Made by a program: the position numbers and the translations under genes. The notes below the pieces were generated by a model, which was not told the origin of the DNA, did no database searches, and saw only the letters and a program-made list of their open reading frames with translations. From Sinorhizobium sp. (GTDB taxonomy: Bacteria > Pseudomonadota > Alphaproteobacteria > Rhizobiales > Rhizobiaceae), in the NCBI GenBank assembly GCA_031178305.1, contig JAPSJG010000002.1, forward strand, positions 1 through 59,628: DNA of 59,628 nucleotides, given 5' to 3'. Shown here in pieces: positions 1 to 59,628 of this stretch; positions within the stretch are counted from its first letter, which is position 1; every line of letters begins with the position of its first letter.

Positions 1-3
1 GAT

Positions 4-93
4 GGACAGGTGGCCGAGTGGTTGAAGGCGCACGCCTGGAACGCGTGTATACGTGAAAGCGTATCGAGGGTTCGAATCCCTCTCTGTCCGCCA
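4..93 (+). tRNA. tRNA-Ser (anticodon GGA), integration target
   Basis: Cloverleaf readable: acceptor ggacagg/tctgtcc, anticodon arm cacgc-ctggaac-gcgtg with GGA at 38-40, long variable arm, T-arm ggttcgaatcc, encoded CCA. Confidence 0.93.
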
Positions 94-206
94 ACAGCAT
101 CTCCTAAGACCTCCGATAGATACTGATGAGGCCTTGATCTGCTGGGTTTTCTCATGCTTTGTGTCTCCCATCGGTTCCCATCGATAGAGACCACTACCCG
201 CGCATT
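80..206 (+). repeat. attL: 127-bp perfect direct repeat starting in the tRNA 3' end
   Basis: Identical by eye to 59502-59628; begins at ctctctgtccgcca inside the tRNA. Confidence 0.93.
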
Positions 207-248
207 TGTGGGTATCTCTGTGGGTACCGGCATCGGAAAATGTGGGTA
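207..248 (+). promoter_or_regulatory. Putative integrase arm-type sites (3 x TGTGGGTA at 207, 219, 241)
   Basis: Three exact TGTGGGTA octamers next to attL; a matching pair with the same 12-bp spacing lies next to attR. Confidence 0.55.
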
Positions 249-256
249 TCGAGCGC

Positions 257-1561
257 ATGAGTGCTTTGACGGACAAGCAGATCAAAAACGCGAAGAAGGC
301 GGAGAAAGACTATAAGCTTGCCGATGGCGGCGGCCTCAATCTGTTTGTGCTTACCACCGGCACGAAGTCCTGGCGGCTGCGGTACCGCTTCGATGGTAAG
401 GAGAAGACGCTCGTCATCGGCAATTATCCGGACGTGTCCCTAGCGGACGCTCGGGCCGCGCGCGAAGCCGCTAAAGAGACCTTGAAGGCCGGTCGCGATC
501 CAAGCGTGGTGCGGAAAATCGAGAAGGCGATCGGCAAGCAGAAGGCGGCCGATACCTTTGAAGTGCTCGCTCGGGAATGGCACGAGATACAGAAGCCACA
601 TTGGGTCGAGAAACACGCAGCGGACGTCCTCGACTCCCTAGAGAAAGATGTTTTCCCGATCATCGGCAAGATGCCGATACGTGACATCGATGCGCCCACC
701 GTACTCGGCGTGCTGCGCCTTGTGGAGCAGCGCGACGCAAAAGAAACGGCGCGCCGGATACGGCAAAGGCTTTCGGCGGTGTTCGTATATGGCATTGCAT
801 CGGGCAGGGCGAGCGAGGACCCGGCAGCGGTCGTTCGTGGTGCCATGGCGCCCATGAAGAAGGGCCGGCAGCCGGCGATTACCAATCTGGATAAAGCCCG
901 CGAGATGCTGCTGGCTGCGTGGCAAACCCCGTCGCATCCGATCACAAAGCTCGGCTTGCGCCTACTGACACTTACAGCCGTCCGGCCGGGGACCCTGATA
1001 ACGACGCCATGGAAAGAGTTCGATGACCTGGACGAGGCCGATCCGGTTTGGACTATTCCAGCGGCGCGAATGAAGCTGCTGCTGCAGCACAAGGACGATG
1101 AAGCGCGAGATCACCTCGTTCCGTTGTCCCGCCAGGCGATGGATACGATCGCTGTGCTTCGCTCGATCACCGGTAGAGGCCCCTTTGTGCTTCCTAACGG
1201 CCGGCACGCCCACAAGGCCATGTCGGAGAACGCGCTTGGCTATTTGCTGAACCGCTCCGGCTACCATCACAAGCATGTGCCGCACGGGTTCCGTTCAACG
1301 TTCTCAACGATCATGAATGAACGCTATCCCGCCGATCGCCAAATCATCGATCTGATGCTTGCGCATACTCCGAAGGACAAGGTTGAGGGCGCCTATAACC
1401 GGGCAGAACACTTGCCGCGCCGCAAAGAGCTTGCGCAGCTTTGGGCCGATCTGATTTTGAAGGACATGCCTTACGCCGAAGAGCTGCTCCACGGTCCGAG
1501 GAAGAACCTCAAGGAAATAGAAGCTGTAACTTTAGAGCCAAGAGCCAGGCGGCGAGGATAA
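257..1561 (+). CDS. int: Site-specific tyrosine integrase (DUF4102/P4-type)
   Basis: N-terminal [38 protein letters not shown]-terminal [19 protein letters not shown]; adjacent to attL. ATG at 257 preferred over 206. Confidence 0.95.
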
Positions 1562-1620
1562 CCGTCGCCGCCATGACGATTCGAGCTTGCGGCCGAGCCG
1601 CTTCTTGCAGGTGGCGCAAC

Positions 1621-1989
1621 CTAATTCTGCTCATGGCGGTCTCCCGCGAGCTCGTTTTTCCGGATCCGGAGCGCAGTTAGGAGGGTTTCAACGATGATGA
1701 CGCCTGACAGACCGGTTACGAAGCCACTCACTCCGGCAGCCTGATCTGGCGGTATATCGATCGCCCCAAATGCCCACTGAAACAGAGGAACCCCCACCGG
1801 CGAAAGGAAGAATGCCGTCGTCGCGCCGACAAAGATGCGTCGGACGCCGCTCATGACGCCGGTCCATTCCAGGGCCACGGACACGGCAGAGCCAGCAATA
1901 CCGGCAATGGCGATTTCGCCCTTGCCGCTGCTGATCGCCCAATCCCAGCCTTTGGCCAAGAGCTCCATAACGCCCATTTCCGGCCTCAC
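1621..1989 (-). CDS. Small membrane protein, possible holin/lysis accessory
   Basis: About 120 aa with hydrophobic segments; overlaps the holin-like gene in a lysis cluster. Confidence 0.55.
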   Translation of the reverse strand: MRPEMGVMELLAKGWDWAISSGKGEIAIAGIAGSAVSVALEWTGVMSGVRRIFVGATTAFFLSPVGVPLFQWAFGAIDIPPDQAAGVSGFVTGLSGVIIVETLLTALRIRKNELAGDRHEQN

Positions 1990-2504
1990 TTCTTAACCGA
2001 GCGCAGGACCGTGTTGCCGCCCATGTACAGGCCGCAGTAGGTCATGAAGATCGTCACGAACGACGCGAAATCGACAATCAGGACCAGCGTCGTGTGGGCG
2101 CCGATCGCCGACAGGAGCGCGTTGATCAGCGGGACGATCATCACGTACCACGCGACACAAGCCAGCATCAGCCACATGCCGGCAGGGCGCCACAGCCACC
2201 CGAACTGGCTTTCCTTAGCCATCTCCGACTTCATCAGATCGTGGGAGACCCGCAGCCGATCGGTATAGGCGGCGATAACTGATACCGGATCCTGCTCGAT
2301 CTCCCGAACCGCCGCCTCGAGCTGCTCGCGCGGCACCTGCGGGAGCTCTTCGACAGGCACTCCGACTTTGCCGGCGATCGCATCGACGATGACGCCGCCG
2401 ACTTCACCGGCGGCACCGCCGACGTGCTTTTGCAGCATGCCCTTGACGATCGGCGCGCCGATCTCGGCTGCGATGCCGATCAGGATCGGAATAATCGCGC
2501 TCAT
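1986..2504 (-). CDS. Phage 3TM-type holin
   Basis: MSAIIPILIGIAAEIGAPIVKGMLQ... plus WLWRPAGMWLMLACVAWYVMIVPLINALL typical of 3TM holins; next to endolysin. Confidence 0.75.
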   Translation of the reverse strand: MSAIIPILIGIAAEIGAPIVKGMLQKHVGGAAGEVGGVIVDAIAGKVGVPVEELPQVPREQLEAAVREIEQDPVSVIAAYTDRLRVSHDLMKSEMAKESQFGWLWRPAGMWLMLACVAWYVMIVPLINALLSAIGAHTTLVLIVDFASFVTIFMTYCGLYMGGNTVLRSVKK

Positions 2505-3250
2505 GCTGCTGCCTTTCCGTAGGCTTCCGCCCGAGCGTCGGCCGCCCGCTTGCGAATAATCATCACGACGGCGCCGATCGCCAGGAAGAGGAAGAGCGCC
2601 CCGAAGACCCAAAGCGCAGCCGGGTCCGCAGCGGCCGGCTCCACCACGGGCGCAGCGCCCGACGAGACGGCGCCGCCGGCTGCGGTTGCCGCCTTCCTGC
2701 CTGCGCTCTTGGATGTCTTGTCCGCTGCCTCTGCCTCAGCCCGTGCGTCCGCCTTGATTCGGCTCTCGGTCGCGCCCATGGCGGCAAGAGCCATCGCGAC
2801 TCCCCGGACCTCGATGTCGGCAACGCGGCGCCCCCAGCCCTTGCCGAAGGTTTTCCAGATGGTGAGCGACTGCATGAATGAAAGGCGGGTCCGGCAGACG
2901 CGCTTGACCGTGAGAGAGTGATCATTACTGCCGGCGGATGCTTTCAGCCACTTGCGTCCGCGGGAGACGCCGGAATTGACCGAAGCATCGTAGACGGCAA
3001 GGTCGACGCCGGGAAAGAGGTTGGGGGCGCCGCTAGCTTGCCAGAACTCGCTACGATAGAAGCGCAGCGCCTGCGCCTTGGTGACTGTCCTCACCGGCGT
3101 CCGCTTCATCTTCAGCTTGTCTTGATATTCGTGCCAACGACCTTCGGTAATACCGTACATCGTTTTCCCGCCGGGATCGTCGGGATGGTCGCTCCATCCT
3201 CCTTCCCACTTGGCGGTTATAGGGTGGCAAACGTCGAATCTGTCGCTCAT
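2501..3250 (-). CDS. Endolysin, GH108-type N-acetylmuramidase with C-terminal TM anchor
   Basis: EGGWSDHPDDPGGKTMYGIT, FYRSEFW, VYDASVNSGVSRGRKWLK motifs; C-terminal hydrophobic helix LWVFGALFLFLAIGAVVMII. Confidence 0.88.
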   Translation of the reverse strand: MSDRFDVCHPITAKWEGGWSDHPDDPGGKTMYGITEGRWHEYQDKLKMKRTPVRTVTKAQALRFYRSEFWQASGAPNLFPGVDLAVYDASVNSGVSRGRKWLKASAGSNDHSLTVKRVCRTRLSFMQSLTIWKTFGKGWGRRVADIEVRGVAMALAAMGATESRIKADARAEAEAADKTSKSAGRKAATAAGGAVSSGAAPVVEPAAADPAALWVFGALFLFLAIGAVVMIIRKRAADARAEAYGKAAA

Positions 3251-3253
3251 TTC

Positions 3254-3286
3254 GTGCAGCTCCAAGAGGGGGCCGCACTCATGCGC
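3254..3286 (-). promoter_or_regulatory. Leader element B: box GCGCATGAGTG + hairpin upstream of endolysin
   Basis: Minus-strand box 3286-3276; stem GTGCGGC/GCTGCAC (3278-3254, one G-U) with 11-nt loop cccctcttgga; ATG at 3250. Confidence 0.6.
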
Positions 3287-3356
3287 GAGATCGATTTTCA
3301 TTATCACGTGCGAGTTATTGCAACAATCCAGCAATTCCAGTATTTAGAGCAGGACT

Positions 3357-3399
3357 GCGCATGAGTGCTGACCCCCTATCAATGGAGTTAAGCACTCAT
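3357..3399 (+). promoter_or_regulatory. Leader element A: box GCGCATGAGTG + hairpin upstream of capsid
   Basis: Box 3357-3367; perfect stem ATGAGTGCT (3361-3369)/AGCACTCAT (3391-3399); RBS in loop, start codon at 3398 inside the stem. Confidence 0.65.
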
Positions 3400-4498
3400 G
3401 TCTCAGACAGTTGTCGCTTTCGGCGATCCAAAGGCCCAAAAGAAGTGGTCCGGCGCGCTCTTCATCGACATTACGAAGAAGAGCTATTTCGATCGCAAAT
3501 TCATCGGCACCTCTGACGAGTTCTGCATCCAGCGCTTGACCGATCTCGAATCGGAAGCCGGCGATACGATCTCGTTCGACCTGTCCATCCAGCTTCGAAA
3601 CAAGCCGACCTACGGCGACAATCGACTCGAGGGCAAGGAAGAAAACCTGAAGTTCTTCACGGACCAGGTGTTCATCGATCAGATGCGCCACGGCGTGTCG
3701 GCCGGCGGCAAGATGAGCCGCAAGCGCACCGCCCACAACATGCGCCAGATCGGCAAGAACCGTCTCTCCGACTATTGGTCCAAGTTCAACGACCAGATGC
3801 TGTTCATCTACCTGTCGGGTGCGCGCGGCATCAACGAGGACTTCATCGAAGACACGACCTGGGCGGGCCACGCCGGCAATCCGATTCAGGCGCCGGACGC
3901 GGGTCACATCATTTATGGCGGCACCGCCACGGGCAAGGCCTCGATCACTGCCGAATCGAAGATGACGCGTGCCGTGATCGAGCGCGCGCAGGTCCATGCC
4001 CGCATGATGTCGGCGAAGGACCCGAAGAACGCAAACATGATGCCGCTGATGATCAACGGCGAGTCGCACTACGTCTGCGTCATGAACCCCTTCCAGGAGC
4101 ACGATCTCCGCAATTCGGATCAGGGCGGTTGGCTCGAAATCCAGAAAGCCGCAGCTGCTGCTGAAGGCCGGAACAACCCGATCTTCAAGGGCGGTCTCGG
4201 CATGATCAACAACACTGTGCTGCATAGCCATGAATGGGCTATCCGCTTCAACGATTACGGCGCCGGTGCCGATGTCTCGGCAGGACGTGCGCTGTTCATG
4301 GGCCGGCAGGCTGGTGTTATCGCTTTCGGCTCTGCCGGTGGCTTCCGCTACACCTGGACGGAAGAAACCAAGGACCACGGTAACGAGCCCGTTGTCGCCT
4401 CTGGCGTGATCGACGGCGTCAAGAAGACGCGGTTCAACGACCGCGACTATGGCGTGATCTCGATCGACACCGCAGCAAAAGACCCCAACGCCGCCTGA
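3398..4498 (+). CDS. Major capsid protein (N4-gp56-like family)
   Basis: SYFDRKFIG..IQRLTDLESEAGDTISFDLSIQLRNKPTYGDNRLEGKEENLKFFTDQVFIDQMRHGV typical of this capsid family. Confidence 0.88.
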   Translation: MSQTVVAFGDPKAQKKWSGALFIDITKKSYFDRKFIGTSDEFCIQRLTDLESEAGDTISFDLSIQLRNKPTYGDNRLEGKEENLKFFTDQVFIDQMRHGVSAGGKMSRKRTAHNMRQIGKNRLSDYWSKFNDQMLFIYLSGARGINEDFIEDTTWAGHAGNPIQAPDAGHIIYGGTATGKASITAESKMTRAVIERAQVHARMMSAKDPKNANMMPLMINGESHYVCVMNPFQEHDLRNSDQGGWLEIQKAAAAAEGRNNPIFKGGLGMINNTVLHSHEWAIRFNDYGAGADVSAGRALFMGRQAGVIAFGSAGGFRYTWTEETKDHGNEPVVASGVIDGVKKTRFNDRDYGVISIDTAAKDPNAA

Positions 4499-4509
4499 TG
4501 ACAGGCCGC

Positions 4510-4537
4510 AAGGCGGCGTGATCCATCGCGCCGCCTT
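4510..4537 (+). other. Intercistronic hairpin after capsid gene
   Basis: AAGGCGGCG-10 nt-CGCCGCCTT perfect 9-bp stem; no T-tract. Confidence 0.55.
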
Positions 4538-4567
4538 ATCGTCTCGCTTCAACCAAGGGAACCGCCC

Positions 4568-5026
4568 ATGTCTGTCATTCAGAGTAACTACGCAAAGGGG
4601 ATTATCGCTGTTGCGTATCCCTCGATCGCCGGCGCAGCCACAGCGATGCGCTTCTCTCACCAGCTTGCCGCCTCACCGGCCGCAGGCGATATCCTCGAAC
4701 TCGCGATGGTCCCGGCAGGCTGCCGCGTGATCGACTTGATCCTCGATTCCGACGAACTCGACACTGACGCGGCAGCGACGATGACCCTCGATGTCGGTCT
4801 CATGAGCGGGGCGTTCGGCGAGGAAGGCGCCCGCACCTGCGGCGCCGAGTTCTTCTCCGGATCCACCCTCGCCCAGGATGGCGGCAGCGAGCGCCCTTCA
4901 CTCAAGACTGCGTTCCGAACGAGCAAGTCTAACATTGATCGGTCGATCGGGATCAAATTTCCCGCCGCAGCCGTGGCGTTCCAAGCCGGCACCATCGGCC
5001 TGACCGTGATCGTCTCGACCGAGTAA
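4568..5026 (+). CDS. Structural protein (capsid cement/decoration candidate)
   Basis: 152-aa ORF directly after capsid; good RBS context; terminator-like hairpin follows. Confidence 0.6.
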   Translation: MSVIQSNYAKGIIAVAYPSIAGAATAMRFSHQLAASPAAGDILELAMVPAGCRVIDLILDSDELDTDAAATMTLDVGLMSGAFGEEGARTCGAEFFSGSTLAQDGGSERPSLKTAFRTSKSNIDRSIGIKFPAAAVAFQAGTIGLTVIVSTE

Positions 5027-5052
5027 GCGGGCCGGTTTGCACTGTTGCAGAC

Positions 5053-5077
5053 AAAGGGGGCCGCGCGCCCCCTTTTA
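5053..5077 (+). terminator. Rho-independent terminator-like hairpin inside the structural operon
   Basis: AAAGGGGGC-cgcgc-GCCCCCTTT followed by T; located between 5026 and the next gene. Confidence 0.65.
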
Positions 5078-5092
5078 TTCAGGAGAAGAGCC

Positions 5093-5608
5093 TTGAGCGA
5101 CACACAGCGACTCATCGAATGCATTGCCGGCTACGCCGAAACCTCAGTCATGGGGGTCGACTACCAGTTCGTCCGCGACGCCTATGGACGGTTCGTGGCC
5201 CCGGTCTACAACATCAGACATCGTGAGTGCCTGCTTTCCGTTGTCCATTACCGGGCCGTGCCCGACGAGCCGGAATTGCTTCCGCAGTCCGTCCTCGGCC
5301 TTGGCGGAGAACAGGAAGGCGATGACGGCGACGGACTGCAGCCCGGCGAGGGGCAGCAGGGCGATCAGCCGCAAACCGGAGAAGCCGCGCAGGGTGAGAG
5401 CGCTGATGCGATTGGGCAGAACGCCGCTCAGAACACCGAAAATGCTGATCGGTCTGGCGAGAACGCCGATTCCGGCACGGTAGACCAGCAGGGAGAAGCC
5501 TCTCAGCCTGAGCTCGGTCTCGGCGGTGAACAGGCGGAGGGCCAGCCCACTTCCGATGCTTCGACACAGCAGAATGATCAGCAGCAGAGCAGCCGCCGCA
5601 GGAAGTAA
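5093..5608 (+). CDS. Phage structural-operon protein with disordered acidic/Gln-rich C-terminus
   Basis: TTG start after gagaag; C-terminus rich in Q/E/G with two LGLGGEQ copies. Confidence 0.6.
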   Translation: MSDTQRLIECIAGYAETSVMGVDYQFVRDAYGRFVAPVYNIRHRECLLSVVHYRAVPDEPELLPQSVLGLGGEQEGDDGDGLQPGEGQQGDQPQTGEAAQGESADAIGQNAAQNTENADRSGENADSGTVDQQGEASQPELGLGGEQAEGQPTSDASTQQNDQQQSSRRRK

Positions 5609-5611
5609 ATC

Positions 5612-6316
5612 ATGCTTAAGGCGAGTGAGTTGATGGCGCTGGCCGCGATCCAGCTTCTGGACGAGGACCATATCCGTTGGCCGCTCGCCGAACTGGCTGG
5701 CTGGATCAATGAGGGCGTTAAGGCCATCGTGCTGGCGAAGCCATCGGCTGCATCGGCCACGGCAGCGCTAACGCTCACGCAGGGTACGCGCCAGGCGCTT
5801 CCCGCGACGGTCGAGGGCAAAACCCCTATTCAGCTCCTCGGGGTTAATCGCAACCTCGCATCGGCGGCCACGCCGCGTCTCGGCTTGCGGGTGATTCGTA
5901 CAGCAGCCCGCGACCAGATCGATGCTCAAGAGCCGAACTGGCACAACCGCTCCTACGTCCCATATCGGAAGGAAGTTCGGCAGGTCATCTTCGATGAGCA
6001 GGTGCCGACAGAGTTCTACGTCTATCCGGGCAACGACGGCACCGGCATTGTTGAAGCCGCGTTTTCGTTCCTGCCAACGCCGGTCGCGCCGGCCAACGGA
6101 GCGGACGCGTCCCTGCTCGATTCCTGGGCGATCGATGTCGGCTTGCCGGAGCCCTACAGCGTTCCGCTGCTCGATTACGTGCTCTTCCGGTGCCATTCCA
6201 AGGATGACACGGCGGCCGACGCGGCTAAGGCGCAGGGCCATTACCAGATCTTCGCAACCGCCGTCGGTATCAAGGTGCAGGTCGAAAGCGCCAATAATCC
6301 CAACAAGAGGCGCTGA
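5612..6316 (+). CDS. Phage structural/connector protein
   Basis: MLKASELMALAAIQLLDEDHIRWPLAELAGWINEGVKAIVLAKP, typical of the head-completion/DUF-type gene after podophage capsid modules. Confidence 0.65.
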   Translation: MLKASELMALAAIQLLDEDHIRWPLAELAGWINEGVKAIVLAKPSAASATAALTLTQGTRQALPATVEGKTPIQLLGVNRNLASAATPRLGLRVIRTAARDQIDAQEPNWHNRSYVPYRKEVRQVIFDEQVPTEFYVYPGNDGTGIVEAAFSFLPTPVAPANGADASLLDSWAIDVGLPEPYSVPLLDYVLFRCHSKDDTAADAAKAQGHYQIFATAVGIKVQVESANNPNKRR

Positions 6317-6318
6317 AC

Positions 6319-6951
6319 ATGCCGACCATGATCGACATCGACGACTTCTTGCCGCAGGTCCTGCTGTACGCGCCGAACTGCTCCGATCTAGTCGCCTACC
6401 GCTATATTCGGGAGGCAGCTCGCGAGTTCTGCAAGCGTACCCGTTCATGGCGCGAAAGCGACAGCATGACGGTCACCACACCGGATTGCGAGGCGGTCAG
6501 CACATTCAGCGACGCGGAAATCATGCTGATCCAACGCGCCGAGCTCGATGGCGTCCCCCTGCTGCCGCAGACGGTCGCCTGGCTCGACGAGAATGAGCCG
6601 GACTGGCAGACCACGACAGATACGGGCACGGCTCGCTACATCACGCAGACCAACCCCAACACCGTATCAGTGGTGCCGAAACAATCGGGCACCCTGACCA
6701 TGCGCCTTCTGCTCAAGCCCTCCCTCTCAGCAATGACGTTCCCGAAGTTCCTGCTGGACCAGTGGGGCACGGAGATCGGGAAGGGGGCGGCCGGCAGGAT
6801 CCTGCTCATCGGTACCGACGACACGGGGGCCAACCCACCGTTTGGCGAACGGTTGTTGGCCGAGTTCGAGGCGAGCCTCGGCAGTGAGGCCATCGTCGCG
6901 GCCAAGGGACAGCAAGGCGCACGTCTTCGCACCAAAGGGAGCTATCTTTAA
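6319..6951 (+). CDS. Phage structural/adaptor protein
   Basis: Tightly packed ORF in virion operon, 210 aa. Confidence 0.6.
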   Translation: MPTMIDIDDFLPQVLLYAPNCSDLVAYRYIREAAREFCKRTRSWRESDSMTVTTPDCEAVSTFSDAEIMLIQRAELDGVPLLPQTVAWLDENEPDWQTTTDTGTARYITQTNPNTVSVVPKQSGTLTMRLLLKPSLSAMTFPKFLLDQWGTEIGKGAAGRILLIGTDDTGANPPFGERLLAEFEASLGSEAIVAAKGQQGARLRTKGSYL

Positions 6952-7367
6952 TGCCGCTCAGCACGTTTGCCGGTAACGGCATGATCAATCTTCTCACCCG
7001 CGGCGTCGCGTTTACTCCGCCCACCCGGGTCTTCGTATCGCTGCACACGGCGAACCCGGGGAACACGGGCGCGAGCGAGGTGACCACAACGCAATGGCCT
7101 TCTTACGTCCGCGCCGACGCGTCGCAAGGTGGGAACGTGGCGGACGGGTTTTCCGCCTCAACGACCAAGCTCACCGCGAACCTGCTCGAGTTGCTTTTTG
7201 CGAACTACGACGGCGCCGGCACGCTCACCGTGACGCATTTCGCATTGTGGAGCGCACAGACTGGCGGGAATTGCCTGTGGACCGGCGCTCTCGTCGCAAA
7301 CAAGGCACTTCTGACTGGTGACGAGTGCGTGATCTACCCGGGCGATTTGGACTTATCGGTGAGCTAA
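6951..7367 (+). CDS. Phage structural protein (tail-fibre-associated family)
   Basis: RVFVSLHTANPGNTGASEVTTTQWPSYVRADA.. as in phage tail fibre/stabilizer families. Confidence 0.6.
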   Translation: MPLSTFAGNGMINLLTRGVAFTPPTRVFVSLHTANPGNTGASEVTTTQWPSYVRADASQGGNVADGFSASTTKLTANLLELLFANYDGAGTLTVTHFALWSAQTGGNCLWTGALVANKALLTGDECVIYPGDLDLSVS

Positions 7368-7877
7368 ATGTTCAGTCGCGGCGCGCTCAATGGCGCGGAT
7401 ATCAACGGCTTCCTGATCAACGGCGGCAACTTTGTCCAAGAGGCCGGCGGCTCTGGCGCCGTGACTTCTGGCGCCACGCTGAAGTTGACGCGCAGGCTGG
7501 TGATCAAAGCCGAGAACGGAGTGACAACGACTGCGACAGCCCGGCTCGTGGTCCGCGGCATCCGACTCAAAGACGCGGTCACCACGTCCGCGTCCGCCTC
7601 GGCCATCAGGCGCCTGGTCGCCAAGGCGGCCGAAGATGCCGCCGCAGCGGGCACAGTGAACGCGACACGCCGAGTCGTGTCGAGAATTGATGACACCGCC
7701 TCCACCTCCGCGGCGCTCCGGTTCTCGGTTCGTTACTCGGCCCTGACCAAGCTCAACCGCGTGATGCGCGTCGCCGGCCAAAGGTCAATGCGCGTTCCGG
7801 CGCCGGCGGCCGGAATGGCTGTAGCGCGCGCCGACGGGCCGATGATCGTTCCAGCCTCTGCAGGAGAAATGCCATGA
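7368..7877 (+). CDS. Hypothetical virion-operon protein with internal repeats
   Basis: Abuts neighbours; repeated TxxARLVVxxIxxxDAVTTSASA-like units. Confidence 0.5.
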   Translation: MFSRGALNGADINGFLINGGNFVQEAGGSGAVTSGATLKLTRRLVIKAENGVTTTATARLVVRGIRLKDAVTTSASASAIRRLVAKAAEDAAAAGTVNATRRVVSRIDDTASTSAALRFSVRYSALTKLNRVMRVAGQRSMRVPAPAAGMAVARADGPMIVPASAGEMP

Positions 7878-8152
7878 GTGACGTGATGCAGAAGGCTCCG
7901 GCAGATGTGCTTGACTACGACATCGATTTCGCACTTTGGCTGAAAGACGCGGACCGGATCGTGAGCGCCACCTCCACAATAACCGGCAGCACCGCCACGG
8001 TGGTCCGGACCGACTTCACTGACAGCACGACTCGAGTCTGGCTTTCCGGCGGCGGCGACGGAGAAATCGGGCTTGTCTCGACCGTGGTGACGACGGTTGA
8101 GGGGCGCACCAAGGAGTTCTGCTTCAACATCAAAATTCGGGAGTGCCGCTGA
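7874..8152 (+). CDS. Hypothetical phage structural protein
   Basis: ATGA-type overlap with upstream gene; precedes tail fibre. Confidence 0.55.
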   Translation: MSDVMQKAPADVLDYDIDFALWLKDADRIVSATSTITGSTATVVRTDFTDSTTRVWLSGGGDGEIGLVSTVVTTVEGRTKEFCFNIKIRECR

Positions 8153-9378
8153 TGGCCGTCAAGTTCAGCAACAATGCGACATCGACTCTTGCTGCCTCGA
8201 TCAACACGACCGTGACCAGCATCTCAGTTCAATCGGCCGACGCTGCCAAGTTCCCGACCCTTGCTGCTGGAGACTGGTTCCCGGTCACGCTAGTCGATAG
8301 CGCCGGCAACATGGAGATCATGAGGTGCACAGCTCGTGTCGGCGCTACGCTCACCGTCTCGCGTGCGCAGGAAGGGACAACGGCGAAGTCGTTCGTCGCC
8401 GGATCTCGAGTCGATCTTCGATTGACGGCGGCTGCGATCAACGAGGTCTATAGCGCAGCCTTCAATGCGTCCAACCTGACGAGCGGCACTGTTCCAAACG
8501 CCCGGATCACCGGCCCGTATGACGGCATTACGACATTGTCGCAGACCGGCCTTCATACGATCACGACGGAAGGGGAGGCTATCCGCTTAGTCGGCTCCGC
8601 TACTGGAGACCCATACCTCACCTTCTATAAGGCCGCTGTCCGCCAAGGCTACTTTCAACACACTGATGGATCGGGCGCACAGTTCGGGCTCAAGCTGGTC
8701 AACGACGTTGCGACTGGCGGCGACACTCAACTGATCCTCCGAAATTCGGGCGGTGTCGGCGGGCTCGGCTACACCGTAAATGGCACGGATTACACCGTCT
8801 ACCATACCGGCAATCTGTCGATTGCCATAGCTGCGGAAGGAAGCGCCCTCGCGCAGCGCGACAGCAGCGGCGACATTCACGCCCGCTTGTTCCGGTCGGA
8901 ATACGACACGACGAATGCGGCCGTCAATTTCATCATGACGCAGATCAACACGGGCACGGACAACTATATCCGCCCGTCCACTCCCGCGCAGGTGGCCGCT
9001 GCACTTGGTCCGATCCTCACGGCGGACAAGGTAGAGACCAATGTCTCTGGTGAGTTCACGCCGACCGCTGGCGGGTTGATTACCTGGGCTCATGGCCTCG
9101 GGGCGAAGCCGTCAATGATCGATACTTACATGATCTGCAAGACGGCCGACAACGGTTGGGCGGTTAATGAAGAGATCGGTCCTCTCAGCAACATTGTCAC
9201 CTTCGCTGATCGGTGGATTGGCTACGTCATCTGGGCTGACGCAACGAACGTCTACTGCCGTGTCCAGAACGCCAGCAGCGGCAACTACCTCTTTCCCGCG
9301 ATCGTAACCAAGAGCACCGGTGCTCCCGTCTACGCTACGGCAACGTCCTGGCGGCTGAAATTCAGGGTGAGAAAATAA
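8152..9378 (+). CDS. Tail fibre protein
   Basis: NGTDYTVYHTGNLSI, GDIHARLFRSEYDTTN, YIRPSTPAQVAAALGPILTADKV typical fibre motifs. Confidence 0.82.
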   Translation: MAVKFSNNATSTLAASINTTVTSISVQSADAAKFPTLAAGDWFPVTLVDSAGNMEIMRCTARVGATLTVSRAQEGTTAKSFVAGSRVDLRLTAAAINEVYSAAFNASNLTSGTVPNARITGPYDGITTLSQTGLHTITTEGEAIRLVGSATGDPYLTFYKAAVRQGYFQHTDGSGAQFGLKLVNDVATGGDTQLILRNSGGVGGLGYTVNGTDYTVYHTGNLSIAIAAEGSALAQRDSSGDIHARLFRSEYDTTNAAVNFIMTQINTGTDNYIRPSTPAQVAAALGPILTADKVETNVSGEFTPTAGGLITWAHGLGAKPSMIDTYMICKTADNGWAVNEEIGPLSNIVTFADRWIGYVIWADATNVYCRVQNASSGNYLFPAIVTKSTGAPVYATATSWRLKFRVRK

Positions 9379-9379
9379 C

Positions 9380-9772
9380 ATGGACGAGAAATTCTTTGTG
9401 GACCTGAACGGCAACTTCATCGGCACCTTCATGGGGACGGTGCCCGAAGGGGGGCTTGAAGTGCCGAGTGCACCGCTCGACGCTTCGCAAAAGTGGCAGA
9501 ACGGTGCGTGGACTGCGCCGGCGAGAAACTTCCCTCCGTTGACAGGCCGCCAGTTACGGCTCGGGCTCATCAACAATGGTCTGGCGCCTGAACAGGTGAC
9601 GGCCGAGATTGAAGCCATGCCCGCCGGCGTCGCGAAAGAGACGGCGCGGATCGAATGGGAATACGCGACTTCGTTCGAGCGTATGCACCCCCTGATCGGC
9701 ACCGTTGGCACGGCCCTAGGCCTCGATGACGATCAGATCGACGCCATGTGGACCGCGGCGCTTTCCCTTTGA
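9380..9772 (+). CDS. Tail fibre assembly/chaperone-like protein
   Basis: Short ORF directly after fibre; PPLTGRQLRLGLINNGL..EWEYATSFERMHPLI. Confidence 0.6.
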   Translation: MDEKFFVDLNGNFIGTFMGTVPEGGLEVPSAPLDASQKWQNGAWTAPARNFPPLTGRQLRLGLINNGLAPEQVTAEIEAMPAGVAKETARIEWEYATSFERMHPLIGTVGTALGLDDDQIDAMWTAALSL

Positions 9773-9824
9773 ACCAACGGGCTGACGTCGGTTCATCTCA
9801 GTAGTATGACCTTTCCAACAAAGG

Positions 9825-10898
9825 ATGTTTGATATGAGGACTCTCGGTAAAGTGTTTGCGGTTTTGGCGCTGCTCGGTTGCATCGCCCCACTCTCCGGTG
9901 TTGCCGCTTATGCACAAACCGTTTTGGACATTTCGGGCAACAGCAACAGTGCGGCGGATGCTGGCAGCGGCAACCGGCCGCCGGTCGCTCAACGGTGGCC
10001 ATGGCTGCGAGTCGCCACCACCGGCGAAACTATGGTCAACCGTGCCTATTCCGGCGACATGGCGCAGGACCAGGCTTTTAAGGGGATGGGAGTTGCCCGG
10101 GCCGCCACCGCCACCGCGGTTGTCATCTGTGAGATCAACGATGCGCGCCTAATTAACGCCGGCAAGATCGGCCGCTACAAGGAGTTTTTGGCCCGGATCG
10201 TCGGAGATATCGTCCTGCCTGTGCGCAAAACGTGGCGCTCCGGTAGCATCACAAAGACCGGCGCTTGGGCCAACACTCAGGTCGACCCGATCGGCATGTA
10301 TGCCAATACCGCGGGCGTGAAGGCGTCGGGAACAGTTAACGGCACCGTCGTCTATGTCGGCCTGCTCGTCGACAATCACACCATGTCGCAGGGCGTCGCG
10401 GCCGACGTCTACATTGACGGTGTGAAAAAGGGCACGATCAGTTCCGACAACATCGGCGTCAATGTGAATGGCAATACCCAAAATGGGCTTCGCTACGGAC
10501 CCACGCTGGTCCGCTTCGCGGGTCTGGCGTCGGGATCGCATAGCGTCGAGGTGCGGATGACCACGACCGGCAAAAACCAATACATGTCCTATATCGCCGG
10601 AAATGCTGATCAGCCGGATACCGCCAAGGTTCTTGTCGGGAATGGCTATAAACTCAACGCTACGGGGATCGCCTCTTACGGGGTGACCGAGGCTGAGAGC
10701 ATCCAGTTCCGCGATGCCATCGCCGCCGTCGTCAATCAGTTTGCTGCAGATGGCTTCGACGTGAGTGTGGTTAACACCTTCGACGCAGTCGATCCGAACG
10801 CTCACTTAATGTCGGATGGCCTGCATTGGAACGCACAAGGCCACGTCGCGGTAAAGAACGCTATTCAGGCGATGACCCCGGCGGTCGCCCTCCAATAA
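9825..10898 (+). CDS. SGNH/GDSL-type hydrolase with N-terminal signal peptide
   Basis: Signal-like MRTLGKVFAVLALLGCIAPLSGVAAYAQ; block I-like DISGNSNS; C-terminal DGLHWNAQGH. Confidence 0.65.
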   Translation: MFDMRTLGKVFAVLALLGCIAPLSGVAAYAQTVLDISGNSNSAADAGSGNRPPVAQRWPWLRVATTGETMVNRAYSGDMAQDQAFKGMGVARAATATAVVICEINDARLINAGKIGRYKEFLARIVGDIVLPVRKTWRSGSITKTGAWANTQVDPIGMYANTAGVKASGTVNGTVVYVGLLVDNHTMSQGVAADVYIDGVKKGTISSDNIGVNVNGNTQNGLRYGPTLVRFAGLASGSHSVEVRMTTTGKNQYMSYIAGNADQPDTAKVLVGNGYKLNATGIASYGVTEAESIQFRDAIAAVVNQFAADGFDVSVVNTFDAVDPNAHLMSDGLHWNAQGHVAVKNAIQAMTPAVALQ

Positions 10899-10909
10899 GG
10901 ATCCGCCGC

Positions 10910-12661
10910 ATGGTAGCGCTGAAACTCTCGGCATTTTCTGGCGAGCGTCCCCTCATCTTGCCACGGCTGCTGCCTGACACCTCAGCCGTGGCAGCGATGA
11001 ATGTTCGGCTGAATGACGGCGGACTGACACCGATCAACAAGCCCCTGTTGGCCGGTACCGTCTCCAGCGCTAGCCATACAACGATCTATCGGCATCTCGG
11101 CAACTGGCTGTCCTGGCCGGGCACGGTCAACGCCGTGCCCGGGCCTGTCGCGCAGGACCGCCTTTATTTTACCGGCAATGGGGTTCCGAAGGTCAGGATC
11201 AACGGCACCGACTATGGTCTGAAAGTGAGCAGACCCACCGGCGCTCTCACGGCTGCCCTTTCCGGTACCGGATCGGGTGACACGCAGAGCCGGACCTACG
11301 TCTACACCTTCGTCACGTCGTTCGGTGAGGAATCGGCCCCGTCGCCGGCAAGCGCTATTGTCGACTGGAAGCCGGGTCAGACCGTTACCCTTTCAGGCTT
11401 TGCTGCGGCGCCCGCTGGCAGGTCGATCACTCTCCAACGCATCTATCGGAGCCAGACCGGCCGAAGCGGGACCTACCTGTATCTGATCGCAGAACGCGCC
11501 GCTTCCACTGGGAACTTCACTGACAATATCGATGTGGACCAATTCCAAGAAGCATTGCCTTCAGCTGACTGGAACGAACCGCCAGACGGGCTCGCGGGCC
11601 TCGTGAGTATGCCTAACGGCATGATGGCAGCGTATGTCGGCCGGGATATCTATTTCTGTGAGCCGTGGCGCCCACATGCCTGGCCGGAGAAATACATCAT
11701 GACCGTTGATGCCGACGTCGTCGGGCTCGCCTCTCTCGGCGGTATTCTCGTCGTGATGACCAAGGCTCAGCCATATCTGATGTCGGGGAACCATCCCGAT
11801 TCTATGCAACAGCAAAAGCTCGAGGCGAACCTGCCCTGCATCAACGCGCGCTCGATCGTCGATCTCGGCCACTCCGTCTGCTATGCCAGCCCGAACGGGC
11901 TTGTCGCGGTGCGTGGCGATGGGTCCATCAACGTCGTCACCGAGCAGATGATGAGCCGCGACGATTGGCTTGCATTGTCGCCCATGACGATCGTGGGAGG
12001 CCAGATCGACGGTATCTACGTGCTGTTCTTCGACAACATCGACGATAACGGCGACCGCCTGGCCGGAGCCCTGTTTATCTACGTGAATGGCCAACCGTTC
12101 CTCGTCAGAACGTCGGCAATCGCCTCTGCGAGCTACTATGACGTCGGTGACACTGGCCTCTATTTTAAGGCGCCGGGCAGCGCGTCCGTTCAGCGTTTCG
12201 ACCCTCCTGCCGGGCCGCCGCAAAAGCTCTATTGGCGGTCCAAGGAGTTCTGGACCACCACACCCACCTCTATGGGCGCCATCTTGATCGATAGTGGGCA
12301 GGACATTGCACTGCGGGACGCTGAGGCCATCCAGGAAGAAATCGATCGCATCACCGCCGAAAACGCGGACCTATTCGCAACCGGCGCCCTGGACGGGGAC
12401 ATCAACGCCACCCCCTTAAACCAGTATGAGTTTGGCGGCGACGCGATGCAGGCCATCCCCACGGCCTCCGACTACCAGGAGCTTACAATTGGCATCTATG
12501 CCGACGGCAAACTGATCCAGACCCTCTCCACCGCGGATCGCATCGTTCGCATTAGAGGCGGTCTCAAAGCACGGCGGTGGGAAGTCGATGTTTCCACCAA
12601 TCGGCAGATCGCGCAGATCATCATGGCCGGCAGCGTCGAAGAACTGAAACAGGTGGCTTGA
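10910..12661 (+). CDS. Large tail/virion protein
   Basis: 583 aa from ATG 10910, YVYTFVTSFGEESAPSPAS.. fibronectin-like segment, in virion operon. Confidence 0.65.
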   Translation: MVALKLSAFSGERPLILPRLLPDTSAVAAMNVRLNDGGLTPINKPLLAGTVSSASHTTIYRHLGNWLSWPGTVNAVPGPVAQDRLYFTGNGVPKVRINGTDYGLKVSRPTGALTAALSGTGSGDTQSRTYVYTFVTSFGEESAPSPASAIVDWKPGQTVTLSGFAAAPAGRSITLQRIYRSQTGRSGTYLYLIAERAASTGNFTDNIDVDQFQEALPSADWNEPPDGLAGLVSMPNGMMAAYVGRDIYFCEPWRPHAWPEKYIMTVDADVVGLASLGGILVVMTKAQPYLMSGNHPDSMQQQKLEANLPCINARSIVDLGHSVCYASPNGLVAVRGDGSINVVTEQMMSRDDWLALSPMTIVGGQIDGIYVLFFDNIDDNGDRLAGALFIYVNGQPFLVRTSAIASASYYDVGDTGLYFKAPGSASVQRFDPPAGPPQKLYWRSKEFWTTTPTSMGAILIDSGQDIALRDAEAIQEEIDRITAENADLFATGALDGDINATPLNQYEFGGDAMQAIPTASDYQELTIGIYADGKLIQTLSTADRIVRIRGGLKARRWEVDVSTNRQIAQIIMAGSVEELKQVA

Positions 12662-12918
12662 TGGTGCAGACCTTCAACGAGCGTGACGCGATTGAAAAGC
12701 TTGAGCTCCTTTCCGGCGATCGGCCCCGCGCCCGGGATCAGGCCGCTGTGAGGATCGCCGATCTTGCAGAGCTGCTGCAGCTCGCATCGGTCCGGACTGA
12801 GGAAGTAGCGGCTGCGCCGTCTGCGGCAGATTTCAACTCGCTGCTGCGTGACATCAAGGAGATCAGTTCACGCCTCACTGTCGTCGCGCAGGTCCTGCAA
12901 GGCCGGATTATCCGATGA
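12661..12918 (+). CDS. Hypothetical phage protein
   Basis: ATG overlaps upstream stop; ATGA overlap with next gene. Confidence 0.55.
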   Translation: MVQTFNERDAIEKLELLSGDRPRARDQAAVRIADLAELLQLASVRTEEVAAAPSAADFNSLLRDIKEISSRLTVVAQVLQGRIIR

Positions 12919-13385
12919 AAGAAGTCGTCTACGAACCGGAAGCCGAGATGATTGCTTGGGCGGAAAGCCGCATCCCGGGCTGCAAGTTTCGCGACGACGC
13001 ACATGCGATCGGTATACGATCCGAAGCCGGCTTTCACGGCGTCGTCGTGTTCGACGCCTTCACTACAGCAGGATGCTGGATCAGCGTCGCCTCTGATGGC
13101 GGTCGCCGGTGGTTAACCCGAGAGCTCCTCATACGCGTCTTCGCCTATCCGTTTCTCCAGTGCGGGCATCCTCGCATCAACGCGTTTATCTCGGCTGGCA
13201 ATCAGGCTTCGCTCGCGCTTTGCGAGGGTTTGGGCTTTGTCCGTGAGGGCGTCATGCGGCAAGCCGGTTTCAACGGTGAAGATCTGATCATGCTCGGCAT
13301 GCTGCGAAGCGAATGCCGATGGCTCCCCCACCGAGTTGCTGGAAAAACCGGCCGGACACAGGTATACACAGAATGTCGCGCATGA
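12915..13385 (+). CDS. GNAT-like acetyltransferase
   Basis: INAFISAGNQASLALCEGLGFVREGVMRQAGFNGEDLIMLGML matches the GNAT C-terminal fold. Confidence 0.75.
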   Translation: MKEVVYEPEAEMIAWAESRIPGCKFRDDAHAIGIRSEAGFHGVVVFDAFTTAGCWISVASDGGRRWLTRELLIRVFAYPFLQCGHPRINAFISAGNQASLALCEGLGFVREGVMRQAGFNGEDLIMLGMLRSECRWLPHRVAGKTGRTQVYTECRA

Positions 13386-13411
13386 GTGTGACCTCAATCA
13401 AGAGGTGACAC
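13378..13411 (+). promoter_or_regulatory. Leader element C: box GCGCATGAGTG + hairpin
   Basis: Box 13378-13388; stem GTGTGACCTC/GAGGTGACAC (13386-13395/13402-13411), single G-G mismatch, loop aatcaa; RBS in stem; ATG 13413. Confidence 0.65.
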
Positions 13412-13412
13412 C

Positions 13413-14555
13413 ATGAGCAAAGGCGGCAGTTCCGCTCCATCTCCGGACCCGCAGATCGGGCAAGCGGCCCTTAAGCAGGCCGAGACCGGCGAAAAGTGGC
13501 TCCAGTTCTCGCAGGACGCATTCAAGGTCTCGACTGAGCGCCAGAAAGAGCTCGATGCGCTGACGAAAAAGGTTACCGAGCAGCAGCTCGGGCTCGCGAC
13601 GGAGCAAGCGAATTGGGCCCGCACCGATCGCGACCGGTACGAAAAAACCTACAAGCCGATCGAAGACAGCTTCATCAAAGAGGCAACGAATTATGCCACC
13701 GACGCGCGGCAGAACGAAGCCGCTGCCGAGGCTCGCGCCGACGTTCAGACTGCTGCGGCGAACCAGCGCGCCGCGACGGAGCGCGCCAGCGCATCGATGG
13801 GCGTCACTCCCGGCTCTGGAAGGTTCGCAGGCGTGCAGGCTTCAGGCGACATGGCAGCCACTCTGGCCGAAGCCGGTGCGGCCAATAGCGCGCGTCAGTC
13901 TGTCAGGGACAAGGGGCTGGCCCTCAAAGCGGACGTGGTGAATATGGGGCGCGGCCTGCCTGCGCAAGCGGCCGGCGGCGCCGGCGGCAGCGTGGCGGCC
14001 GGCGCAACGGCGCTGTCGGGAAATCAGGCGTCCAACAGCCAGTATCTCGCATCGACGAACATCATGGGGCAGGGCTACCAAGGTGCGATGCAAGGCTATG
14101 CCGGCCAAGCGCAGACGCTGAACAACCAGTACGGGCTCCAGCTCGATGCCTGGAAGGCGGAGCAATCGCTCAAGGCTCAGAACGCGTCCGGTATCGGGCA
14201 GTTCCTCGGCAGCGTTGTCGGCGCTCTCCCCTTCACGTCGGATGAGACCAAGAAGGAGAACAAGACAGAAATTCCCGAAGGCGAGGCGCTCGACGCCATC
14301 AACAACATGCCTGTCGAGGAATGGGACTACAAGCAAGGTGTCGAAGACGAGGGGCGGCACGTCGGACCCTATGCCCAGGATTTCCAGCGGGAAACGGGCA
14401 GTGGCGACGGCAAGAGCATCCTCCCGCAGGACGCGATTGGGCTGACGATGAAGGCCGTGCAGGATCTCGATAGCAAGGTCGACCGTGTAATTGAGGCGAT
14501 CGGGTTGGGCGGCGCAAGCTCGGCCCCGGTCAAGAAACAGAAGAAGGCGGCTTAA
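13413..14555 (+). CDS. Internal virion/tail protein with C-terminal S74-like intramolecular chaperone
   Basis: C-terminal SDETKKENKTEIPEGEALDAINNMPVEEWDYK..RHVGPYAQDFQRETG. Confidence 0.78.
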   Translation: MSKGGSSAPSPDPQIGQAALKQAETGEKWLQFSQDAFKVSTERQKELDALTKKVTEQQLGLATEQANWARTDRDRYEKTYKPIEDSFIKEATNYATDARQNEAAAEARADVQTAAANQRAATERASASMGVTPGSGRFAGVQASGDMAATLAEAGAANSARQSVRDKGLALKADVVNMGRGLPAQAAGGAGGSVAAGATALSGNQASNSQYLASTNIMGQGYQGAMQGYAGQAQTLNNQYGLQLDAWKAEQSLKAQNASGIGQFLGSVVGALPFTSDETKKENKTEIPEGEALDAINNMPVEEWDYKQGVEDEGRHVGPYAQDFQRETGSGDGKSILPQDAIGLTMKAVQDLDSKVDRVIEAIGLGGASSAPVKKQKKAA

Positions 14556-14556
14556 C

Positions 14557-15984
14557 ATGCTTGGAATTGGTCTCGGCGGCTTCATGGAAGGCTACAACAA
14601 CAGCCAGAAACTGAAGGCTGACAAGGAAGAAAGGGCGCTAAAGAAGGAGCGCTACGATCGCCAGAAGGTTCTCGATCAGCGCGAGGATGCAGCCTTTGAG
14701 CGCACGGAACAGCAGCGCGTCGCGATCGAGGACGCCGTCACCAAGTCGCAAGCAGAGTTCCAGTCTGCGGTCGAATCGGGAACGGCGGAGCCTGACGACA
14801 GCGACGATTGGTTCGCCAAAAACACGGTGCCTCTGCTTAAGAACACCTATCTCGCAGCCGGCGATATCGACAACGCCGACAAGGTGCAGAAGTGGGCCGA
14901 CACTGCCGATGCCAAGACGGGCGCGAAACTGTTCAAGTCGGCCATGCTGAAGGCACAGACTGGGGATGGCGTCGGCGCACTCGATGACGCGATCAGGGCC
15001 GGCCAGACGCAAGGCTACATCGCCCACGGCTACGAGGTGCAGAAGCACGACAAGATCGTGAAACCGGACGGCACTGTCCTCGGCTATCGCATCTGGCTCA
15101 CCGATCCCGACGGCAACGAGATCACGCAGGACATTCAGACGACGGAGCTCCAGAAGACGATCGCGACGTTCCTCAATCCGGAAGCGGCATGGGAAAGCCA
15201 GGTCACCGCGTCACAGGCGGCGACCAAGCGCGAACAGGAGCTCGCCGACTATCGGACAAAGAAGGAAATCGACAAGGAAGTCGGCCTGGGCGACCAGAAG
15301 CTTCGCGGCGATGCGATCACCGCTGTTCGCAAGCGCCTTGACGGGGGTCTGGCCGGCGACGAACCGAAGTTCGACGATCTGCCGGCGGATCAGAAAGAGA
15401 AGCTGATTGCGGAAGAAATCCAGCTCCAGCGCGGCGGCGCTGGCGGTGCGCCAGTCGCGAGCACGCCGGCGGGTCGCGCAAGTGTCGCTCCCGGCCTTGC
15501 CGCCGACGGCGCTAGCGCTGCGCCGGCGCCGGACGCGAGCAGCCCGTCACCGACAGGCCGCAAGGCAATTGTCGATACAGTGACGGGCCAGCCGGTGCAG
15601 ACACGGCCGGTGCAGGGCCCGAACAGACCCAAGGAGGAAGAGGTTCGCGAGCCGGGCCTTATCGACCGCATTGGCAAGCGCGTCATCCGCGAGGTGGATA
15701 TCCTTGCCGGACGCGAGAAGGCGCCGACGAGGGAAGAACCTCGCGCCGCAGAGGCACCCAGCGAGCCGAAAGGCCGGTCCCGCAAAAGCGAAGGCCTGCG
15801 CAGAGAGGAAAACGTCGCCTACCAGGTGCAAGCCGCAGACGTGGCGGTTCGCGAGGGCGTTCCTGTTGACCGCATCGTTCAAGAGCTGCTCGCCAATGGC
15901 GTCCCCGAAGAACAATGGCCCGCCTCAGTGAAGCAGGCCATCGCGAACAAGCGGAGTGGCGGAGTGGTCGGGCTCGCGCGTTAG
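14557..15984 (+). CDS. Internal virion protein
   Basis: MLGIGLGGFMEGYNNSQKLKADKEERALKKERYDRQ, long helical protein after the S74-like gene. Confidence 0.65.
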   Translation: MLGIGLGGFMEGYNNSQKLKADKEERALKKERYDRQKVLDQREDAAFERTEQQRVAIEDAVTKSQAEFQSAVESGTAEPDDSDDWFAKNTVPLLKNTYLAAGDIDNADKVQKWADTADAKTGAKLFKSAMLKAQTGDGVGALDDAIRAGQTQGYIAHGYEVQKHDKIVKPDGTVLGYRIWLTDPDGNEITQDIQTTELQKTIATFLNPEAAWESQVTASQAATKREQELADYRTKKEIDKEVGLGDQKLRGDAITAVRKRLDGGLAGDEPKFDDLPADQKEKLIAEEIQLQRGGAGGAPVASTPAGRASVAPGLAADGASAAPAPDASSPSPTGRKAIVDTVTGQPVQTRPVQGPNRPKEEEVREPGLIDRIGKRVIREVDILAGREKAPTREEPRAAEAPSEPKGRSRKSEGLRREENVAYQVQAADVAVREGVPVDRIVQELLANGVPEEQWPASVKQAIANKRSGGVVGLAR

Positions 15985-15997
15985 GCGGGTCCGCCTA

Positions 15998-16372
15998 TCA
16001 ATAGCACGTCGTGTAGACCGGGTTGCCGGTATAGGTGCTCGACGTGCAATTGATCGGCCGTCTCGTCGGCTCAAACTGGTAGCCCTGAGACATTTTGTTG
16101 CCGTAGGCACTAAACCCGCTGCCGACGGCCTGCGCGAATTGCTTCGCGTTCTCCTTGTTTTCCTCTCGCATCATCACCTCTTTGGTGGCCTCTCTCCGCA
16201 GGCATGCGTCTGCGGCTGGGCCTACCTTCGTGTGACCCTGCTTGATGCATCTCTGAGCAACGCTAGAGGCGAGGCGGGTCTGTTCCGCCTCGCTCATCTC
16301 ACTATACGTTCGGGTCTGGCAGGCAGAGAGCGAAAGGGCGGCGATCATCACCGCCGCAAGCTTGGTGTTCAT
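15998..16372 (-). CDS. Prophage lipoprotein
   Basis: Lipobox LSACQ after short signal (MNTKLAAVMIAALSLSAC). Confidence 0.75.
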   Translation of the reverse strand: MNTKLAAVMIAALSLSACQTRTYSEMSEAEQTRLASSVAQRCIKQGHTKVGPAADACLRREATKEVMMREENKENAKQFAQAVGSGFSAYGNKMSQGYQFEPTRRPINCTSSTYTGNPVYTTCY

Positions 16373-16426
16373 GTTCCCCCCTCATGGGCTTGTCCGGCGG
16401 ACAACCGCTACAGTAGCTATCTGTAG

Positions 16427-19400
16427 CTATCTGTAGATGGGATCTGCAAGCCGGTCGCGCAATTCCTTGCCAAGCGCCTCATTGCTGATCAGGACGCCGT
16501 CCTGCCTCTTGGCGGAAATGCTCGCTCGAGTCTTGATCGAGCGCTGCAACGTCTCCTTCGTGATCGCCACCGGAGCGTTGATCTTGACTGCGTTGAAGCG
16601 CTTGATGTCCTCGATCGCCTCGGCCATCGTTTCCTTATCCTTGGCGAGCGCGGCCATCGCGAACCGGCTGATGAGGCGCTGGCGCTTCTGCTTGATGCGG
16701 CTCTCCGCATCCTTCAGCGCCGAGTTCCGCTCCCACGTCTCGGCGACTTCAGCCGGCGTGAAGCCGAGCGCCTGGGCGATGATGCTCGGGATGCCGATCT
16801 CGTCCTGGGGCACGATCTCATCCCCTCGGATCGAGGTAACACCCTCGTCGGCATAGCGATATGCCTTCATCAGGTCCCGCACCGCCTTCGGAGCCATCAT
16901 CTCGATTCCGCGGGCGACGACCCCCTCGTCGGTGATGACGTTGAAGCCGCGGTAAAGCTGCTCACCGAGCGACACTGTGGCGCCAAGGGACTGCGAGAGC
17001 CAATACTGGTATTCGTCCTTCCCTTGGAGCTCGCGCGAGGGCGAGCGGAACCACAGGTCCGGCATGCCAATACGCGAGGTCAGGTCGATACCGAGATAGT
17101 GACCGGGAGCGCCATTGAGGACGATACCGCCGAGCTCGGGGCCAAGAATATCGACGATGTTTGCGCGGAACTGCTGTTCGAATGCCATCGGATCGTCGTC
17201 GTCGCCGAAGATCAGACCTGCAAGCGCCATGGCAAGGCTGTAGCCCATGACGCCAGACACGCCGGACATGAGGGCCATCATGCCCGTGATCCCGGCGACC
17301 TGGTACCGCGCCTCCCGGCGGGCCGCGGGCGTCTCGCCCTTCACCGCCTGATGGATATCGCGGAACATGCGGTAGAGCATGTTGATGTTGTGCTGGCGGA
17401 ACACCAGCGCGACCTTGGCAAAGTCGTTCTGCAGAAGCGCTGGACGAGACGAGTTGGAGTAGTCGAAGTGCGTTTTCCACGTCAGATCGTGTGCCGTGTC
17501 GATCGCGTCCGACTGGTTCTGGCCGGCCGCCCGCGCCATTCTGTAGGCGGCGAGGGCCGTGACTTCCCGGTTCCACACCTCGGCGCGGTGGAATGCCCAC
17601 GAGATGATGCCCATGACCTTCGCGCGTAGCGGAGAATACTCGACGCCGGTCTCGCCTACGCCGGCAAGATCATGGCTTTGCGTGCGATCGATCAAGCCCG
17701 ACTCGTAGAATGCTTCGATCGCTCTCTTCTCATCTTCTTTGAGGTTAGCCCGCGCAACCGAGCCGCGGCCCGCGACGGAATCGCGGGAGGCTTGGGCGAG
17801 CGCCTTGCCAGCCTTGAGAATGCCACCGAACCGGGCGCCGAGTATTGGCAGGCCGAGCATGACAGTTTGTGACATGTTGACCAGCGCCGAAGCCGGAGAC
17901 GCAGCAAGGAACCAGACGAAAGCCGTGCTCGTCATGGTCTGCGCCACCTTGCTCCCGGTCGGGTTCATCACCCAATCGTGGCGCTTCGAAAGCTCGTTGG
18001 CGAGCGTCATGGCGCGGGTCTGATCGTCCGCTTCCTTCGCCTGGTCGAAAGTCTGGTTGACGAGCTCCTGAAGCTCGAGCCCGAACTTCAGACGCGCCAT
18101 CTGGTGGGCGGCATGGAACATGTGCGACGAGAACACGCGCAACGCGTCGCCGGTAAAGCCGGCTGTGCCCTTGCGGTGGATAAAACGCTTGCGCGCGGAC
18201 AGGTCCGGCATGGACTCGAGGTAACGCTGCCAGACCTGATCCATCAGCTCGGGACTGACGCCGGAACCGCCGAGGAGTTCTTCGATCTCGGCGACGATGC
18301 GCGGGTCCATTGCACGGCGAAGGTCGCTGCCCGCCTCCATCACGCCAACTTCGAACTTCGCGTTCGGATAGTCCTTCTGCATCTGACGCACAGCGCGGTC
18401 CCGATCGGCAACGGTCTCGAATTTGGAGAAGCTGAGCACCTTGCCGTCGATGTCGCGCGCCGTCGCAAAGTACCGTCCGAAACGGCCAAGCGGGAAGTAC
18501 GGACCTTGAACTCGGCTGGCCTCGAACGCGATGCGCATGCGGGTGAGCCGGGCTTTCGCGGCCCACTGGCCTTTCGTCGTCGCGGCACGGTAAGCACTGG
18601 CAGCATCTTCTTCGGCATTCTTCTTATCGATCCCGGTCAGTCCCGCGTCCTTGATCTGCTGCAAGGTGCGTCTGTATCGGTCCTCAGCCTGGCGCAGCGC
18701 GATTTCCTGCGCCTTGCGGACGTTGTCCAGCAGGATTTCGTCAAGTTCCTCGGTCTGCTGCCTGTAGGCGTCGCGGACCTTGTTAAAGAGCTCACGCCCC
18801 TTCGGTGACAGGGTCGTATATGCCTTCCGCAGCGCCGCGTATCCCGGCATAGCTTGCGTCTCGGCATCCACCTTTGACGGATCGATGCCGGAGAGTGTCG
18901 CCTCGTGCATGAGGTCAGCGAGCGCCTGGGCCTTGGCCTTGTCTTTCCCGACGAAGCCGAGCCGGGTGTATTTCAACCATTCCTGCCCGATAGCGTCGGC
19001 TTCCGCGTGCTTGGTGCCCCTGAAGGCATCCATGATGCGCTTGACACGGAGGTATTCGCCCACGGCCTTCATGTTTGGCCGGGCAAGCTCGCTGAAATAA
19101 TTGAGGGGGATGGATTTGAGGATGGCGGGCTGAAGGTCAGTCAGCTTCCCGCGAAGATCCTCGACGATGCGGGTCTCGGTTACGCGTTGCCGCTTTTCTC
19201 GGCCTCGACCTTTTCCTTGATAATCTGCCGTGCTTGCTTCAGCGAGGCCGCTCGTGTCGGGTCGCCGGCCGGCATCTGGTTTACCCGCAACAGGTGCTCG
19301 CGCCACTTCTGCAGCGTGTCGAAGGGGCTCGGCGCGTCGATCGGCCCGCTTACCTGTGTTTTTGGGTCCATTGAAGATTTCTCCAGCCAGTTTATCGGCG

Positions 19401-22400
19401 GCTGCGTCGATCACGGCCTCAAAACCGGTGATCGCGGCCGCATCGTAAGGTGTGTTCGTGGTGAAGTCTATGACGTTCGCGCGATCGGCAGCCATCAATT
19501 TGCCGGCTGCATGGGCCTCATTGGCTTGATCGACCGTGATGGCTTTGCTGTTGAGTTGGGCTTGCAGGAAGCCTTGGAGCGCGTATTCGACACCGATCAT
19601 GGCGTTCTTGAGCTTTGCCATGGACAGCGCGGCAAGGTCTGGCGTTTCGCTCGACAACGCCTCCGCCGCTGCCACAGTCAGCGCAGCCCGTGTAACCTGC
19701 CCGTCGTGGCCCGCCGCCCAAATGCTGTACAGTCCGGGGTAGGCGAGGAAGCCGATATCGGCCGAACTGAGCGGTCCATTGCTCGGGTGGTTGTGGTAGA
19801 CGACCACCTTGCGATCAGGATTGGCCATCGCGGCCAGCAGCCTATTGTTCATGCCGGTGTTGGCCTTGTCGCCTGCCGTGCCGTATTCGACCACAGAGCC
19901 GTCGTCATCAAGCGCAAGCAGGTATTCGTGGCCGGTGCGCAGTCCGTCTGCGGTAACGCGCTCGATGGCCGCGTCACGCAGCGGAATGCCCTTCTTCAGG
20001 TCAGGCGTGCCCAACGAACGCAGGTTCCCAACCGCGCCCTCTACGGCCGGGTCGGGCCGTTTGTTCTGCTTGGCAGGCTCCGCCACCGCCGCAACGTCTG
20101 TGGTCACCTCTGTCGTTTGGCCCGCCACGCCCTTTGGCTTCGGCTTGAGCGCGTCTACCAATCGGCGGTGACGGGCGGCAGTCTCGTCGAGCTCCTGTTG
20201 GCCCGTCCAGGGCGCAATCTGCCTTTCGAGCGCCGGCGCCTGCCTCTCGATCTCGGCGATACGCTCCTTGTCGGCCGCTGGAATGCGGGCGAGGCCCTTG
20301 ATCGTGTTGACGATGCGCATGGCCGTGCCCGTTGGATCCATGTCCGCCGCGTCCTCGACGCTCACGTGGTAGTCGCGATCGCCCGCCAGCGTGATGTCGT
20401 ACTGGCGCGAGTGCATGTGCTCGATCGAAATCTTGAAGCCGGCGTATTCGCCGATCTCAGTTTCGCCCGCCCGCTCGATCAGGTCCTTGCGGATCGCCGC
20501 GATAACGGCGGCGCCAAATTCCTTATGCTTGTCGAATGCCTCACCCTTCACCGTCGCCGCGAAGGGCTTGCCTTCGACCGCCTGCGCACGCTGCGCGTCG
20601 GCCTCGACTTCGGGAAGGCGATTACGCAGCGATTGCGCTTCCTCGTTGAGCGAGCGAATTCGGCCCTTAATGCGATGCTGCTCGCGATCGTGCTCGGACG
20701 ATTGGCGTTCGAGCTGCTGCAGTTTCCGCCGGGTTTCCATTTCCTCTAGGATGAGGGGATTGCCCGATGCAGCCGCTTTCATCTCGGCCGCGTTGGCAGC
20801 CTCGCCGCCGATATCCTCGATATCGCGCTTCTTCAGGTCACCCTTGCGGATTTGTTCGATGAACTTCGCCTTGGCCTCGATCGTCTGCCACTGACGCGCA
20901 TCGAGCGTGTTCTCGGTGGCATATCGCATGATCTCGATCTCGAACCCTTCCGGATCCTCGGCATAGAGTTCGTTGCCCTGCCGGATACCGCGGCCGTCTC
21001 GTTGTTCAAGATCGGACGGGCGCCATGGCGCATCCAGGTGGTGCAGGCCAACAAGCCGGTTCTGCACGTTGGTCCCGGCACCCATCTTAGCCGTCGAGCC
21101 AAACAGGAATCGGATTTTGCCCGACCGCACCTTGCCGAACAGTTCTTCCTTCTGCGCCTCGGTATTGGCGTCATGGATGAAGGCGATTTCGCTTTCAGGG
21201 ATGCCGCGATCGATCAGCTTCTGGCGAAGATCGTCATAAACGGAGAACGAGCTCTGCAGCGCGAGGAAGTCGTCAGGTGACATCTTGTCGAGCGCTTCCT
21301 GCGCGGCCTCGTCGCCGTCCTCGGCCTTGGCGATCAAGTCGCGCAACTTGGCCTGTTCGGCTGCCATGGCCTTCTTCGGCGTAGACAGGTCGATGAACAC
21401 GAGCTGCGTTCCGCGCTTGTCGGTCCACTTCTTGTAGATGCGAACCATCTCGTCCGCGGCGCGATGAACCTTGGAACCGCGATAGTCCCCGTAGCCGGGA
21501 TCGACGAGACGCATGTCGAGCGCGGCCTTCCGCGCGTCCGACATGACCTTCAGCATGTTATCGGCGCCCTTTTCCTGCTTTTTGGGCAGGTTCTCGGCGC
21601 GCCAGACGATCGACCCCTTGGGATAGGCCAGGTTGCCAGCCTCGTCGGCACTGCCTTCGCCGATGTATTTCGCCTGGTCCGGAGAGCGCTCGACGACGAC
21701 GATGGTCGGCTTGCCTCCCTTGACCTTCGGGAGCGGCATAGTCCTTCCAAGGGCCTTCATCTGCGCCTTGATGTCGTCATTCGTGATGACGTCGGCGAAG
21801 GAAAGATACCGCTGCATCAGTTCGGGCACGTTGACGAACTTCGCAAACCGGCTGTTCAGCTTGTACTGGCCGGACGGCGAAAGCTCCCAATCTGTGACGA
21901 CTTCGCCAAACACCCTCGCCCAAGCATCGAAATGGGCGATGCCAAGGTCCGTCAGCGACTTCCGGTCAAGGTAGCGCTGGATTGTATACATCTCAGCCAT
22001 GGTGTTGCTGAGCGGCGTGCCGGTGAGGAAGGCGACGTTATTCCCTCCGGTCTTTTCCAGCACGAATTGCGTCTTCATGTAGAGGTCGGCCGCGCGCTGG
22101 CTGCCGGCGGCATTGCCGAGACCGGCCACGCGCTGCATGGACGTTGAGTAGGCGAGGTTCTTGAATTCGTGCGCCTCGTCGACTGTGATGTCGTCCACGC
22201 CGAGCTCGTCGAAGGTCAGGCCCTCGTCCTTCTTGCCGGCGTCGAGCAGCTTCTCCATCTTGGCCTTGAGGTTGTCGCGCCATTTGGTGAGCTGCGCGAC
22301 GTTGCGGCTCTTTTGGCCGGTCTCGCGGCGGAGCTCCGCAATGGACTGCTCAAGATCATCCATCTGCTCCTGGATGAACCGGGCCTCATACTCCGGGTTC

Positions 22401-25400
22401 ATGCCGATGCGGCCGAACGCCGAATGCGCGACGATGACGGCGTCCCAATCGCCCGTAGCGATGCGGGCGAACAGCCGCTTGCGGTTCTCCTTCTCAAAGT
22501 CGCGTTTCGTGGCTGCGAGCACCTTGGCGCCCGGGTACAGCTTCACAAAATCCGCGGCCCACTGGCCCACCAGGTGGTTGGGCACGACAACCATGGGCTT
22601 ACGTGCCTGCCCGATTCGGCGCTTCTCCATGATCGACGCAATGGCGGCGAATGTCTTGCCGGCGCCGACGGTGTGATCCGCTAGGGCGGTACCACCCTGA
22701 AGCCGCCGCCAGATGAACGATTTCTGGTGTGGGCGCAGTTCGATGATATCGTCACTCACCTTACCCGGGAGGGTCAGGTGCGATCCGTCATACTTCCGCA
22801 AGACGTCAGTGTTGAAGGTGTCGTTGTAGAGCCGAACAAGCTCTTCGCGGCGGGCATCATCCTGCCACAGCCACTTGTCCCACTCGGCTTTGACGCGTGC
22901 TGCCTTCTCGTTGGCCGCTTCCGTGGCTTCCTGATTGACAGCGGTCGAGCCATCACGGAACCGGTCGTGGATCGTGATGCTCTGGCCGTTAAGCACCGCC
23001 AAGAGCACAGTCTCGACGCCTGCGCGATCGGTACCGTATAGGGTCGAAGCGGCCGGGCTCGGGCGCGGGACTTCAACAGCCCATTTAGCGTTTGCCCTGG
23101 AGTAGTATGCCTTCCCGCGGGCGCCGCTTTCCGTGATGTGCATCGCGAAGTCTTCGATGTGCTTTGCGGGCACCCATGGCGCGCCTGGCTTCACATCAAT
23201 GTCGACTGCCTCGATGTCCGCCGGCTGCACGTCGCGGAGCGCGGCGATATTGCGGCGGAAGTCCGGATCCTGCTCCGCGGCACGCTCCGCCTCGGCGAGT
23301 TTCTGCTTGACGTTGCCGGAGAGGTACGCGTCAGCGGTCTCATAGGCGCCGGATGGCGTCTTGTAGACCAGCGGCCCCAATTCCTCGACGATGGCGTCTG
23401 CGGGCTTGCCGTACAGGAACGACATCGCATCAAGGTTGATGCGACCGAAGTCATTGAGGGAAGCAGCCAGTGCATCCTTTGCGCTGCTGGCACTCGTGAC
23501 CCGGCTATACGGCTGCTGCGTCCTCTTGGTGAAGATCGCTGCCTTTTGGGCGCTCGGACCCTTCGCGGTCTCGCCCGTCTTCTTTGCAACGGCGGGGCTG
23601 ATGCCCTTGTCGAAGCCCTGTTCGAGCGCGCTGATCTGCGGCCATGTCGGATCGTCGCGGAACAGTCGCTTGTTGGCGTCCGCATTGATTGGTCCGTGCT
23701 TGGCGACAAACCCGTCGTAGAGCGTGTTGAGCCGCTTGCGCAGGTTCTCGATCTGCGCGTCGCTGGCTTTCTCGTCGATCTGTGCCCGGCGGAGTTTCGC
23801 GAACGCATCGCGGACCCGGACCATGCCTTGCACCCGCGCCTTGGCGGTCTCGTTGGGATATTCCAGCACCTGGGAGACCGGCTGGCCGAGATGATCCGGC
23901 ATGCGCACATGCACTTCGCCATCCGGGGCCAGGAAAGCGGTTCCTACCTGCACGTCTGTGACGGTCTCGGGCACGTTGACCGTTTCCGGCACCACTGCGG
24001 CGCCGGGCTCGACCATGACATTCTGCGGCAATGCGCGGATTGCCTTTTCCAGTGCCTCCGACAGGTCCTCGCCTTCACGCGCGACGAGTGCGGGCTCATC
24101 CGGCCCGTACATGGTGCCGTACGCCCCGAAGTCGCCGAGCATCATTTCCGGCTTGTCGATGAAATACTGGTTGAGCGGGACCGCCTTGCCGTCCTTGCCC
24201 TTCCACTCGCCAACCTGCGTCCAAGACGTGTCCGGCTTGTCGCCCTCGAGTCTTTTGCGCAGGATCACGATATCCGTCGTGACCTCGGTACCGGCGTTCT
24301 TTAGGAACGCGTTGTTCGGCAGGCGGATCGCGCCGACGAGGTCGCTCGTCTTTGCGATCTGGTCGCGGGCTGCCGCGCTAGCCCCGTCAAGAAACCGGTT
24401 CGTGACGACCATCGCCAGAACGCCGCCGGGACGCAGCGCCTCGATCGCCTTCGCGAAGAAGAAGTTATGTATGGAAAGCTTGTTGAGGTGCCTGCGCTGC
24501 TTGTCATAGAGCTTTTCAGAGCCGAACGGCGGGTTCCCAATGGCAAGGTCGAAATAGTCGTTCGGCACCGTGAGCTTCTCAAAGCCCATGGGCGACTGTA
24601 TGTTGGCGCCCGGGTAGAGGTTCTTGGCTATGCCGCCCGTGATGTGGTCGAGCTCGACGCCGGTGATAGCAGCACCATCGCGCAGCTCGCCCGGCATGAG
24701 GCCAAGGAAGTTGCCGGCGCCGACGGACGGCTCCAGCACCTGACCGCCCTTGAAGCCGAGCCTGCGGGCAACGTCCCACACCGCGGACACGACTTCAGGC
24801 GAGGTGTAGTGAGCATTCCGTGTAGAGGATTCGGCGGAGGCGTATTCAGTCGAATCGAGAAGCGCCTTCAGCTCGGCCGCTTCCTTCTCCCATCCCTTCG
24901 CAACGCTACCGTCTTCACGATAGAACGCGTTGCGCAAGCCGCCCCATCCTACCCATTTCGCGAGGACGCTCTGTTCCTCACGAGTTGCAGCACGCTTTTC
25001 CTCGTCAAGTTTGCGCAACAGGCGGATGGCCGCGATGTTACCTCTGAATTTGGCCTTTGCGCCGCCTTCTCCGAGCTCGTCTGCATCCGTGATGACATAG
25101 TTCGTGGGCCGCTGCTGCGCAGGGGTTGCCGCCGATTGGACATCAACAAGGGTTTCGGATATATTTTCAGTGGGTCGCGGCGAGGCCGACGCAGTATTCC
25201 GGTCGCCCCACAAGTCGCTGAGACGGCGTGAACTTCTCTCAGTGCGCCGCGAACCCTTCTCAAAAGCCGTCAGCAGCCACGTCTTAGCGGTTCCGTCGTA
25301 ATCAAGACGCACGCCGGCGCGCCCGGTTTCGTCCTCAAGCTGAATGCGCCGCGTGGTCGAGCGTTCCGGGTCAACCTTCAAGCGCTCGATGAAGCCTTGC

Positions 25401-28400
25401 AGATCCTGCAGCACTTCCGGGTGCCAAGCGATGAGTTTCGCAAGGCCGGTACCGTTGCTCTGGTTGGAACCAGGTGCGCCCCAAACAAGGTCAATGGGGC
25501 CAACCTCGGGGTGATGAAGCGCGCCGATCGCGTCGCCGGTCTGCCTGCGCTCAAGCTCAAGGGCGGCTTCGCGCCATTTTCCTTCATAGCCGCGCAGGAT
25601 GGGGCCGAATGGCCCTTCCGTTACCTCGTCTGTGCCGTCTTGGTTTCTTCCGCCGGCAGGAGCAAGTAAGTCTCCCTGACCTGCTGCCACGCCTCGTCGG
25701 GTTTCACGCCCTGTTGCTCGAGCTGATCCACCGCCTGATACGTCTGCTCGGCTGCGTCCTTCAACGCCTGCTCCAGGAGCCCCGCCTGCTTCAGTTCCCG
25801 GTACCTGTTCGGCAGGTGCTCTTTCCAGTGCTCTCGACCGAGATTGATCCAGTTCTGCAGAAACATCTTCGGTGGTTCCTTCTTCGGCGCTGATGGCCGC
25901 GATGTCGGCGGCCTCGACTTCGGCAGCACTGGACATGCCCTCGAACGCGGAAGCGCGTGGATCATATTTGACCCCCATGTACCACGACTTCAAGTAGGGC
26001 CGCACGTCGTCGCCAAGGTCCGCAAGCATCGCCTTGGCAAAGGCGGCGAACGTGCGGGCGCCCTTCTCGATGTGGTAGCCGGCGAGCGTAATGCCGGCCT
26101 GCAGTATCTCCGGATCGATGCCGCTGTTGAGCGTGCTGCCTGACAGCTTCCGGCGCAACAATGCGCGCGCCTTCTCTGCCGCGTCCTCAGTAAAAATCTT
26201 GTTCTCGGATATGGATGGCTTTGCCTTCTCCGTCTTCAGCTTGGCTGCGGCCTTGGCCTCCGCCTCCAACTCCCATTCGGCTGGCGTATCGACAGTCTCC
26301 GCCAGATAGCCGCCGAACACAGCCTCGGCCTCAGTGGCGCGGATTTCGCGCCCATTGCCTTCCCTCGCGGCGACATAGCCCATCAGGTAGTCGTCGATCG
26401 GGTTGTGGCCGTCCTTGCGATACTTGGTGCCGTCTACCGGCCTGCGCTGCGGTTCCTTGCCGGCCTTGGCGTCCTGCCAGCCCTTCGCCATCTGATAGGC
26501 AACGGGGCTTTCCGGGTGCGGCTGGCCGAACTTGGTCCCCGCCCATGCTGCCTTCCACTCCTTAGAGCGAAACAAGGCACGGGGATTGATCTCGGACTGG
26601 GCAGCCGGCTCGCTGAATTGTTTTTGAATATTTTTCGCCGGATTTGCAGATTTCTCGCGGATCTCGAAACGCTTGCCGCTCTCGACCACCTCATGCGTCG
26701 CGCCCAGCTTCTCCTTGGCGACATGCGCCTGAGCCTTGTCGCGCGATCCGAACCACTTCGGAGCGAACGGCTCTTGCGTTTTGCCGGACTCGAGCCAGCC
26801 TTTGAAGCCGTCCAGGGTGGTCTCGCTGATCGCTCCAAGACCTTTCCAGCCGCTGGTGTAGTTTTCCATGTAGGCGGCGCGCGCTTCTTCCTCGCTGCCG
26901 TAGCCGACCATGACCTTGTGCTCGTCGAACCGCCCGCGAGCTGGGTCGCGCTGATCGACGACATAGACCTTCGATGAGCCGTCGAGCGCGTCAGTGCCCG
27001 GCTTCACAAACACGTCGATATGATCCTTGTCGCGGCCGACGGTGCCCCTGATGTAGCCGTAGTGGCTCTTCATCGTGACGGACCACGGCTTGCCGGATGC
27101 GCTCACACCCTTGCGTTCGGAACCGGCGGGGTTCTCGATCGAGATATCCAGCCCGCCGAGCGAGATGCGGCCAACTTTGTAATTGCCGGCTTCCTTCTGC
27201 GCCTGTGTCGGCTCCGGTAGATCGTTGTTCGGTGACGTCGCGGCCTCGTGTGCGGCCTCGTCAATCGGTTTTGCTACCGGCTTAGGCGAGGGGGCTTCGT
27301 TGCGCCCTGGCTGGCCTGTTAGCTCGACGATCTCGTTGCCGGCATGCATGCGCGAGTAGGCTTCATAGCCCGGAACGTCGCCTGCCCTGTCCCACAATTC
27401 GAGGGGATAGCGGCCTACGCCGGGTTCGGCATGGATCGGGATGTCGCGGCTGCCTTCGGACGCTCCCCAGCCATTTCCGGCCTTGTTCCACGTGACCAGC
27501 GTGGCCTTGCCGTCCTTGATCGCGACACGAGCACCCTTCGCGCCGAGACCTTGCAGGCCTGCGGCACTGAGCGCGCCGGCGTTCGTGTCGACATAGACCG
27601 TCTTCAGCGTCCGCGGCTTCCGCCCGCTATCGCCCTCATGGCCCGGATCGTTGCGAGCCGCCTTGTCGCGCGTCGTGGTGCCGTCGGCGTGCACCTGATA
27701 GACGCTGCCCTTGGCCGTTCTGAAGGTCCCGACCGGCGCCGGGTCCTGCTCGGCCGTTCCCGTGCCGCGCTCGGCATCCCTGACCGCGATCAGCTTCTTC
27801 TGGATGTTCGGGGTGAGGTTGCCCCACATCACGCGCTCGTTGCGCTTGATGCCGGCCTCGTCCAACACGCGCTTGCGGGCCTGAGCAGTCAGTTCAACGT
27901 CCCACCACTGGCCGGCTTCGTCCTTCGCCGCGACCGCTTCCGGTTCCTGCTTCGCGCGCGCCGTCTGGCGCTGCTTGAGCAGACGCTCGTTGACCGGATG
28001 CATCTTCACCGGAAGGGTGGATTTCGCCTCCTTCGCGGCACGCTCGACGCGGTACCGGTAGTCGTCGGCCATGCTGGCGAGGTCCTCGACGGACACGCCG
28101 AACTCGTCCGCCAGCCGCTTGCGCTCTGCCGGCAGCACCTTCGACATGTCCACCTGAGACGTGCCGCCGAGCTTCTTGGCAATCACCTGCTCGCGGGCGA
28201 GGTCGTAGAGATGCGCGTGCCTCTCGTCGGGCAGCACTACGGTCCGCTCGCCAAGGCGACGGCTGTTCGGGCCCGCATCGGCGGGTTCGCGCTCGATCGG
28301 CGGATTGCGTTCGAGCTCTTGTTGCTCGACCTGGTCCGGCGTCAGCCCACTGACGGAGAGCTGTTCGACGGGCACCTGATACGCCTTGCCCTGATCATCG

Positions 28401-31400
28401 ACGACAACGGCCTCGGTGCCATCCTCCTGATACGTCTCGACGCGCGCGGGGAAGCGCTCGCCATTGCTCCCCTCGACGATGACGCGGTTGCCAGGTTGCG
28501 GACGCGTCGGCCGCTTCTCGGTCGCGGGCTTCTGCTCGCGGGCAGGGGGGATTTCCGTGGTGGTCTCGGCCGCGATCGGCGCGGCAGGCTCAAGCGCGGG
28601 ATCGCTCGACAGCTCCGGCAGGACGTCACGAACGGGCGGTTCAGCCTGTGCCCGGCGCAGCGCTTCCGCTTGCACGTCCACCGGCTCGGCGATCTTCGAC
28701 AAGTTGGCGACCGGCACCTGGTAGACTTCGCCGGTACCGCCATCGACGACAATAGCCTCGTCGCCCTGGTAGCTCTCGACGCGCGCAAGCATCGGGTCCA
28801 TGCCTTCGGCGTCCACACGCACGGTCGCGCCGATCTCGGGGCGCCCGTCCTGCGGTACCGCTGATGCGGTCGTTGGCGCTGTGACATCGGGAAGGGTGCG
28901 CACTGCGCGCTCTTCCGCCTTGTTCTGCGCATGCTGCACGGCGCGTCCGAGCGGCCCTATCGGCTCCGGTACCGGCTCGCTTACATTGGCTGCCGTCTCA
29001 GCGTCCACCGCGGCCGGGCTCGCAGCGCCGCCAGCACCGCCCATGGCGCCGCCCATCACACCGCCAGTAGCTACACCAGCCGCGGCGGCTTCCTCGACGC
29101 CCTCGGTAATGCTCTGCGACGGGTCCACTCGCTTGACTGCGAGGTTTTCCGACATCGTCTGCGTGACGCCCTGCGGGAGCTCTTCAAGCACGCCCTCGGC
29201 GAAGGCACCGCGACCTGCGCTGCGCAGGACGCGCTGAGCGACATTGCCGCCGACGCCATCTGCGATGATCTTCGCGAGGGCCCGATCGCCGAGACCACCG
29301 AATGCGCCAGTCGTCACGCCGGCGACGATGAAGGCTTGCGTGGCTGCATCCTCGGTTACTGCCTTGATGGCATCGGCCTCGCTCATGCCGCCTTCGACCA
29401 TGTCGCGCACGGCTTCGGATTGAAGCAGCTGCTCGCGCGGGATTTGGCCAAGGCGATCGCGAACGCTGCGCGAGGATTCGGCACCGCCGAGCATTCCCTC
29501 GGACACTGCGCCGGCGATCGTTGCAGTTTTTGCCGCCGCTGCAGCAGCCGTTGCCGCTTCGGCGCCACCTGCAAGCATGCGCAGATAGGTCGCGCGGGCA
29601 AGCACGCCGCCCGGCAACATGGTGACGATAGTGCCCGGGGCCGATTCGCCGACGCCGCGGAGATAGCTGCGCGGATCGGACCAAGCAGGGCCGAATGTTC
29701 CGTTCGCCTCGTTCCACCACTTCTTGGCATCTGCCTCTTGCTGTCGCGGCGTGACGCTGGCGTCCGCCTTCGCGGCGTATTCCTCGAGTCGCTGCTCGGT
29801 CGGCTTCCCCGTCACCCACGTGTCGATCGCGTCCAGCGTCTCTACGACGGTCGGGCCGACGCCGGGGATCATGCCGACGGCTTCACGCGTGGCGAGACCG
29901 AGCCGGGCATTGCCCGCGGCAAGGATGCGGCCGAGATCGCCGACTACGCCTTGCGATCGGTTTTCTTCTTCCCAACGCTGTTTCCATGCCGGGAGCTCGG
30001 CTTCGTCAACCACCTGGTACCGGCCCGGCTCCTTCTGTTCGAGGGCCTGCTGCGCAGCACCGATACGAGCATTGTCCGCCTGATCGCGGGCCGCGATCTT
30101 CTCGCGCTCGGCTGCCGCTGCGGCTTCCGCCTCTGCTGCGGCCTGCTGCTCGCCGATAGCCTTGGCCTCCTGCATGAAGGCCGGATTGCTGGATGTGAAA
30201 TTCTCGTCGATGACTATGCCGCCCGGCGATTCCTGCTCCTTCGCTACCGGAGCGCCCGCCTTACCGCCGCGCGCGGTGGTGGTCTCAATGTGCCAAGGCT
30301 CATGGCCGAGCGGGAACGAAAGGCCGTAGCGCTCTGCGTTGGCGTGCACCCATTCGCGAACTTCTTTGGGAGCATCGGCGAAGCGTCCGCCCTTCCATCC
30401 AAGATCAGCCGCGTCGCCGTGCTGGTGGCGCGATCCGCCAGGCGCGCCGATGTTCTTCGACATGCCCGATGCCTTGAATTGCGGGCGCCACTTCTTGCCA
30501 GCCTCGACCGGGCCTAGCTTTGCAACGTCCGCAAGCCACGCATTTCGGTCGAGGCCATACTTGCCGGCGTTGACCGCGATGATCTCGGCCTGCCGTTCGG
30601 GCGAGCGAGCGCCGGACAGGATGTCGAGACCGGATTTGACGTGGTCGGGCGCATCGTTGAACATCGCGCTGAGGCCGGTCCTAAGCTCCGGCTTCATGTT
30701 CTCGATGTAGGACGTGGGCTTCCCCGGCTGGAGCTTGCTCAACAGCAGCGAGCCGTCGTCTTTCTGTTCCGGCCGCACCAACCGCGCCAGCCCCTTGCCC
30801 TCCGGGTTCGGGACGTGGCTCGTCGTCTCCGGCTCGCGGCCGAGCAGTGCATCAAACGGCGCCTCCGCATCACTACGCGCCTGCTCGCCTGTGAGCCCGA
30901 TTGCTTCCGTCCTGGGTGCGCCAGTGTTGGCTTTGGAGTTGTAGAACAGGTGTTGCCCGACCTTGGCCGTTTGCGGCATTTTGCCGGCCCAATCCGGATT
31001 GACGCTCGTCGCGTGGTAGTGGTCGGCGCCGCCTGTCGGGTCCTCGCCGCCTGCAAAAGCGCGCATGATCGCCGTTTCGGCACGCTTGCGGGTCTCTGGA
31101 TCCTGCATCGCCTTCAGCGCGCCGGGCCCGGGCTTTGCATAACCGGTGAACTGATCCGGTTCACGCACGATCTCGCCCGGCGATTTGCCGCGGACGCCAG
31201 CTCGATTCTTGATGACACTGGCGACCGCCAGCATGCCCTCGTCGCCTTCACCGGCCGCCTCCGCGATCACGGTGTTCACCATGTCGTTCCAGTCACGTTC
31301 CGGCATGTCGATGGGGGTGGAACGGCTCTCGGTCTTTGCTGACGCCGCCGACTTGAGGTCAAGCCCAAAGCCTGCCTTGGCGGGCTCACTGGCCGGCTTT

Positions 31401-31468
31401 GCGCCGCCTAGAAGTTTGTCGGGGGTGCTCCACTCGATATCAGTATCGAGCCCAATGACGATCGGCAT
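16427..31468 (-). CDS. Giant polyvalent virion protein (SleB-like, M15-like, InPase-like, N6-MTase, SNF2 helicase, JAB and PLxRFG domains)
   Basis: 5013 aa. SleB-like NDMVNTVIAEAAGEGDEGMLAVASVIKNRAG; M15-like SRHQHGDAADLGW..EPWHIE; NPPF MTase; AGKTFAAIASIM, VDEAHEFKN, QRDGRGIRQGN helicase; YHNHPSNGPLSSADIGF JAB; FPLGRFG. ATG at 31468. Confidence 0.92.
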   Translation of the reverse strand: MPIVIGLDTDIEWSTPDKLLGGAKPASEPAKAGFGLDLKSAASAKTESRSTPIDMPERDWNDMVNTVIAEAAGEGDEGMLAVASVIKNRAGVRGKSPGEIVREPDQFTGYAKPGPGALKAMQDPETRKRAETAIMRAFAGGEDPTGGADHYHATSVNPDWAGKMPQTAKVGQHLFYNSKANTGAPRTEAIGLTGEQARSDAEAPFDALLGREPETTSHVPNPEGKGLARLVRPEQKDDGSLLLSKLQPGKPTSYIENMKPELRTGLSAMFNDAPDHVKSGLDILSGARSPERQAEIIAVNAGKYGLDRNAWLADVAKLGPVEAGKKWRPQFKASGMSKNIGAPGGSRHQHGDAADLGWKGGRFADAPKEVREWVHANAERYGLSFPLGHEPWHIETTTARGGKAGAPVAKEQESPGGIVIDENFTSSNPAFMQEAKAIGEQQAAAEAEAAAAAEREKIAARDQADNARIGAAQQALEQKEPGRYQVVDEAELPAWKQRWEEENRSQGVVGDLGRILAAGNARLGLATREAVGMIPGVGPTVVETLDAIDTWVTGKPTEQRLEEYAAKADASVTPRQQEADAKKWWNEANGTFGPAWSDPRSYLRGVGESAPGTIVTMLPGGVLARATYLRMLAGGAEAATAAAAAAKTATIAGAVSEGMLGGAESSRSVRDRLGQIPREQLLQSEAVRDMVEGGMSEADAIKAVTEDAATQAFIVAGVTTGAFGGLGDRALAKIIADGVGGNVAQRVLRSAGRGAFAEGVLEELPQGVTQTMSENLAVKRVDPSQSITEGVEEAAAAGVATGGVMGGAMGGAGGAASPAAVDAETAANVSEPVPEPIGPLGRAVQHAQNKAEERAVRTLPDVTAPTTASAVPQDGRPEIGATVRVDAEGMDPMLARVESYQGDEAIVVDGGTGEVYQVPVANLSKIAEPVDVQAEALRRAQAEPPVRDVLPELSSDPALEPAAPIAAETTTEIPPAREQKPATEKRPTRPQPGNRVIVEGSNGERFPARVETYQEDGTEAVVVDDQGKAYQVPVEQLSVSGLTPDQVEQQELERNPPIEREPADAGPNSRRLGERTVVLPDERHAHLYDLAREQVIAKKLGGTSQVDMSKVLPAERKRLADEFGVSVEDLASMADDYRYRVERAAKEAKSTLPVKMHPVNERLLKQRQTARAKQEPEAVAAKDEAGQWWDVELTAQARKRVLDEAGIKRNERVMWGNLTPNIQKKLIAVRDAERGTGTAEQDPAPVGTFRTAKGSVYQVHADGTTTRDKAARNDPGHEGDSGRKPRTLKTVYVDTNAGALSAAGLQGLGAKGARVAIKDGKATLVTWNKAGNGWGASEGSRDIPIHAEPGVGRYPLELWDRAGDVPGYEAYSRMHAGNEIVELTGQPGRNEAPSPKPVAKPIDEAAHEAATSPNNDLPEPTQAQKEAGNYKVGRISLGGLDISIENPAGSERKGVSASGKPWSVTMKSHYGYIRGTVGRDKDHIDVFVKPGTDALDGSSKVYVVDQRDPARGRFDEHKVMVGYGSEEEARAAYMENYTSGWKGLGAISETTLDGFKGWLESGKTQEPFAPKWFGSRDKAQAHVAKEKLGATHEVVESGKRFEIREKSANPAKNIQKQFSEPAAQSEINPRALFRSKEWKAAWAGTKFGQPHPESPVAYQMAKGWQDAKAGKEPQRRPVDGTKYRKDGHNPIDDYLMGYVAAREGNGREIRATEAEAVFGGYLAETVDTPAEWELEAEAKAAAKLKTEKAKPSISENKIFTEDAAEKARALLRRKLSGSTLNSGIDPEILQAGITLAGYHIEKGARTFAAFAKAMLADLGDDVRPYLKSWYMGVKYDPRASAFEGMSSAAEVEAADIAAISAEEGTTEDVSAELDQSRSRALERAPAEQVPGTEAGGAPGAGVEGRSRADVSGGGSARATGRETRRGVAAGQGDLLAPAGGRNQDGTDEVTEGPFGPILRGYEGKWREAALELERRQTGDAIGALHHPEVGPIDLVWGAPGSNQSNGTGLAKLIAWHPEVLQDLQGFIERLKVDPERSTTRRIQLEDETGRAGVRLDYDGTAKTWLLTAFEKGSRRTERSSRRLSDLWGDRNTASASPRPTENISETLVDVQSAATPAQQRPTNYVITDADELGEGGAKAKFRGNIAAIRLLRKLDEEKRAATREEQSVLAKWVGWGGLRNAFYREDGSVAKGWEKEAAELKALLDSTEYASAESSTRNAHYTSPEVVSAVWDVARRLGFKGGQVLEPSVGAGNFLGLMPGELRDGAAITGVELDHITGGIAKNLYPGANIQSPMGFEKLTVPNDYFDLAIGNPPFGSEKLYDKQRRHLNKLSIHNFFFAKAIEALRPGGVLAMVVTNRFLDGASAAARDQIAKTSDLVGAIRLPNNAFLKNAGTEVTTDIVILRKRLEGDKPDTSWTQVGEWKGKDGKAVPLNQYFIDKPEMMLGDFGAYGTMYGPDEPALVAREGEDLSEALEKAIRALPQNVMVEPGAAVVPETVNVPETVTDVQVGTAFLAPDGEVHVRMPDHLGQPVSQVLEYPNETAKARVQGMVRVRDAFAKLRRAQIDEKASDAQIENLRKRLNTLYDGFVAKHGPINADANKRLFRDDPTWPQISALEQGFDKGISPAVAKKTGETAKGPSAQKAAIFTKRTQQPYSRVTSASSAKDALAASLNDFGRINLDAMSFLYGKPADAIVEELGPLVYKTPSGAYETADAYLSGNVKQKLAEAERAAEQDPDFRRNIAALRDVQPADIEAVDIDVKPGAPWVPAKHIEDFAMHITESGARGKAYYSRANAKWAVEVPRPSPAASTLYGTDRAGVETVLLAVLNGQSITIHDRFRDGSTAVNQEATEAANEKAARVKAEWDKWLWQDDARREELVRLYNDTFNTDVLRKYDGSHLTLPGKVSDDIIELRPHQKSFIWRRLQGGTALADHTVGAGKTFAAIASIMEKRRIGQARKPMVVVPNHLVGQWAADFVKLYPGAKVLAATKRDFEKENRKRLFARIATGDWDAVIVAHSAFGRIGMNPEYEARFIQEQMDDLEQSIAELRRETGQKSRNVAQLTKWRDNLKAKMEKLLDAGKKDEGLTFDELGVDDITVDEAHEFKNLAYSTSMQRVAGLGNAAGSQRAADLYMKTQFVLEKTGGNNVAFLTGTPLSNTMAEMYTIQRYLDRKSLTDLGIAHFDAWARVFGEVVTDWELSPSGQYKLNSRFAKFVNVPELMQRYLSFADVITNDDIKAQMKALGRTMPLPKVKGGKPTIVVVERSPDQAKYIGEGSADEAGNLAYPKGSIVWRAENLPKKQEKGADNMLKVMSDARKAALDMRLVDPGYGDYRGSKVHRAADEMVRIYKKWTDKRGTQLVFIDLSTPKKAMAAEQAKLRDLIAKAEDGDEAAQEALDKMSPDDFLALQSSFSVYDDLRQKLIDRGIPESEIAFIHDANTEAQKEELFGKVRSGKIRFLFGSTAKMGAGTNVQNRLVGLHHLDAPWRPSDLEQRDGRGIRQGNELYAEDPEGFEIEIMRYATENTLDARQWQTIEAKAKFIEQIRKGDLKKRDIEDIGGEAANAAEMKAAASGNPLILEEMETRRKLQQLERQSSEHDREQHRIKGRIRSLNEEAQSLRNRLPEVEADAQRAQAVEGKPFAATVKGEAFDKHKEFGAAVIAAIRKDLIERAGETEIGEYAGFKISIEHMHSRQYDITLAGDRDYHVSVEDAADMDPTGTAMRIVNTIKGLARIPAADKERIAEIERQAPALERQIAPWTGQQELDETAARHRRLVDALKPKPKGVAGQTTEVTTDVAAVAEPAKQNKRPDPAVEGAVGNLRSLGTPDLKKGIPLRDAAIERVTADGLRTGHEYLLALDDDGSVVEYGTAGDKANTGMNNRLLAAMANPDRKVVVYHNHPSNGPLSSADIGFLAYPGLYSIWAAGHDGQVTRAALTVAAAEALSSETPDLAALSMAKLKNAMIGVEYALQGFLQAQLNSKAITVDQANEAHAAGKLMAADRANVIDFTTNTPYDAAAITGFEAVIDAAADKLAGEIFNGPKNTGKRADRRAEPLRHAAEVARAPVAGKPDAGRRPDTSGLAEASTADYQGKGRGREKRQRVTETRIVEDLRGKLTDLQPAILKSIPLNYFSELARPNMKAVGEYLRVKRIMDAFRGTKHAEADAIGQEWLKYTRLGFVGKDKAKAQALADLMHEATLSGIDPSKVDAETQAMPGYAALRKAYTTLSPKGRELFNKVRDAYRQQTEELDEILLDNVRKAQEIALRQAEDRYRRTLQQIKDAGLTGIDKKNAEEDAASAYRAATTKGQWAAKARLTRMRIAFEASRVQGPYFPLGRFGRYFATARDIDGKVLSFSKFETVADRDRAVRQMQKDYPNAKFEVGVMEAGSDLRRAMDPRIVAEIEELLGGSGVSPELMDQVWQRYLESMPDLSARKRFIHRKGTAGFTGDALRVFSSHMFHAAHQMARLKFGLELQELVNQTFDQAKEADDQTRAMTLANELSKRHDWVMNPTGSKVAQTMTSTAFVWFLAASPASALVNMSQTVMLGLPILGARFGGILKAGKALAQASRDSVAGRGSVARANLKEDEKRAIEAFYESGLIDRTQSHDLAGVGETGVEYSPLRAKVMGIISWAFHRAEVWNREVTALAAYRMARAAGQNQSDAIDTAHDLTWKTHFDYSNSSRPALLQNDFAKVALVFRQHNINMLYRMFRDIHQAVKGETPAARREARYQVAGITGMMALMSGVSGVMGYSLAMALAGLIFGDDDDPMAFEQQFRANIVDILGPELGGIVLNGAPGHYLGIDLTSRIGMPDLWFRSPSRELQGKDEYQYWLSQSLGATVSLGEQLYRGFNVITDEGVVARGIEMMAPKAVRDLMKAYRYADEGVTSIRGDEIVPQDEIGIPSIIAQALGFTPAEVAETWERNSALKDAESRIKQKRQRLISRFAMAALAKDKETMAEAIEDIKRFNAVKINAPVAITKETLQRSIKTRASISAKRQDGVLISNEALGKELRDRLADPIYR

Positions 31469-31503
31469 GCGCGGTGCTCCATTCAGAGACCGCACTCATG
31501 CGC
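31469..31503 (-). promoter_or_regulatory. Leader element D: box GCGCATGAGTG + hairpin upstream of giant gene
   Basis: Box 31503-31493 (minus); stem GTGCGGT/ACCGCGC (one G-U), 13-nt loop ctctgaatggagc with RBS; ATG 31468. Confidence 0.65.
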
Positions 31504-31561
31504 GGAGAGATCGCGAATGTTATAGGTCGAGCCCGGCTTAAAGTGAAGCCGCGGCGAGAGG

Positions 31562-32350
31562 ATGTTGAATGCAACGTCCAATGTGCTATGGAGATTGTTA
31601 GTAACTACAGCGCGAGATTGGGGGCCGCAATTGTCTTCCGAAGTACCGTCCTTAGGTAAGAAATCCTACTGTTGCCCGTACTGCGGCGTCTTGGCGGCTC
31701 AGTACTGGCACCAGGCATATTCGAAGTTCACGGGCGAAGACACACCGCGGGAGGTCGGGGAAGGCGCACCTAAATTCGGCTCCCAATGGACGCAATTACC
31801 AGGTGCATTTGAAGTGGATAATCTCGCCCTTGCCTCGTGCCACAACTGCAAAAAGATAACGATATGGGTTGGGTCGAAGTTGCTCCTGCCGCAAGCGCGG
31901 ACGACTCCCGCGCCCAACCCCGACCTGCCCGCTGACGTGCTCAGCGACTATGAAGAGGCCAGCGCAATCGCTGATCGGTCGCCTCGCGGCGCGGCGGCAC
32001 TACTTCGTCTGTGTATCCAGAAGCTGTGCATTCATCTCGGCCAGCCCGGCAAGAACATCAACAGCGACATCAAAGCGCTTGTCCAGGCGGGACTGGACGC
32101 GCGGCTGCAGAAGGCTTTGGACGTCGTAAGGGTCGTTGGGAACAACGCGGTGCACCCCGGCGAGATTGACGCCGATAGTAGGGAAACGGCAGAAACGCTG
32201 TTCAGCCTTGTAAACTTGATCGCCGATAAAATGATTACTCAGCCCAAGCACGTAGACGAGGTCTACAACAGTTTACCTAGTGGCGTGCTGGCGGCGATTG
32301 AAAAGAGAGACGGTAAGGTGCCGCCAGCGGCATCCGACAAAGCGGTTTAA
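31562..32350 (+). CDS. Zinc-ribbon DUF4145-like protein
   Basis: CCPYCG...CHNCKK ribbon then LSDYEEASAIADRSPRGAAALLRLCIQKLCIHLGQ..GNNAVHPGEID, DUF4145-like. Start codon uncertain. Confidence 0.72.
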   Translation: MLNATSNVLWRLLVTTARDWGPQLSSEVPSLGKKSYCCPYCGVLAAQYWHQAYSKFTGEDTPREVGEGAPKFGSQWTQLPGAFEVDNLALASCHNCKKITIWVGSKLLLPQARTTPAPNPDLPADVLSDYEEASAIADRSPRGAAALLRLCIQKLCIHLGQPGKNINSDIKALVQAGLDARLQKALDVVRVVGNNAVHPGEIDADSRETAETLFSLVNLIADKMITQPKHVDEVYNSLPSGVLAAIEKRDGKVPPAASDKAV

Positions 32351-32360
32351 TGGGGGCGAC

Positions 32361-33257
32361 ATGGAAAAGAGTGGCAAAACCGCAAAAGCAGAGAAGGCGA
32401 TCCCCGACGGAACCGAGGAGATGGAAACCTGCGGAATAGTAATGCCCATATCAGGGATCGATGGCTGCGAGCCTGCTCATTGGGTCAATGTGCGTGAGAT
32501 ATTAGAGGCCGCTGCTCGGTCGGCCGGGTATGAGCCTCAGATGGTTTCAACAGGGGCGCACGTCGGGGTTATACAGGGCAGGATTGTTCAGAACCTGTAC
32601 GACAACCCCATTGTGGTGTGCGACGTCAGTGGCAAGAACCCGAATGTAATGTTCGAACTTGGCATGCGGTTGGCGTTCGACAAGCCGGTGATCATTGTCA
32701 AAGACGACATGACCTCCTACTCCTTCGACACGTCTCCGATCGAGCATTTAGAGTACAGGCGAGACCTGCGGTATCAGAACGTCGTTGAGTTCCAGAAGCT
32801 TCTCGCTCAACGGATCACGGCAACGGTGGAGAAGAGCCGGACGGACGAAGGCTATTCTCCCTTTCTGAGGCAATTCGGCAAATTCACCGTGTCAAAGTTG
32901 GAGACCCAGGAGGTGTCCAGCAACGAATATCTGGTCAAGAAAATTGACGCCCTTCAGCAAGAGATCTCAAAAGTGTCATCGACCTGGTGGAATTTCCAAG
33001 CTTCTCGCAGGGCGAACAATGCGGCTTTCGCTGGCGGCGACAGGGCGGTTGCGTATCTTGTCGATCCTACCGACACAGAATCATTAGCTAGAGGGTACAT
33101 TTATGAGGAACTGCAACCGCTCTCTCTTACTGATTTGAAGGATCCGGAGAAACTTAGGCCGCATCTGGCCTCGCTAAAGAAGCGCACTGCCCATCTGGAC
33201 GTTTCGGAGGACAGAATGCGTCAGCTACTACTGGAGTACGGTGCAAGCCGGGAATAG
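32361..33257 (+). CDS. TIR-like / nucleoside deoxyribosyltransferase-like (DRHyd) domain protein
   Basis: CGIVMPISGIDG..., VIQGRIVQNLYDNPIVVCDVSGKNPNVMFELGMRLAFDKPVIIVKDD Rossmann-like core with conserved NVMFELG; C-terminal extension of unknown type. Confidence 0.7.
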   Translation: MEKSGKTAKAEKAIPDGTEEMETCGIVMPISGIDGCEPAHWVNVREILEAAARSAGYEPQMVSTGAHVGVIQGRIVQNLYDNPIVVCDVSGKNPNVMFELGMRLAFDKPVIIVKDDMTSYSFDTSPIEHLEYRRDLRYQNVVEFQKLLAQRITATVEKSRTDEGYSPFLRQFGKFTVSKLETQEVSSNEYLVKKIDALQQEISKVSSTWWNFQASRRANNAAFAGGDRAVAYLVDPTDTESLARGYIYEELQPLSLTDLKDPEKLRPHLASLKKRTAHLDVSEDRMRQLLLEYGASRE

Positions 33258-33277
33258 CGCCGGCGCCGGTCGTACGG

Positions 33278-33490
33278 TCACTCGCTGAGAAGAGGTGATG
33301 GAGAGAGCGTCACCAACTGACACCGCTCCTTGAACCGCTCGAACGCCTTGTAGAACGCTTCCTTGTCGCGGTAGCTCACGTTGCATTTTCGTCCATCCAT
33401 GAGCGTCACGCCGACGCTGTCGCCATAATCGTCGACGTGCCCGACAAATGCGAAGTTGAACTCAGCGAAGCTGCTGTAGCGGAAAAACAT
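33278..33490 (-). CDS. Hypothetical small protein
   Basis: 70-aa ORF in the leftward virion block. Confidence 0.5.
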   Translation of the reverse strand: MFFRYSSFAEFNFAFVGHVDDYGDSVGVTLMDGRKCNVSYRDKEAFYKAFERFKERCQLVTLSPSPLLSE

Positions 33491-33520
33491 CGTCTCAGGT
33501 CCAAACCCTGTCCGGGATGA

Positions 33521-33757
33521 TCAACGGCCGAGCCCTGGCTTCGGTTTGAACAGGCTTTCCGCGTTCGCCTTCGCATCGGCTGCATCGAGGCGCGTCGGTG
33601 TTGGACGTTCTCTCGATTCAGCCAACACGATCTTGATCGGCCCCTGCTCGACGTCAAATCCGAGATTGACGCACCGGCCGGATTTCTCGCCGACGTGGAT
33701 CGTGCCCACGCCGGCGATCTCGACGGATTGCCCTACTTTCACTGTCAGTCGAAGCAT
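33521..33757 (-). CDS. CsrA-like RNA-binding regulator
   Basis: MLRLTVKVGQSVEIAGVGTIHVGEKSGRCVNLGFDVEQGPIKIVLAE aligns by eye with the CsrA core MLxLTRxxGExxxIG..VxVxxxxxxxVxxGxxAPxxVxxxR. Confidence 0.68.
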   Translation of the reverse strand: MLRLTVKVGQSVEIAGVGTIHVGEKSGRCVNLGFDVEQGPIKIVLAESRERPTPTRLDAADAKANAESLFKPKPGLGR

Positions 33758-33770
33758 CCGATTCCTGCCC

Positions 33771-34730
33771 TTATTGCGCCAAATAGCGGTCGCGCTTTTC
33801 GTCGGAGAGCTTTCCGAGTTCCCGCTCGTAAGCCTCGATGTCTTGGTTCGCGAGGCGATCGAGGTATGCGAACTCTCCGCCATCGCCAGTGTCGCTGATG
33901 TCGGCGGCAGGCACATTCGCAAGCGTCAAAGGGGCCTCTCTCTTCGGGAGCTTGCCCTTGCCGGATTGGTTCTCGGCCTTTGGTTTCGGCTTAGCCGCAT
34001 CGCCGAGCGCTTCACGCAGCTGCCTGTCCAGTATCGCGTGCGCCTTCTGAAGGTGCTTGGGGTTCAGCGGGTCCTTCGATGCCGACTGCAGCTTGCGCAG
34101 TTCGGTGTCGAGCATGGTGTGGAGCACAGTGCCCGGCTTGTACTGTGGGTGCTCGTTGAAGAACGTGGGAACGGTCTCGGTCTTGTAGCGCTCGATGGCG
34201 AGATCGCGCGTGACGGCGGCCGACGTGCGGCGCTCCTTCAGCTCGTCAAGCTCGGACTCGATTGGTTTGAGCTTCGCGCGAAGCTCCTTCGCGTTCAACT
34301 CACCGTCGTCGAACTGTTCGGCCAGCTTGTCACGCTCAGCGTCCAGCGCCTTGATCTTGTCGTTGATGTCTGCGGGCAGGATCCAGGACGCCGGCTTCTC
34401 GTCGTCTTCTTCGTCACCCTGGGCGTCGTCACCGGCATTGTCCCCGCCGGTATCTACGTCGGCCCCGGCGTCGCCAGCGATGTCGCTTCCGGTGTCGTCG
34501 CTTCCGGCGCCCTTGTCTTCCTCGCCGTCGCCATCGCCATCGCCCGCGTCGTCACCCCGGTTGTCGCCGCCGGCATCATCGCCCGCAGCGCCTTTATCGT
34601 CGTCATCGCCCTCGTCGCCGGCGTCACCCGCTGACTCCAGTCCTTCATCAACGACTGTTTCGTCGAGCAGCCCCTCACGTTCTTCTTCGGTCAGTCCGTC
34701 GAGATCTGCTTCATTGAATTTGGGAGGCAT
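33771..34730 (-). CDS. Capsid scaffolding protein
   Basis: Acidic Gly/Asp-rich N-terminus, helical C-terminal half, directly downstream of portal. Confidence 0.75.
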   Translation of the reverse strand: MPPKFNEADLDGLTEEEREGLLDETVVDEGLESAGDAGDEGDDDDKGAAGDDAGGDNRGDDAGDGDGDGEEDKGAGSDDTGSDIAGDAGADVDTGGDNAGDDAQGDEEDDEKPASWILPADINDKIKALDAERDKLAEQFDDGELNAKELRAKLKPIESELDELKERRTSAAVTRDLAIERYKTETVPTFFNEHPQYKPGTVLHTMLDTELRKLQSASKDPLNPKHLQKAHAILDRQLREALGDAAKPKPKAENQSGKGKLPKREAPLTLANVPAADISDTGDGGEFAYLDRLANQDIEAYERELGKLSDEKRDRYLAQ

Positions 34731-34748
34731 CTTGCTTCCTTTCCTCTG

Positions 34749-36992
34749 TTAGCCAAGTCCAATCGCGCCGGGCTGCTCTTGCGGCGCCGGCGTGGATTGC
34801 TGTTGCTGCTGTGCTTGCTGTGCCGCTGCGGCCTGTTCTGCGGCAGCGCGCATGTTCTGCTCTGTTTCCGTCCGAGAGACGTACCCGGCTTCGTGCAGCA
34901 CCACGTCGGCGATATCGGCGAGGCTCGGGATGGCGATCGCCGCGCCGGCCGCCTCGAGCGCCGACTTTTGCGCCCCGACGTTGATCGATGCAGTCTTGGC
35001 CTCGATCTCCTTCGCCTGTGCAATCGTTTTCGCGGCGTTCGCTTCCTTGGTGGCGATATCGGCAGTGGCTGCGCGCATCGCCATTTGCTGCTGCATCGCC
35101 TCTGCCTGGGCCTTCTGCTGTTCCTCTGGCCCGCCTTCTTCCTGATCCGGGTCCGTCATGCCGGTGACCTTGCGAACCCGCTTCACGAGCTCGTCGCGGT
35201 TCGGGATGTCCATGCTCTCGATGACCAGGTCGAGCATGACGATCGCGATCTGCGGATTGACCGGCGCCAACTTGCCGAGCAGGTCCATCAGCGACTCGAC
35301 CTGCGCCTGGCGGACCGTCGCGCGCCAATCTTCCTCGGAGATGACAAAATCCGCTTTGGTCCGAACGATGTCGTTTTCCGGTAGCCCGTCGTTGACCGTC
35401 ACGAACTCGGGGGTACCCCGCTTGTTCGTGATGCGGAACTTCTTTTCCTCGGACATGAACTGCTCGACGTTTGCGAGCTCCTTCTCACCGCGCACCTGCA
35501 TGGCGAAGCGCAGATTGTCGAAGAGACCAGCCGTCGCGAGCGATCCCTGTTCCTGACGCGCGAGGATCGCCTTGCCTGACACTGCGTTCGTGGTGCGGCC
35601 AAGGTTCTCGTCCGTGACGCCACCAACCTGCTGAAGCATGCTGATGTTGCGCGACATCAGCTCAAGGTGCCATTGACCGAGCTCTCGGTCAGCGTTGATT
35701 TCCAGCGACTTATTAGGCTTCTTGATAATGAGCGAGTCGGGGCGAGCCACTTCCTCAAGCAAGGCGTCGACGTCCTCGACCGCGCCTTCATCCATGATGA
35801 CCTTATTGGTCGAGAGGATGTGCAAGGCCTTGGACGCGCGTTTGTTGATATCGCTCTGGATATCGCGAATGTTCCGGACCATGCCGTACGGCATGCCATC
35901 GCGGCCACGGCGCTTATTCCAGATCGGCGTAAACGGGAATCGGTTGTGTCGGTACGGGGAAGGGGAGAGCCACAGCATGCCAGCCGTGGTGAACAGCGCA
36001 ACGTACATGCGCATCGAGACTTTCTCGATTATCTCGCCGTCGCCTTCCTGCACGGCATCGACGTGGCCGGGGGATTGCGCGTCGAAAATTTCGCCCGCGA
36101 AGGTCCCCCCGGAAATCTTCGACGTCTTCTCAGGAATGCGGAACCAAGCCTCGATCACTCGCACACGCTGGCGCCGGTAACCGTCTATGCGATCATTCGT
36201 GAAGGAGGATGTGTTTGTGCCTTGGCCCGTGTTCTCGATCTCGGGCGTGTCCATCGCCTCATCGCCGTAGGCGTCGATCGACGCGAAATTGTCGGCGTCA
36301 TCGACGCTGCGCTCAAGCAATGCTCTGCGCTTTGGGAACATGGCGAGCGCCACGTCGATATCGAGCCACTTTGAGCGGAAGATATAGCGGGCGTCGGAGA
36401 GGTCTTTCTCGATCGCTGTGCTATCCCACAGCATGTTTCGCCAGTTCTCCCGGCGCGTGAACAGCGGCTCGCCCTCGTCGTCGCCCTGGTACCCATCTTC
36501 GAGCCAGCCGATCCCGACTTTGGCTGCGTCCTCGAAAGCCTCACTGATGCGGAAGGGGGTCCGGTTCACATCGGACAGGTATTTCAGGAGCTCGCTCTTG
36601 CGCTCCGCCGGTTTGGCGTCTTCCTGCCGTCGCGGCAGTATCTTGTAGTCGGTCCGGCTGCGCTTCTCGGTGCCAATCACCCAATCGATGGTGGTTGCCG
36701 TGACGTTGAACACCAACGGTACCTGGCCGCGGTCCTTCAGCGTCTGCGCGTCTTCCTCGCTCCACTGGATGCTGTCGTAGAAATCTTCATCGATCGCCTG
36801 GTCGCGGCGATTTTCGGCCTGCCGGTCAAGCTCTTGGGTGTAGAAGCCGATAAGACGATGGTGCAGTTGCACCATCTTGCCGCTGTCGAGCGCGTTCCCG
36901 CGGATGGGTCGCGACGGGGCCGGAAGGTCCGGAATGGGTGACTGGTAGCGCTTGCGTCGCACGCTACCGTCTGTTGCCGCGAGATCGAACAT
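34749..36992 (-). CDS. Portal protein (P22-like)
   Basis: 747 aa, FYTQELDRQAENRRDQAIDEDFYDSIQWSEEDAQTLKDRGQVPLVFNVTATTIDWVIGTEKRSRTDYKI. Confidence 0.88.
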   Translation of the reverse strand: MFDLAATDGSVRRKRYQSPIPDLPAPSRPIRGNALDSGKMVQLHHRLIGFYTQELDRQAENRRDQAIDEDFYDSIQWSEEDAQTLKDRGQVPLVFNVTATTIDWVIGTEKRSRTDYKILPRRQEDAKPAERKSELLKYLSDVNRTPFRISEAFEDAAKVGIGWLEDGYQGDDEGEPLFTRRENWRNMLWDSTAIEKDLSDARYIFRSKWLDIDVALAMFPKRRALLERSVDDADNFASIDAYGDEAMDTPEIENTGQGTNTSSFTNDRIDGYRRQRVRVIEAWFRIPEKTSKISGGTFAGEIFDAQSPGHVDAVQEGDGEIIEKVSMRMYVALFTTAGMLWLSPSPYRHNRFPFTPIWNKRRGRDGMPYGMVRNIRDIQSDINKRASKALHILSTNKVIMDEGAVEDVDALLEEVARPDSLIIKKPNKSLEINADRELGQWHLELMSRNISMLQQVGGVTDENLGRTTNAVSGKAILARQEQGSLATAGLFDNLRFAMQVRGEKELANVEQFMSEEKKFRITNKRGTPEFVTVNDGLPENDIVRTKADFVISEEDWRATVRQAQVESLMDLLGKLAPVNPQIAIVMLDLVIESMDIPNRDELVKRVRKVTGMTDPDQEEGGPEEQQKAQAEAMQQQMAMRAATADIATKEANAAKTIAQAKEIEAKTASINVGAQKSALEAAGAAIAIPSLADIADVVLHEAGYVSRTETEQNMRAAAEQAAAAQQAQQQQQSTPAPQEQPGAIGLG

Positions 36993-36993
36993 C

Positions 36994-37431
36994 CTATTCC
37001 TTCAGCACTGCCTCTGTGACCTTGCCCGTGTTCGGGTCGGTCATGGTGATTTCAGCGACCGTTTGAGCGTCGCTGTGGTCGTAGGGTGGAATTGACAGGA
37101 GGTCGCCGAGATGATCCGCGATAAACATCGCGAGCCGGCGGACGGACGGGCCGTCGAAGGCGTTGAAGCCGAGTGCGTGAGCGAATTGGAAAGCTGTCGC
37201 GGCGGCTTGCGCAGGGTCTCCGACGTCCTCTGACCAAATCCAAGCGCGATCCATCGTGACCACGCAAGGCGTCAGCCTGTCGTCATATTCCCTGTCCGCC
37301 GGAATAAGAACCATACACGGACGAAAGCGATCTTCGATCCGTATCCAGGTGCCAATAGCGGTAACTCCGCTTCTGCGAAAAGTCCATACGCGCTTCGTGA
37401 GGTCCAGTGCTGGCGTCATCAAATTCTCCAT
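36994..37431 (-). CDS. Hypothetical protein between terminase and portal
   Basis: 145-aa ORF tightly packed in operon. Confidence 0.55.
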   Translation of the reverse strand: MENLMTPALDLTKRVWTFRRSGVTAIGTWIRIEDRFRPCMVLIPADREYDDRLTPCVVTMDRAWIWSEDVGDPAQAAATAFQFAHALGFNAFDGPSVRRLAMFIADHLGDLLSIPPYDHSDAQTVAEITMTDPNTGKVTEAVLKE

Positions 37432-37440
37432 GTTTCGGGG

Positions 37441-38985
37441 TTAAGCGGCCATGCCGGATCGGTTGCGACGCACCGGGCGCGCCGCCATTCCGCCGACGGA
37501 GACGAGGCGGCGGACTTCGTCGCGATACTGCGCCTTCTGGCGAATCGCATCGGCGGCGTGCTGGTGTCCGTTCTTGTGCGGCTTGTCGGACCACACGCCC
37601 ATGTTGTCGTTCCAGCTTTTGCGGTAGTTATCGAGGTGCAGGATGCCCTGGGCGCACTTCTCTTCGTCGAAGACGTAATTGCCGAAATCCTCTTTCAGCG
37701 CCGGAATGCCGATCGCCATCAGGTCCAGCGTGCGCGGCACGATGTGGATGTTCTTGAGCCCCAGCCCTTCCAGCATCTCTCTCGGCGTCTCGATCACGAG
37801 GGCGCCGGGCTTGCGGGTGTCCCCGTCGTGCGGGAGAAAGTGGTGGCCGAAGACGTATCCGCGTCGCTGGAACTCCGCCATGATGAAGGAGTACGGCTCG
37901 CTGCTGCACTCGAAATAGTCGATGAAGTGATCGACGAGGCCAACCGCCTGATGAAACCAGATGGCAATGTCGTCATCGACACCGAGATCCCAAAACGTGT
38001 TGACCGGTATTTCCGGGCGGTAGGGCACGCGCGTGATGCGGTTCTGCGACCGCGCGATAGACATCTGCTTGGCGAGGATGACGCCTTCGACGGAGACCTT
38101 GAACGCTTCGCGGACGGTGGAAGGATATTCCTGCCACATCTTCTCGTCTTCGTCGGCAAAGTCGCTTTTGCGGGTGGAGACGTACCATGCGCGCTTTGCC
38201 TCCGATATCGGTCGCCCGATCTCGCGCTCGAGCTCGTCGAAATACTTGTTATCCTTCGGCTCGATGATGACCCCTTCCGGGTCCATCTCGTATTCGTCGG
38301 CATCCCACCAGCTTGCGAAGTGCAGGCGATACTGCAGGCGGTTGAGCCTCTTGCGGGATTCGGCGAGCGCCAGCGCCTCCATCACCATCGTGTAGTAGGC
38401 GCCATCGCGGCCCTTGGCCGTCGATTCGATGAAGATCATGCCCTGCGCCGCCGCGGCTAGCGCGCCGGTGACGATCTTTTCCGCCTTGATCGGACTTTCG
38501 AAGCAGATGATGCCGAACTCGGAAATGTGCAGCCAGTTCAGCGTGTCGCCGCGTGCGGAGGTCGAAACCTGAATCGACGAGCCGTTCGCGAATATCTTCT
38601 CCTGCACGTTGTCCGTGACGATCGGCACCATCTTGCGCAGCCACGGCGGCAGGTGCTGATAGGCGAACTCGATCTTGTTGCGCATGATCTTCGACGCGGT
38701 GAACTGGTCCTGCGCGATGATCGCGGCCTTCTGGTTCTCGTTGAAGAGACATGCGTCGAGGATGATGATCTGGATCAGCGTGGAGAACCCGCGCTGGCGA
38801 GCCTTCGGAACGATGTTCCGGTGCCACATGCGGCGCAGCAACTTCCGCTGCGGCTCGTTGGGCGTGAAAAGGACCGTGTCGCCGTTCTTGTCGAGGATGT
38901 AATACAGGTTCTCGATGCGCCACATCGGATCGGCGCATTTTGCCTTCAGCTGCTCGGCCGTCATCCCGGCCAGATGCTCATACAT
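37441..38985 (-). CDS. terL: Terminase large subunit
   Basis: KARQRGFSTLIQIIILDACLF, IFIESTAKGRDGAYY, FWDLGVDDDIAIWFHQ motifs. Confidence 0.9.
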   Translation of the reverse strand: MYEHLAGMTAEQLKAKCADPMWRIENLYYILDKNGDTVLFTPNEPQRKLLRRMWHRNIVPKARQRGFSTLIQIIILDACLFNENQKAAIIAQDQFTASKIMRNKIEFAYQHLPPWLRKMVPIVTDNVQEKIFANGSSIQVSTSARGDTLNWLHISEFGIICFESPIKAEKIVTGALAAAAQGMIFIESTAKGRDGAYYTMVMEALALAESRKRLNRLQYRLHFASWWDADEYEMDPEGVIIEPKDNKYFDELEREIGRPISEAKRAWYVSTRKSDFADEDEKMWQEYPSTVREAFKVSVEGVILAKQMSIARSQNRITRVPYRPEIPVNTFWDLGVDDDIAIWFHQAVGLVDHFIDYFECSSEPYSFIMAEFQRRGYVFGHHFLPHDGDTRKPGALVIETPREMLEGLGLKNIHIVPRTLDLMAIGIPALKEDFGNYVFDEEKCAQGILHLDNYRKSWNDNMGVWSDKPHKNGHQHAADAIRQKAQYRDEVRRLVSVGGMAARPVRRNRSGMAA

Positions 38986-39905
38986 CAGCCGTCTTCCTGA
39001 TCGTCGGCGACTGGCAATGTGCCGCCGCTTAACCCGATAACGCCCGCCTCCGGGTCGTCCTCGACGGGCGTGAACGTGTTCTTCTGCTTCTTTGACAAGT
39101 CGCGCAGCCAGCCGCCGAGGGCGCCTTCCTCGTCGACATCATGCTTGATGTGTCGCACGTCGCGCCATGTGCCCGGTCTGCGGTTCTGCAGCCACCACAT
39201 CGCGGCTTTGGTGTCCGGCGGCACGTGCTCGATCGTCTCGATGCGCTGCGCCTCGCCCTCGATGACGACGATCTTCTCCGAATCGAACGAGTAGCCGGTC
39301 GCTCGCTTGTAGAGGCTGTCCTCGACCTTCTTGTCGGCCTCGTCCTTGCCGATCTCCAGCGCCTCGCGGAACTCGGGATATTCCAGCTTCCAGCGGTGGA
39401 TCGTGCGAATGCTCACCTCGAACGCCTGGGCGATCTCCAAGTCCGTAGCGCCTAGCGATGCGAGCGTCTGCGCGATCGCGATGTTGCGCTCGTCCCATGA
39501 GGTCGGGCGGCCGCCGTAGTTTCGCGGATCGGGGCGGAATGCGGCGCCGAACTCCGGATGTTCCTCCTTCCACCATTCCAACGTCTCGACATCGATACCG
39601 AACGATCCCGCGATGTCCTTGTCGCTCACCTTCGACAGGAACATCAGCCGGGCGATGCTGACAAACCGCTTCTGGAACTTCACGGCCTCGGGCTCGGGCA
39701 CCTCGACGTGAACCTTGATCCGCGTCTTCCGTGGCTTCACCGACCCTTTGCTGGCTGCCTTCCTTGCCTTGGCAGGGGCGGGCGTCTTCGCCGCAGGCTT
39801 CCCACCCTTGGCGCCGGATTTCGCCTTTAGGGGTGACAAAACCTCATCGCTCTTCGCCGGCTTGCGCTTGCCTGCAGGCTTCGTCGGTTCCTTCCTCGGT
39901 GCCAT
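38985..39905 (-). CDS. terS: Terminase small subunit-like protein
   Basis: Two HTH-like segments (SDKDIAGSFGIDVETLEWW; TDLEIAQAFEVSIRTIHRW), stop/start overlap with terL. Confidence 0.78.
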   Translation of the reverse strand: MAPRKEPTKPAGKRKPAKSDEVLSPLKAKSGAKGGKPAAKTPAPAKARKAASKGSVKPRKTRIKVHVEVPEPEAVKFQKRFVSIARLMFLSKVSDKDIAGSFGIDVETLEWWKEEHPEFGAAFRPDPRNYGGRPTSWDERNIAIAQTLASLGATDLEIAQAFEVSIRTIHRWKLEYPEFREALEIGKDEADKKVEDSLYKRATGYSFDSEKIVVIEGEAQRIETIEHVPPDTKAAMWWLQNRRPGTWRDVRHIKHDVDEEGALGGWLRDLSKKQKNTFTPVEDDPEAGVIGLSGGTLPVADDQEDG

Positions 39906-40540
39906 CAGTGCCTCCGTCTCCGGGCGGCAAGCAGGGCATCAAGCTCGGCACGTCCCGAGCCTCGGCGACCCAGCGCCGCAGCTAGTCTGGGGTGGTTTTC
40001 TTGTTCGGGGGCCGCGTTCAACCACGGCTGTGGGGCAGGCGGATCATCGGCAAGGTTGCCTGCCTCGCCCTCATCACCATGCAGGAACCTATCCGTATCT
40101 TTATCTATATATGGTTCTGGTACTGGTATTGATGATCGATGGTTGATCGAACGATGCGCGCGGTTATTGAAATCACTAACGAATTTTGACTTTTCGGCTC
40201 GTTTTTCTTCGCGTTTCGCGACGCTTTCAGACGCCTTTCGCGAGATTTTCAGCGAGTTTTCTATCTCCGCCTCGCAGCGGTGATTGCTGATCTGACCCTG
40301 CGGATTGATGAAAATCTTCCGCAGCTCGATCAACTCAGAGATGAGCGCGCGCGCCTTCCTGATCGAGCAGTTCAGCTCGCCGGCAAGCCAGCGCTCGTTA
40401 TTGTCGATCGGACCACCGGCGTCATAGATCAGGTCGAGGATGGTCGTGTACGCGCCTCGCTGTTCGAGCGTGAGGCGGCGATATCCCTGCAGCGCGTCGC
40501 CGTGGTAGCGCCTGTGATAGGGCATGGTGCGTCGGCTCAT
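39905..40540 (-). CDS. DUF1376-like replication-associated protein
   Basis: MPYHRRYHGDALQGYRRLTLEQRGAYTTILDLIYDAGGPIDNNERWLAGELNCSIRKARALISELI. Confidence 0.72.
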   Translation of the reverse strand: MSRRTMPYHRRYHGDALQGYRRLTLEQRGAYTTILDLIYDAGGPIDNNERWLAGELNCSIRKARALISELIELRKIFINPQGQISNHRCEAEIENSLKISRKASESVAKREEKRAEKSKFVSDFNNRAHRSINHRSSIPVPEPYIDKDTDRFLHGDEGEAGNLADDPPAPQPWLNAAPEQENHPRLAAALGRRGSGRAELDALLAARRRRH

Positions 40541-41268
40541 GAAGTCCCTCCTGGGAGCAACGAAGGCTGTGCCGTGGCCGCGCTGTGAGGCGCAGCACTG
40601 GTATCGGGGTAGATGGGTGGATCGGCTTCGGCGAAAGATCGCATGCGGAGCTGCCTGCAGACCGCGTGCGCGATCTCCCGACCAGTCATGAGCCAGACCA
40701 TGTCGCGGATCATGTCCGGACGTGTGCTGCGCTGTGTCGCCGGTATGCGGTGCCGCCAGCACTCCGCTCGCAACTCGTCTGCCCAAAGCATATCTAGCAA
40801 GGCCGACGCCTGCGGTTGGGTTCTCAGATCGCGATGACGATCGAAGTGCCAGATGTATCGCCCGAACCGCGGCGGTTGATCCGCAGGGTTGGGGAAACGC
40901 CAGACGTGATCGCGCGTGCCCCACTTGCCGAAGAATAGCGGGTGGTTCAGGTCGATGTAGGGCTCAACATCATCCCGCCAGTGCGGATCACGGTACTCGG
41001 CGAAATGCTTCTCGTGCGCGGCCACGATGACGTGGTGGCAGCAACGGTTGAAAGCGGGCCATTGCTCGTCAAGGCGCTTGAGCACGTCCTTGCGAGACTT
41101 GATCTCGACGCCAACGATCCCGGCTGTATCGACCGCGGCCACATCGATGCGGTTCGTGCCTTGCCCGGCGACGTTGAGCTCGTGCACGATGCGCGCGGAC
41201 GGCATCAGCTCGCGCAGCCGGGAAACGACGGCGTCCCTGATGTCTTGTTCGTCGGAGCTGCGCGTCAT
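40537..41268 (-). CDS. PD-(D/E)XK-like nuclease/DNA repair protein
   Basis: NRIDVAAVDTAGIVGVEIKSRKDVLKRLDEQ; MmcB/PD-(D/E)XK-like core. Confidence 0.6.
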   Translation of the reverse strand: MTRSSDEQDIRDAVVSRLRELMPSARIVHELNVAGQGTNRIDVAAVDTAGIVGVEIKSRKDVLKRLDEQWPAFNRCCHHVIVAAHEKHFAEYRDPHWRDDVEPYIDLNHPLFFGKWGTRDHVWRFPNPADQPPRFGRYIWHFDRHRDLRTQPQASALLDMLWADELRAECWRHRIPATQRSTRPDMIRDMVWLMTGREIAHAVCRQLRMRSFAEADPPIYPDTSAAPHSAATAQPSLLPGGTS

Positions 41269-41873
41269 GCGGCAACTCCTTCCAGGCATTCGCGAATTTC
41301 TGCGATGCACTCTTGCCCGAGACCTGGCTGCCAGCGGATGGTGGCGCATTCGCACAGATTGTCGTTCTTGATGACTTTGTAGTGCTGCAGGCAGTCGAGC
41401 ACCGGCTTGATCCGGTTATCGACGTCCATCAGTCCATGCGGGCGCTCCAGCGCGATGACGATATCGAAAGGCCTTGAGACCGGCACCGACGGAGGCTTGA
41501 AGAACCAGCCGGCGTCGGTGCGCCATTTCTTGTAAATCTTCGACAACCGGCGGTTCTCGCCCCATCCGGTATAGAGGTCCCATATGGACGGAGGCATGGG
41601 CAGTCGGAACCGCAGCCACGGGCGATCGTCGCGCTCGGTCACCTGCAGCCCGGCAGCGGCCAAGAACTCCTGCCACGCGTCGGTGACGGCGGCGCGGGCA
41701 CGATCCTCCCCGACGGCCGTGCCCCGCGCCGGAAAGCCCCTCTGTGAAATCCAACTGCACCATTGCCACGGATCGCCCGGCTTCACCGGCGGCGCCACGT
41801 AGCCGACGCGCACGGCGCCTACGGAGGCGACGCGCCAATCGGCGAGATAGGAGGGTTGGCTCCACGCGATCAC
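41265..41873 (-). CDS. RusA-like Holliday junction resolvase domain protein
   Basis: PPSIWDLYTGWGENRRLSKIYKKWR..DVDNRIKPVLDCLQHYKVIKNDNLCECATIRW. Confidence 0.75.
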   Translation of the reverse strand: MIAWSQPSYLADWRVASVGAVRVGYVAPPVKPGDPWQWCSWISQRGFPARGTAVGEDRARAAVTDAWQEFLAAAGLQVTERDDRPWLRFRLPMPPSIWDLYTGWGENRRLSKIYKKWRTDAGWFFKPPSVPVSRPFDIVIALERPHGLMDVDNRIKPVLDCLQHYKVIKNDNLCECATIRWQPGLGQECIAEIRECLEGVAA

Positions 41874-42793
41874 TCTACCGCCTCCCTCGCGAATAGGGGC
41901 GTGTCGTCGCCGGCGTTCCGAGATGACGTCTGCGACAGGAGTGCCTCGGCTGCTGCCGGGTTCAGCCAGAGGACTTCCGTTCGTTCTCGGGCGCCATCAG
42001 CAAAGGTCTGCTTTTCGGTCCGGTACCAATCGGAAAGCATCTCGCCATAAAGAGGCGCGTCGTATCCCGAGAGGACGACCATGCCGGAGACGTTGCGCAG
42101 GAAGTCGAGCAGCTCGGCATGATCGCTGTTGGTGAGCTCGTGCCGATACATGCGGTCGCGCAGTCCGTATTTGCTTCCCTGTGCTCGCGTCTCATGCATG
42201 TAAGGCGGATCGACGTAGTGCAGTGTGCGCTCGGCGTCGTGTTGTGCCATTACTTCAATGGCGGGCCTGTTCTCGACGACCACGCCTTGCAACCGGTTGA
42301 TCAGCGCTAACATCGCGCTCGGATAGTTCGCCCAGTCGGTCGCCGGCGTGGTGCCACTCCTACTGGAGGTCGCGCGAAATCCGGTCGATCGATGTCCTGT
42401 GGCCTGACTAGCGTGCGCATTGGAGCCGAAGCCCATGAACGACCTGATGACGAGGCGCCGGGAGCGCTCGATCACATCGTCGGTGGGCTCATAGGCGGCC
42501 TTGAACTCGGTCCGGGCAAACGGCGTCAGCTTGAGCATCTCGTGAAGTCGGCTCGCCAGTTGCGGATCCCGCATGACGCGGAAGAGGTCAACAACCTCGT
42601 CGTCGAGATCATTGTACACTTCGGCATAGACGCGCTGCTTGCGGATCAGAACGCTCGCGGCACCGCCGAACGGCTCGACATAAACACGATGGGCCGGGAA
42701 ATGGCTGATAATCCACGGCGCAAGTCTCCACTTGCCACCATGCCATCGGAGAGCGGGGCGCGTCGGAACCCTCGCGAGATTGGCGGGGAGCAT
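41870..42793 (-). CDS. DNA adenine methylase (D12/Dam class)
   Basis: LRWHGGKWRLAPWIISHFPAHRVYVEPFGGAASVLI..LHYVDPPYMHETR. Confidence 0.92.
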   Translation of the reverse strand: MLPANLARVPTRPALRWHGGKWRLAPWIISHFPAHRVYVEPFGGAASVLIRKQRVYAEVYNDLDDEVVDLFRVMRDPQLASRLHEMLKLTPFARTEFKAAYEPTDDVIERSRRLVIRSFMGFGSNAHASQATGHRSTGFRATSSRSGTTPATDWANYPSAMLALINRLQGVVVENRPAIEVMAQHDAERTLHYVDPPYMHETRAQGSKYGLRDRMYRHELTNSDHAELLDFLRNVSGMVVLSGYDAPLYGEMLSDWYRTEKQTFADGARERTEVLWLNPAAAEALLSQTSSRNAGDDTPLFAREAVE

Positions 42794-42796
42794 GCG

Positions 42797-43198
42797 TCAC
42801 GCCTCCGCATCATCAGCCGGGATCATGCCGAGCGCTTGCAGATAGGTATCGAGGACGGCCTCTTGCTCCATCCGCTCGTCAGCGTCCTGTTTACGGATCG
42901 CAATGACCTTGCGCAGTATCTTGCTGTCGAAGCCCATCGACTTCGCTTCGCCGTAGACGTCCTTGATGTCGTCAGCGACCGTCTTCTTCTCTTCCTCGAG
43001 TCGCTCGATGCGCTCGATGAAGGCACGCAACTGGTTTCTCGCGACGGCGTGCACCGACGCTTCTCCGGTTTCCCTGCTGCTGAAAGCTTCGACCTGGCCA
43101 GATAACCGAGCGGCGCCGGAACTATTCGCCGCTTGCGCGGTCACGGCTCGGGCCGCCCCCTTGAACTTCCCTTCTGCAAGTCCGGTCTGCAACGTCAT
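42797..43198 (-). CDS. GapR-family (DUF2312) DNA-binding protein
   Basis: [69 protein letters not shown]. Confidence 0.88.
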
Positions 43199-43211
43199 GC
43201 TATGTTCCCTT

Positions 43212-43643
43212 TCAGTCGTCGTTGGGGGTGTTGAAGCCATGCACCGCGGCGTCAGTAGCGGCGGGGCGGCGTTTGAGGCGCCGGGTCATGCGCTTGTGGC
43301 GCTGCTTAAGCTCGCGTTCGGAGTAGACCTTCATGCGAGCGGAGTGTTCTCGGGCGTGCGGGGCGCAGATCGTGGTTACGACGCCTGAGGGCTGCGAGAT
43401 CTGCGCGAGGAAGTGTTGGTTGGCGACGCGGGTGAACCCGCACCGGACGGACATCTCGACGCCGCGGGTCCAGATCAGGGCGCGAACACCGTCGATGCTC
43501 ATGCCGGCGGCGGCGGCGTGAGCCTCGGCCGCGGCCTTCTCAGTCGGCCATGAGCCGATGACGGACAGACCGATGATGCGCTGCACGTAGCGGGTCACCG
43601 CGTGATAACTCACCCGAATCGGAGAGGGCTCGGGCGCGCTCAT
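43212..43643 (-). CDS. Hypothetical phage protein
   Basis: [16 protein letters not shown] motif, 143 aa in operon. Confidence 0.55.
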
Positions 43644-43777
43644 TCATCGGCCCGTTGGGCCTTGGGCTTGCCTTTACCCTTGTCGAACGCCAGCGGCGCG
43701 CCGGGGCGATAGCCCTTCGGAGCTTCGATCGCGTCTTGTGCTTCGCGATCGGTATCATCTAGCGTCATCGGCTGCAT
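43640..43777 (-). CDS. Small hypothetical protein (45 aa)
   Basis: [45 protein letters not shown]; overlaps neighbours; not in supplied ORF list because short. Confidence 0.5.
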   Translation of the reverse strand: MQPMTLDDTDREAQDAIEAPKGYRPGAPLAFDKGKGKPKAQRADE

Positions 43778-44051
43778 TCGTGCCCCTTTCCTTGTTTTTC
43801 AGCACATCGAGGGTCTGCACGAGGACGGCCAGGTGGTGTTCCTGCTTGGCGACGTCGTGCCTTGGCCGCTTCGGGCCATGGGTTTCCAGCCACCAGACCT
43901 TCGAGCGCGCCATGCTCTCCAAGCTCTCGATCGCCTGTTCGCGACCGACTTCGATGTGCCGCGCCCGGTTGAAGTGTTCCTTTACCGACCGCTCCTCCGC
44001 TTGCTGTGCAAGAGCAGTGACTGAGGTTGTCGCCCTTCCATTTGCCGGCAT
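43755..44051 (-). CDS. Hypothetical protein
   Basis: MPANGRATTSVTALAQQAEERSVKEHFNRARHIEVGREQAIESLE.., operon context. Confidence 0.55.
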   Translation of the reverse strand: MPANGRATTSVTALAQQAEERSVKEHFNRARHIEVGREQAIESLESMARSKVWWLETHGPKRPRHDVAKQEHHLAVLVQTLDVLKNKERGTNAADDAR

Positions 44052-44701
44052 CAGGCGGACCCGCTGACGGCTAGGCGCTCTCGTTCGAGGCGGGCAATCT
44101 GTTGGTCGATCTCCCGGCGGCGCTCCAAGCGCGCTGCTTCGTCCACCCAATCCGGCGGATCCGGAAAACAGGCAGCGAGCAGTGAGGGGCCATAGGTGCG
44201 AAGAAGAATGGAAAAGTGCTGCACCGACGGGAGCGTCCGCCGGTGCAGCCAGTTCTCAACGCTGGCTGAGGGTATGCCGGTCTCCGCCTCGACGTGATGA
44301 ATGGTCGAGCGGGGATGGCGATCCTTCAGCCAGGTGACGAGCCCCGCGACATCGAAAACGAGTGCGGAGCTTTTCCCGCGAACTTGCGGGACTTTCCCTG
44401 CGGAAACGTGCCGGCGTTCCGGGCCACTGTAGTAGCGCGGGGTGTCGTCGTCACACAGACCGTGGAAGTGAAGCCCTTTGAGATTGCTGGCAGGCAAGGG
44501 GGCTTTGGCAGACGTGAACAGGGCAATCAGGCGATGATGTATGCGGACAGGGGTCGCGATCATGGCCGTCCACGCGAACCGCAGGGATGCGGAAATGCTC
44601 AGGCCCTCGGTGATGCCGTTGAACGCATCATTGAGGGGCTGCGGCGGGAAAAGGAGAGAAGAGCGAGTGAGAGAAGGTTGCAGGGGAGCGGTGATGCTCA
44701 T
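44051..44701 (-). CDS. HTH-containing hypothetical protein
   Basis: STIHHVEAETGIPSASVENWLHRRTLPSVQHFSILLRTYG; follows Cro-like gene with overlap. Confidence 0.55.
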   Translation of the reverse strand: MSITAPLQPSLTRSSLLFPPQPLNDAFNGITEGLSISASLRFAWTAMIATPVRIHHRLIALFTSAKAPLPASNLKGLHFHGLCDDDTPRYYSGPERRHVSAGKVPQVRGKSSALVFDVAGLVTWLKDRHPRSTIHHVEAETGIPSASVENWLHRRTLPSVQHFSILLRTYGPSLLAACFPDPPDWVDEAARLERRREIDQQIARLERERLAVSGSA

Positions 44702-44940
44702 GACGGCGACTCCTCAAAACAGCGGTGCTCTGAAGGGGAAGCGAGATGCGTTCTCGCTGGCCGAAATGCGGCCGGCAGAAGTTCTTCACGGGGGATGCCA
44801 GTGAACGCCTCGACCTCGGCCAGATCGTCAACCGGAACCTGTTTCCATTGGCTGATCGTGGAGGGCTGCCTCCCGAGGTGTTCGGCAAGGCGGCACATGG
44901 CACCACGATTCGCTTTGAAGTAATTTTTCAGCGCTTCCAT
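44698..44940 (-). CDS. Cro/YdaS-like HTH regulator
   Basis: MEALKNYFKANRGAMCRLAEHLGRQPSTISQWKQVPVDDLAEVEAFTGIPREEL. Confidence 0.8.
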   Translation of the reverse strand: MEALKNYFKANRGAMCRLAEHLGRQPSTISQWKQVPVDDLAEVEAFTGIPREELLPAAFRPARTHLASPSEHRCFEESPS

Positions 44941-44949
44941 GGCGCCAAC

Positions 44950-44992
44950 TTCAGTCAAAACGAAATTTCAGTCAAGAAAAAATTTCAGTCAA
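44950..44992 (+). promoter_or_regulatory. Operator cluster: 3 x TTCAGTCAA at 17-bp pitch
   Basis: Exact copies at 44950, 44967, 44984 between divergent regulators. Confidence 0.75.
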
Positions 44993-45034
44993 ATGCTATG
45001 GTTTAACGCCCGGTAATGGCGTCATTTTGGAAAC

Positions 45035-45460
45035 ATGGGAACGAGATCGAAGATTCAGATGAGCCCTGAAGGAAAGCCCCGCCACTTCATCAAGGAGTGG
45101 CGGAAATATCGGCGCATGACACAAGAAGAAGTCGCGAGCGCCATAGGCGGCTCGGTGTCTTCAATTTCCCAATTAGAGAACGGTAAGCAGGGCTACAGCC
45201 AGACAATCCTTGAAGCCCTGGCTGAGATTTTCCAGTGCACGCCGGTTGAGCTGCTTTCGGTCAACCCGATTGAACAGCATCAGGGTTCCAGTCGCCGTCC
45301 TTCTCAGAACGCCGCGGTCTCGCTGATTTCTCTGCTCGATAACCTGCGCAGCCTAGCAGACGCTCATCCAGAACGACTTGCTTTAGCGCTTGAGGCTCTC
45401 GAACGACTGACTGACCAGCCGGACAGCGCTCAAAATTCGGGCACGAAAGACAATCGATAA
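45035..45460 (+). CDS. XRE-family HTH regulator (candidate prophage repressor)
   Basis: RHFIKEWRKYRRMTQEEVASAIGGSVSSISQLENGKQGYSQTILEALAEIFQCTPVELL; divergent from Cro-like gene. Confidence 0.85.
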   Translation: MGTRSKIQMSPEGKPRHFIKEWRKYRRMTQEEVASAIGGSVSSISQLENGKQGYSQTILEALAEIFQCTPVELLSVNPIEQHQGSSRRPSQNAAVSLISLLDNLRSLADAHPERLALALEALERLTDQPDSAQNSGTKDNR

Positions 45461-45634
45461 CCTGATTGAACACGGCCATGTCCGACTGGGAGAGGCGCGA
45501 TAGCCTTCCCGTCAATCTGTCTTCATTGATCACTTACTTCGACCTGCATGTGTGGGGGCAGCGGGGAGCCGTGTGCATCGGCCGCTCTCTTTTCGCTCAT
45601 ACTCTGCGAGCTGTGGCAAGTGCAAAGTATTATG

Positions 45635-45718
45635 TAGGTTTCAACTTTTTGTTTCAACCTAGTTAAAGTGTATTCATTGCATCTCTTAAGTGCAACCAAT
45701 GCACTTAATGGCATTGGT
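45635..45718. repeat. Cluster of overlapping inverted repeats in AT-rich intergenic region
   Basis: TAGGTT/AACCTA (45635/45656), TTAAGTGCA-5 nt-TGCACTTAA (45686-45708), ACCAATGC-8 nt-GCATTGGT (45695-45718). Confidence 0.65.
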
Positions 45719-45728
45719 CATACTATTC

Positions 45729-46004
45729 TCACCCGAATAACAGCCAGTACCGATTTCCAGTGTGTCTCTTTCTCTCGACCCCTAAGAATTTATGGGTTTC
45801 TAGCTGCTCGATTGCTGAAATGACGCCACGCTTACTTGCGTTCACGGCGGCGGCAATATCGCCGATCGACGAAGTTGCCTCACGCCGGTCGGCGTCCATC
45901 TCCGTGGCCAGAAACACGGCAACGCGTGCCGCCAGGTGCGGAAGATGTGGCGACCGCACGACCATTCTGAGCCAGTCCTCTCGTTCTCGTAAGAATTGCG
46001 GCAT
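45729..46004 (-). CDS. Winged-HTH/Rep-like small DNA-binding protein
   Basis: SSIGDIAAAVNASKRGVISAIEQLETHKFLGVERKRHTGNRYWLLFG. Confidence 0.7.
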   Translation of the reverse strand: MPQFLREREDWLRMVVRSPHLPHLAARVAVFLATEMDADRREATSSIGDIAAAVNASKRGVISAIEQLETHKFLGVERKRHTGNRYWLLFG

Positions 46005-46055
46005 GACGGCCCTTTCACGCAGCGGTCATATCGCGAAACATACGCATTCTCGAAT

Positions 46056-46098
46056 TTCAGTCAAAGCGAAATTTTATGATTGACTGAATTTCAGTCAA
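46056..46098 (+). promoter_or_regulatory. Operator cluster: TTCAGTCAA x2 (34 bp apart) plus inverted TTGACTGAA
   Basis: TTCAGTCAA at 46056 and 46090, TTGACTGAA at 46080, between divergent early genes. Confidence 0.72.
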
Positions 46099-46144
46099 AC
46101 ACTAAGTTTTTCCCCAATTGGTTTCAAATCACGAAGGGTTCGCC

Positions 46145-46279
46145 ATGAGGCGTTTCGCTATTTTTGCCGCGGTAGCCGCACTATCCGTGCTGACGCTGCG
46201 GGCTGGTGCCACCGATGCGATGAACGAATGCCAGGCGGCACACAGCTTCGACGCCTGCCACCACGCTCTGAACCGGTAG
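46145..46279 (+). CDS. Small secreted peptide (44 aa)
   Basis: MRRFAIFAAVAALSVLTLRAGATDAMNECQAAHSFDACHHALNR, signal-like. Confidence 0.5.
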   Translation: MRRFAIFAAVAALSVLTLRAGATDAMNECQAAHSFDACHHALNR

Positions 46280-46282
46280 GGG

Positions 46283-46615
46283 GTGGCAATGCGCAGATGG
46301 ACCTGCATCAACTGCGGCGCGGTCGAGCGCCTGACCTTCTATCCGGATGGCTGCTCAAGCTGCGGCAGCACGATGGTTGACGACGAGGGCAGATCGACCT
46401 TTACCGGCGACGCGGCCGATATCCCGTTCGAGGACTATCTCTCTGCGGGCGAGTTCGACCGCGCCGCGATCGTCGAACTGTGGCATGCCGGCGTGCTGGA
46501 TCAGTCCACCGCGGCCGTCTCGGCGCTGCGCAACGTGCTCGACGACATGCTGCTTGAGAACCGCATCGACATGATGATGCATGTGTTCTCGGCACCGGGC
46601 CGAGAGGCCGCCTGA
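46283..46615 (+). CDS. Zinc-ribbon hypothetical protein
   Basis: RRWTCINCGAVERLTFYPDGCSSCGS. Confidence 0.6.
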   Translation: MAMRRWTCINCGAVERLTFYPDGCSSCGSTMVDDEGRSTFTGDAADIPFEDYLSAGEFDRAAIVELWHAGVLDQSTAAVSALRNVLDDMLLENRIDMMMHVFSAPGREAA

Positions 46616-47179
46616 ATGGGGAAGCATTCCAATTTCCCCCGCCGGAAAGAAGACGAATACCTGACGCCTTATGAGGCGGCGCTTCCGCTGAAGCCTTTCC
46701 TGAGTGGCGTCCGCACCTTCGCCGAGCCGTGCTGCGCCGATGGCCGCCTTGTCCGGTGGGTCGAGAGTTTCGGTCCGCTGTGCATCCATAGCGGCGATAT
46801 CCAGACCGGCACCGATGCGCTGACCGATCCGGTGCTCGACTGCCTCATCGTCGATGCGATCATCACCAACCCGCCCTACACGTGGGACCTTTTGTCTGCG
46901 CTGGTCGACCGCTTCATGAGGATCGCGCCTACGTGGCTGCTGCTGGAAGCGGACTTCAAGTACAATCTCCGCACCCAAGACTTCATGCGCCACTGCAGCG
47001 ACGTGGTTCCTGTCGGCCGTGTCCGTTGGTTCGAGGACACCACTGAGGACAGCAAGGGCAATTACGCCTGGTATCGCTTCCACGTCCAGCACACACGCGG
47101 TCCCGTCTTCCATCCCGTCCAGCAGATAGACAAGCGCGGCATTCGCAAGAAGCAGCGCGAGGGGGTGCTCGTTGCCTGA
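46616..47179 (+). CDS. Adenine-methyltransferase-like protein
   Basis: DEYLTPYEAALPLKPFL..FAEPCCADGRLVRWVESFG..DAIITNPPYTWDLL. Confidence 0.72.
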   Translation: MGKHSNFPRRKEDEYLTPYEAALPLKPFLSGVRTFAEPCCADGRLVRWVESFGPLCIHSGDIQTGTDALTDPVLDCLIVDAIITNPPYTWDLLSALVDRFMRIAPTWLLLEADFKYNLRTQDFMRHCSDVVPVGRVRWFEDTTEDSKGNYAWYRFHVQHTRGPVFHPVQQIDKRGIRKKQREGVLVA

Positions 47180-47402
47180 CGCTCTTGCGATGCAAGCGGC
47201 CTTTGCCGTCACGGTCGCCGCTTACCTGATCGGCTGCGGCCTCGGCACCATTCACCGGCTCATCGAAGAGCGCCGCACCGAGAAGATGGTGCGCGACATC
47301 ATCGCCGACATCGAGCGGTGCGATGCCGCCGCCGCCGCCCTCATCAAGTTCCGAGAAGCCCAATCCGGGCAAACACCAGAAGGAGAGTATCATGCTTGCT
47401 AG
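47172..47402 (+). CDS. Small membrane protein
   Basis: AAFAVTVAAYLIGCGLGTIHRL TM-like segment; overlaps neighbours. Confidence 0.5.
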   Translation: MPDALAMQAAFAVTVAAYLIGCGLGTIHRLIEERRTEKMVRDIIADIERCDAAAAALIKFREAQSGQTPEGEYHAC

Positions 47403-47805
47403 AACCAACCCCGCCCCCAAGAAGCCGAACCCGATCGACTTACAGGTCGGCACCCGTATCCGCCTCCGGCGCAACATCCTCGGCATGAGCCAGGAGACGC
47501 TGGCCGCGCATCTGGGGATCACCTTCCAACAGGTCCAAAAGTACGAGAAGGGCACGAACCGCGTCGGCGCTAGCAGGCTGCAGGCCATCAGCGAAGCGCT
47601 CAAGGTCACCCCCTCTTACTTCTTCGACAAGCCAGAAGGTGCCCCCGAGGCAAACGGGAGCGAACCCGACGAGGTGATGAGCTTCGTCGCCAGTGCCGAG
47701 GGCATTGCGCTCAATCGCGCCTTCGCCCGCATCCAGGACGCCAACACCCGCCAGAAGCTCGTCGCCCTGATCAAGGCGGTCGCCTCCTCGGCCGACGCGG
47801 CTTAG
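47392..47805 (+). CDS. XRE-family transcriptional regulator
   Basis: VGTRIRLRRNILGMSQETLAAHLGITFQQVQKYEKGTNRVGASRLQAISEAL. Confidence 0.88.
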   Translation: MLARTNPAPKKPNPIDLQVGTRIRLRRNILGMSQETLAAHLGITFQQVQKYEKGTNRVGASRLQAISEALKVTPSYFFDKPEGAPEANGSEPDEVMSFVASAEGIALNRAFARIQDANTRQKLVALIKAVASSADAA

Positions 47806-47863
47806 CCGCGGCTGATCCGCTCCGGTTTCCGCCCCTGAACAACGGGGGCGGTTTCCCGAACGG

Positions 47864-48691
47864 ATGGACGAGAAGGGGATGCGCGTGAACGACGTGAACA
47901 TGAATATCGGCCTTGAGCCGGAGCTTGCGTGGGTCAATCTGGCCCATATCCGTGTAGATACCAGCTATCAGCGCCCGGTGAAGCCGAAGCGAGTTGCGCA
48001 GATCCTGCGCGAGTTCGACTGGAAGAGGTTCGGGACGCTGATGTTGGTCCGGCACGCGGACGATGATTTCACCGTCTATGACGGGCAGCATCGGTTCGAG
48101 GCGGCGAGCAAGCATCCCGCAGTGTCAGAAGTTCCGGCTGTGATCGTGACGCTCGAACAGGCGTACGAGGAAGCGCAGAGCTTCCTGGGCGTGAACACCA
48201 ACCGCAGCGCCATCACGACGGTCGAGAAGTTTTGGGCCGGGCTGGAAGCTGGCGACGAGGCGATGGGCCGCATCTGCGCAGTTCTTGAGGACGCCGGCTG
48301 CGAAGTCGTGCCGGTCGGCACGAAATCGCCAGCACCTAACCGGACGAGTTCGATCAGCGCGCTGGAGAGAGCGCTTAAGTCCTATGGCGATGAGGCTGTC
48401 ACCAAGGCGTGCCGGACGCTGCGCACCGCCTGGTCCAAGGACAATGGCGCGCTGAACGGGACGATGATCCAGGCACTCGCTCGGCTGTACCGAAACAACA
48501 AGAAGTTCATCGATGAGAGCCGCATGGCGACCAAGCTCAAGAGCAAGGATCGCAAGATCCTGACGGGCGACGCAGAGGCATTGCGCAAGATGGGCGGCGG
48601 CGATGCGCCTCTGGCCGTCGCGAAGGCGATGGTCGAAATCTATAACAAGGGCCTTCAGAAGGACCTCATCGCGCTCGGAGAGAAGCGATGA
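47864..48691 (+). CDS. ParB/Srx-like N-terminal domain protein
   Basis: IRVDTSYQRPVKPKRVAQILREFDWKRFGTLMLVRHADDDFTVYDGQHRFEAA. Confidence 0.82.
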   Translation: MDEKGMRVNDVNMNIGLEPELAWVNLAHIRVDTSYQRPVKPKRVAQILREFDWKRFGTLMLVRHADDDFTVYDGQHRFEAASKHPAVSEVPAVIVTLEQAYEEAQSFLGVNTNRSAITTVEKFWAGLEAGDEAMGRICAVLEDAGCEVVPVGTKSPAPNRTSSISALERALKSYGDEAVTKACRTLRTAWSKDNGALNGTMIQALARLYRNNKKFIDESRMATKLKSKDRKILTGDAEALRKMGGGDAPLAVAKAMVEIYNKGLQKDLIALGEKR

Positions 48692-49068
48692 CCCCGGTAT
48701 CGCAATCGTCCGAACTCATGGAGCTCGATCGCGCCATTGCGATCGTCAGGGCAATCAACCAGCGTGCTTTCTCCGCCATGGGGATTGGCGGGCAGTGCGA
48801 CACCCTGGAGCGAATTAGCTTGGCCGAAATGATCGATGCCAAAGAGCGCGTGCAGCTCGAAAACGAGTTGCAGTCGAGCGGAGGCGCGCGGTTGTTCTAC
48901 GTCGTTCCAGATGACCGCCTGATCGCCGCAGCCTACGCGTTGCAGCATTGCGACGCCAAAGACGAGCCCGTCGTGATGTGCCCCGGCCGAGACCACGAAG
49001 GCGCACCAATCCACAAGGCGCTGTTCGTCGGCACGTTTGGCGCTGAGATCGAAGAGGACGCTCAATGA
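48688..49068 (+). CDS. Hypothetical protein
   Basis: ATGA overlaps on both sides. Confidence 0.55.
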   Translation: MTPVSQSSELMELDRAIAIVRAINQRAFSAMGIGGQCDTLERISLAEMIDAKERVQLENELQSSGGARLFYVVPDDRLIAAAYALQHCDAKDEPVVMCPGRDHEGAPIHKALFVGTFGAEIEEDAQ

Positions 49069-49697
49069 GCGTCACGAACCATCCCCTGCATTGGCCGCAG
49101 GCTCGGCCAAGAACGAAATCGCCGATCCGAGCCTCGTTCAACAAGAAGGTGACGAGGCCCGGCAAGAGCTACGCCGAGACCGTCTCTTTGTCCGTCGCGG
49201 ACGCCATCGAGCGACTGCAGCGCGAGCTCGACCTGCTCGGAGCGCGCCAATACGTCCTCTCGACCAATCTGGAATTGCGGCTCGATGGGCTGCCGCGATC
49301 GGGCCAGCCGGAGCCGGCGGACCGTGGCGTTGCCCTCTACTTCCATCTTGGCGACAAGCCGCATTGCCTTCCTTGCGATCGATACGATCGCGTCGCGGAC
49401 AATATCGCGGCCATTGCGAAGCACATCGAGGCGACGCGCGCCATCGAGCGCTACGGCGTCGCGAACATGAACGAGATGTTCGCCGGCTTTGAGGCCCTGC
49501 CGGCACCGGTAGCGAAGCCGCACTGGTCCGAAGTGCTGCAAGTATCCCCCGATGCCAGCGTGCCTGAGATCGAAGCCGCGTTCCGCGCGAAGGCAGCGAA
49601 ACACCACCCCGATAAACCCGGCGGCAGCCATGCGGCCATGGTCGAACTTAACCTCGCTCGCCTGGTGGCGCTGGGAGAAGCATATGAAAATCACTGA
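49065..49697 (+). CDS. J-domain (DnaJ-like) phage protein
   Basis: C-terminal WSEVLQVSPDASVPEIEAAFRAKAAKHHPDKPGGSHAAMVELNLA with HPD motif. Confidence 0.82.
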   Translation: MSVTNHPLHWPQARPRTKSPIRASFNKKVTRPGKSYAETVSLSVADAIERLQRELDLLGARQYVLSTNLELRLDGLPRSGQPEPADRGVALYFHLGDKPHCLPCDRYDRVADNIAAIAKHIEATRAIERYGVANMNEMFAGFEALPAPVAKPHWSEVLQVSPDASVPEIEAAFRAKAAKHHPDKPGGSHAAMVELNLARLVALGEAYENH

Positions 49698-50082
49698 GAT
49701 ACTGAAGCAGCGCTGGCGCGAGGCGAGCGCCCTCGTCAACCAGATCGACGAGGAGCGCATGAAGCTGCTCGAACCGACCGAGAAGCGCTGGCACGCCGCG
49801 CTCGACACCCTGCAGTGCCTCAACGATCAGTGCCAGGCACACGATCATATTCGGTGCGAGGCATGCGAGGCGCCGATCTTCGAGGGAGAACCCTATCTCG
49901 GCGGCGATACGCCGCTCTGTGAGATTTGCGCTCCCCCTTACCAGGCACTCATCGACGAGCCCGATTTCTTCGTTGACGGCGACGGCAACCCCGCCACGCC
50001 GGAGCAATGCCGCGAATGGTTCGACGCCCACATCGCCGCCGGCGGCTCGCCGACGGACAGCATGTCGAGGGTGATGCGATGA
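49684..50082 (+). CDS. Hypothetical zinc-binding protein
   Basis: RCEACEAPIFEGEPYLGGDTPLCEICAPPY. Confidence 0.6.
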   Translation: MKITEILKQRWREASALVNQIDEERMKLLEPTEKRWHAALDTLQCLNDQCQAHDHIRCEACEAPIFEGEPYLGGDTPLCEICAPPYQALIDEPDFFVDGDGNPATPEQCREWFDAHIAAGGSPTDSMSRVMR

Positions 50083-50732
50083 GCCGCGACATCCCCATCC
50101 TTTTCTCCGGTCCCATGATCCGCGCGCTGCTCGCCGGCCGCAAGGCGCAGACGCGAAGGCTTTGCAAGGATCAACCACCGGCAGGCGTCACGATCATACG
50201 GAAGACTATCCGGCCGTTTGGCAAAGAGCCGTACCACGCATTCGAGCGCCGCACGAAATTCGGCAACTTCGGAGGCGAAGTTCCGGTGAAGATAAGCCGT
50301 GGAGACCGTCTGTGGGTAAAGGAAACTCATGCCCGCGTCGGCGACAACGGCGACGATCACATGGCCTGCCCGGACCTGACGAGGCTGGTCTACTACCGCG
50401 CCGACGACGTGCAACCAGAGCTTTCGCGCTGGCGACCGTCGATCTTCATGCGCAGGCAGGATTCGCGCCTCACGCTTCTCGTCACGGACGTTCGCGTCGA
50501 GCGGCTGCAGGAAATCAGCGAGGCCGATGCCATCGCGGAGGGTGTCGAGCGCGACAGTGATGGGTGGCGTGATTACCTCATGCCGCAAACCCAATGCTGC
50601 GCCTCTGCGACGGATAGCTACCGAACGCTATGGGACAGCATCAACGGCGCGGGCGCATGGGAAGCTAACCCTTGGGTCGCCGCCTACACCTTTAAGGTTA
50701 TCAAGCAGAACATCGACGAGGTGGCCGCATGA
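50079..50732 (+). CDS. ASCH-like phage protein
   Basis: DIPILFSGPMIRALLAGRKAQTRRL..SRGDRLWVKET..YRADD..RWRPSIFMRRQDSRLTLLVTDVRVERLQEIS. Confidence 0.8.
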   Translation: MSRDIPILFSGPMIRALLAGRKAQTRRLCKDQPPAGVTIIRKTIRPFGKEPYHAFERRTKFGNFGGEVPVKISRGDRLWVKETHARVGDNGDDHMACPDLTRLVYYRADDVQPELSRWRPSIFMRRQDSRLTLLVTDVRVERLQEISEADAIAEGVERDSDGWRDYLMPQTQCCASATDSYRTLWDSINGAGAWEANPWVAAYTFKVIKQNIDEVAA

Positions 50733-51049
50733 CCATCACCGATCTGCCAAACACGGCCGATTTCATCACCAACGAGCGCTATGGCGAGTATGAGGCCACG
50801 TTCTCAGTCCGCGGCACGATCCGAATAACGATCAAGGCCGAAAGCTTGGAGGAGGCCCGATCAAAAGCCGACGCGATGACCGAAGATGAAGAATTCGGTT
50901 TGGAGCTCGACGACGCGGAAGATGTATCGCTCGACAGGGTCGGCAAGACACGGCCGATGTTCCTAGTCACCCGTGACGGCCAGAGCATGCAGGTAAGCCA
51001 CCTTCAGCCAGGTGACCTTCCTCGCCAACCGGACGAGCGGGGGTTCTGA
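50729..51049 (+). CDS. Hypothetical protein
   Basis: ATGA overlap, 106 aa. Confidence 0.5.
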   Translation: MTITDLPNTADFITNERYGEYEATFSVRGTIRITIKAESLEEARSKADAMTEDEEFGLELDDAEDVSLDRVGKTRPMFLVTRDGQSMQVSHLQPGDLPRQPDERGF

Positions 51050-51051
51050 GC

Positions 51052-51480
51052 ATGACGAGCAATCCAAGAGTGAACCGCTATCTCAAAGACAAGGCCATGG
51101 ATCATATCGACCATGCCCTCGGTCGGCCTGTCGACCCTATGCGCGAATCCTACCGCAACCACTTCGCCACGGGCGTGAACAGTCAGGAGGCCAAAGCCTT
51201 CGGCGCGTCCGTGAACTGGGAGCTTGATGGGCTTGTGCGTGGCATGGCCTACTTCTCGGTCACCGACGCGGGCCGGAAGGCTCTTGCCGATCACCTCAAG
51301 AAAATCGGCGATCCTTGGCAGCCATACAGCGTCACATGGGGCGGTCACACCGTCGTCATCGCCGCCAAGTCGATCGGTAATGCGAAGTACAGCACGTACC
51401 TCGATGTCAGCGATTGCTATTCCGAACTGAAATTCGTGGACTTCGCGCGCGAGGCTAAGGTGCGGAGGGTCGCAGCATGA
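51052..51480 (+). CDS. Hypothetical protein
   Basis: 142 aa, overlap with next gene. Confidence 0.55.
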   Translation: MTSNPRVNRYLKDKAMDHIDHALGRPVDPMRESYRNHFATGVNSQEAKAFGASVNWELDGLVRGMAYFSVTDAGRKALADHLKKIGDPWQPYSVTWGGHTVVIAAKSIGNAKYSTYLDVSDCYSELKFVDFAREAKVRRVAA

Positions 51481-51773
51481 GCGACAGCGACAACACGTTC
51501 GAAGCTACCGAAGCCACAAAGGCACTATTTCCGACGCTCGGCAAATCCATCGAAGACTTTGCATTCGCGCAGGCGAACGAGTTCATCGAGGCAGGTCAGA
51601 CCGCGCGGGAAGCGGCATCGATCGTCGCGAACATGATGATCCGTGCCGCATGGACGGTCGCCTCCATTGCCGTCCTTTCCGAGGGCGGCGTACCGGACAA
51701 GGACAAATTCCGCTCTTCCGTCGAGGCACAGATCAACACCATCAATTTCAAGCCGATAGGCGGTGCGGCATGA
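51477..51773 (+). CDS. Hypothetical protein
   Basis: 98 aa, coupled start/stop. Confidence 0.5.
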   Translation: MSDSDNTFEATEATKALFPTLGKSIEDFAFAQANEFIEAGQTAREAASIVANMMIRAAWTVASIAVLSEGGVPDKDKFRSSVEAQINTINFKPIGGAA

Positions 51774-52147
51774 CCAGAGAGGAAGCGCGCGCTATCTGGA
51801 CGGCATCCGGCCTCACCTATGCCGATCTGACACTCGGCAATCTCCAGTCGCTCCGAGATCTGATCAACGCCGAAATGAAGCAGAGCGATCTCTTCGCTCC
51901 TTCAGGCCGAACCGGCGGCACTTATCGCATGAACGCGAAGATTGATGCTGACATCGGCGTCGAAGGCTGGTGGGCAGCGCTCACGTGCCGAGCCTACTAT
52001 TTCAAGAGCCGTGAGGCTGTGACCTTCAATGGCGGTGGCTTCATCGGTTTTGCCGGATGGGCTGACGAAACGAACGTGCAGCCGATCCTTGCCGCGTTTG
52101 CGAAGTGGGTTTCCACCTTGGTTGCGCGGGAAAGGGAAGCAGCATGA
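51770..52147 (+). CDS. Hypothetical phage protein
   Basis: MTREEARAIWTASGLTYADLTLGNLQSLRDLINAEMKQSDLF.., coupled start. Confidence 0.55.
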   Translation: MTREEARAIWTASGLTYADLTLGNLQSLRDLINAEMKQSDLFAPSGRTGGTYRMNAKIDADIGVEGWWAALTCRAYYFKSREAVTFNGGGFIGFAGWADETNVQPILAAFAKWVSTLVAREREAA

Positions 52148-52404
52148 GCAAGCTCTTCGGCCCCGACTTCATCACGCAGAAGTACCTCCGCCGCTACCCG
52201 AACAGCAAGCGCGCCAAGTCATGGGCTGGGATCATGGTGCACATCCAGACCGAGAACGGCGTCTGGCTGATAGGCGGACATGGCTACACCTGGGCTGGGA
52301 AGCCTGACGCGTGGATTATTCCGTTCGACGATGCGGTACGACAGATCGATCATTGCGGCCCCGAGAAGATGGGGCGCTTCATCCGCGCTTCGGCGGTCGC
52401 CTGA
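52144..52404 (+). CDS. Hypothetical protein
   Basis: MSKLFGPDFITQKYLRRYPNSKRAKSWAG.., coupled start. Confidence 0.5.
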   Translation: MSKLFGPDFITQKYLRRYPNSKRAKSWAGIMVHIQTENGVWLIGGHGYTWAGKPDAWIIPFDDAVRQIDHCGPEKMGRFIRASAVA

Positions 52405-52586
52405 TGCCAATCCCCCTCTGCGACATGACCCTCGACGAGCTGCGCGACGAACGTCGCCGGCTCCACAAGCTGGTCCGCCAGGCACCGGCTTGGAGTGCAC
52501 GTCTCGAAACCTCGAAAATGGCGCTCGACGAATGCGACGCATGGATACGTCGGCGCTCCCAACAACAGGAGTCCGCCCATGGCTGA
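52404..52586 (+). CDS. Small hypothetical protein
   Basis: TGATG coupled start, 60 aa. Confidence 0.45.
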   Translation: MPIPLCDMTLDELRDERRRLHKLVRQAPAWSARLETSKMALDECDAWIRRRSQQQESAHG

Positions 52587-53568
52587 ACGAAGCGCAATAG
52601 AGTGGTGCGATGCCACGGTGAATTTCTGGTGGGGCTGCACGAAGGTCTCGCCCGGGTGCGAGCACTGCTATGCCGAGGAACTGAACCGCTTCCGCGGCAA
52701 CGGTGTTTGGGGCCTCGGCGCTGAACGACGCAAGATTAAGGGCGCGGCTGCACTGATCCGAAAGCTGCAGCGGACCGCGGACGAGTTTGAGGCCGTGCAT
52801 GGCCGCCGGCGCCGCGTCTTCATGCAGTCGATGTCCGACACTTTCGACAACGAGGTGGATGACGCCTGGCGCGCGGAACTGTTCGCCGAGGGGGAGTTCG
52901 CCGACCGGCTCAACATCATCCTCCTCACCAAGCGCGGGACCAACGTCGAGAAGATGGTGCCGGCCCATTGGCTCGCCGGTGGATGGCCGCAGCACATCGG
53001 CCTCATGGTCACCATGACGGACATGATCGAGGCCGAACGCGACGCGGAGCGGCTCTCCAAGCTCAAGAAGCGGCTCGGCATCCCATGGATTGGCGTGAGC
53101 ATTGAGCCCATGCGGGGCCCGATCAACCTTCGCCGGCTGCGCGTCAGCCGCGATCTGTTCTTCGACGCGCTAACGGGCGTCTATTCGGTGAGCCCTGTTC
53201 GTGCACACCGCCCGCCCGCCGTTCCCGAACCTCTCCCAGGTCTCGATTGGATCATTGTCGGCGGGGAGAGCGGGAAGGGCGCCCGTCCGATGCATCCGGC
53301 ATGGGTCAGCGAAATTCAGCGCCATTGCCGCGATACCGGCACCGCGTTCCTGTTCAAGCAGTGGGGGGAATGGCTTCCGAGGATCGCCATCCACAAAGAC
53401 AGCCTGCGGGATCTGCGCAGGAAAGAAACGATCGAGCTCCCAGCCGATCCGAGCCCCTTCGCCGTGGTGCAGCTAGACATCATGACCACGTACCGCGTCG
53501 GCAAAGCAAATGCCGGCCGTCTGCTCGACGGCCGCGAACACCTTCAATTTCCAGAGGCATTGAGATGA
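52579..53568 (+). CDS. Phage Gp37/Gp68-family (DUF5131) protein
   Basis: SAIEWCDATVNFWWGCTKVSPGCEHCYAE..FMQSMSDTFDNEV..LTKRG..VSIEP..WIIVGGESGKGARPMHPAWV. Confidence 0.9.
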   Translation: MAERSAIEWCDATVNFWWGCTKVSPGCEHCYAEELNRFRGNGVWGLGAERRKIKGAAALIRKLQRTADEFEAVHGRRRRVFMQSMSDTFDNEVDDAWRAELFAEGEFADRLNIILLTKRGTNVEKMVPAHWLAGGWPQHIGLMVTMTDMIEAERDAERLSKLKKRLGIPWIGVSIEPMRGPINLRRLRVSRDLFFDALTGVYSVSPVRAHRPPAVPEPLPGLDWIIVGGESGKGARPMHPAWVSEIQRHCRDTGTAFLFKQWGEWLPRIAIHKDSLRDLRRKETIELPADPSPFAVVQLDIMTTYRVGKANAGRLLDGREHLQFPEALR

Positions 53569-54011
53569 ACGTGAACATCGCACTGGCGCAGAAAGCCGCG
53601 TCACTCGCCCGTAGGGGCATCACCGGGAAGGACCTCGGCGCCAAGCTAGGCGTGAGAGCCCCAGAAGCCAACGCCCTTGCAGCGATCGGCCGCGCGGAAC
53701 AGGAGCGACACTCGTACCGCCTGACTGTTGCGGAGGTCGAGCTGCTCAACGCACTGGCAGCCGAACATGCGGCGCTGCTCCGCGAGGGCGCCATCCGCAG
53801 TCCGAAGTCAAAGGACGTTGCGTGGCGTGCCGGGCGTTCCGCAGGCTGGGCTGCAGCGACGGCGAGGAAGCGCATCTTCGACGAGCGCTATGACGATACA
53901 GTAGGCATGCACGTCAACGGCATGGGCTTCGTGCACGTCGCCGGCAACGGCCATATGTCTCTCACCCCCGCAGGCTGGGCGTTGATGCACTTCATGGGTG
54001 GTGCCGAATGA
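53565..54011 (+). CDS. HTH-containing hypothetical protein
   Basis: 148 aa from ATG 53565; coupled start. Confidence 0.55.
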   Translation: MNVNIALAQKAASLARRGITGKDLGAKLGVRAPEANALAAIGRAEQERHSYRLTVAEVELLNALAAEHAALLREGAIRSPKSKDVAWRAGRSAGWAAATARKRIFDERYDDTVGMHVNGMGFVHVAGNGHMSLTPAGWALMHFMGGAE

Positions 54012-54310
54012 CGTTCGCGAAGGCAACGATAGGCCGCACCCGAAAACTCCCGCCGGACGCCAAGATCATCGAGCTCTTCAACGCCGGTCTCAACAACAGG
54101 GAGATCGCGGAAAAGTTCGGCTGCACCCAACAGGCCGTCGGCAACTGTGTGAGACGCCTCAACCTCACCAGGGATGCACAGGCGCCGGCCGAGATGGAAC
54201 CTGCCCTACAGGCCCCGACGCGGCGCAATGTTGTCCGCCGGCATTTCTCATCGACCACCGTCAGTCTCCCGCTTGTCCGTGGCTGGTACGAGGCCGACCG
54301 CCATGACTGA
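54008..54310 (+). CDS. HTH DNA-binding protein
   Basis: DAKIIELFNAGLNNREIAEKFGCTQQAVGNCVRRLNL. Confidence 0.6.
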   Translation: MTFAKATIGRTRKLPPDAKIIELFNAGLNNREIAEKFGCTQQAVGNCVRRLNLTRDAQAPAEMEPALQAPTRRNVVRRHFSSTTVSLPLVRGWYEADRHD

Positions 54311-55055
54311 GACGGCACCGCTCTTCGCCGGCATCGGCGGGCACCACAGCGCACGGGCTCGCACCGACGAGTGGCTGACTCCTCCGGAGCTGATCGAGGC
54401 GCTTGGCGGCGCCGATTCCTTCGACCTCGATCCCTGTTCGCCGATCAGCCGGCCGTGGCCGACGGCGAAGCGGCATTTCACGATCGAGGATAATGGCTTG
54501 AGGCAGCCTTGGGCGGGTAGGGTGTGGCTCAACCCGCCTTACTCGACGAGCGTGATCGGAAAGTGGCTCGCTCGCCTGGCGCAGCATAATTGCGGCGTCT
54601 CGCTAATCTTCGCCAGGACCGAGACGGATGCCTTCTTCCGTTTTGTGTGGGAGAGGGCGAGCGCCGTGCTGTTCATGCGCGGCCGGATCAATTTCCACCT
54701 GGTGGACGGGCGGCGCGCCATTCGCAACAGCGGGGCGCCGTCGGTGCTGTGCGCCTACGGGTTCGACGACGCCGAAATTCTCGCCGGGAGCGGCATAGAA
54801 GGCCAGTTTGTTCCGCTGCTGCTTCCTCGCTTCTGGCCGACCACTTTCGGACACCGCACGTGGCGCGAAGTTATCGCGGCCTTCCTGCGGTCTCATGATG
54901 GTCCGATATCGCTCGCGGAGCTCTACCGCGCCCTCGCCGCGCATCCGAAGGCTAAGCGCAATCCCAACTACGAGGCGAAGATCCGGCAAGAGCTTCAGCG
55001 CGGACCTTTTCGCCGCGTGTCGCGTGGCACGTGGGAGTTCCGGTTCAATGACTGA
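54303..55055 (+). CDS. Phage N-6-adenine methyltransferase
   Basis: DEWLTPPELIEALGGADSFDLDPCS..GRVWLNPPYSTSVIGKWLARLA. Confidence 0.88.
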   Translation: MTETAPLFAGIGGHHSARARTDEWLTPPELIEALGGADSFDLDPCSPISRPWPTAKRHFTIEDNGLRQPWAGRVWLNPPYSTSVIGKWLARLAQHNCGVSLIFARTETDAFFRFVWERASAVLFMRGRINFHLVDGRRAIRNSGAPSVLCAYGFDDAEILAGSGIEGQFVPLLLPRFWPTTFGHRTWREVIAAFLRSHDGPISLAELYRALAAHPKAKRNPNYEAKIRQELQRGPFRRVSRGTWEFRFND

Positions 55056-55392
55056 CCGCATTTCCTGCATCAACCCGACGTGCCGGCGGACGGCACCGCG
55101 CGAGATGTTTCCGGACTCGAGGTACATCATCTGCCGCGGCTGCTGGAACAAGCTGCCTTCGCGGATCAAGGACCGCTGGAACGCGATCAAGACGCGGCAA
55201 CGCATCTTCGATCGCCTCGTCCGCAAGCCGAAATTCTCCGTCGACGTGCGACTCGAGCAATGGCGCCGGGTCGATCGGCGCATGACCATGGCCGAGCACG
55301 CCTTGGACGCTTCCATCCTGCAATTCTTCCATGCCGGGCAGGAACCTGCCGGACTCGAGTCGTTCATGAAGGAGATTGGCCTTGAGCGATAG
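55048..55392 (+). CDS. Hypothetical zinc-finger protein
   Basis: CINPTCRRTAPREMFPDSRYIICRGCWNKLP. Confidence 0.55.
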   Translation: MTDRISCINPTCRRTAPREMFPDSRYIICRGCWNKLPSRIKDRWNAIKTRQRIFDRLVRKPKFSVDVRLEQWRRVDRRMTMAEHALDASILQFFHAGQEPAGLESFMKEIGLER

Positions 55393-55708
55393 CAAGGACC
55401 GCCAGTGGCTCGCTGGTTCGTATCTCGACGAAGCAGCTGGCAACTTGATCACCGGCCTCGATCTCGGCAGCGGCGACACGCAGGTCGTGGCGGAGATCAG
55501 CCTCCGCGAGGACGGAACTCTCGATGTGCGGAGAATTGAGTTGCACGAGCTGCTCCGGGACGAGGCGAACCGTCTCACCGATATCGAGGGCTTCTGCGAG
55601 TCCTGGACGGTAGAAACGCCCAAGGCCGATCTCGGCCAGATCATCGGGTCATGCCAGCGCGGCCGGGCCGCGATCGAGGCGGTTCTAGCAAAGAAGGGGA
55701 AGAAATGA
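55376..55708 (+). CDS. Hypothetical protein
   Basis: 110 aa (TTG start); coupled to neighbours. Confidence 0.45.
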   Translation: MALSDSKDRQWLAGSYLDEAAGNLITGLDLGSGDTQVVAEISLREDGTLDVRRIELHELLRDEANRLTDIEGFCESWTVETPKADLGQIIGSCQRGRAAIEAVLAKKGKK

Positions 55709-56274
55709 CGGGCGAACGCTCAATCCTAAGATGGGGGAGCGTGCCCGTTCCCTACGCTGCACTGTGGTCGGCCGAGGAAGGCAAGATGACCGTCGATGTC
55801 TGCCGCCACATCAACCACCTTGCCTGCTGTGACGCGGAAGCTCGAGGTGTCGGTAAGCCGATCTTCGGGAAGCCGCACATGGGGCGTCAGCGCGAAGTGA
55901 TCGTCAACGACCTGTGCGACCTGTGCGCACGTCCGCTCAAGGGCCGCACCAAGGTCTCACTGTCTCACGCCCGCGTCTCAGCGACGGGCGCGGAGGGCGC
56001 CTGCGTGATGCAGGTCGAGCCTCTGGTGCACAAGGACTGCGCCCTCGTGTGTGTCCAGCACTGCCCGTCTCTCAAGCGGGACATCAAGGCCGGCACTCTG
56101 TTCGTGCGCCAGGTGCTGAAACACCGGCATCAGATCGCGTTGCTGACGACGGCAGCGGTCCAGGAGTTTTGCGGCGTGTCGCGCGACGGTGTCGCCGGTC
56201 ACGCGAAGGTCGAGCTGCAGCGCTGGAAGGACCGTGACCTGTCGTGGCTAGAAGCAGGAGGTGCCAACGCGTGA
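55705..56274 (+). CDS. Hypothetical Cys-rich protein
   Basis: CDLCARPLKGRTKVSLSHARVS..HKDCALVCVQHCPSL. Confidence 0.5.
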   Translation: MTGERSILRWGSVPVPYAALWSAEEGKMTVDVCRHINHLACCDAEARGVGKPIFGKPHMGRQREVIVNDLCDLCARPLKGRTKVSLSHARVSATGAEGACVMQVEPLVHKDCALVCVQHCPSLKRDIKAGTLFVRQVLKHRHQIALLTTAAVQEFCGVSRDGVAGHAKVELQRWKDRDLSWLEAGGANA

Positions 56275-56474
56275 GCACATGGTTCCAAGAGCGCCGCATC
56301 GAGTGGATCGCAGAGATGATCCGCATCTACGGCTTCATCAATCGAGGGCACGTCATGAAGAAGTTCGACGTGTCCGAGCCGCAGGCCTCAAAAGACCTGC
56401 AGCAGGCGATCGCGCAGCAACCAGACTTGATGCGCTACAACATGACCACCAAGCGATACGAGGCAACAGCGTGA
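56271..56474 (+). CDS. Small HTH protein
   Basis: ERRIEWIAEMIRIYGFINRGHVMKKFDVSEPQASKDLQQAIAQ; GTG start overlaps upstream stop. Confidence 0.55.
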   Translation: MSTWFQERRIEWIAEMIRIYGFINRGHVMKKFDVSEPQASKDLQQAIAQQPDLMRYNMTTKRYEATA

Positions 56475-56920
56475 TGAACGACTACGCACAGATAACGGAG
56501 CCTTACTGGGCGTCTCTTCGAATGATCCGCGAGGCGATCGAGACGATTTTCGGGCCAGCGGCAAACTTGGAGAGCGAGGAGGCGGAATTGTCGCGCGGAC
56601 CCGAGCCGCACCATACAGCCGAGGCTATTATCGCAGCGCTGCAGAATGTCGCCGCCGAGATCGAGCGCCTCACCCGCGAGCTGGATAAGATTTCAGCGTT
56701 GCTCAAAGACCCCGCCGCCGTTCGCGTGAACTATCTTCGCGGTGACATCGCCTGCCAAAACCTCATCGCCGAAGCGCGCCGCAAGGCTTTGGAGGAAGCG
56801 GCGGACATAATAAGAGCGCGGATGCCACTGTACACCGAGGACCAAGCACTGAATGCCTGCCGTGAGTGCATCTCCTCCATTCGCCACCGCGCCCAGGAGG
56901 ATTCCGATGCGAATTCTTGA
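56474..56920 (+). CDS. Hypothetical protein
   Basis: MNDYAQITEPYWASLRMIREAIETIFGP.., coiled-coil-like. Confidence 0.5.
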   Translation: MNDYAQITEPYWASLRMIREAIETIFGPAANLESEEAELSRGPEPHHTAEAIIAALQNVAAEIERLTRELDKISALLKDPAAVRVNYLRGDIACQNLIAEARRKALEEAADIIRARMPLYTEDQALNACRECISSIRHRAQEDSDANS

Positions 56921-57146
56921 GAAACGCCGGGGCTATTTCTACGGCACGCACAAGGGCGCAACGATCGAGATCGAACGCGATCACGATTGCCCCGAGCACA
57001 AGTTCTACATCCGCGTGAGGTGGAAGGACGGCGGCTACATGTACGACGGCTATTCTCCGGAAGGCGTTAACACGATGCCCGAGGCGAAGCGAGAGGCGAT
57101 CCGTGGCGCATGCTTGGATGAACCGAGGGAGAGGCGCTATGCTTGA
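56907..57146 (+). CDS. Hypothetical protein
   Basis: 79 aa, operon context. Confidence 0.45.
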   Translation: MRILEKRRGYFYGTHKGATIEIERDHDCPEHKFYIRVRWKDGGYMYDGYSPEGVNTMPEAKREAIRGACLDEPRERRYA

Positions 57147-57663
57147 TCTGTTCAGCAAGGAACCAATGTCTTCGGCCATCCTCTCGGGCTGCGGCGCCTA
57201 CCGCTACCGGCTTGATCGGCAATGGGACGCGGAAAAGCCTAAGCTCGCCTTTCTCATGCTGAACCCGTCCACGGCTGACGCCAGCCAAGATGATCCGACG
57301 ATTCGCCGGTGCATCGGCTTCGCGAAAGCATGGGGCTTCGGCAGCCTGATCGTTGGCAACCTATTCGCCCTGCGTTCTACTGACCCCAAGGCCCTCTACA
57401 GCCACTCGGACCCGATCGGGCCCGACAATGACCGACACCTTCTCGCCATCGCCAAGAGTGCCCGTAAAATCATCTGCGCGTGGGGAACGCACGGCGCCCT
57501 TAGAGACCGGGGCCGCGAGGTTGCCGAACGGCTCGAGTTTTTCAATCTCGCTGCGCTCAAGGTGACCGCAGGCGGCCATCCCGGCCATCCGCTCTATGTT
57601 GCCGCCGGCGCGCAACCACAGGCGTATTTTTTCCCGCAAGCGGTCACGCTTTCCAGATCGTGA
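57139..57663 (+). CDS. DUF1643-like protein
   Basis: LAFLMLNPSTADASQDDPTIRRCIGFAKAWGFGSLIVGNLFALRSTDPKAL. Confidence 0.88.
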   Translation: MLDLFSKEPMSSAILSGCGAYRYRLDRQWDAEKPKLAFLMLNPSTADASQDDPTIRRCIGFAKAWGFGSLIVGNLFALRSTDPKALYSHSDPIGPDNDRHLLAIAKSARKIICAWGTHGALRDRGREVAERLEFFNLAALKVTAGGHPGHPLYVAAGAQPQAYFFPQAVTLSRS

Positions 57664-57913
57664 AGGAATTGCCTTTCCGGTTCCCGCACTCGACACAGAC
57701 GAGATTGTTCCGCAGCTCTTTCAGAAACGTCTCGGCGCCAAATCGGCGCCGAACCTTTTCCCGGTCGATCCATCCCTTATGACCGCAGCGGCCGCATTCT
57801 CCGCCCAAAACATAATAGGCGGAGAGCTTCGCTAGATTGATCCATGGCAGCTCGCCGGCGGGTCCCACATATTTGTGCCTGGGCGAAAGGTCGATGCTCC
57901 GACGGTGTTTCAT
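57644..57913 (-). CDS. Zinc-ribbon hypothetical protein
   Basis: GGECGRCGHKGWIDREKVRRRFGAETFLKELRNNLVCVECGNR. Confidence 0.6.
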   Translation of the reverse strand: MKHRRSIDLSPRHKYVGPAGELPWINLAKLSAYYVLGGECGRCGHKGWIDREKVRRRFGAETFLKELRNNLVCVECGNRKGNSFTIWKA

Positions 57914-58022
57914 GGCATGCTCCGAAACTCAAGTCTTGGGCCGCCGCAAACCACATTCCTGATATGTTCTCTAACTCGCAAGAGTCAATGCACACGTTTG
58001 GGGATCTGTGCGTTAATGGCTC

Positions 58023-59006
58023 ATGGCTAGAGGAACTTCGAAGAAACTGCGCGACGCGCACCCGCCTGATCCGATGCCGGCGCGGGTGGAGCCTTGCCTT
58101 GCAGCCCTCGTCGACAAGCCCCCGGAGGGAGAGGATTGGGCTTACGAGGTGAAGTGGGACGGATACCGGCTCGCCGTCCACGTCGAGCCCGGCCGGGTGC
58201 GGATACTCACACGCGGTGGCTACGACTGGACCGACAGGTTTCCGTCGATCGTTGACGATGCGCGGCGCCTGGCGGTGAAGACGGCTATCCTCGACGGGGA
58301 GGCGGTTGTTCTCGATGACTTGGGTCGTTCCGATTTCGGCATGCTGCAGCGGGCGCTCGGACGATTGCCGTCGGCAGTCGAAGCCGGCGCTATCGTCTTC
58401 TATGCCTTCGACCTCCTCTATCTCGACGGGCGCGACCTTCGCCGGCTACCGCTCCGCGAGCGCCGGCGCTTGCTGGAGCCGCTTGTCGCAGGTCGTGAAG
58501 GCGCGGTTCGCCTTTCGGAGGAGGTGCAGGCGGACGGGGAGGAATTCTATCGCGTTGCCTGCGCGCATGGCCTTGAAGGCATCATCGCCAAGCACCGGGA
58601 GAAAACGTACCGCAGCGGCAGAGGCGAATGGTGGCGCAAGATCACCTGCAAGCGCCGCGACAGCTTTGTCGTTGTCGGTTATGAGCCCTCGACCGTGCCG
58701 CGCGCGATCGGCCGTTTGCTGCTGGCGGGGAGGCAAGGCGAGGCCTTCGTCTATGTCGGCGGCTGCGGGACGGGATGGAGCCATAAGGAGTCTGTGAAGT
58801 TGCGCGAGCTGCTCGACGAGATCAAGACGAACGAACCAGCCGTGGTGCTCAGGCGAAAGGGGGCGGTTTTCGTCCGTCCGCTTCTCGTCGCTGAGGTCGA
58901 GTATCGCGCCTGGACCGATGATCGCAAGCTGCGGCATGCGTCGTTCAAAGGCATTAGGCCTGTGGAGGACGGGGGCGAAGTCTACGAGCTCTCCATCAAG
59001 TCCTGA
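58023..59006 (+). CDS. ATP-dependent DNA ligase, LigD/LigC-type catalytic domains
   Basis: YEVKWDGYRLAVHVEPGRVRILTRGGYDWTDRFPSI.., LDGEAVVLDDLGRSDFGMLQ, EGIIAKHREKTYRSGRGEWWRKITCKR. Confidence 0.9.
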   Translation: MARGTSKKLRDAHPPDPMPARVEPCLAALVDKPPEGEDWAYEVKWDGYRLAVHVEPGRVRILTRGGYDWTDRFPSIVDDARRLAVKTAILDGEAVVLDDLGRSDFGMLQRALGRLPSAVEAGAIVFYAFDLLYLDGRDLRRLPLRERRRLLEPLVAGREGAVRLSEEVQADGEEFYRVACAHGLEGIIAKHREKTYRSGRGEWWRKITCKRRDSFVVVGYEPSTVPRAIGRLLLAGRQGEAFVYVGGCGTGWSHKESVKLRELLDEIKTNEPAVVLRRKGAVFVRPLLVAEVEYRAWTDDRKLRHASFKGIRPVEDGGEVYELSIKS

Positions 59007-59160
59007 TGTTGTCCACAGGGGTTTCTCATGCCTTCCCATCGCTTGACATAGCATCCCCTCCTATTCCATAGATCGAGGGCGGACAGGGTCTCCTCACAGC
59101 ACACGCTGCCAGACCAACGACAAGCCATGCCTACCTGGCTGGCGCATACCGGAGCCCGCT

Positions 59161-59391
59161 ATGTCCGACATCAGCACCGCATCAATTCACAAGCTCGATA
59201 CCTACCTCACGCTCAAAGAGGTGATGGCAATCACGAAGGTTGGAAGTTCGACGATCTATCGCTGGATCGACGAAGGAACCTTCCCCGATTCTCGGAAGCT
59301 TGGCGCCAACTGTGTCCGGTGGACCGAGTCGGACATCAAGGCTTGGCAGCAAGGTCTACCGTTCACGAATGCGTTGAAGAAGGCCTCGTGA
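59161..59391 (+). CDS. AlpA-family HTH protein, candidate excisionase
   Basis: YLTLKEVMAITKVGSSTIYRWIDEGTFPDSRKLGANCVRWTESDIKAWQ; next to attR. Confidence 0.88.
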   Translation: MSDISTASIHKLDTYLTLKEVMAITKVGSSTIYRWIDEGTFPDSRKLGANCVRWTESDIKAWQQGLPFTNALKKAS

Positions 59392-59416
59392 GCCGGCATT
59401 TCTCTCCGGTGTTTTT

Positions 59417-59436
59417 TGTGGGTACCACTGCGGGCA
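59417..59436 (+). promoter_or_regulatory. Putative integrase arm-type pair (TGTGGGTA-4 nt-TGCGGGCA)
   Basis: Same 12-bp start-to-start spacing as 207/219. Confidence 0.45.
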
Positions 59437-59501
59437 CGAAGCAAAGAACACCGTATCTCTATATTGAAGTTTCAGTGGCTTAGCTCCAGTAATTCGAAAG
59501 A

Positions 59502-59628
59502 CTCTCTGTCCGCCAACAGCATCTCCTAAGACCTCCGATAGATACTGATGAGGCCTTGATCTGCTGGGTTTTCTCATGCTTTGTGTCTCCCATCGGTTCC
59601 CATCGATAGAGACCACTACCCGCGCATT
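59502..59628 (+). repeat. attR: 127-bp perfect direct repeat
   Basis: Identical by eye to 80-206; carries the tRNA 3' end ctctctgtccgcca. Confidence 0.93.

Follow-up and report, generated by a model that had tools for sequence, protein, structure and literature searches.

A prophage of the PBC5 type, which makes up the whole stretch of DNA analysed here (59.6 kb, hereafter the window), carries in front of its late genes a repeated RNA element whose 3' half can pair with the SD and start codon of the following gene. We regard it as very likely that this is an RNA element with a covarying start-codon hairpin. The fuller explanation, that the leader is bound by a phage CsrA-like protein which probably activates translation of the late genes, is in our estimate an even chance.

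Boxed leaders in the window and in related phages

In comparisons of the capsid protein, identity to the prophage was 89% for Sinorhizobium phage PBC5, 87% for Agrobacterium phage Atu_ph08 and about 64-68% for a group including Erwinia phages Pavtok and PEp14, Pseudomonas phages Itty13 and Skulduggery, Ochrobactrum phage POI1126, Serratia phage Parlo and Burkholderia phages DC1 and BcepIL02. The gene set (terminase, portal, major capsid, internal virion protein and DarB-like giant protein) agrees with the PBC5 type. No further close relatives were found by class- and phylum-wide genome searches using the capsid. An exact direct repeat of 127 bp is present at positions 80-206 and 59502-59628; the left copy comes after a tRNA-Ser gene (4-93), and the right copy spans phage DNA back into the left end of the phage. 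This arrangement fits an attL at one end and an attP junction at the other, so that integrated and excised circular forms would both be present in the sample. In the regulatory region, AATTTCAGTCAA (inverted form TTGACTGAAATT) occurs four times, at 44964, 44981, 46053 and 46087, and these copies are possible repressor operators.

The 11-mer GCGCATGAGTG was found in five exact copies in the prophage, at 253 (+), 3286 (-), 3357 (+), 13378 (+) and 31503 (-), and once in the other 3.93 Mb of the 3.99-Mb assembly; a reversed control pattern occurs once. The extra copy (contig C380) was rejected as a leader, being a chance match at the start of an ordinary chromosomal CDS. Four of the prophage copies precede genes in both orientations, with 24-30 nt between the end of the box and the ATG: the major capsid protein gene (3398-4498, +; PHROG 334), the endolysin gene (2501-3250, -; PHROG 315), a virion structural (internal) protein gene (13413-14555, +; PHROG 8003) and the giant protein gene (16427-31468, -). 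The last is a single gene of 5013 codons (5013 aa from the ATG at 31468) that occupies a quarter of the phage; its relatives are annotated as DarB-like antirestriction proteins, and the counterpart region of PBC5 is annotated as two DarB-like genes. An initial annotation of this DNA had reported these four copies and their distances, and both were confirmed. It had missed the copy at 253, and the conserved unit proved to be 12-13 nt rather than 11; the wider consensus, the alternative box hairpin and the phage CsrA-like protein described below were likewise absent from it.

The capsid leader (3357-3400, +) consists of the box GCGCATGAGTGC (3357-3368), the SD TGGAG and the ATG at 3398-3400, with a stem ATGAGTGCT/AGCACTCAT that traps the start codon. 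In the endolysin leader (3248-3286, -), the box at 3286-3275 is accompanied by a GTGCGGC/GCTGCAC hairpin whose loop contains TTGGA; the ATG lies at 3250-3248. Both of these stems, as previously described, were recovered in the predicted minimum-energy folds. The leader of the internal virion protein (13378-13415, +; box GCGCATGAGTGT; ATG at 13413) contains the stem GTGT-ACCTC/GAGGT-ACAC, and that of the giant DarB-like polyvalent protein (31466-31503, -; box 31503-31492; ATG at 31468) the hairpin GTGCGGTCTC/GGAGCACCGC. The fifth box (253-264, +) has a different position, at the start of the integrase gene, where the ATG (257) is inside the loop of the box hairpin itself (6-bp stem GAGCGC/GUGCUU); the same arrangement is present in phage PBC5 at 961.

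The -10-like hexamers noticed in the initial annotation are also present: TATTTA for the capsid (3341-3346, +), GATAAT for the endolysin unit (3300-3305, -), TATACA for the internal-protein unit (13363-13368, +) and TATAAC for the giant-protein unit (31519-31524, -), ending 10, 13, 9 and 15 nt upstream of the box, respectively. By consensus, the capsid hexamer would be combined with a -35-like TTGCAA (3318-3323) across a 17-nt spacer. Scored for a -35/-10 match, 36 non-redundant upstream sequences from relatives reached 7.83, compared with 6.30 (sd 0.15) in dinucleotide shuffles, none of 500 of which scored as high; thus, sigma-70-type promoter hexamers occur above the shuffled expectation. 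The distance from the end of the -10 element to the box was about 7-21 nt in nearly all leaders. By normal promoter spacing, transcripts are predicted to start between 0 and ~12 nt before the box, and the box should therefore lie near the 5' end of the mRNA because a sigma-70-like promoter sits just upstream.

A search of related prophages, which the initial annotation had suggested, found the box and the hairpin in homologous leaders. In total, 58 leaders with the box (40 of them non-redundant) were identified in PBC5/Bcep22-like podophages of alpha-, beta- and gammaproteobacteria and in one F116-like phage; they precede capsid genes and often also endolysin, internal-virion and giant genes. 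PBC5, Atu_ph08 and prophages of the Rhizobium group have the exact box ahead of the same genes as the window. More distant relatives keep GCGC, followed by A-N-G-A, an optional fifth base and GYGC, so the 11-mer of the window is one version of GCGC-ANGA(N)-GYGC (consensus GCGCANGA(N)GYGC), and the SD lies outside the box in nearly all leaders. POI1126 has five boxed leaders (capsid, a virion gene, internal protein, giant protein and endolysin), and the F116-like phage E220, whose capsid is only 25% identical, has three boxes, two of which are leader-like. In E220 (locus L051), the box at 26981 is very near an ATG (GCGCAGGAGTGCGAAATG), and the AGGAG in its loop could be the SD itself.

Among the 40 non-redundant leaders, columns G1, C2, G3, C4, G7, A8, G10 and G12 are invariant and A5, T11 and C13 are kept in 39, and the columns flanking the box carry 0-0.6 bits, close to random. 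It should be noted that a pattern search could inflate such invariance. However, the capsid leaders were gathered by capsid homology and not by the box, so the conservation is not merely a product of pattern selection; all complete leaders of capsids at least 45% identical carry the box. A comparison of four leader-bearing loci with the Rfam covariance models yielded nothing at E values up to 1. Taken across many phages, this conservation, together with the covariation described below, strongly supports the earlier proposal that virion and lysis genes are coordinated through a common late-gene leader.

Two competing hairpins

The box can take part in two hairpins. The long one joins the 3' half of the box (GYGC plus flanking bases) to an arm located at the SD or start codon; in free RNA, this pairing of the GYGC arm with the start region was predicted with a probability above about 0.5 in 38 of the 40 leaders, and the ANGA loop was occluded in 32. 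The stability of the long hairpin ranges from -10 to -25 kcal/mol. Its arms differ among phages, for example AUGAGUGCU/AGCACUCAU in the capsid leader of the window, AUGACGUG/CACGUCAU in POI1126, GGAUGUGC/GCACAUCC in BcepIL02, and GACGUG and CUCCAA with UUGGAG and CACGUC in a further prophage (genome G281, locus L021). When arms were swapped between leaders, the pairing energy was -10.6 kcal/mol, compared with -14.7 kcal/mol for the leaders' own arms, and none of 20,000 permutations was as good; significance was retained when capsid, endolysin and internal-protein leaders were each analysed on their own. Chance and shared composition are therefore ruled out.

The short hairpin is formed by the box alone, with GCGC and GYGC making 4 bp over an A-N-G-A(N) loop of 4 or 5 nt. 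Both substitutions seen in its stem (T11 to C and C13 to T) retain pairing, and the change between 4 and 5 loop bases leaves the stem intact. What chiefly suggests that this hairpin matters is the invariance of GCGC, which the long hairpin does not require. The two forms are mutually exclusive, as both use the 3' half of the box, and it is the long form that prevails in free RNA. Constraining the fold to the box hairpin in silico costs ~7.5 kcal/mol relative to the free ensemble, a price that a tightly bound protein or co-transcriptional folding would have to pay. With the box hairpin forced, opening of the AUG rose clearly (from 0.27 to 0.54) and that of the SD slightly (from 0.26 to 0.34).

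A phage CsrA-like protein and its proposed control of late genes

The proposed trans factor is a previously overlooked CsrA-like protein of 78 aa (MLRLTVKVGQSVEIAGVGTIHVGEKSGRCVNLGF...), encoded at 33521-33757 (-) in the terminase-portal unit. A Pfam search of the assembly for a canonical CsrA found none, and the divergent gene emerged only via synteny. All annotated phages of the Bcep22/Pavtok/Itty13/Lasta/Parlo type that were examined have a CsrA-like gene of 60-70 aa just before the capsid gene; in Rhizobium-type genomes the gene follows a portal-side gene and is unannotated or called hypothetical. The window protein scored 18.1 bits against Pfam PF02599, below the cut-off of 27, and its relatives in Itty13, BcepIL02 and Parlo pass that cut-off. 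A profile of the subfamily (A2) matched solved structures of CsrA/RsmE, namely RsmE 2jpp (2.5e-9), 2bti (5.3e-7) and 1y00 (5.3e-7). The AlphaFold model of the window protein was poor (pLDDT 61, no PDB match); for a relative (locus L012) pLDDT was 71.5, and the top PDB matches were CsrA/RsmA, with a probability of 1.00 but an E value of 0.06. Of two RNA-binding residues of CsrA, L4 is kept in the window protein, and the position of R44 is basic in several beta/gamma members but not in the Rhizobium-type proteins. Assignment of the window protein to the CsrA family thus rests on the subfamily profile and on the predicted structure of one relative.

Among the phages whose genomes were examined whole or nearly so, each of the 12 that encode a member of the late CsrA-like subfamily has between 1 and 5 leader boxes, and none of the 6 comparison phages without the late CsrA-like gene has any; the T4-like phage MK373784 served only as a negative. 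Five more prophage-bearing genomes also have the CsrA-like gene. Vibrio phage D60 (capsid 30% identical) has neither box nor gene and the more distant E220 has both, so the tie does not simply follow capsid similarity. No CsrA-like match was found within ~10 kb on each side of five boxed loci (L001, L002, L006, L007 and L011). The only boxed locus in which the gene proved to be absent (genome G014, locus L020, contig C28) seemed to be a counterexample but is a prophage remnant that has kept its boxed capsid and endolysin leaders and lost the portal, terminase, internal and giant genes. Phage PTXU04, in which csrA knockdown gives small plaques, was rejected as a member of the group, as it has no box and a different, more canonical type of CsrA. 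E220 has two CsrA genes (42461-42832 and 27378-27584), one canonical and one of the late divergent subfamily, and the 3' end of the latter overlaps the box of the next gene. Co-occurrence in every intact boxed virus examined suggests that the CsrA-like protein controls the virus's own late genes; it could also reflect shared descent.

On the basis of these results, we propose the following mechanism. From a sigma-70-type promoter, transcription would begin a few bases ahead of the box. In the unbound transcript, the 3' half of the box would pair at the SD or start codon and hold translation down. Folded alone, the box would form the 4-bp GCGC/GYGC hairpin and display the A-N-G-A(N) loop, which resembles a CsrA/Rsm site. 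The phage CsrA-like protein, made from the terminase-portal unit, would bind this loop and pull the box out of the long hairpin, thereby freeing the SD and start codon of the capsid, internal-virion, giant and lysis genes. Neither in the window nor in POI1126 does the terminase-portal-CsrA unit carry a box, and an order with the CsrA-like protein first and the boxed units second is therefore possible. At the integrase, the sign would be opposite because the box hairpin itself contains the start codon, and the protein would repress there.

Judging from co-occurrence and site resemblance, the CsrA-like protein probably controls the late genes via the box. Given such control, there is a good likelihood that its sign is activation, since free RNA buries the loop, so that binding and trapping of the start exclude each other. 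On the other hand, most CsrA regulation is repression, which counts against activation. The loop, one G short of the canonical ANGGA site, and the lack of conservation at CsrA R44 in the Rhizobium-type proteins also weigh against the proposal. A more ambitious reading, which we offer only tentatively, is that a phage relative of CsrA with its specificity shifted to an ANGA loop has become a dedicated late regulator, acting through one hairpin of 12-13 nt to expose the start sites of virion and lysis genes, and in some phages to shut the integrase start, across phages of alpha-, beta- and gammaproteobacteria.

Several other explanations have to be weighed against this proposal. The most serious, which we nevertheless consider unlikely, is that a CsrA-like dimer binds the box with high affinity and the SD region as a second site, so that late translation stays repressed until the protein becomes scarcer or is packaged. 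This would match the classical glgC-type mechanism of CsrA (PMC7652899); GGA is present downstream of the box in 24 of the 40 leaders, and a JC1 virion preparation yielded one CsrA peptide (PMC9144972). However, the other 16 leaders, including most of those of internal-protein genes, have no downstream GGA, and such a repressor would not need a conserved default-off hairpin that uses the box as an arm and hides the ANGA loop in 32 of the 40. It is less likely still that the 5' hairpin acts purely in cis, by protecting the mRNA from RNase E or by setting the translation rate, with the CsrA-like gene unrelated to it. The stability of the hairpin and its place near the 5' end agree with this, but a purely cis role would leave unexplained both the near-invariant sequence of 12-13 nt, whose GCGC has no need to pair in the long form, and the link with the CsrA-like gene.

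The initial annotation had left a choice between a promoter or activator site and an RNA operator. We consider it improbable that the box acts as DNA during transcription, either as a late activator site or as an ops-like pause or recruitment element just past the start site, even though it adjoins the -10 element and GCGCAAGACGTG and the ops element seem to have GCG..AG.CGTG in common. The evidence favours a 5'-proximal RNA operator because the loop varies between 4 and 5 nt, the stem substitutions retain pairing, the distance from the -10 element varies and the start-codon arm covaries; a DNA site needs neither the variable distance, the one-base loop variation nor the covarying arm. Readings of the boxB type (lambda/P22) and of the ops type were set aside on account of the variable distance and the start-codon covariation. 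Finally, chance or plain inheritance of a short sequence, which the origin of some leaders in close relatives might suggest, has already been refuted, both by the five copies in the phage against one in 3.93 Mb and by retention of the box while flanks and spacers diverge, with no swap among 20,000 as good as the natural arms.

If the proposed activation by a CsrA-like protein is true, the phage-borne CsrA-like genes of a large phage group would have a native target, in hosts some of which are without a Csr system. Burkholderia cepacia and Burkholderia cenocepacia are reported to lack an endogenous csrA (PMC7366521). Given that report and the lack of any canonical CsrA in our Pfam search of this assembly, a host Csr regulon is an unlikely target there. 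Moreover, a whole late regulon would be under post-transcriptional control by one repeated RNA element, and the protein-RNA pair would have a specificity unlike that of classical CsrA. With 40 natural leaders and matching proteins, the proposal is directly testable.

Relation to known systems

Phage translational operators and activators, such as the MS2 coat operator and Mu Com on mom, resemble the proposed system in that a phage protein recognises a start-codon hairpin in the leader; they involve other proteins and a single target gene rather than a late regulon. The SAS/ESAS sequences of cluster K mycobacteriophages are also short conserved sequences before many phage genes, some with an inverted repeat, and rare in the host (PMC3203893). 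The box does not belong to them, as SAS (GGGATAGGAGCCC) contains the SD, has no known trans factor and is unrelated in sequence, whereas the box is predicted to lie near the 5' end of the mRNA and to pair with the start region.

Phage-borne csrA genes are known from Bcep22-like phages, F116 and PTXU04, and the protein of Bcep22-like phages is the same as that discussed here, already annotated as CsrA-like (PMC7366521, PMC8450108, PMC9144972, PMC11879866). Phage csrA has been read as a moron or as serving host manipulation or anti-defence (PMC9144972, PMC8450108, PMC11879866), and the authors who found one CsrA peptide in JC1 virions called its role unknown (PMC9144972). In the accessible parts of the literature located, no phage RNA leader is named as a target of phage CsrA, and the boxed leader itself is not described; the original Bcep22 paper (PMC3187461) lies outside that scope.

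The closest likeness is to CsrA/RsmA/RsmE. Sites of the CsrA family are ANGGA(N) loops on short stems, and in Escherichia coli, activation of ymdA by CsrA works through the opening of a hairpin that sequesters the SD (PMC7652899). As in the ymdA case especially, there is a small CsrA-family protein, a short 5'-proximal hairpin whose loop reads A-N-(G)GA, and an SD-trapping hairpin to be opened. The leader system works like Csr regulation but departs from it on two narrow points, the exact ANGGA site and the Pfam cut-off for the window protein. A canonical CsrA site has an ANGGAN loop on a stem of up to about 4 pairs; the stem of the box has 4 pairs but its loop, ANGA or ANGAN, is one G short. 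The phage system further differs from CsrA/RsmA/RsmE in its phage-encoded, divergent subfamily, in a near-identical element present in up to five late units, and in a covarying competition between the box hairpin and the start hairpin.
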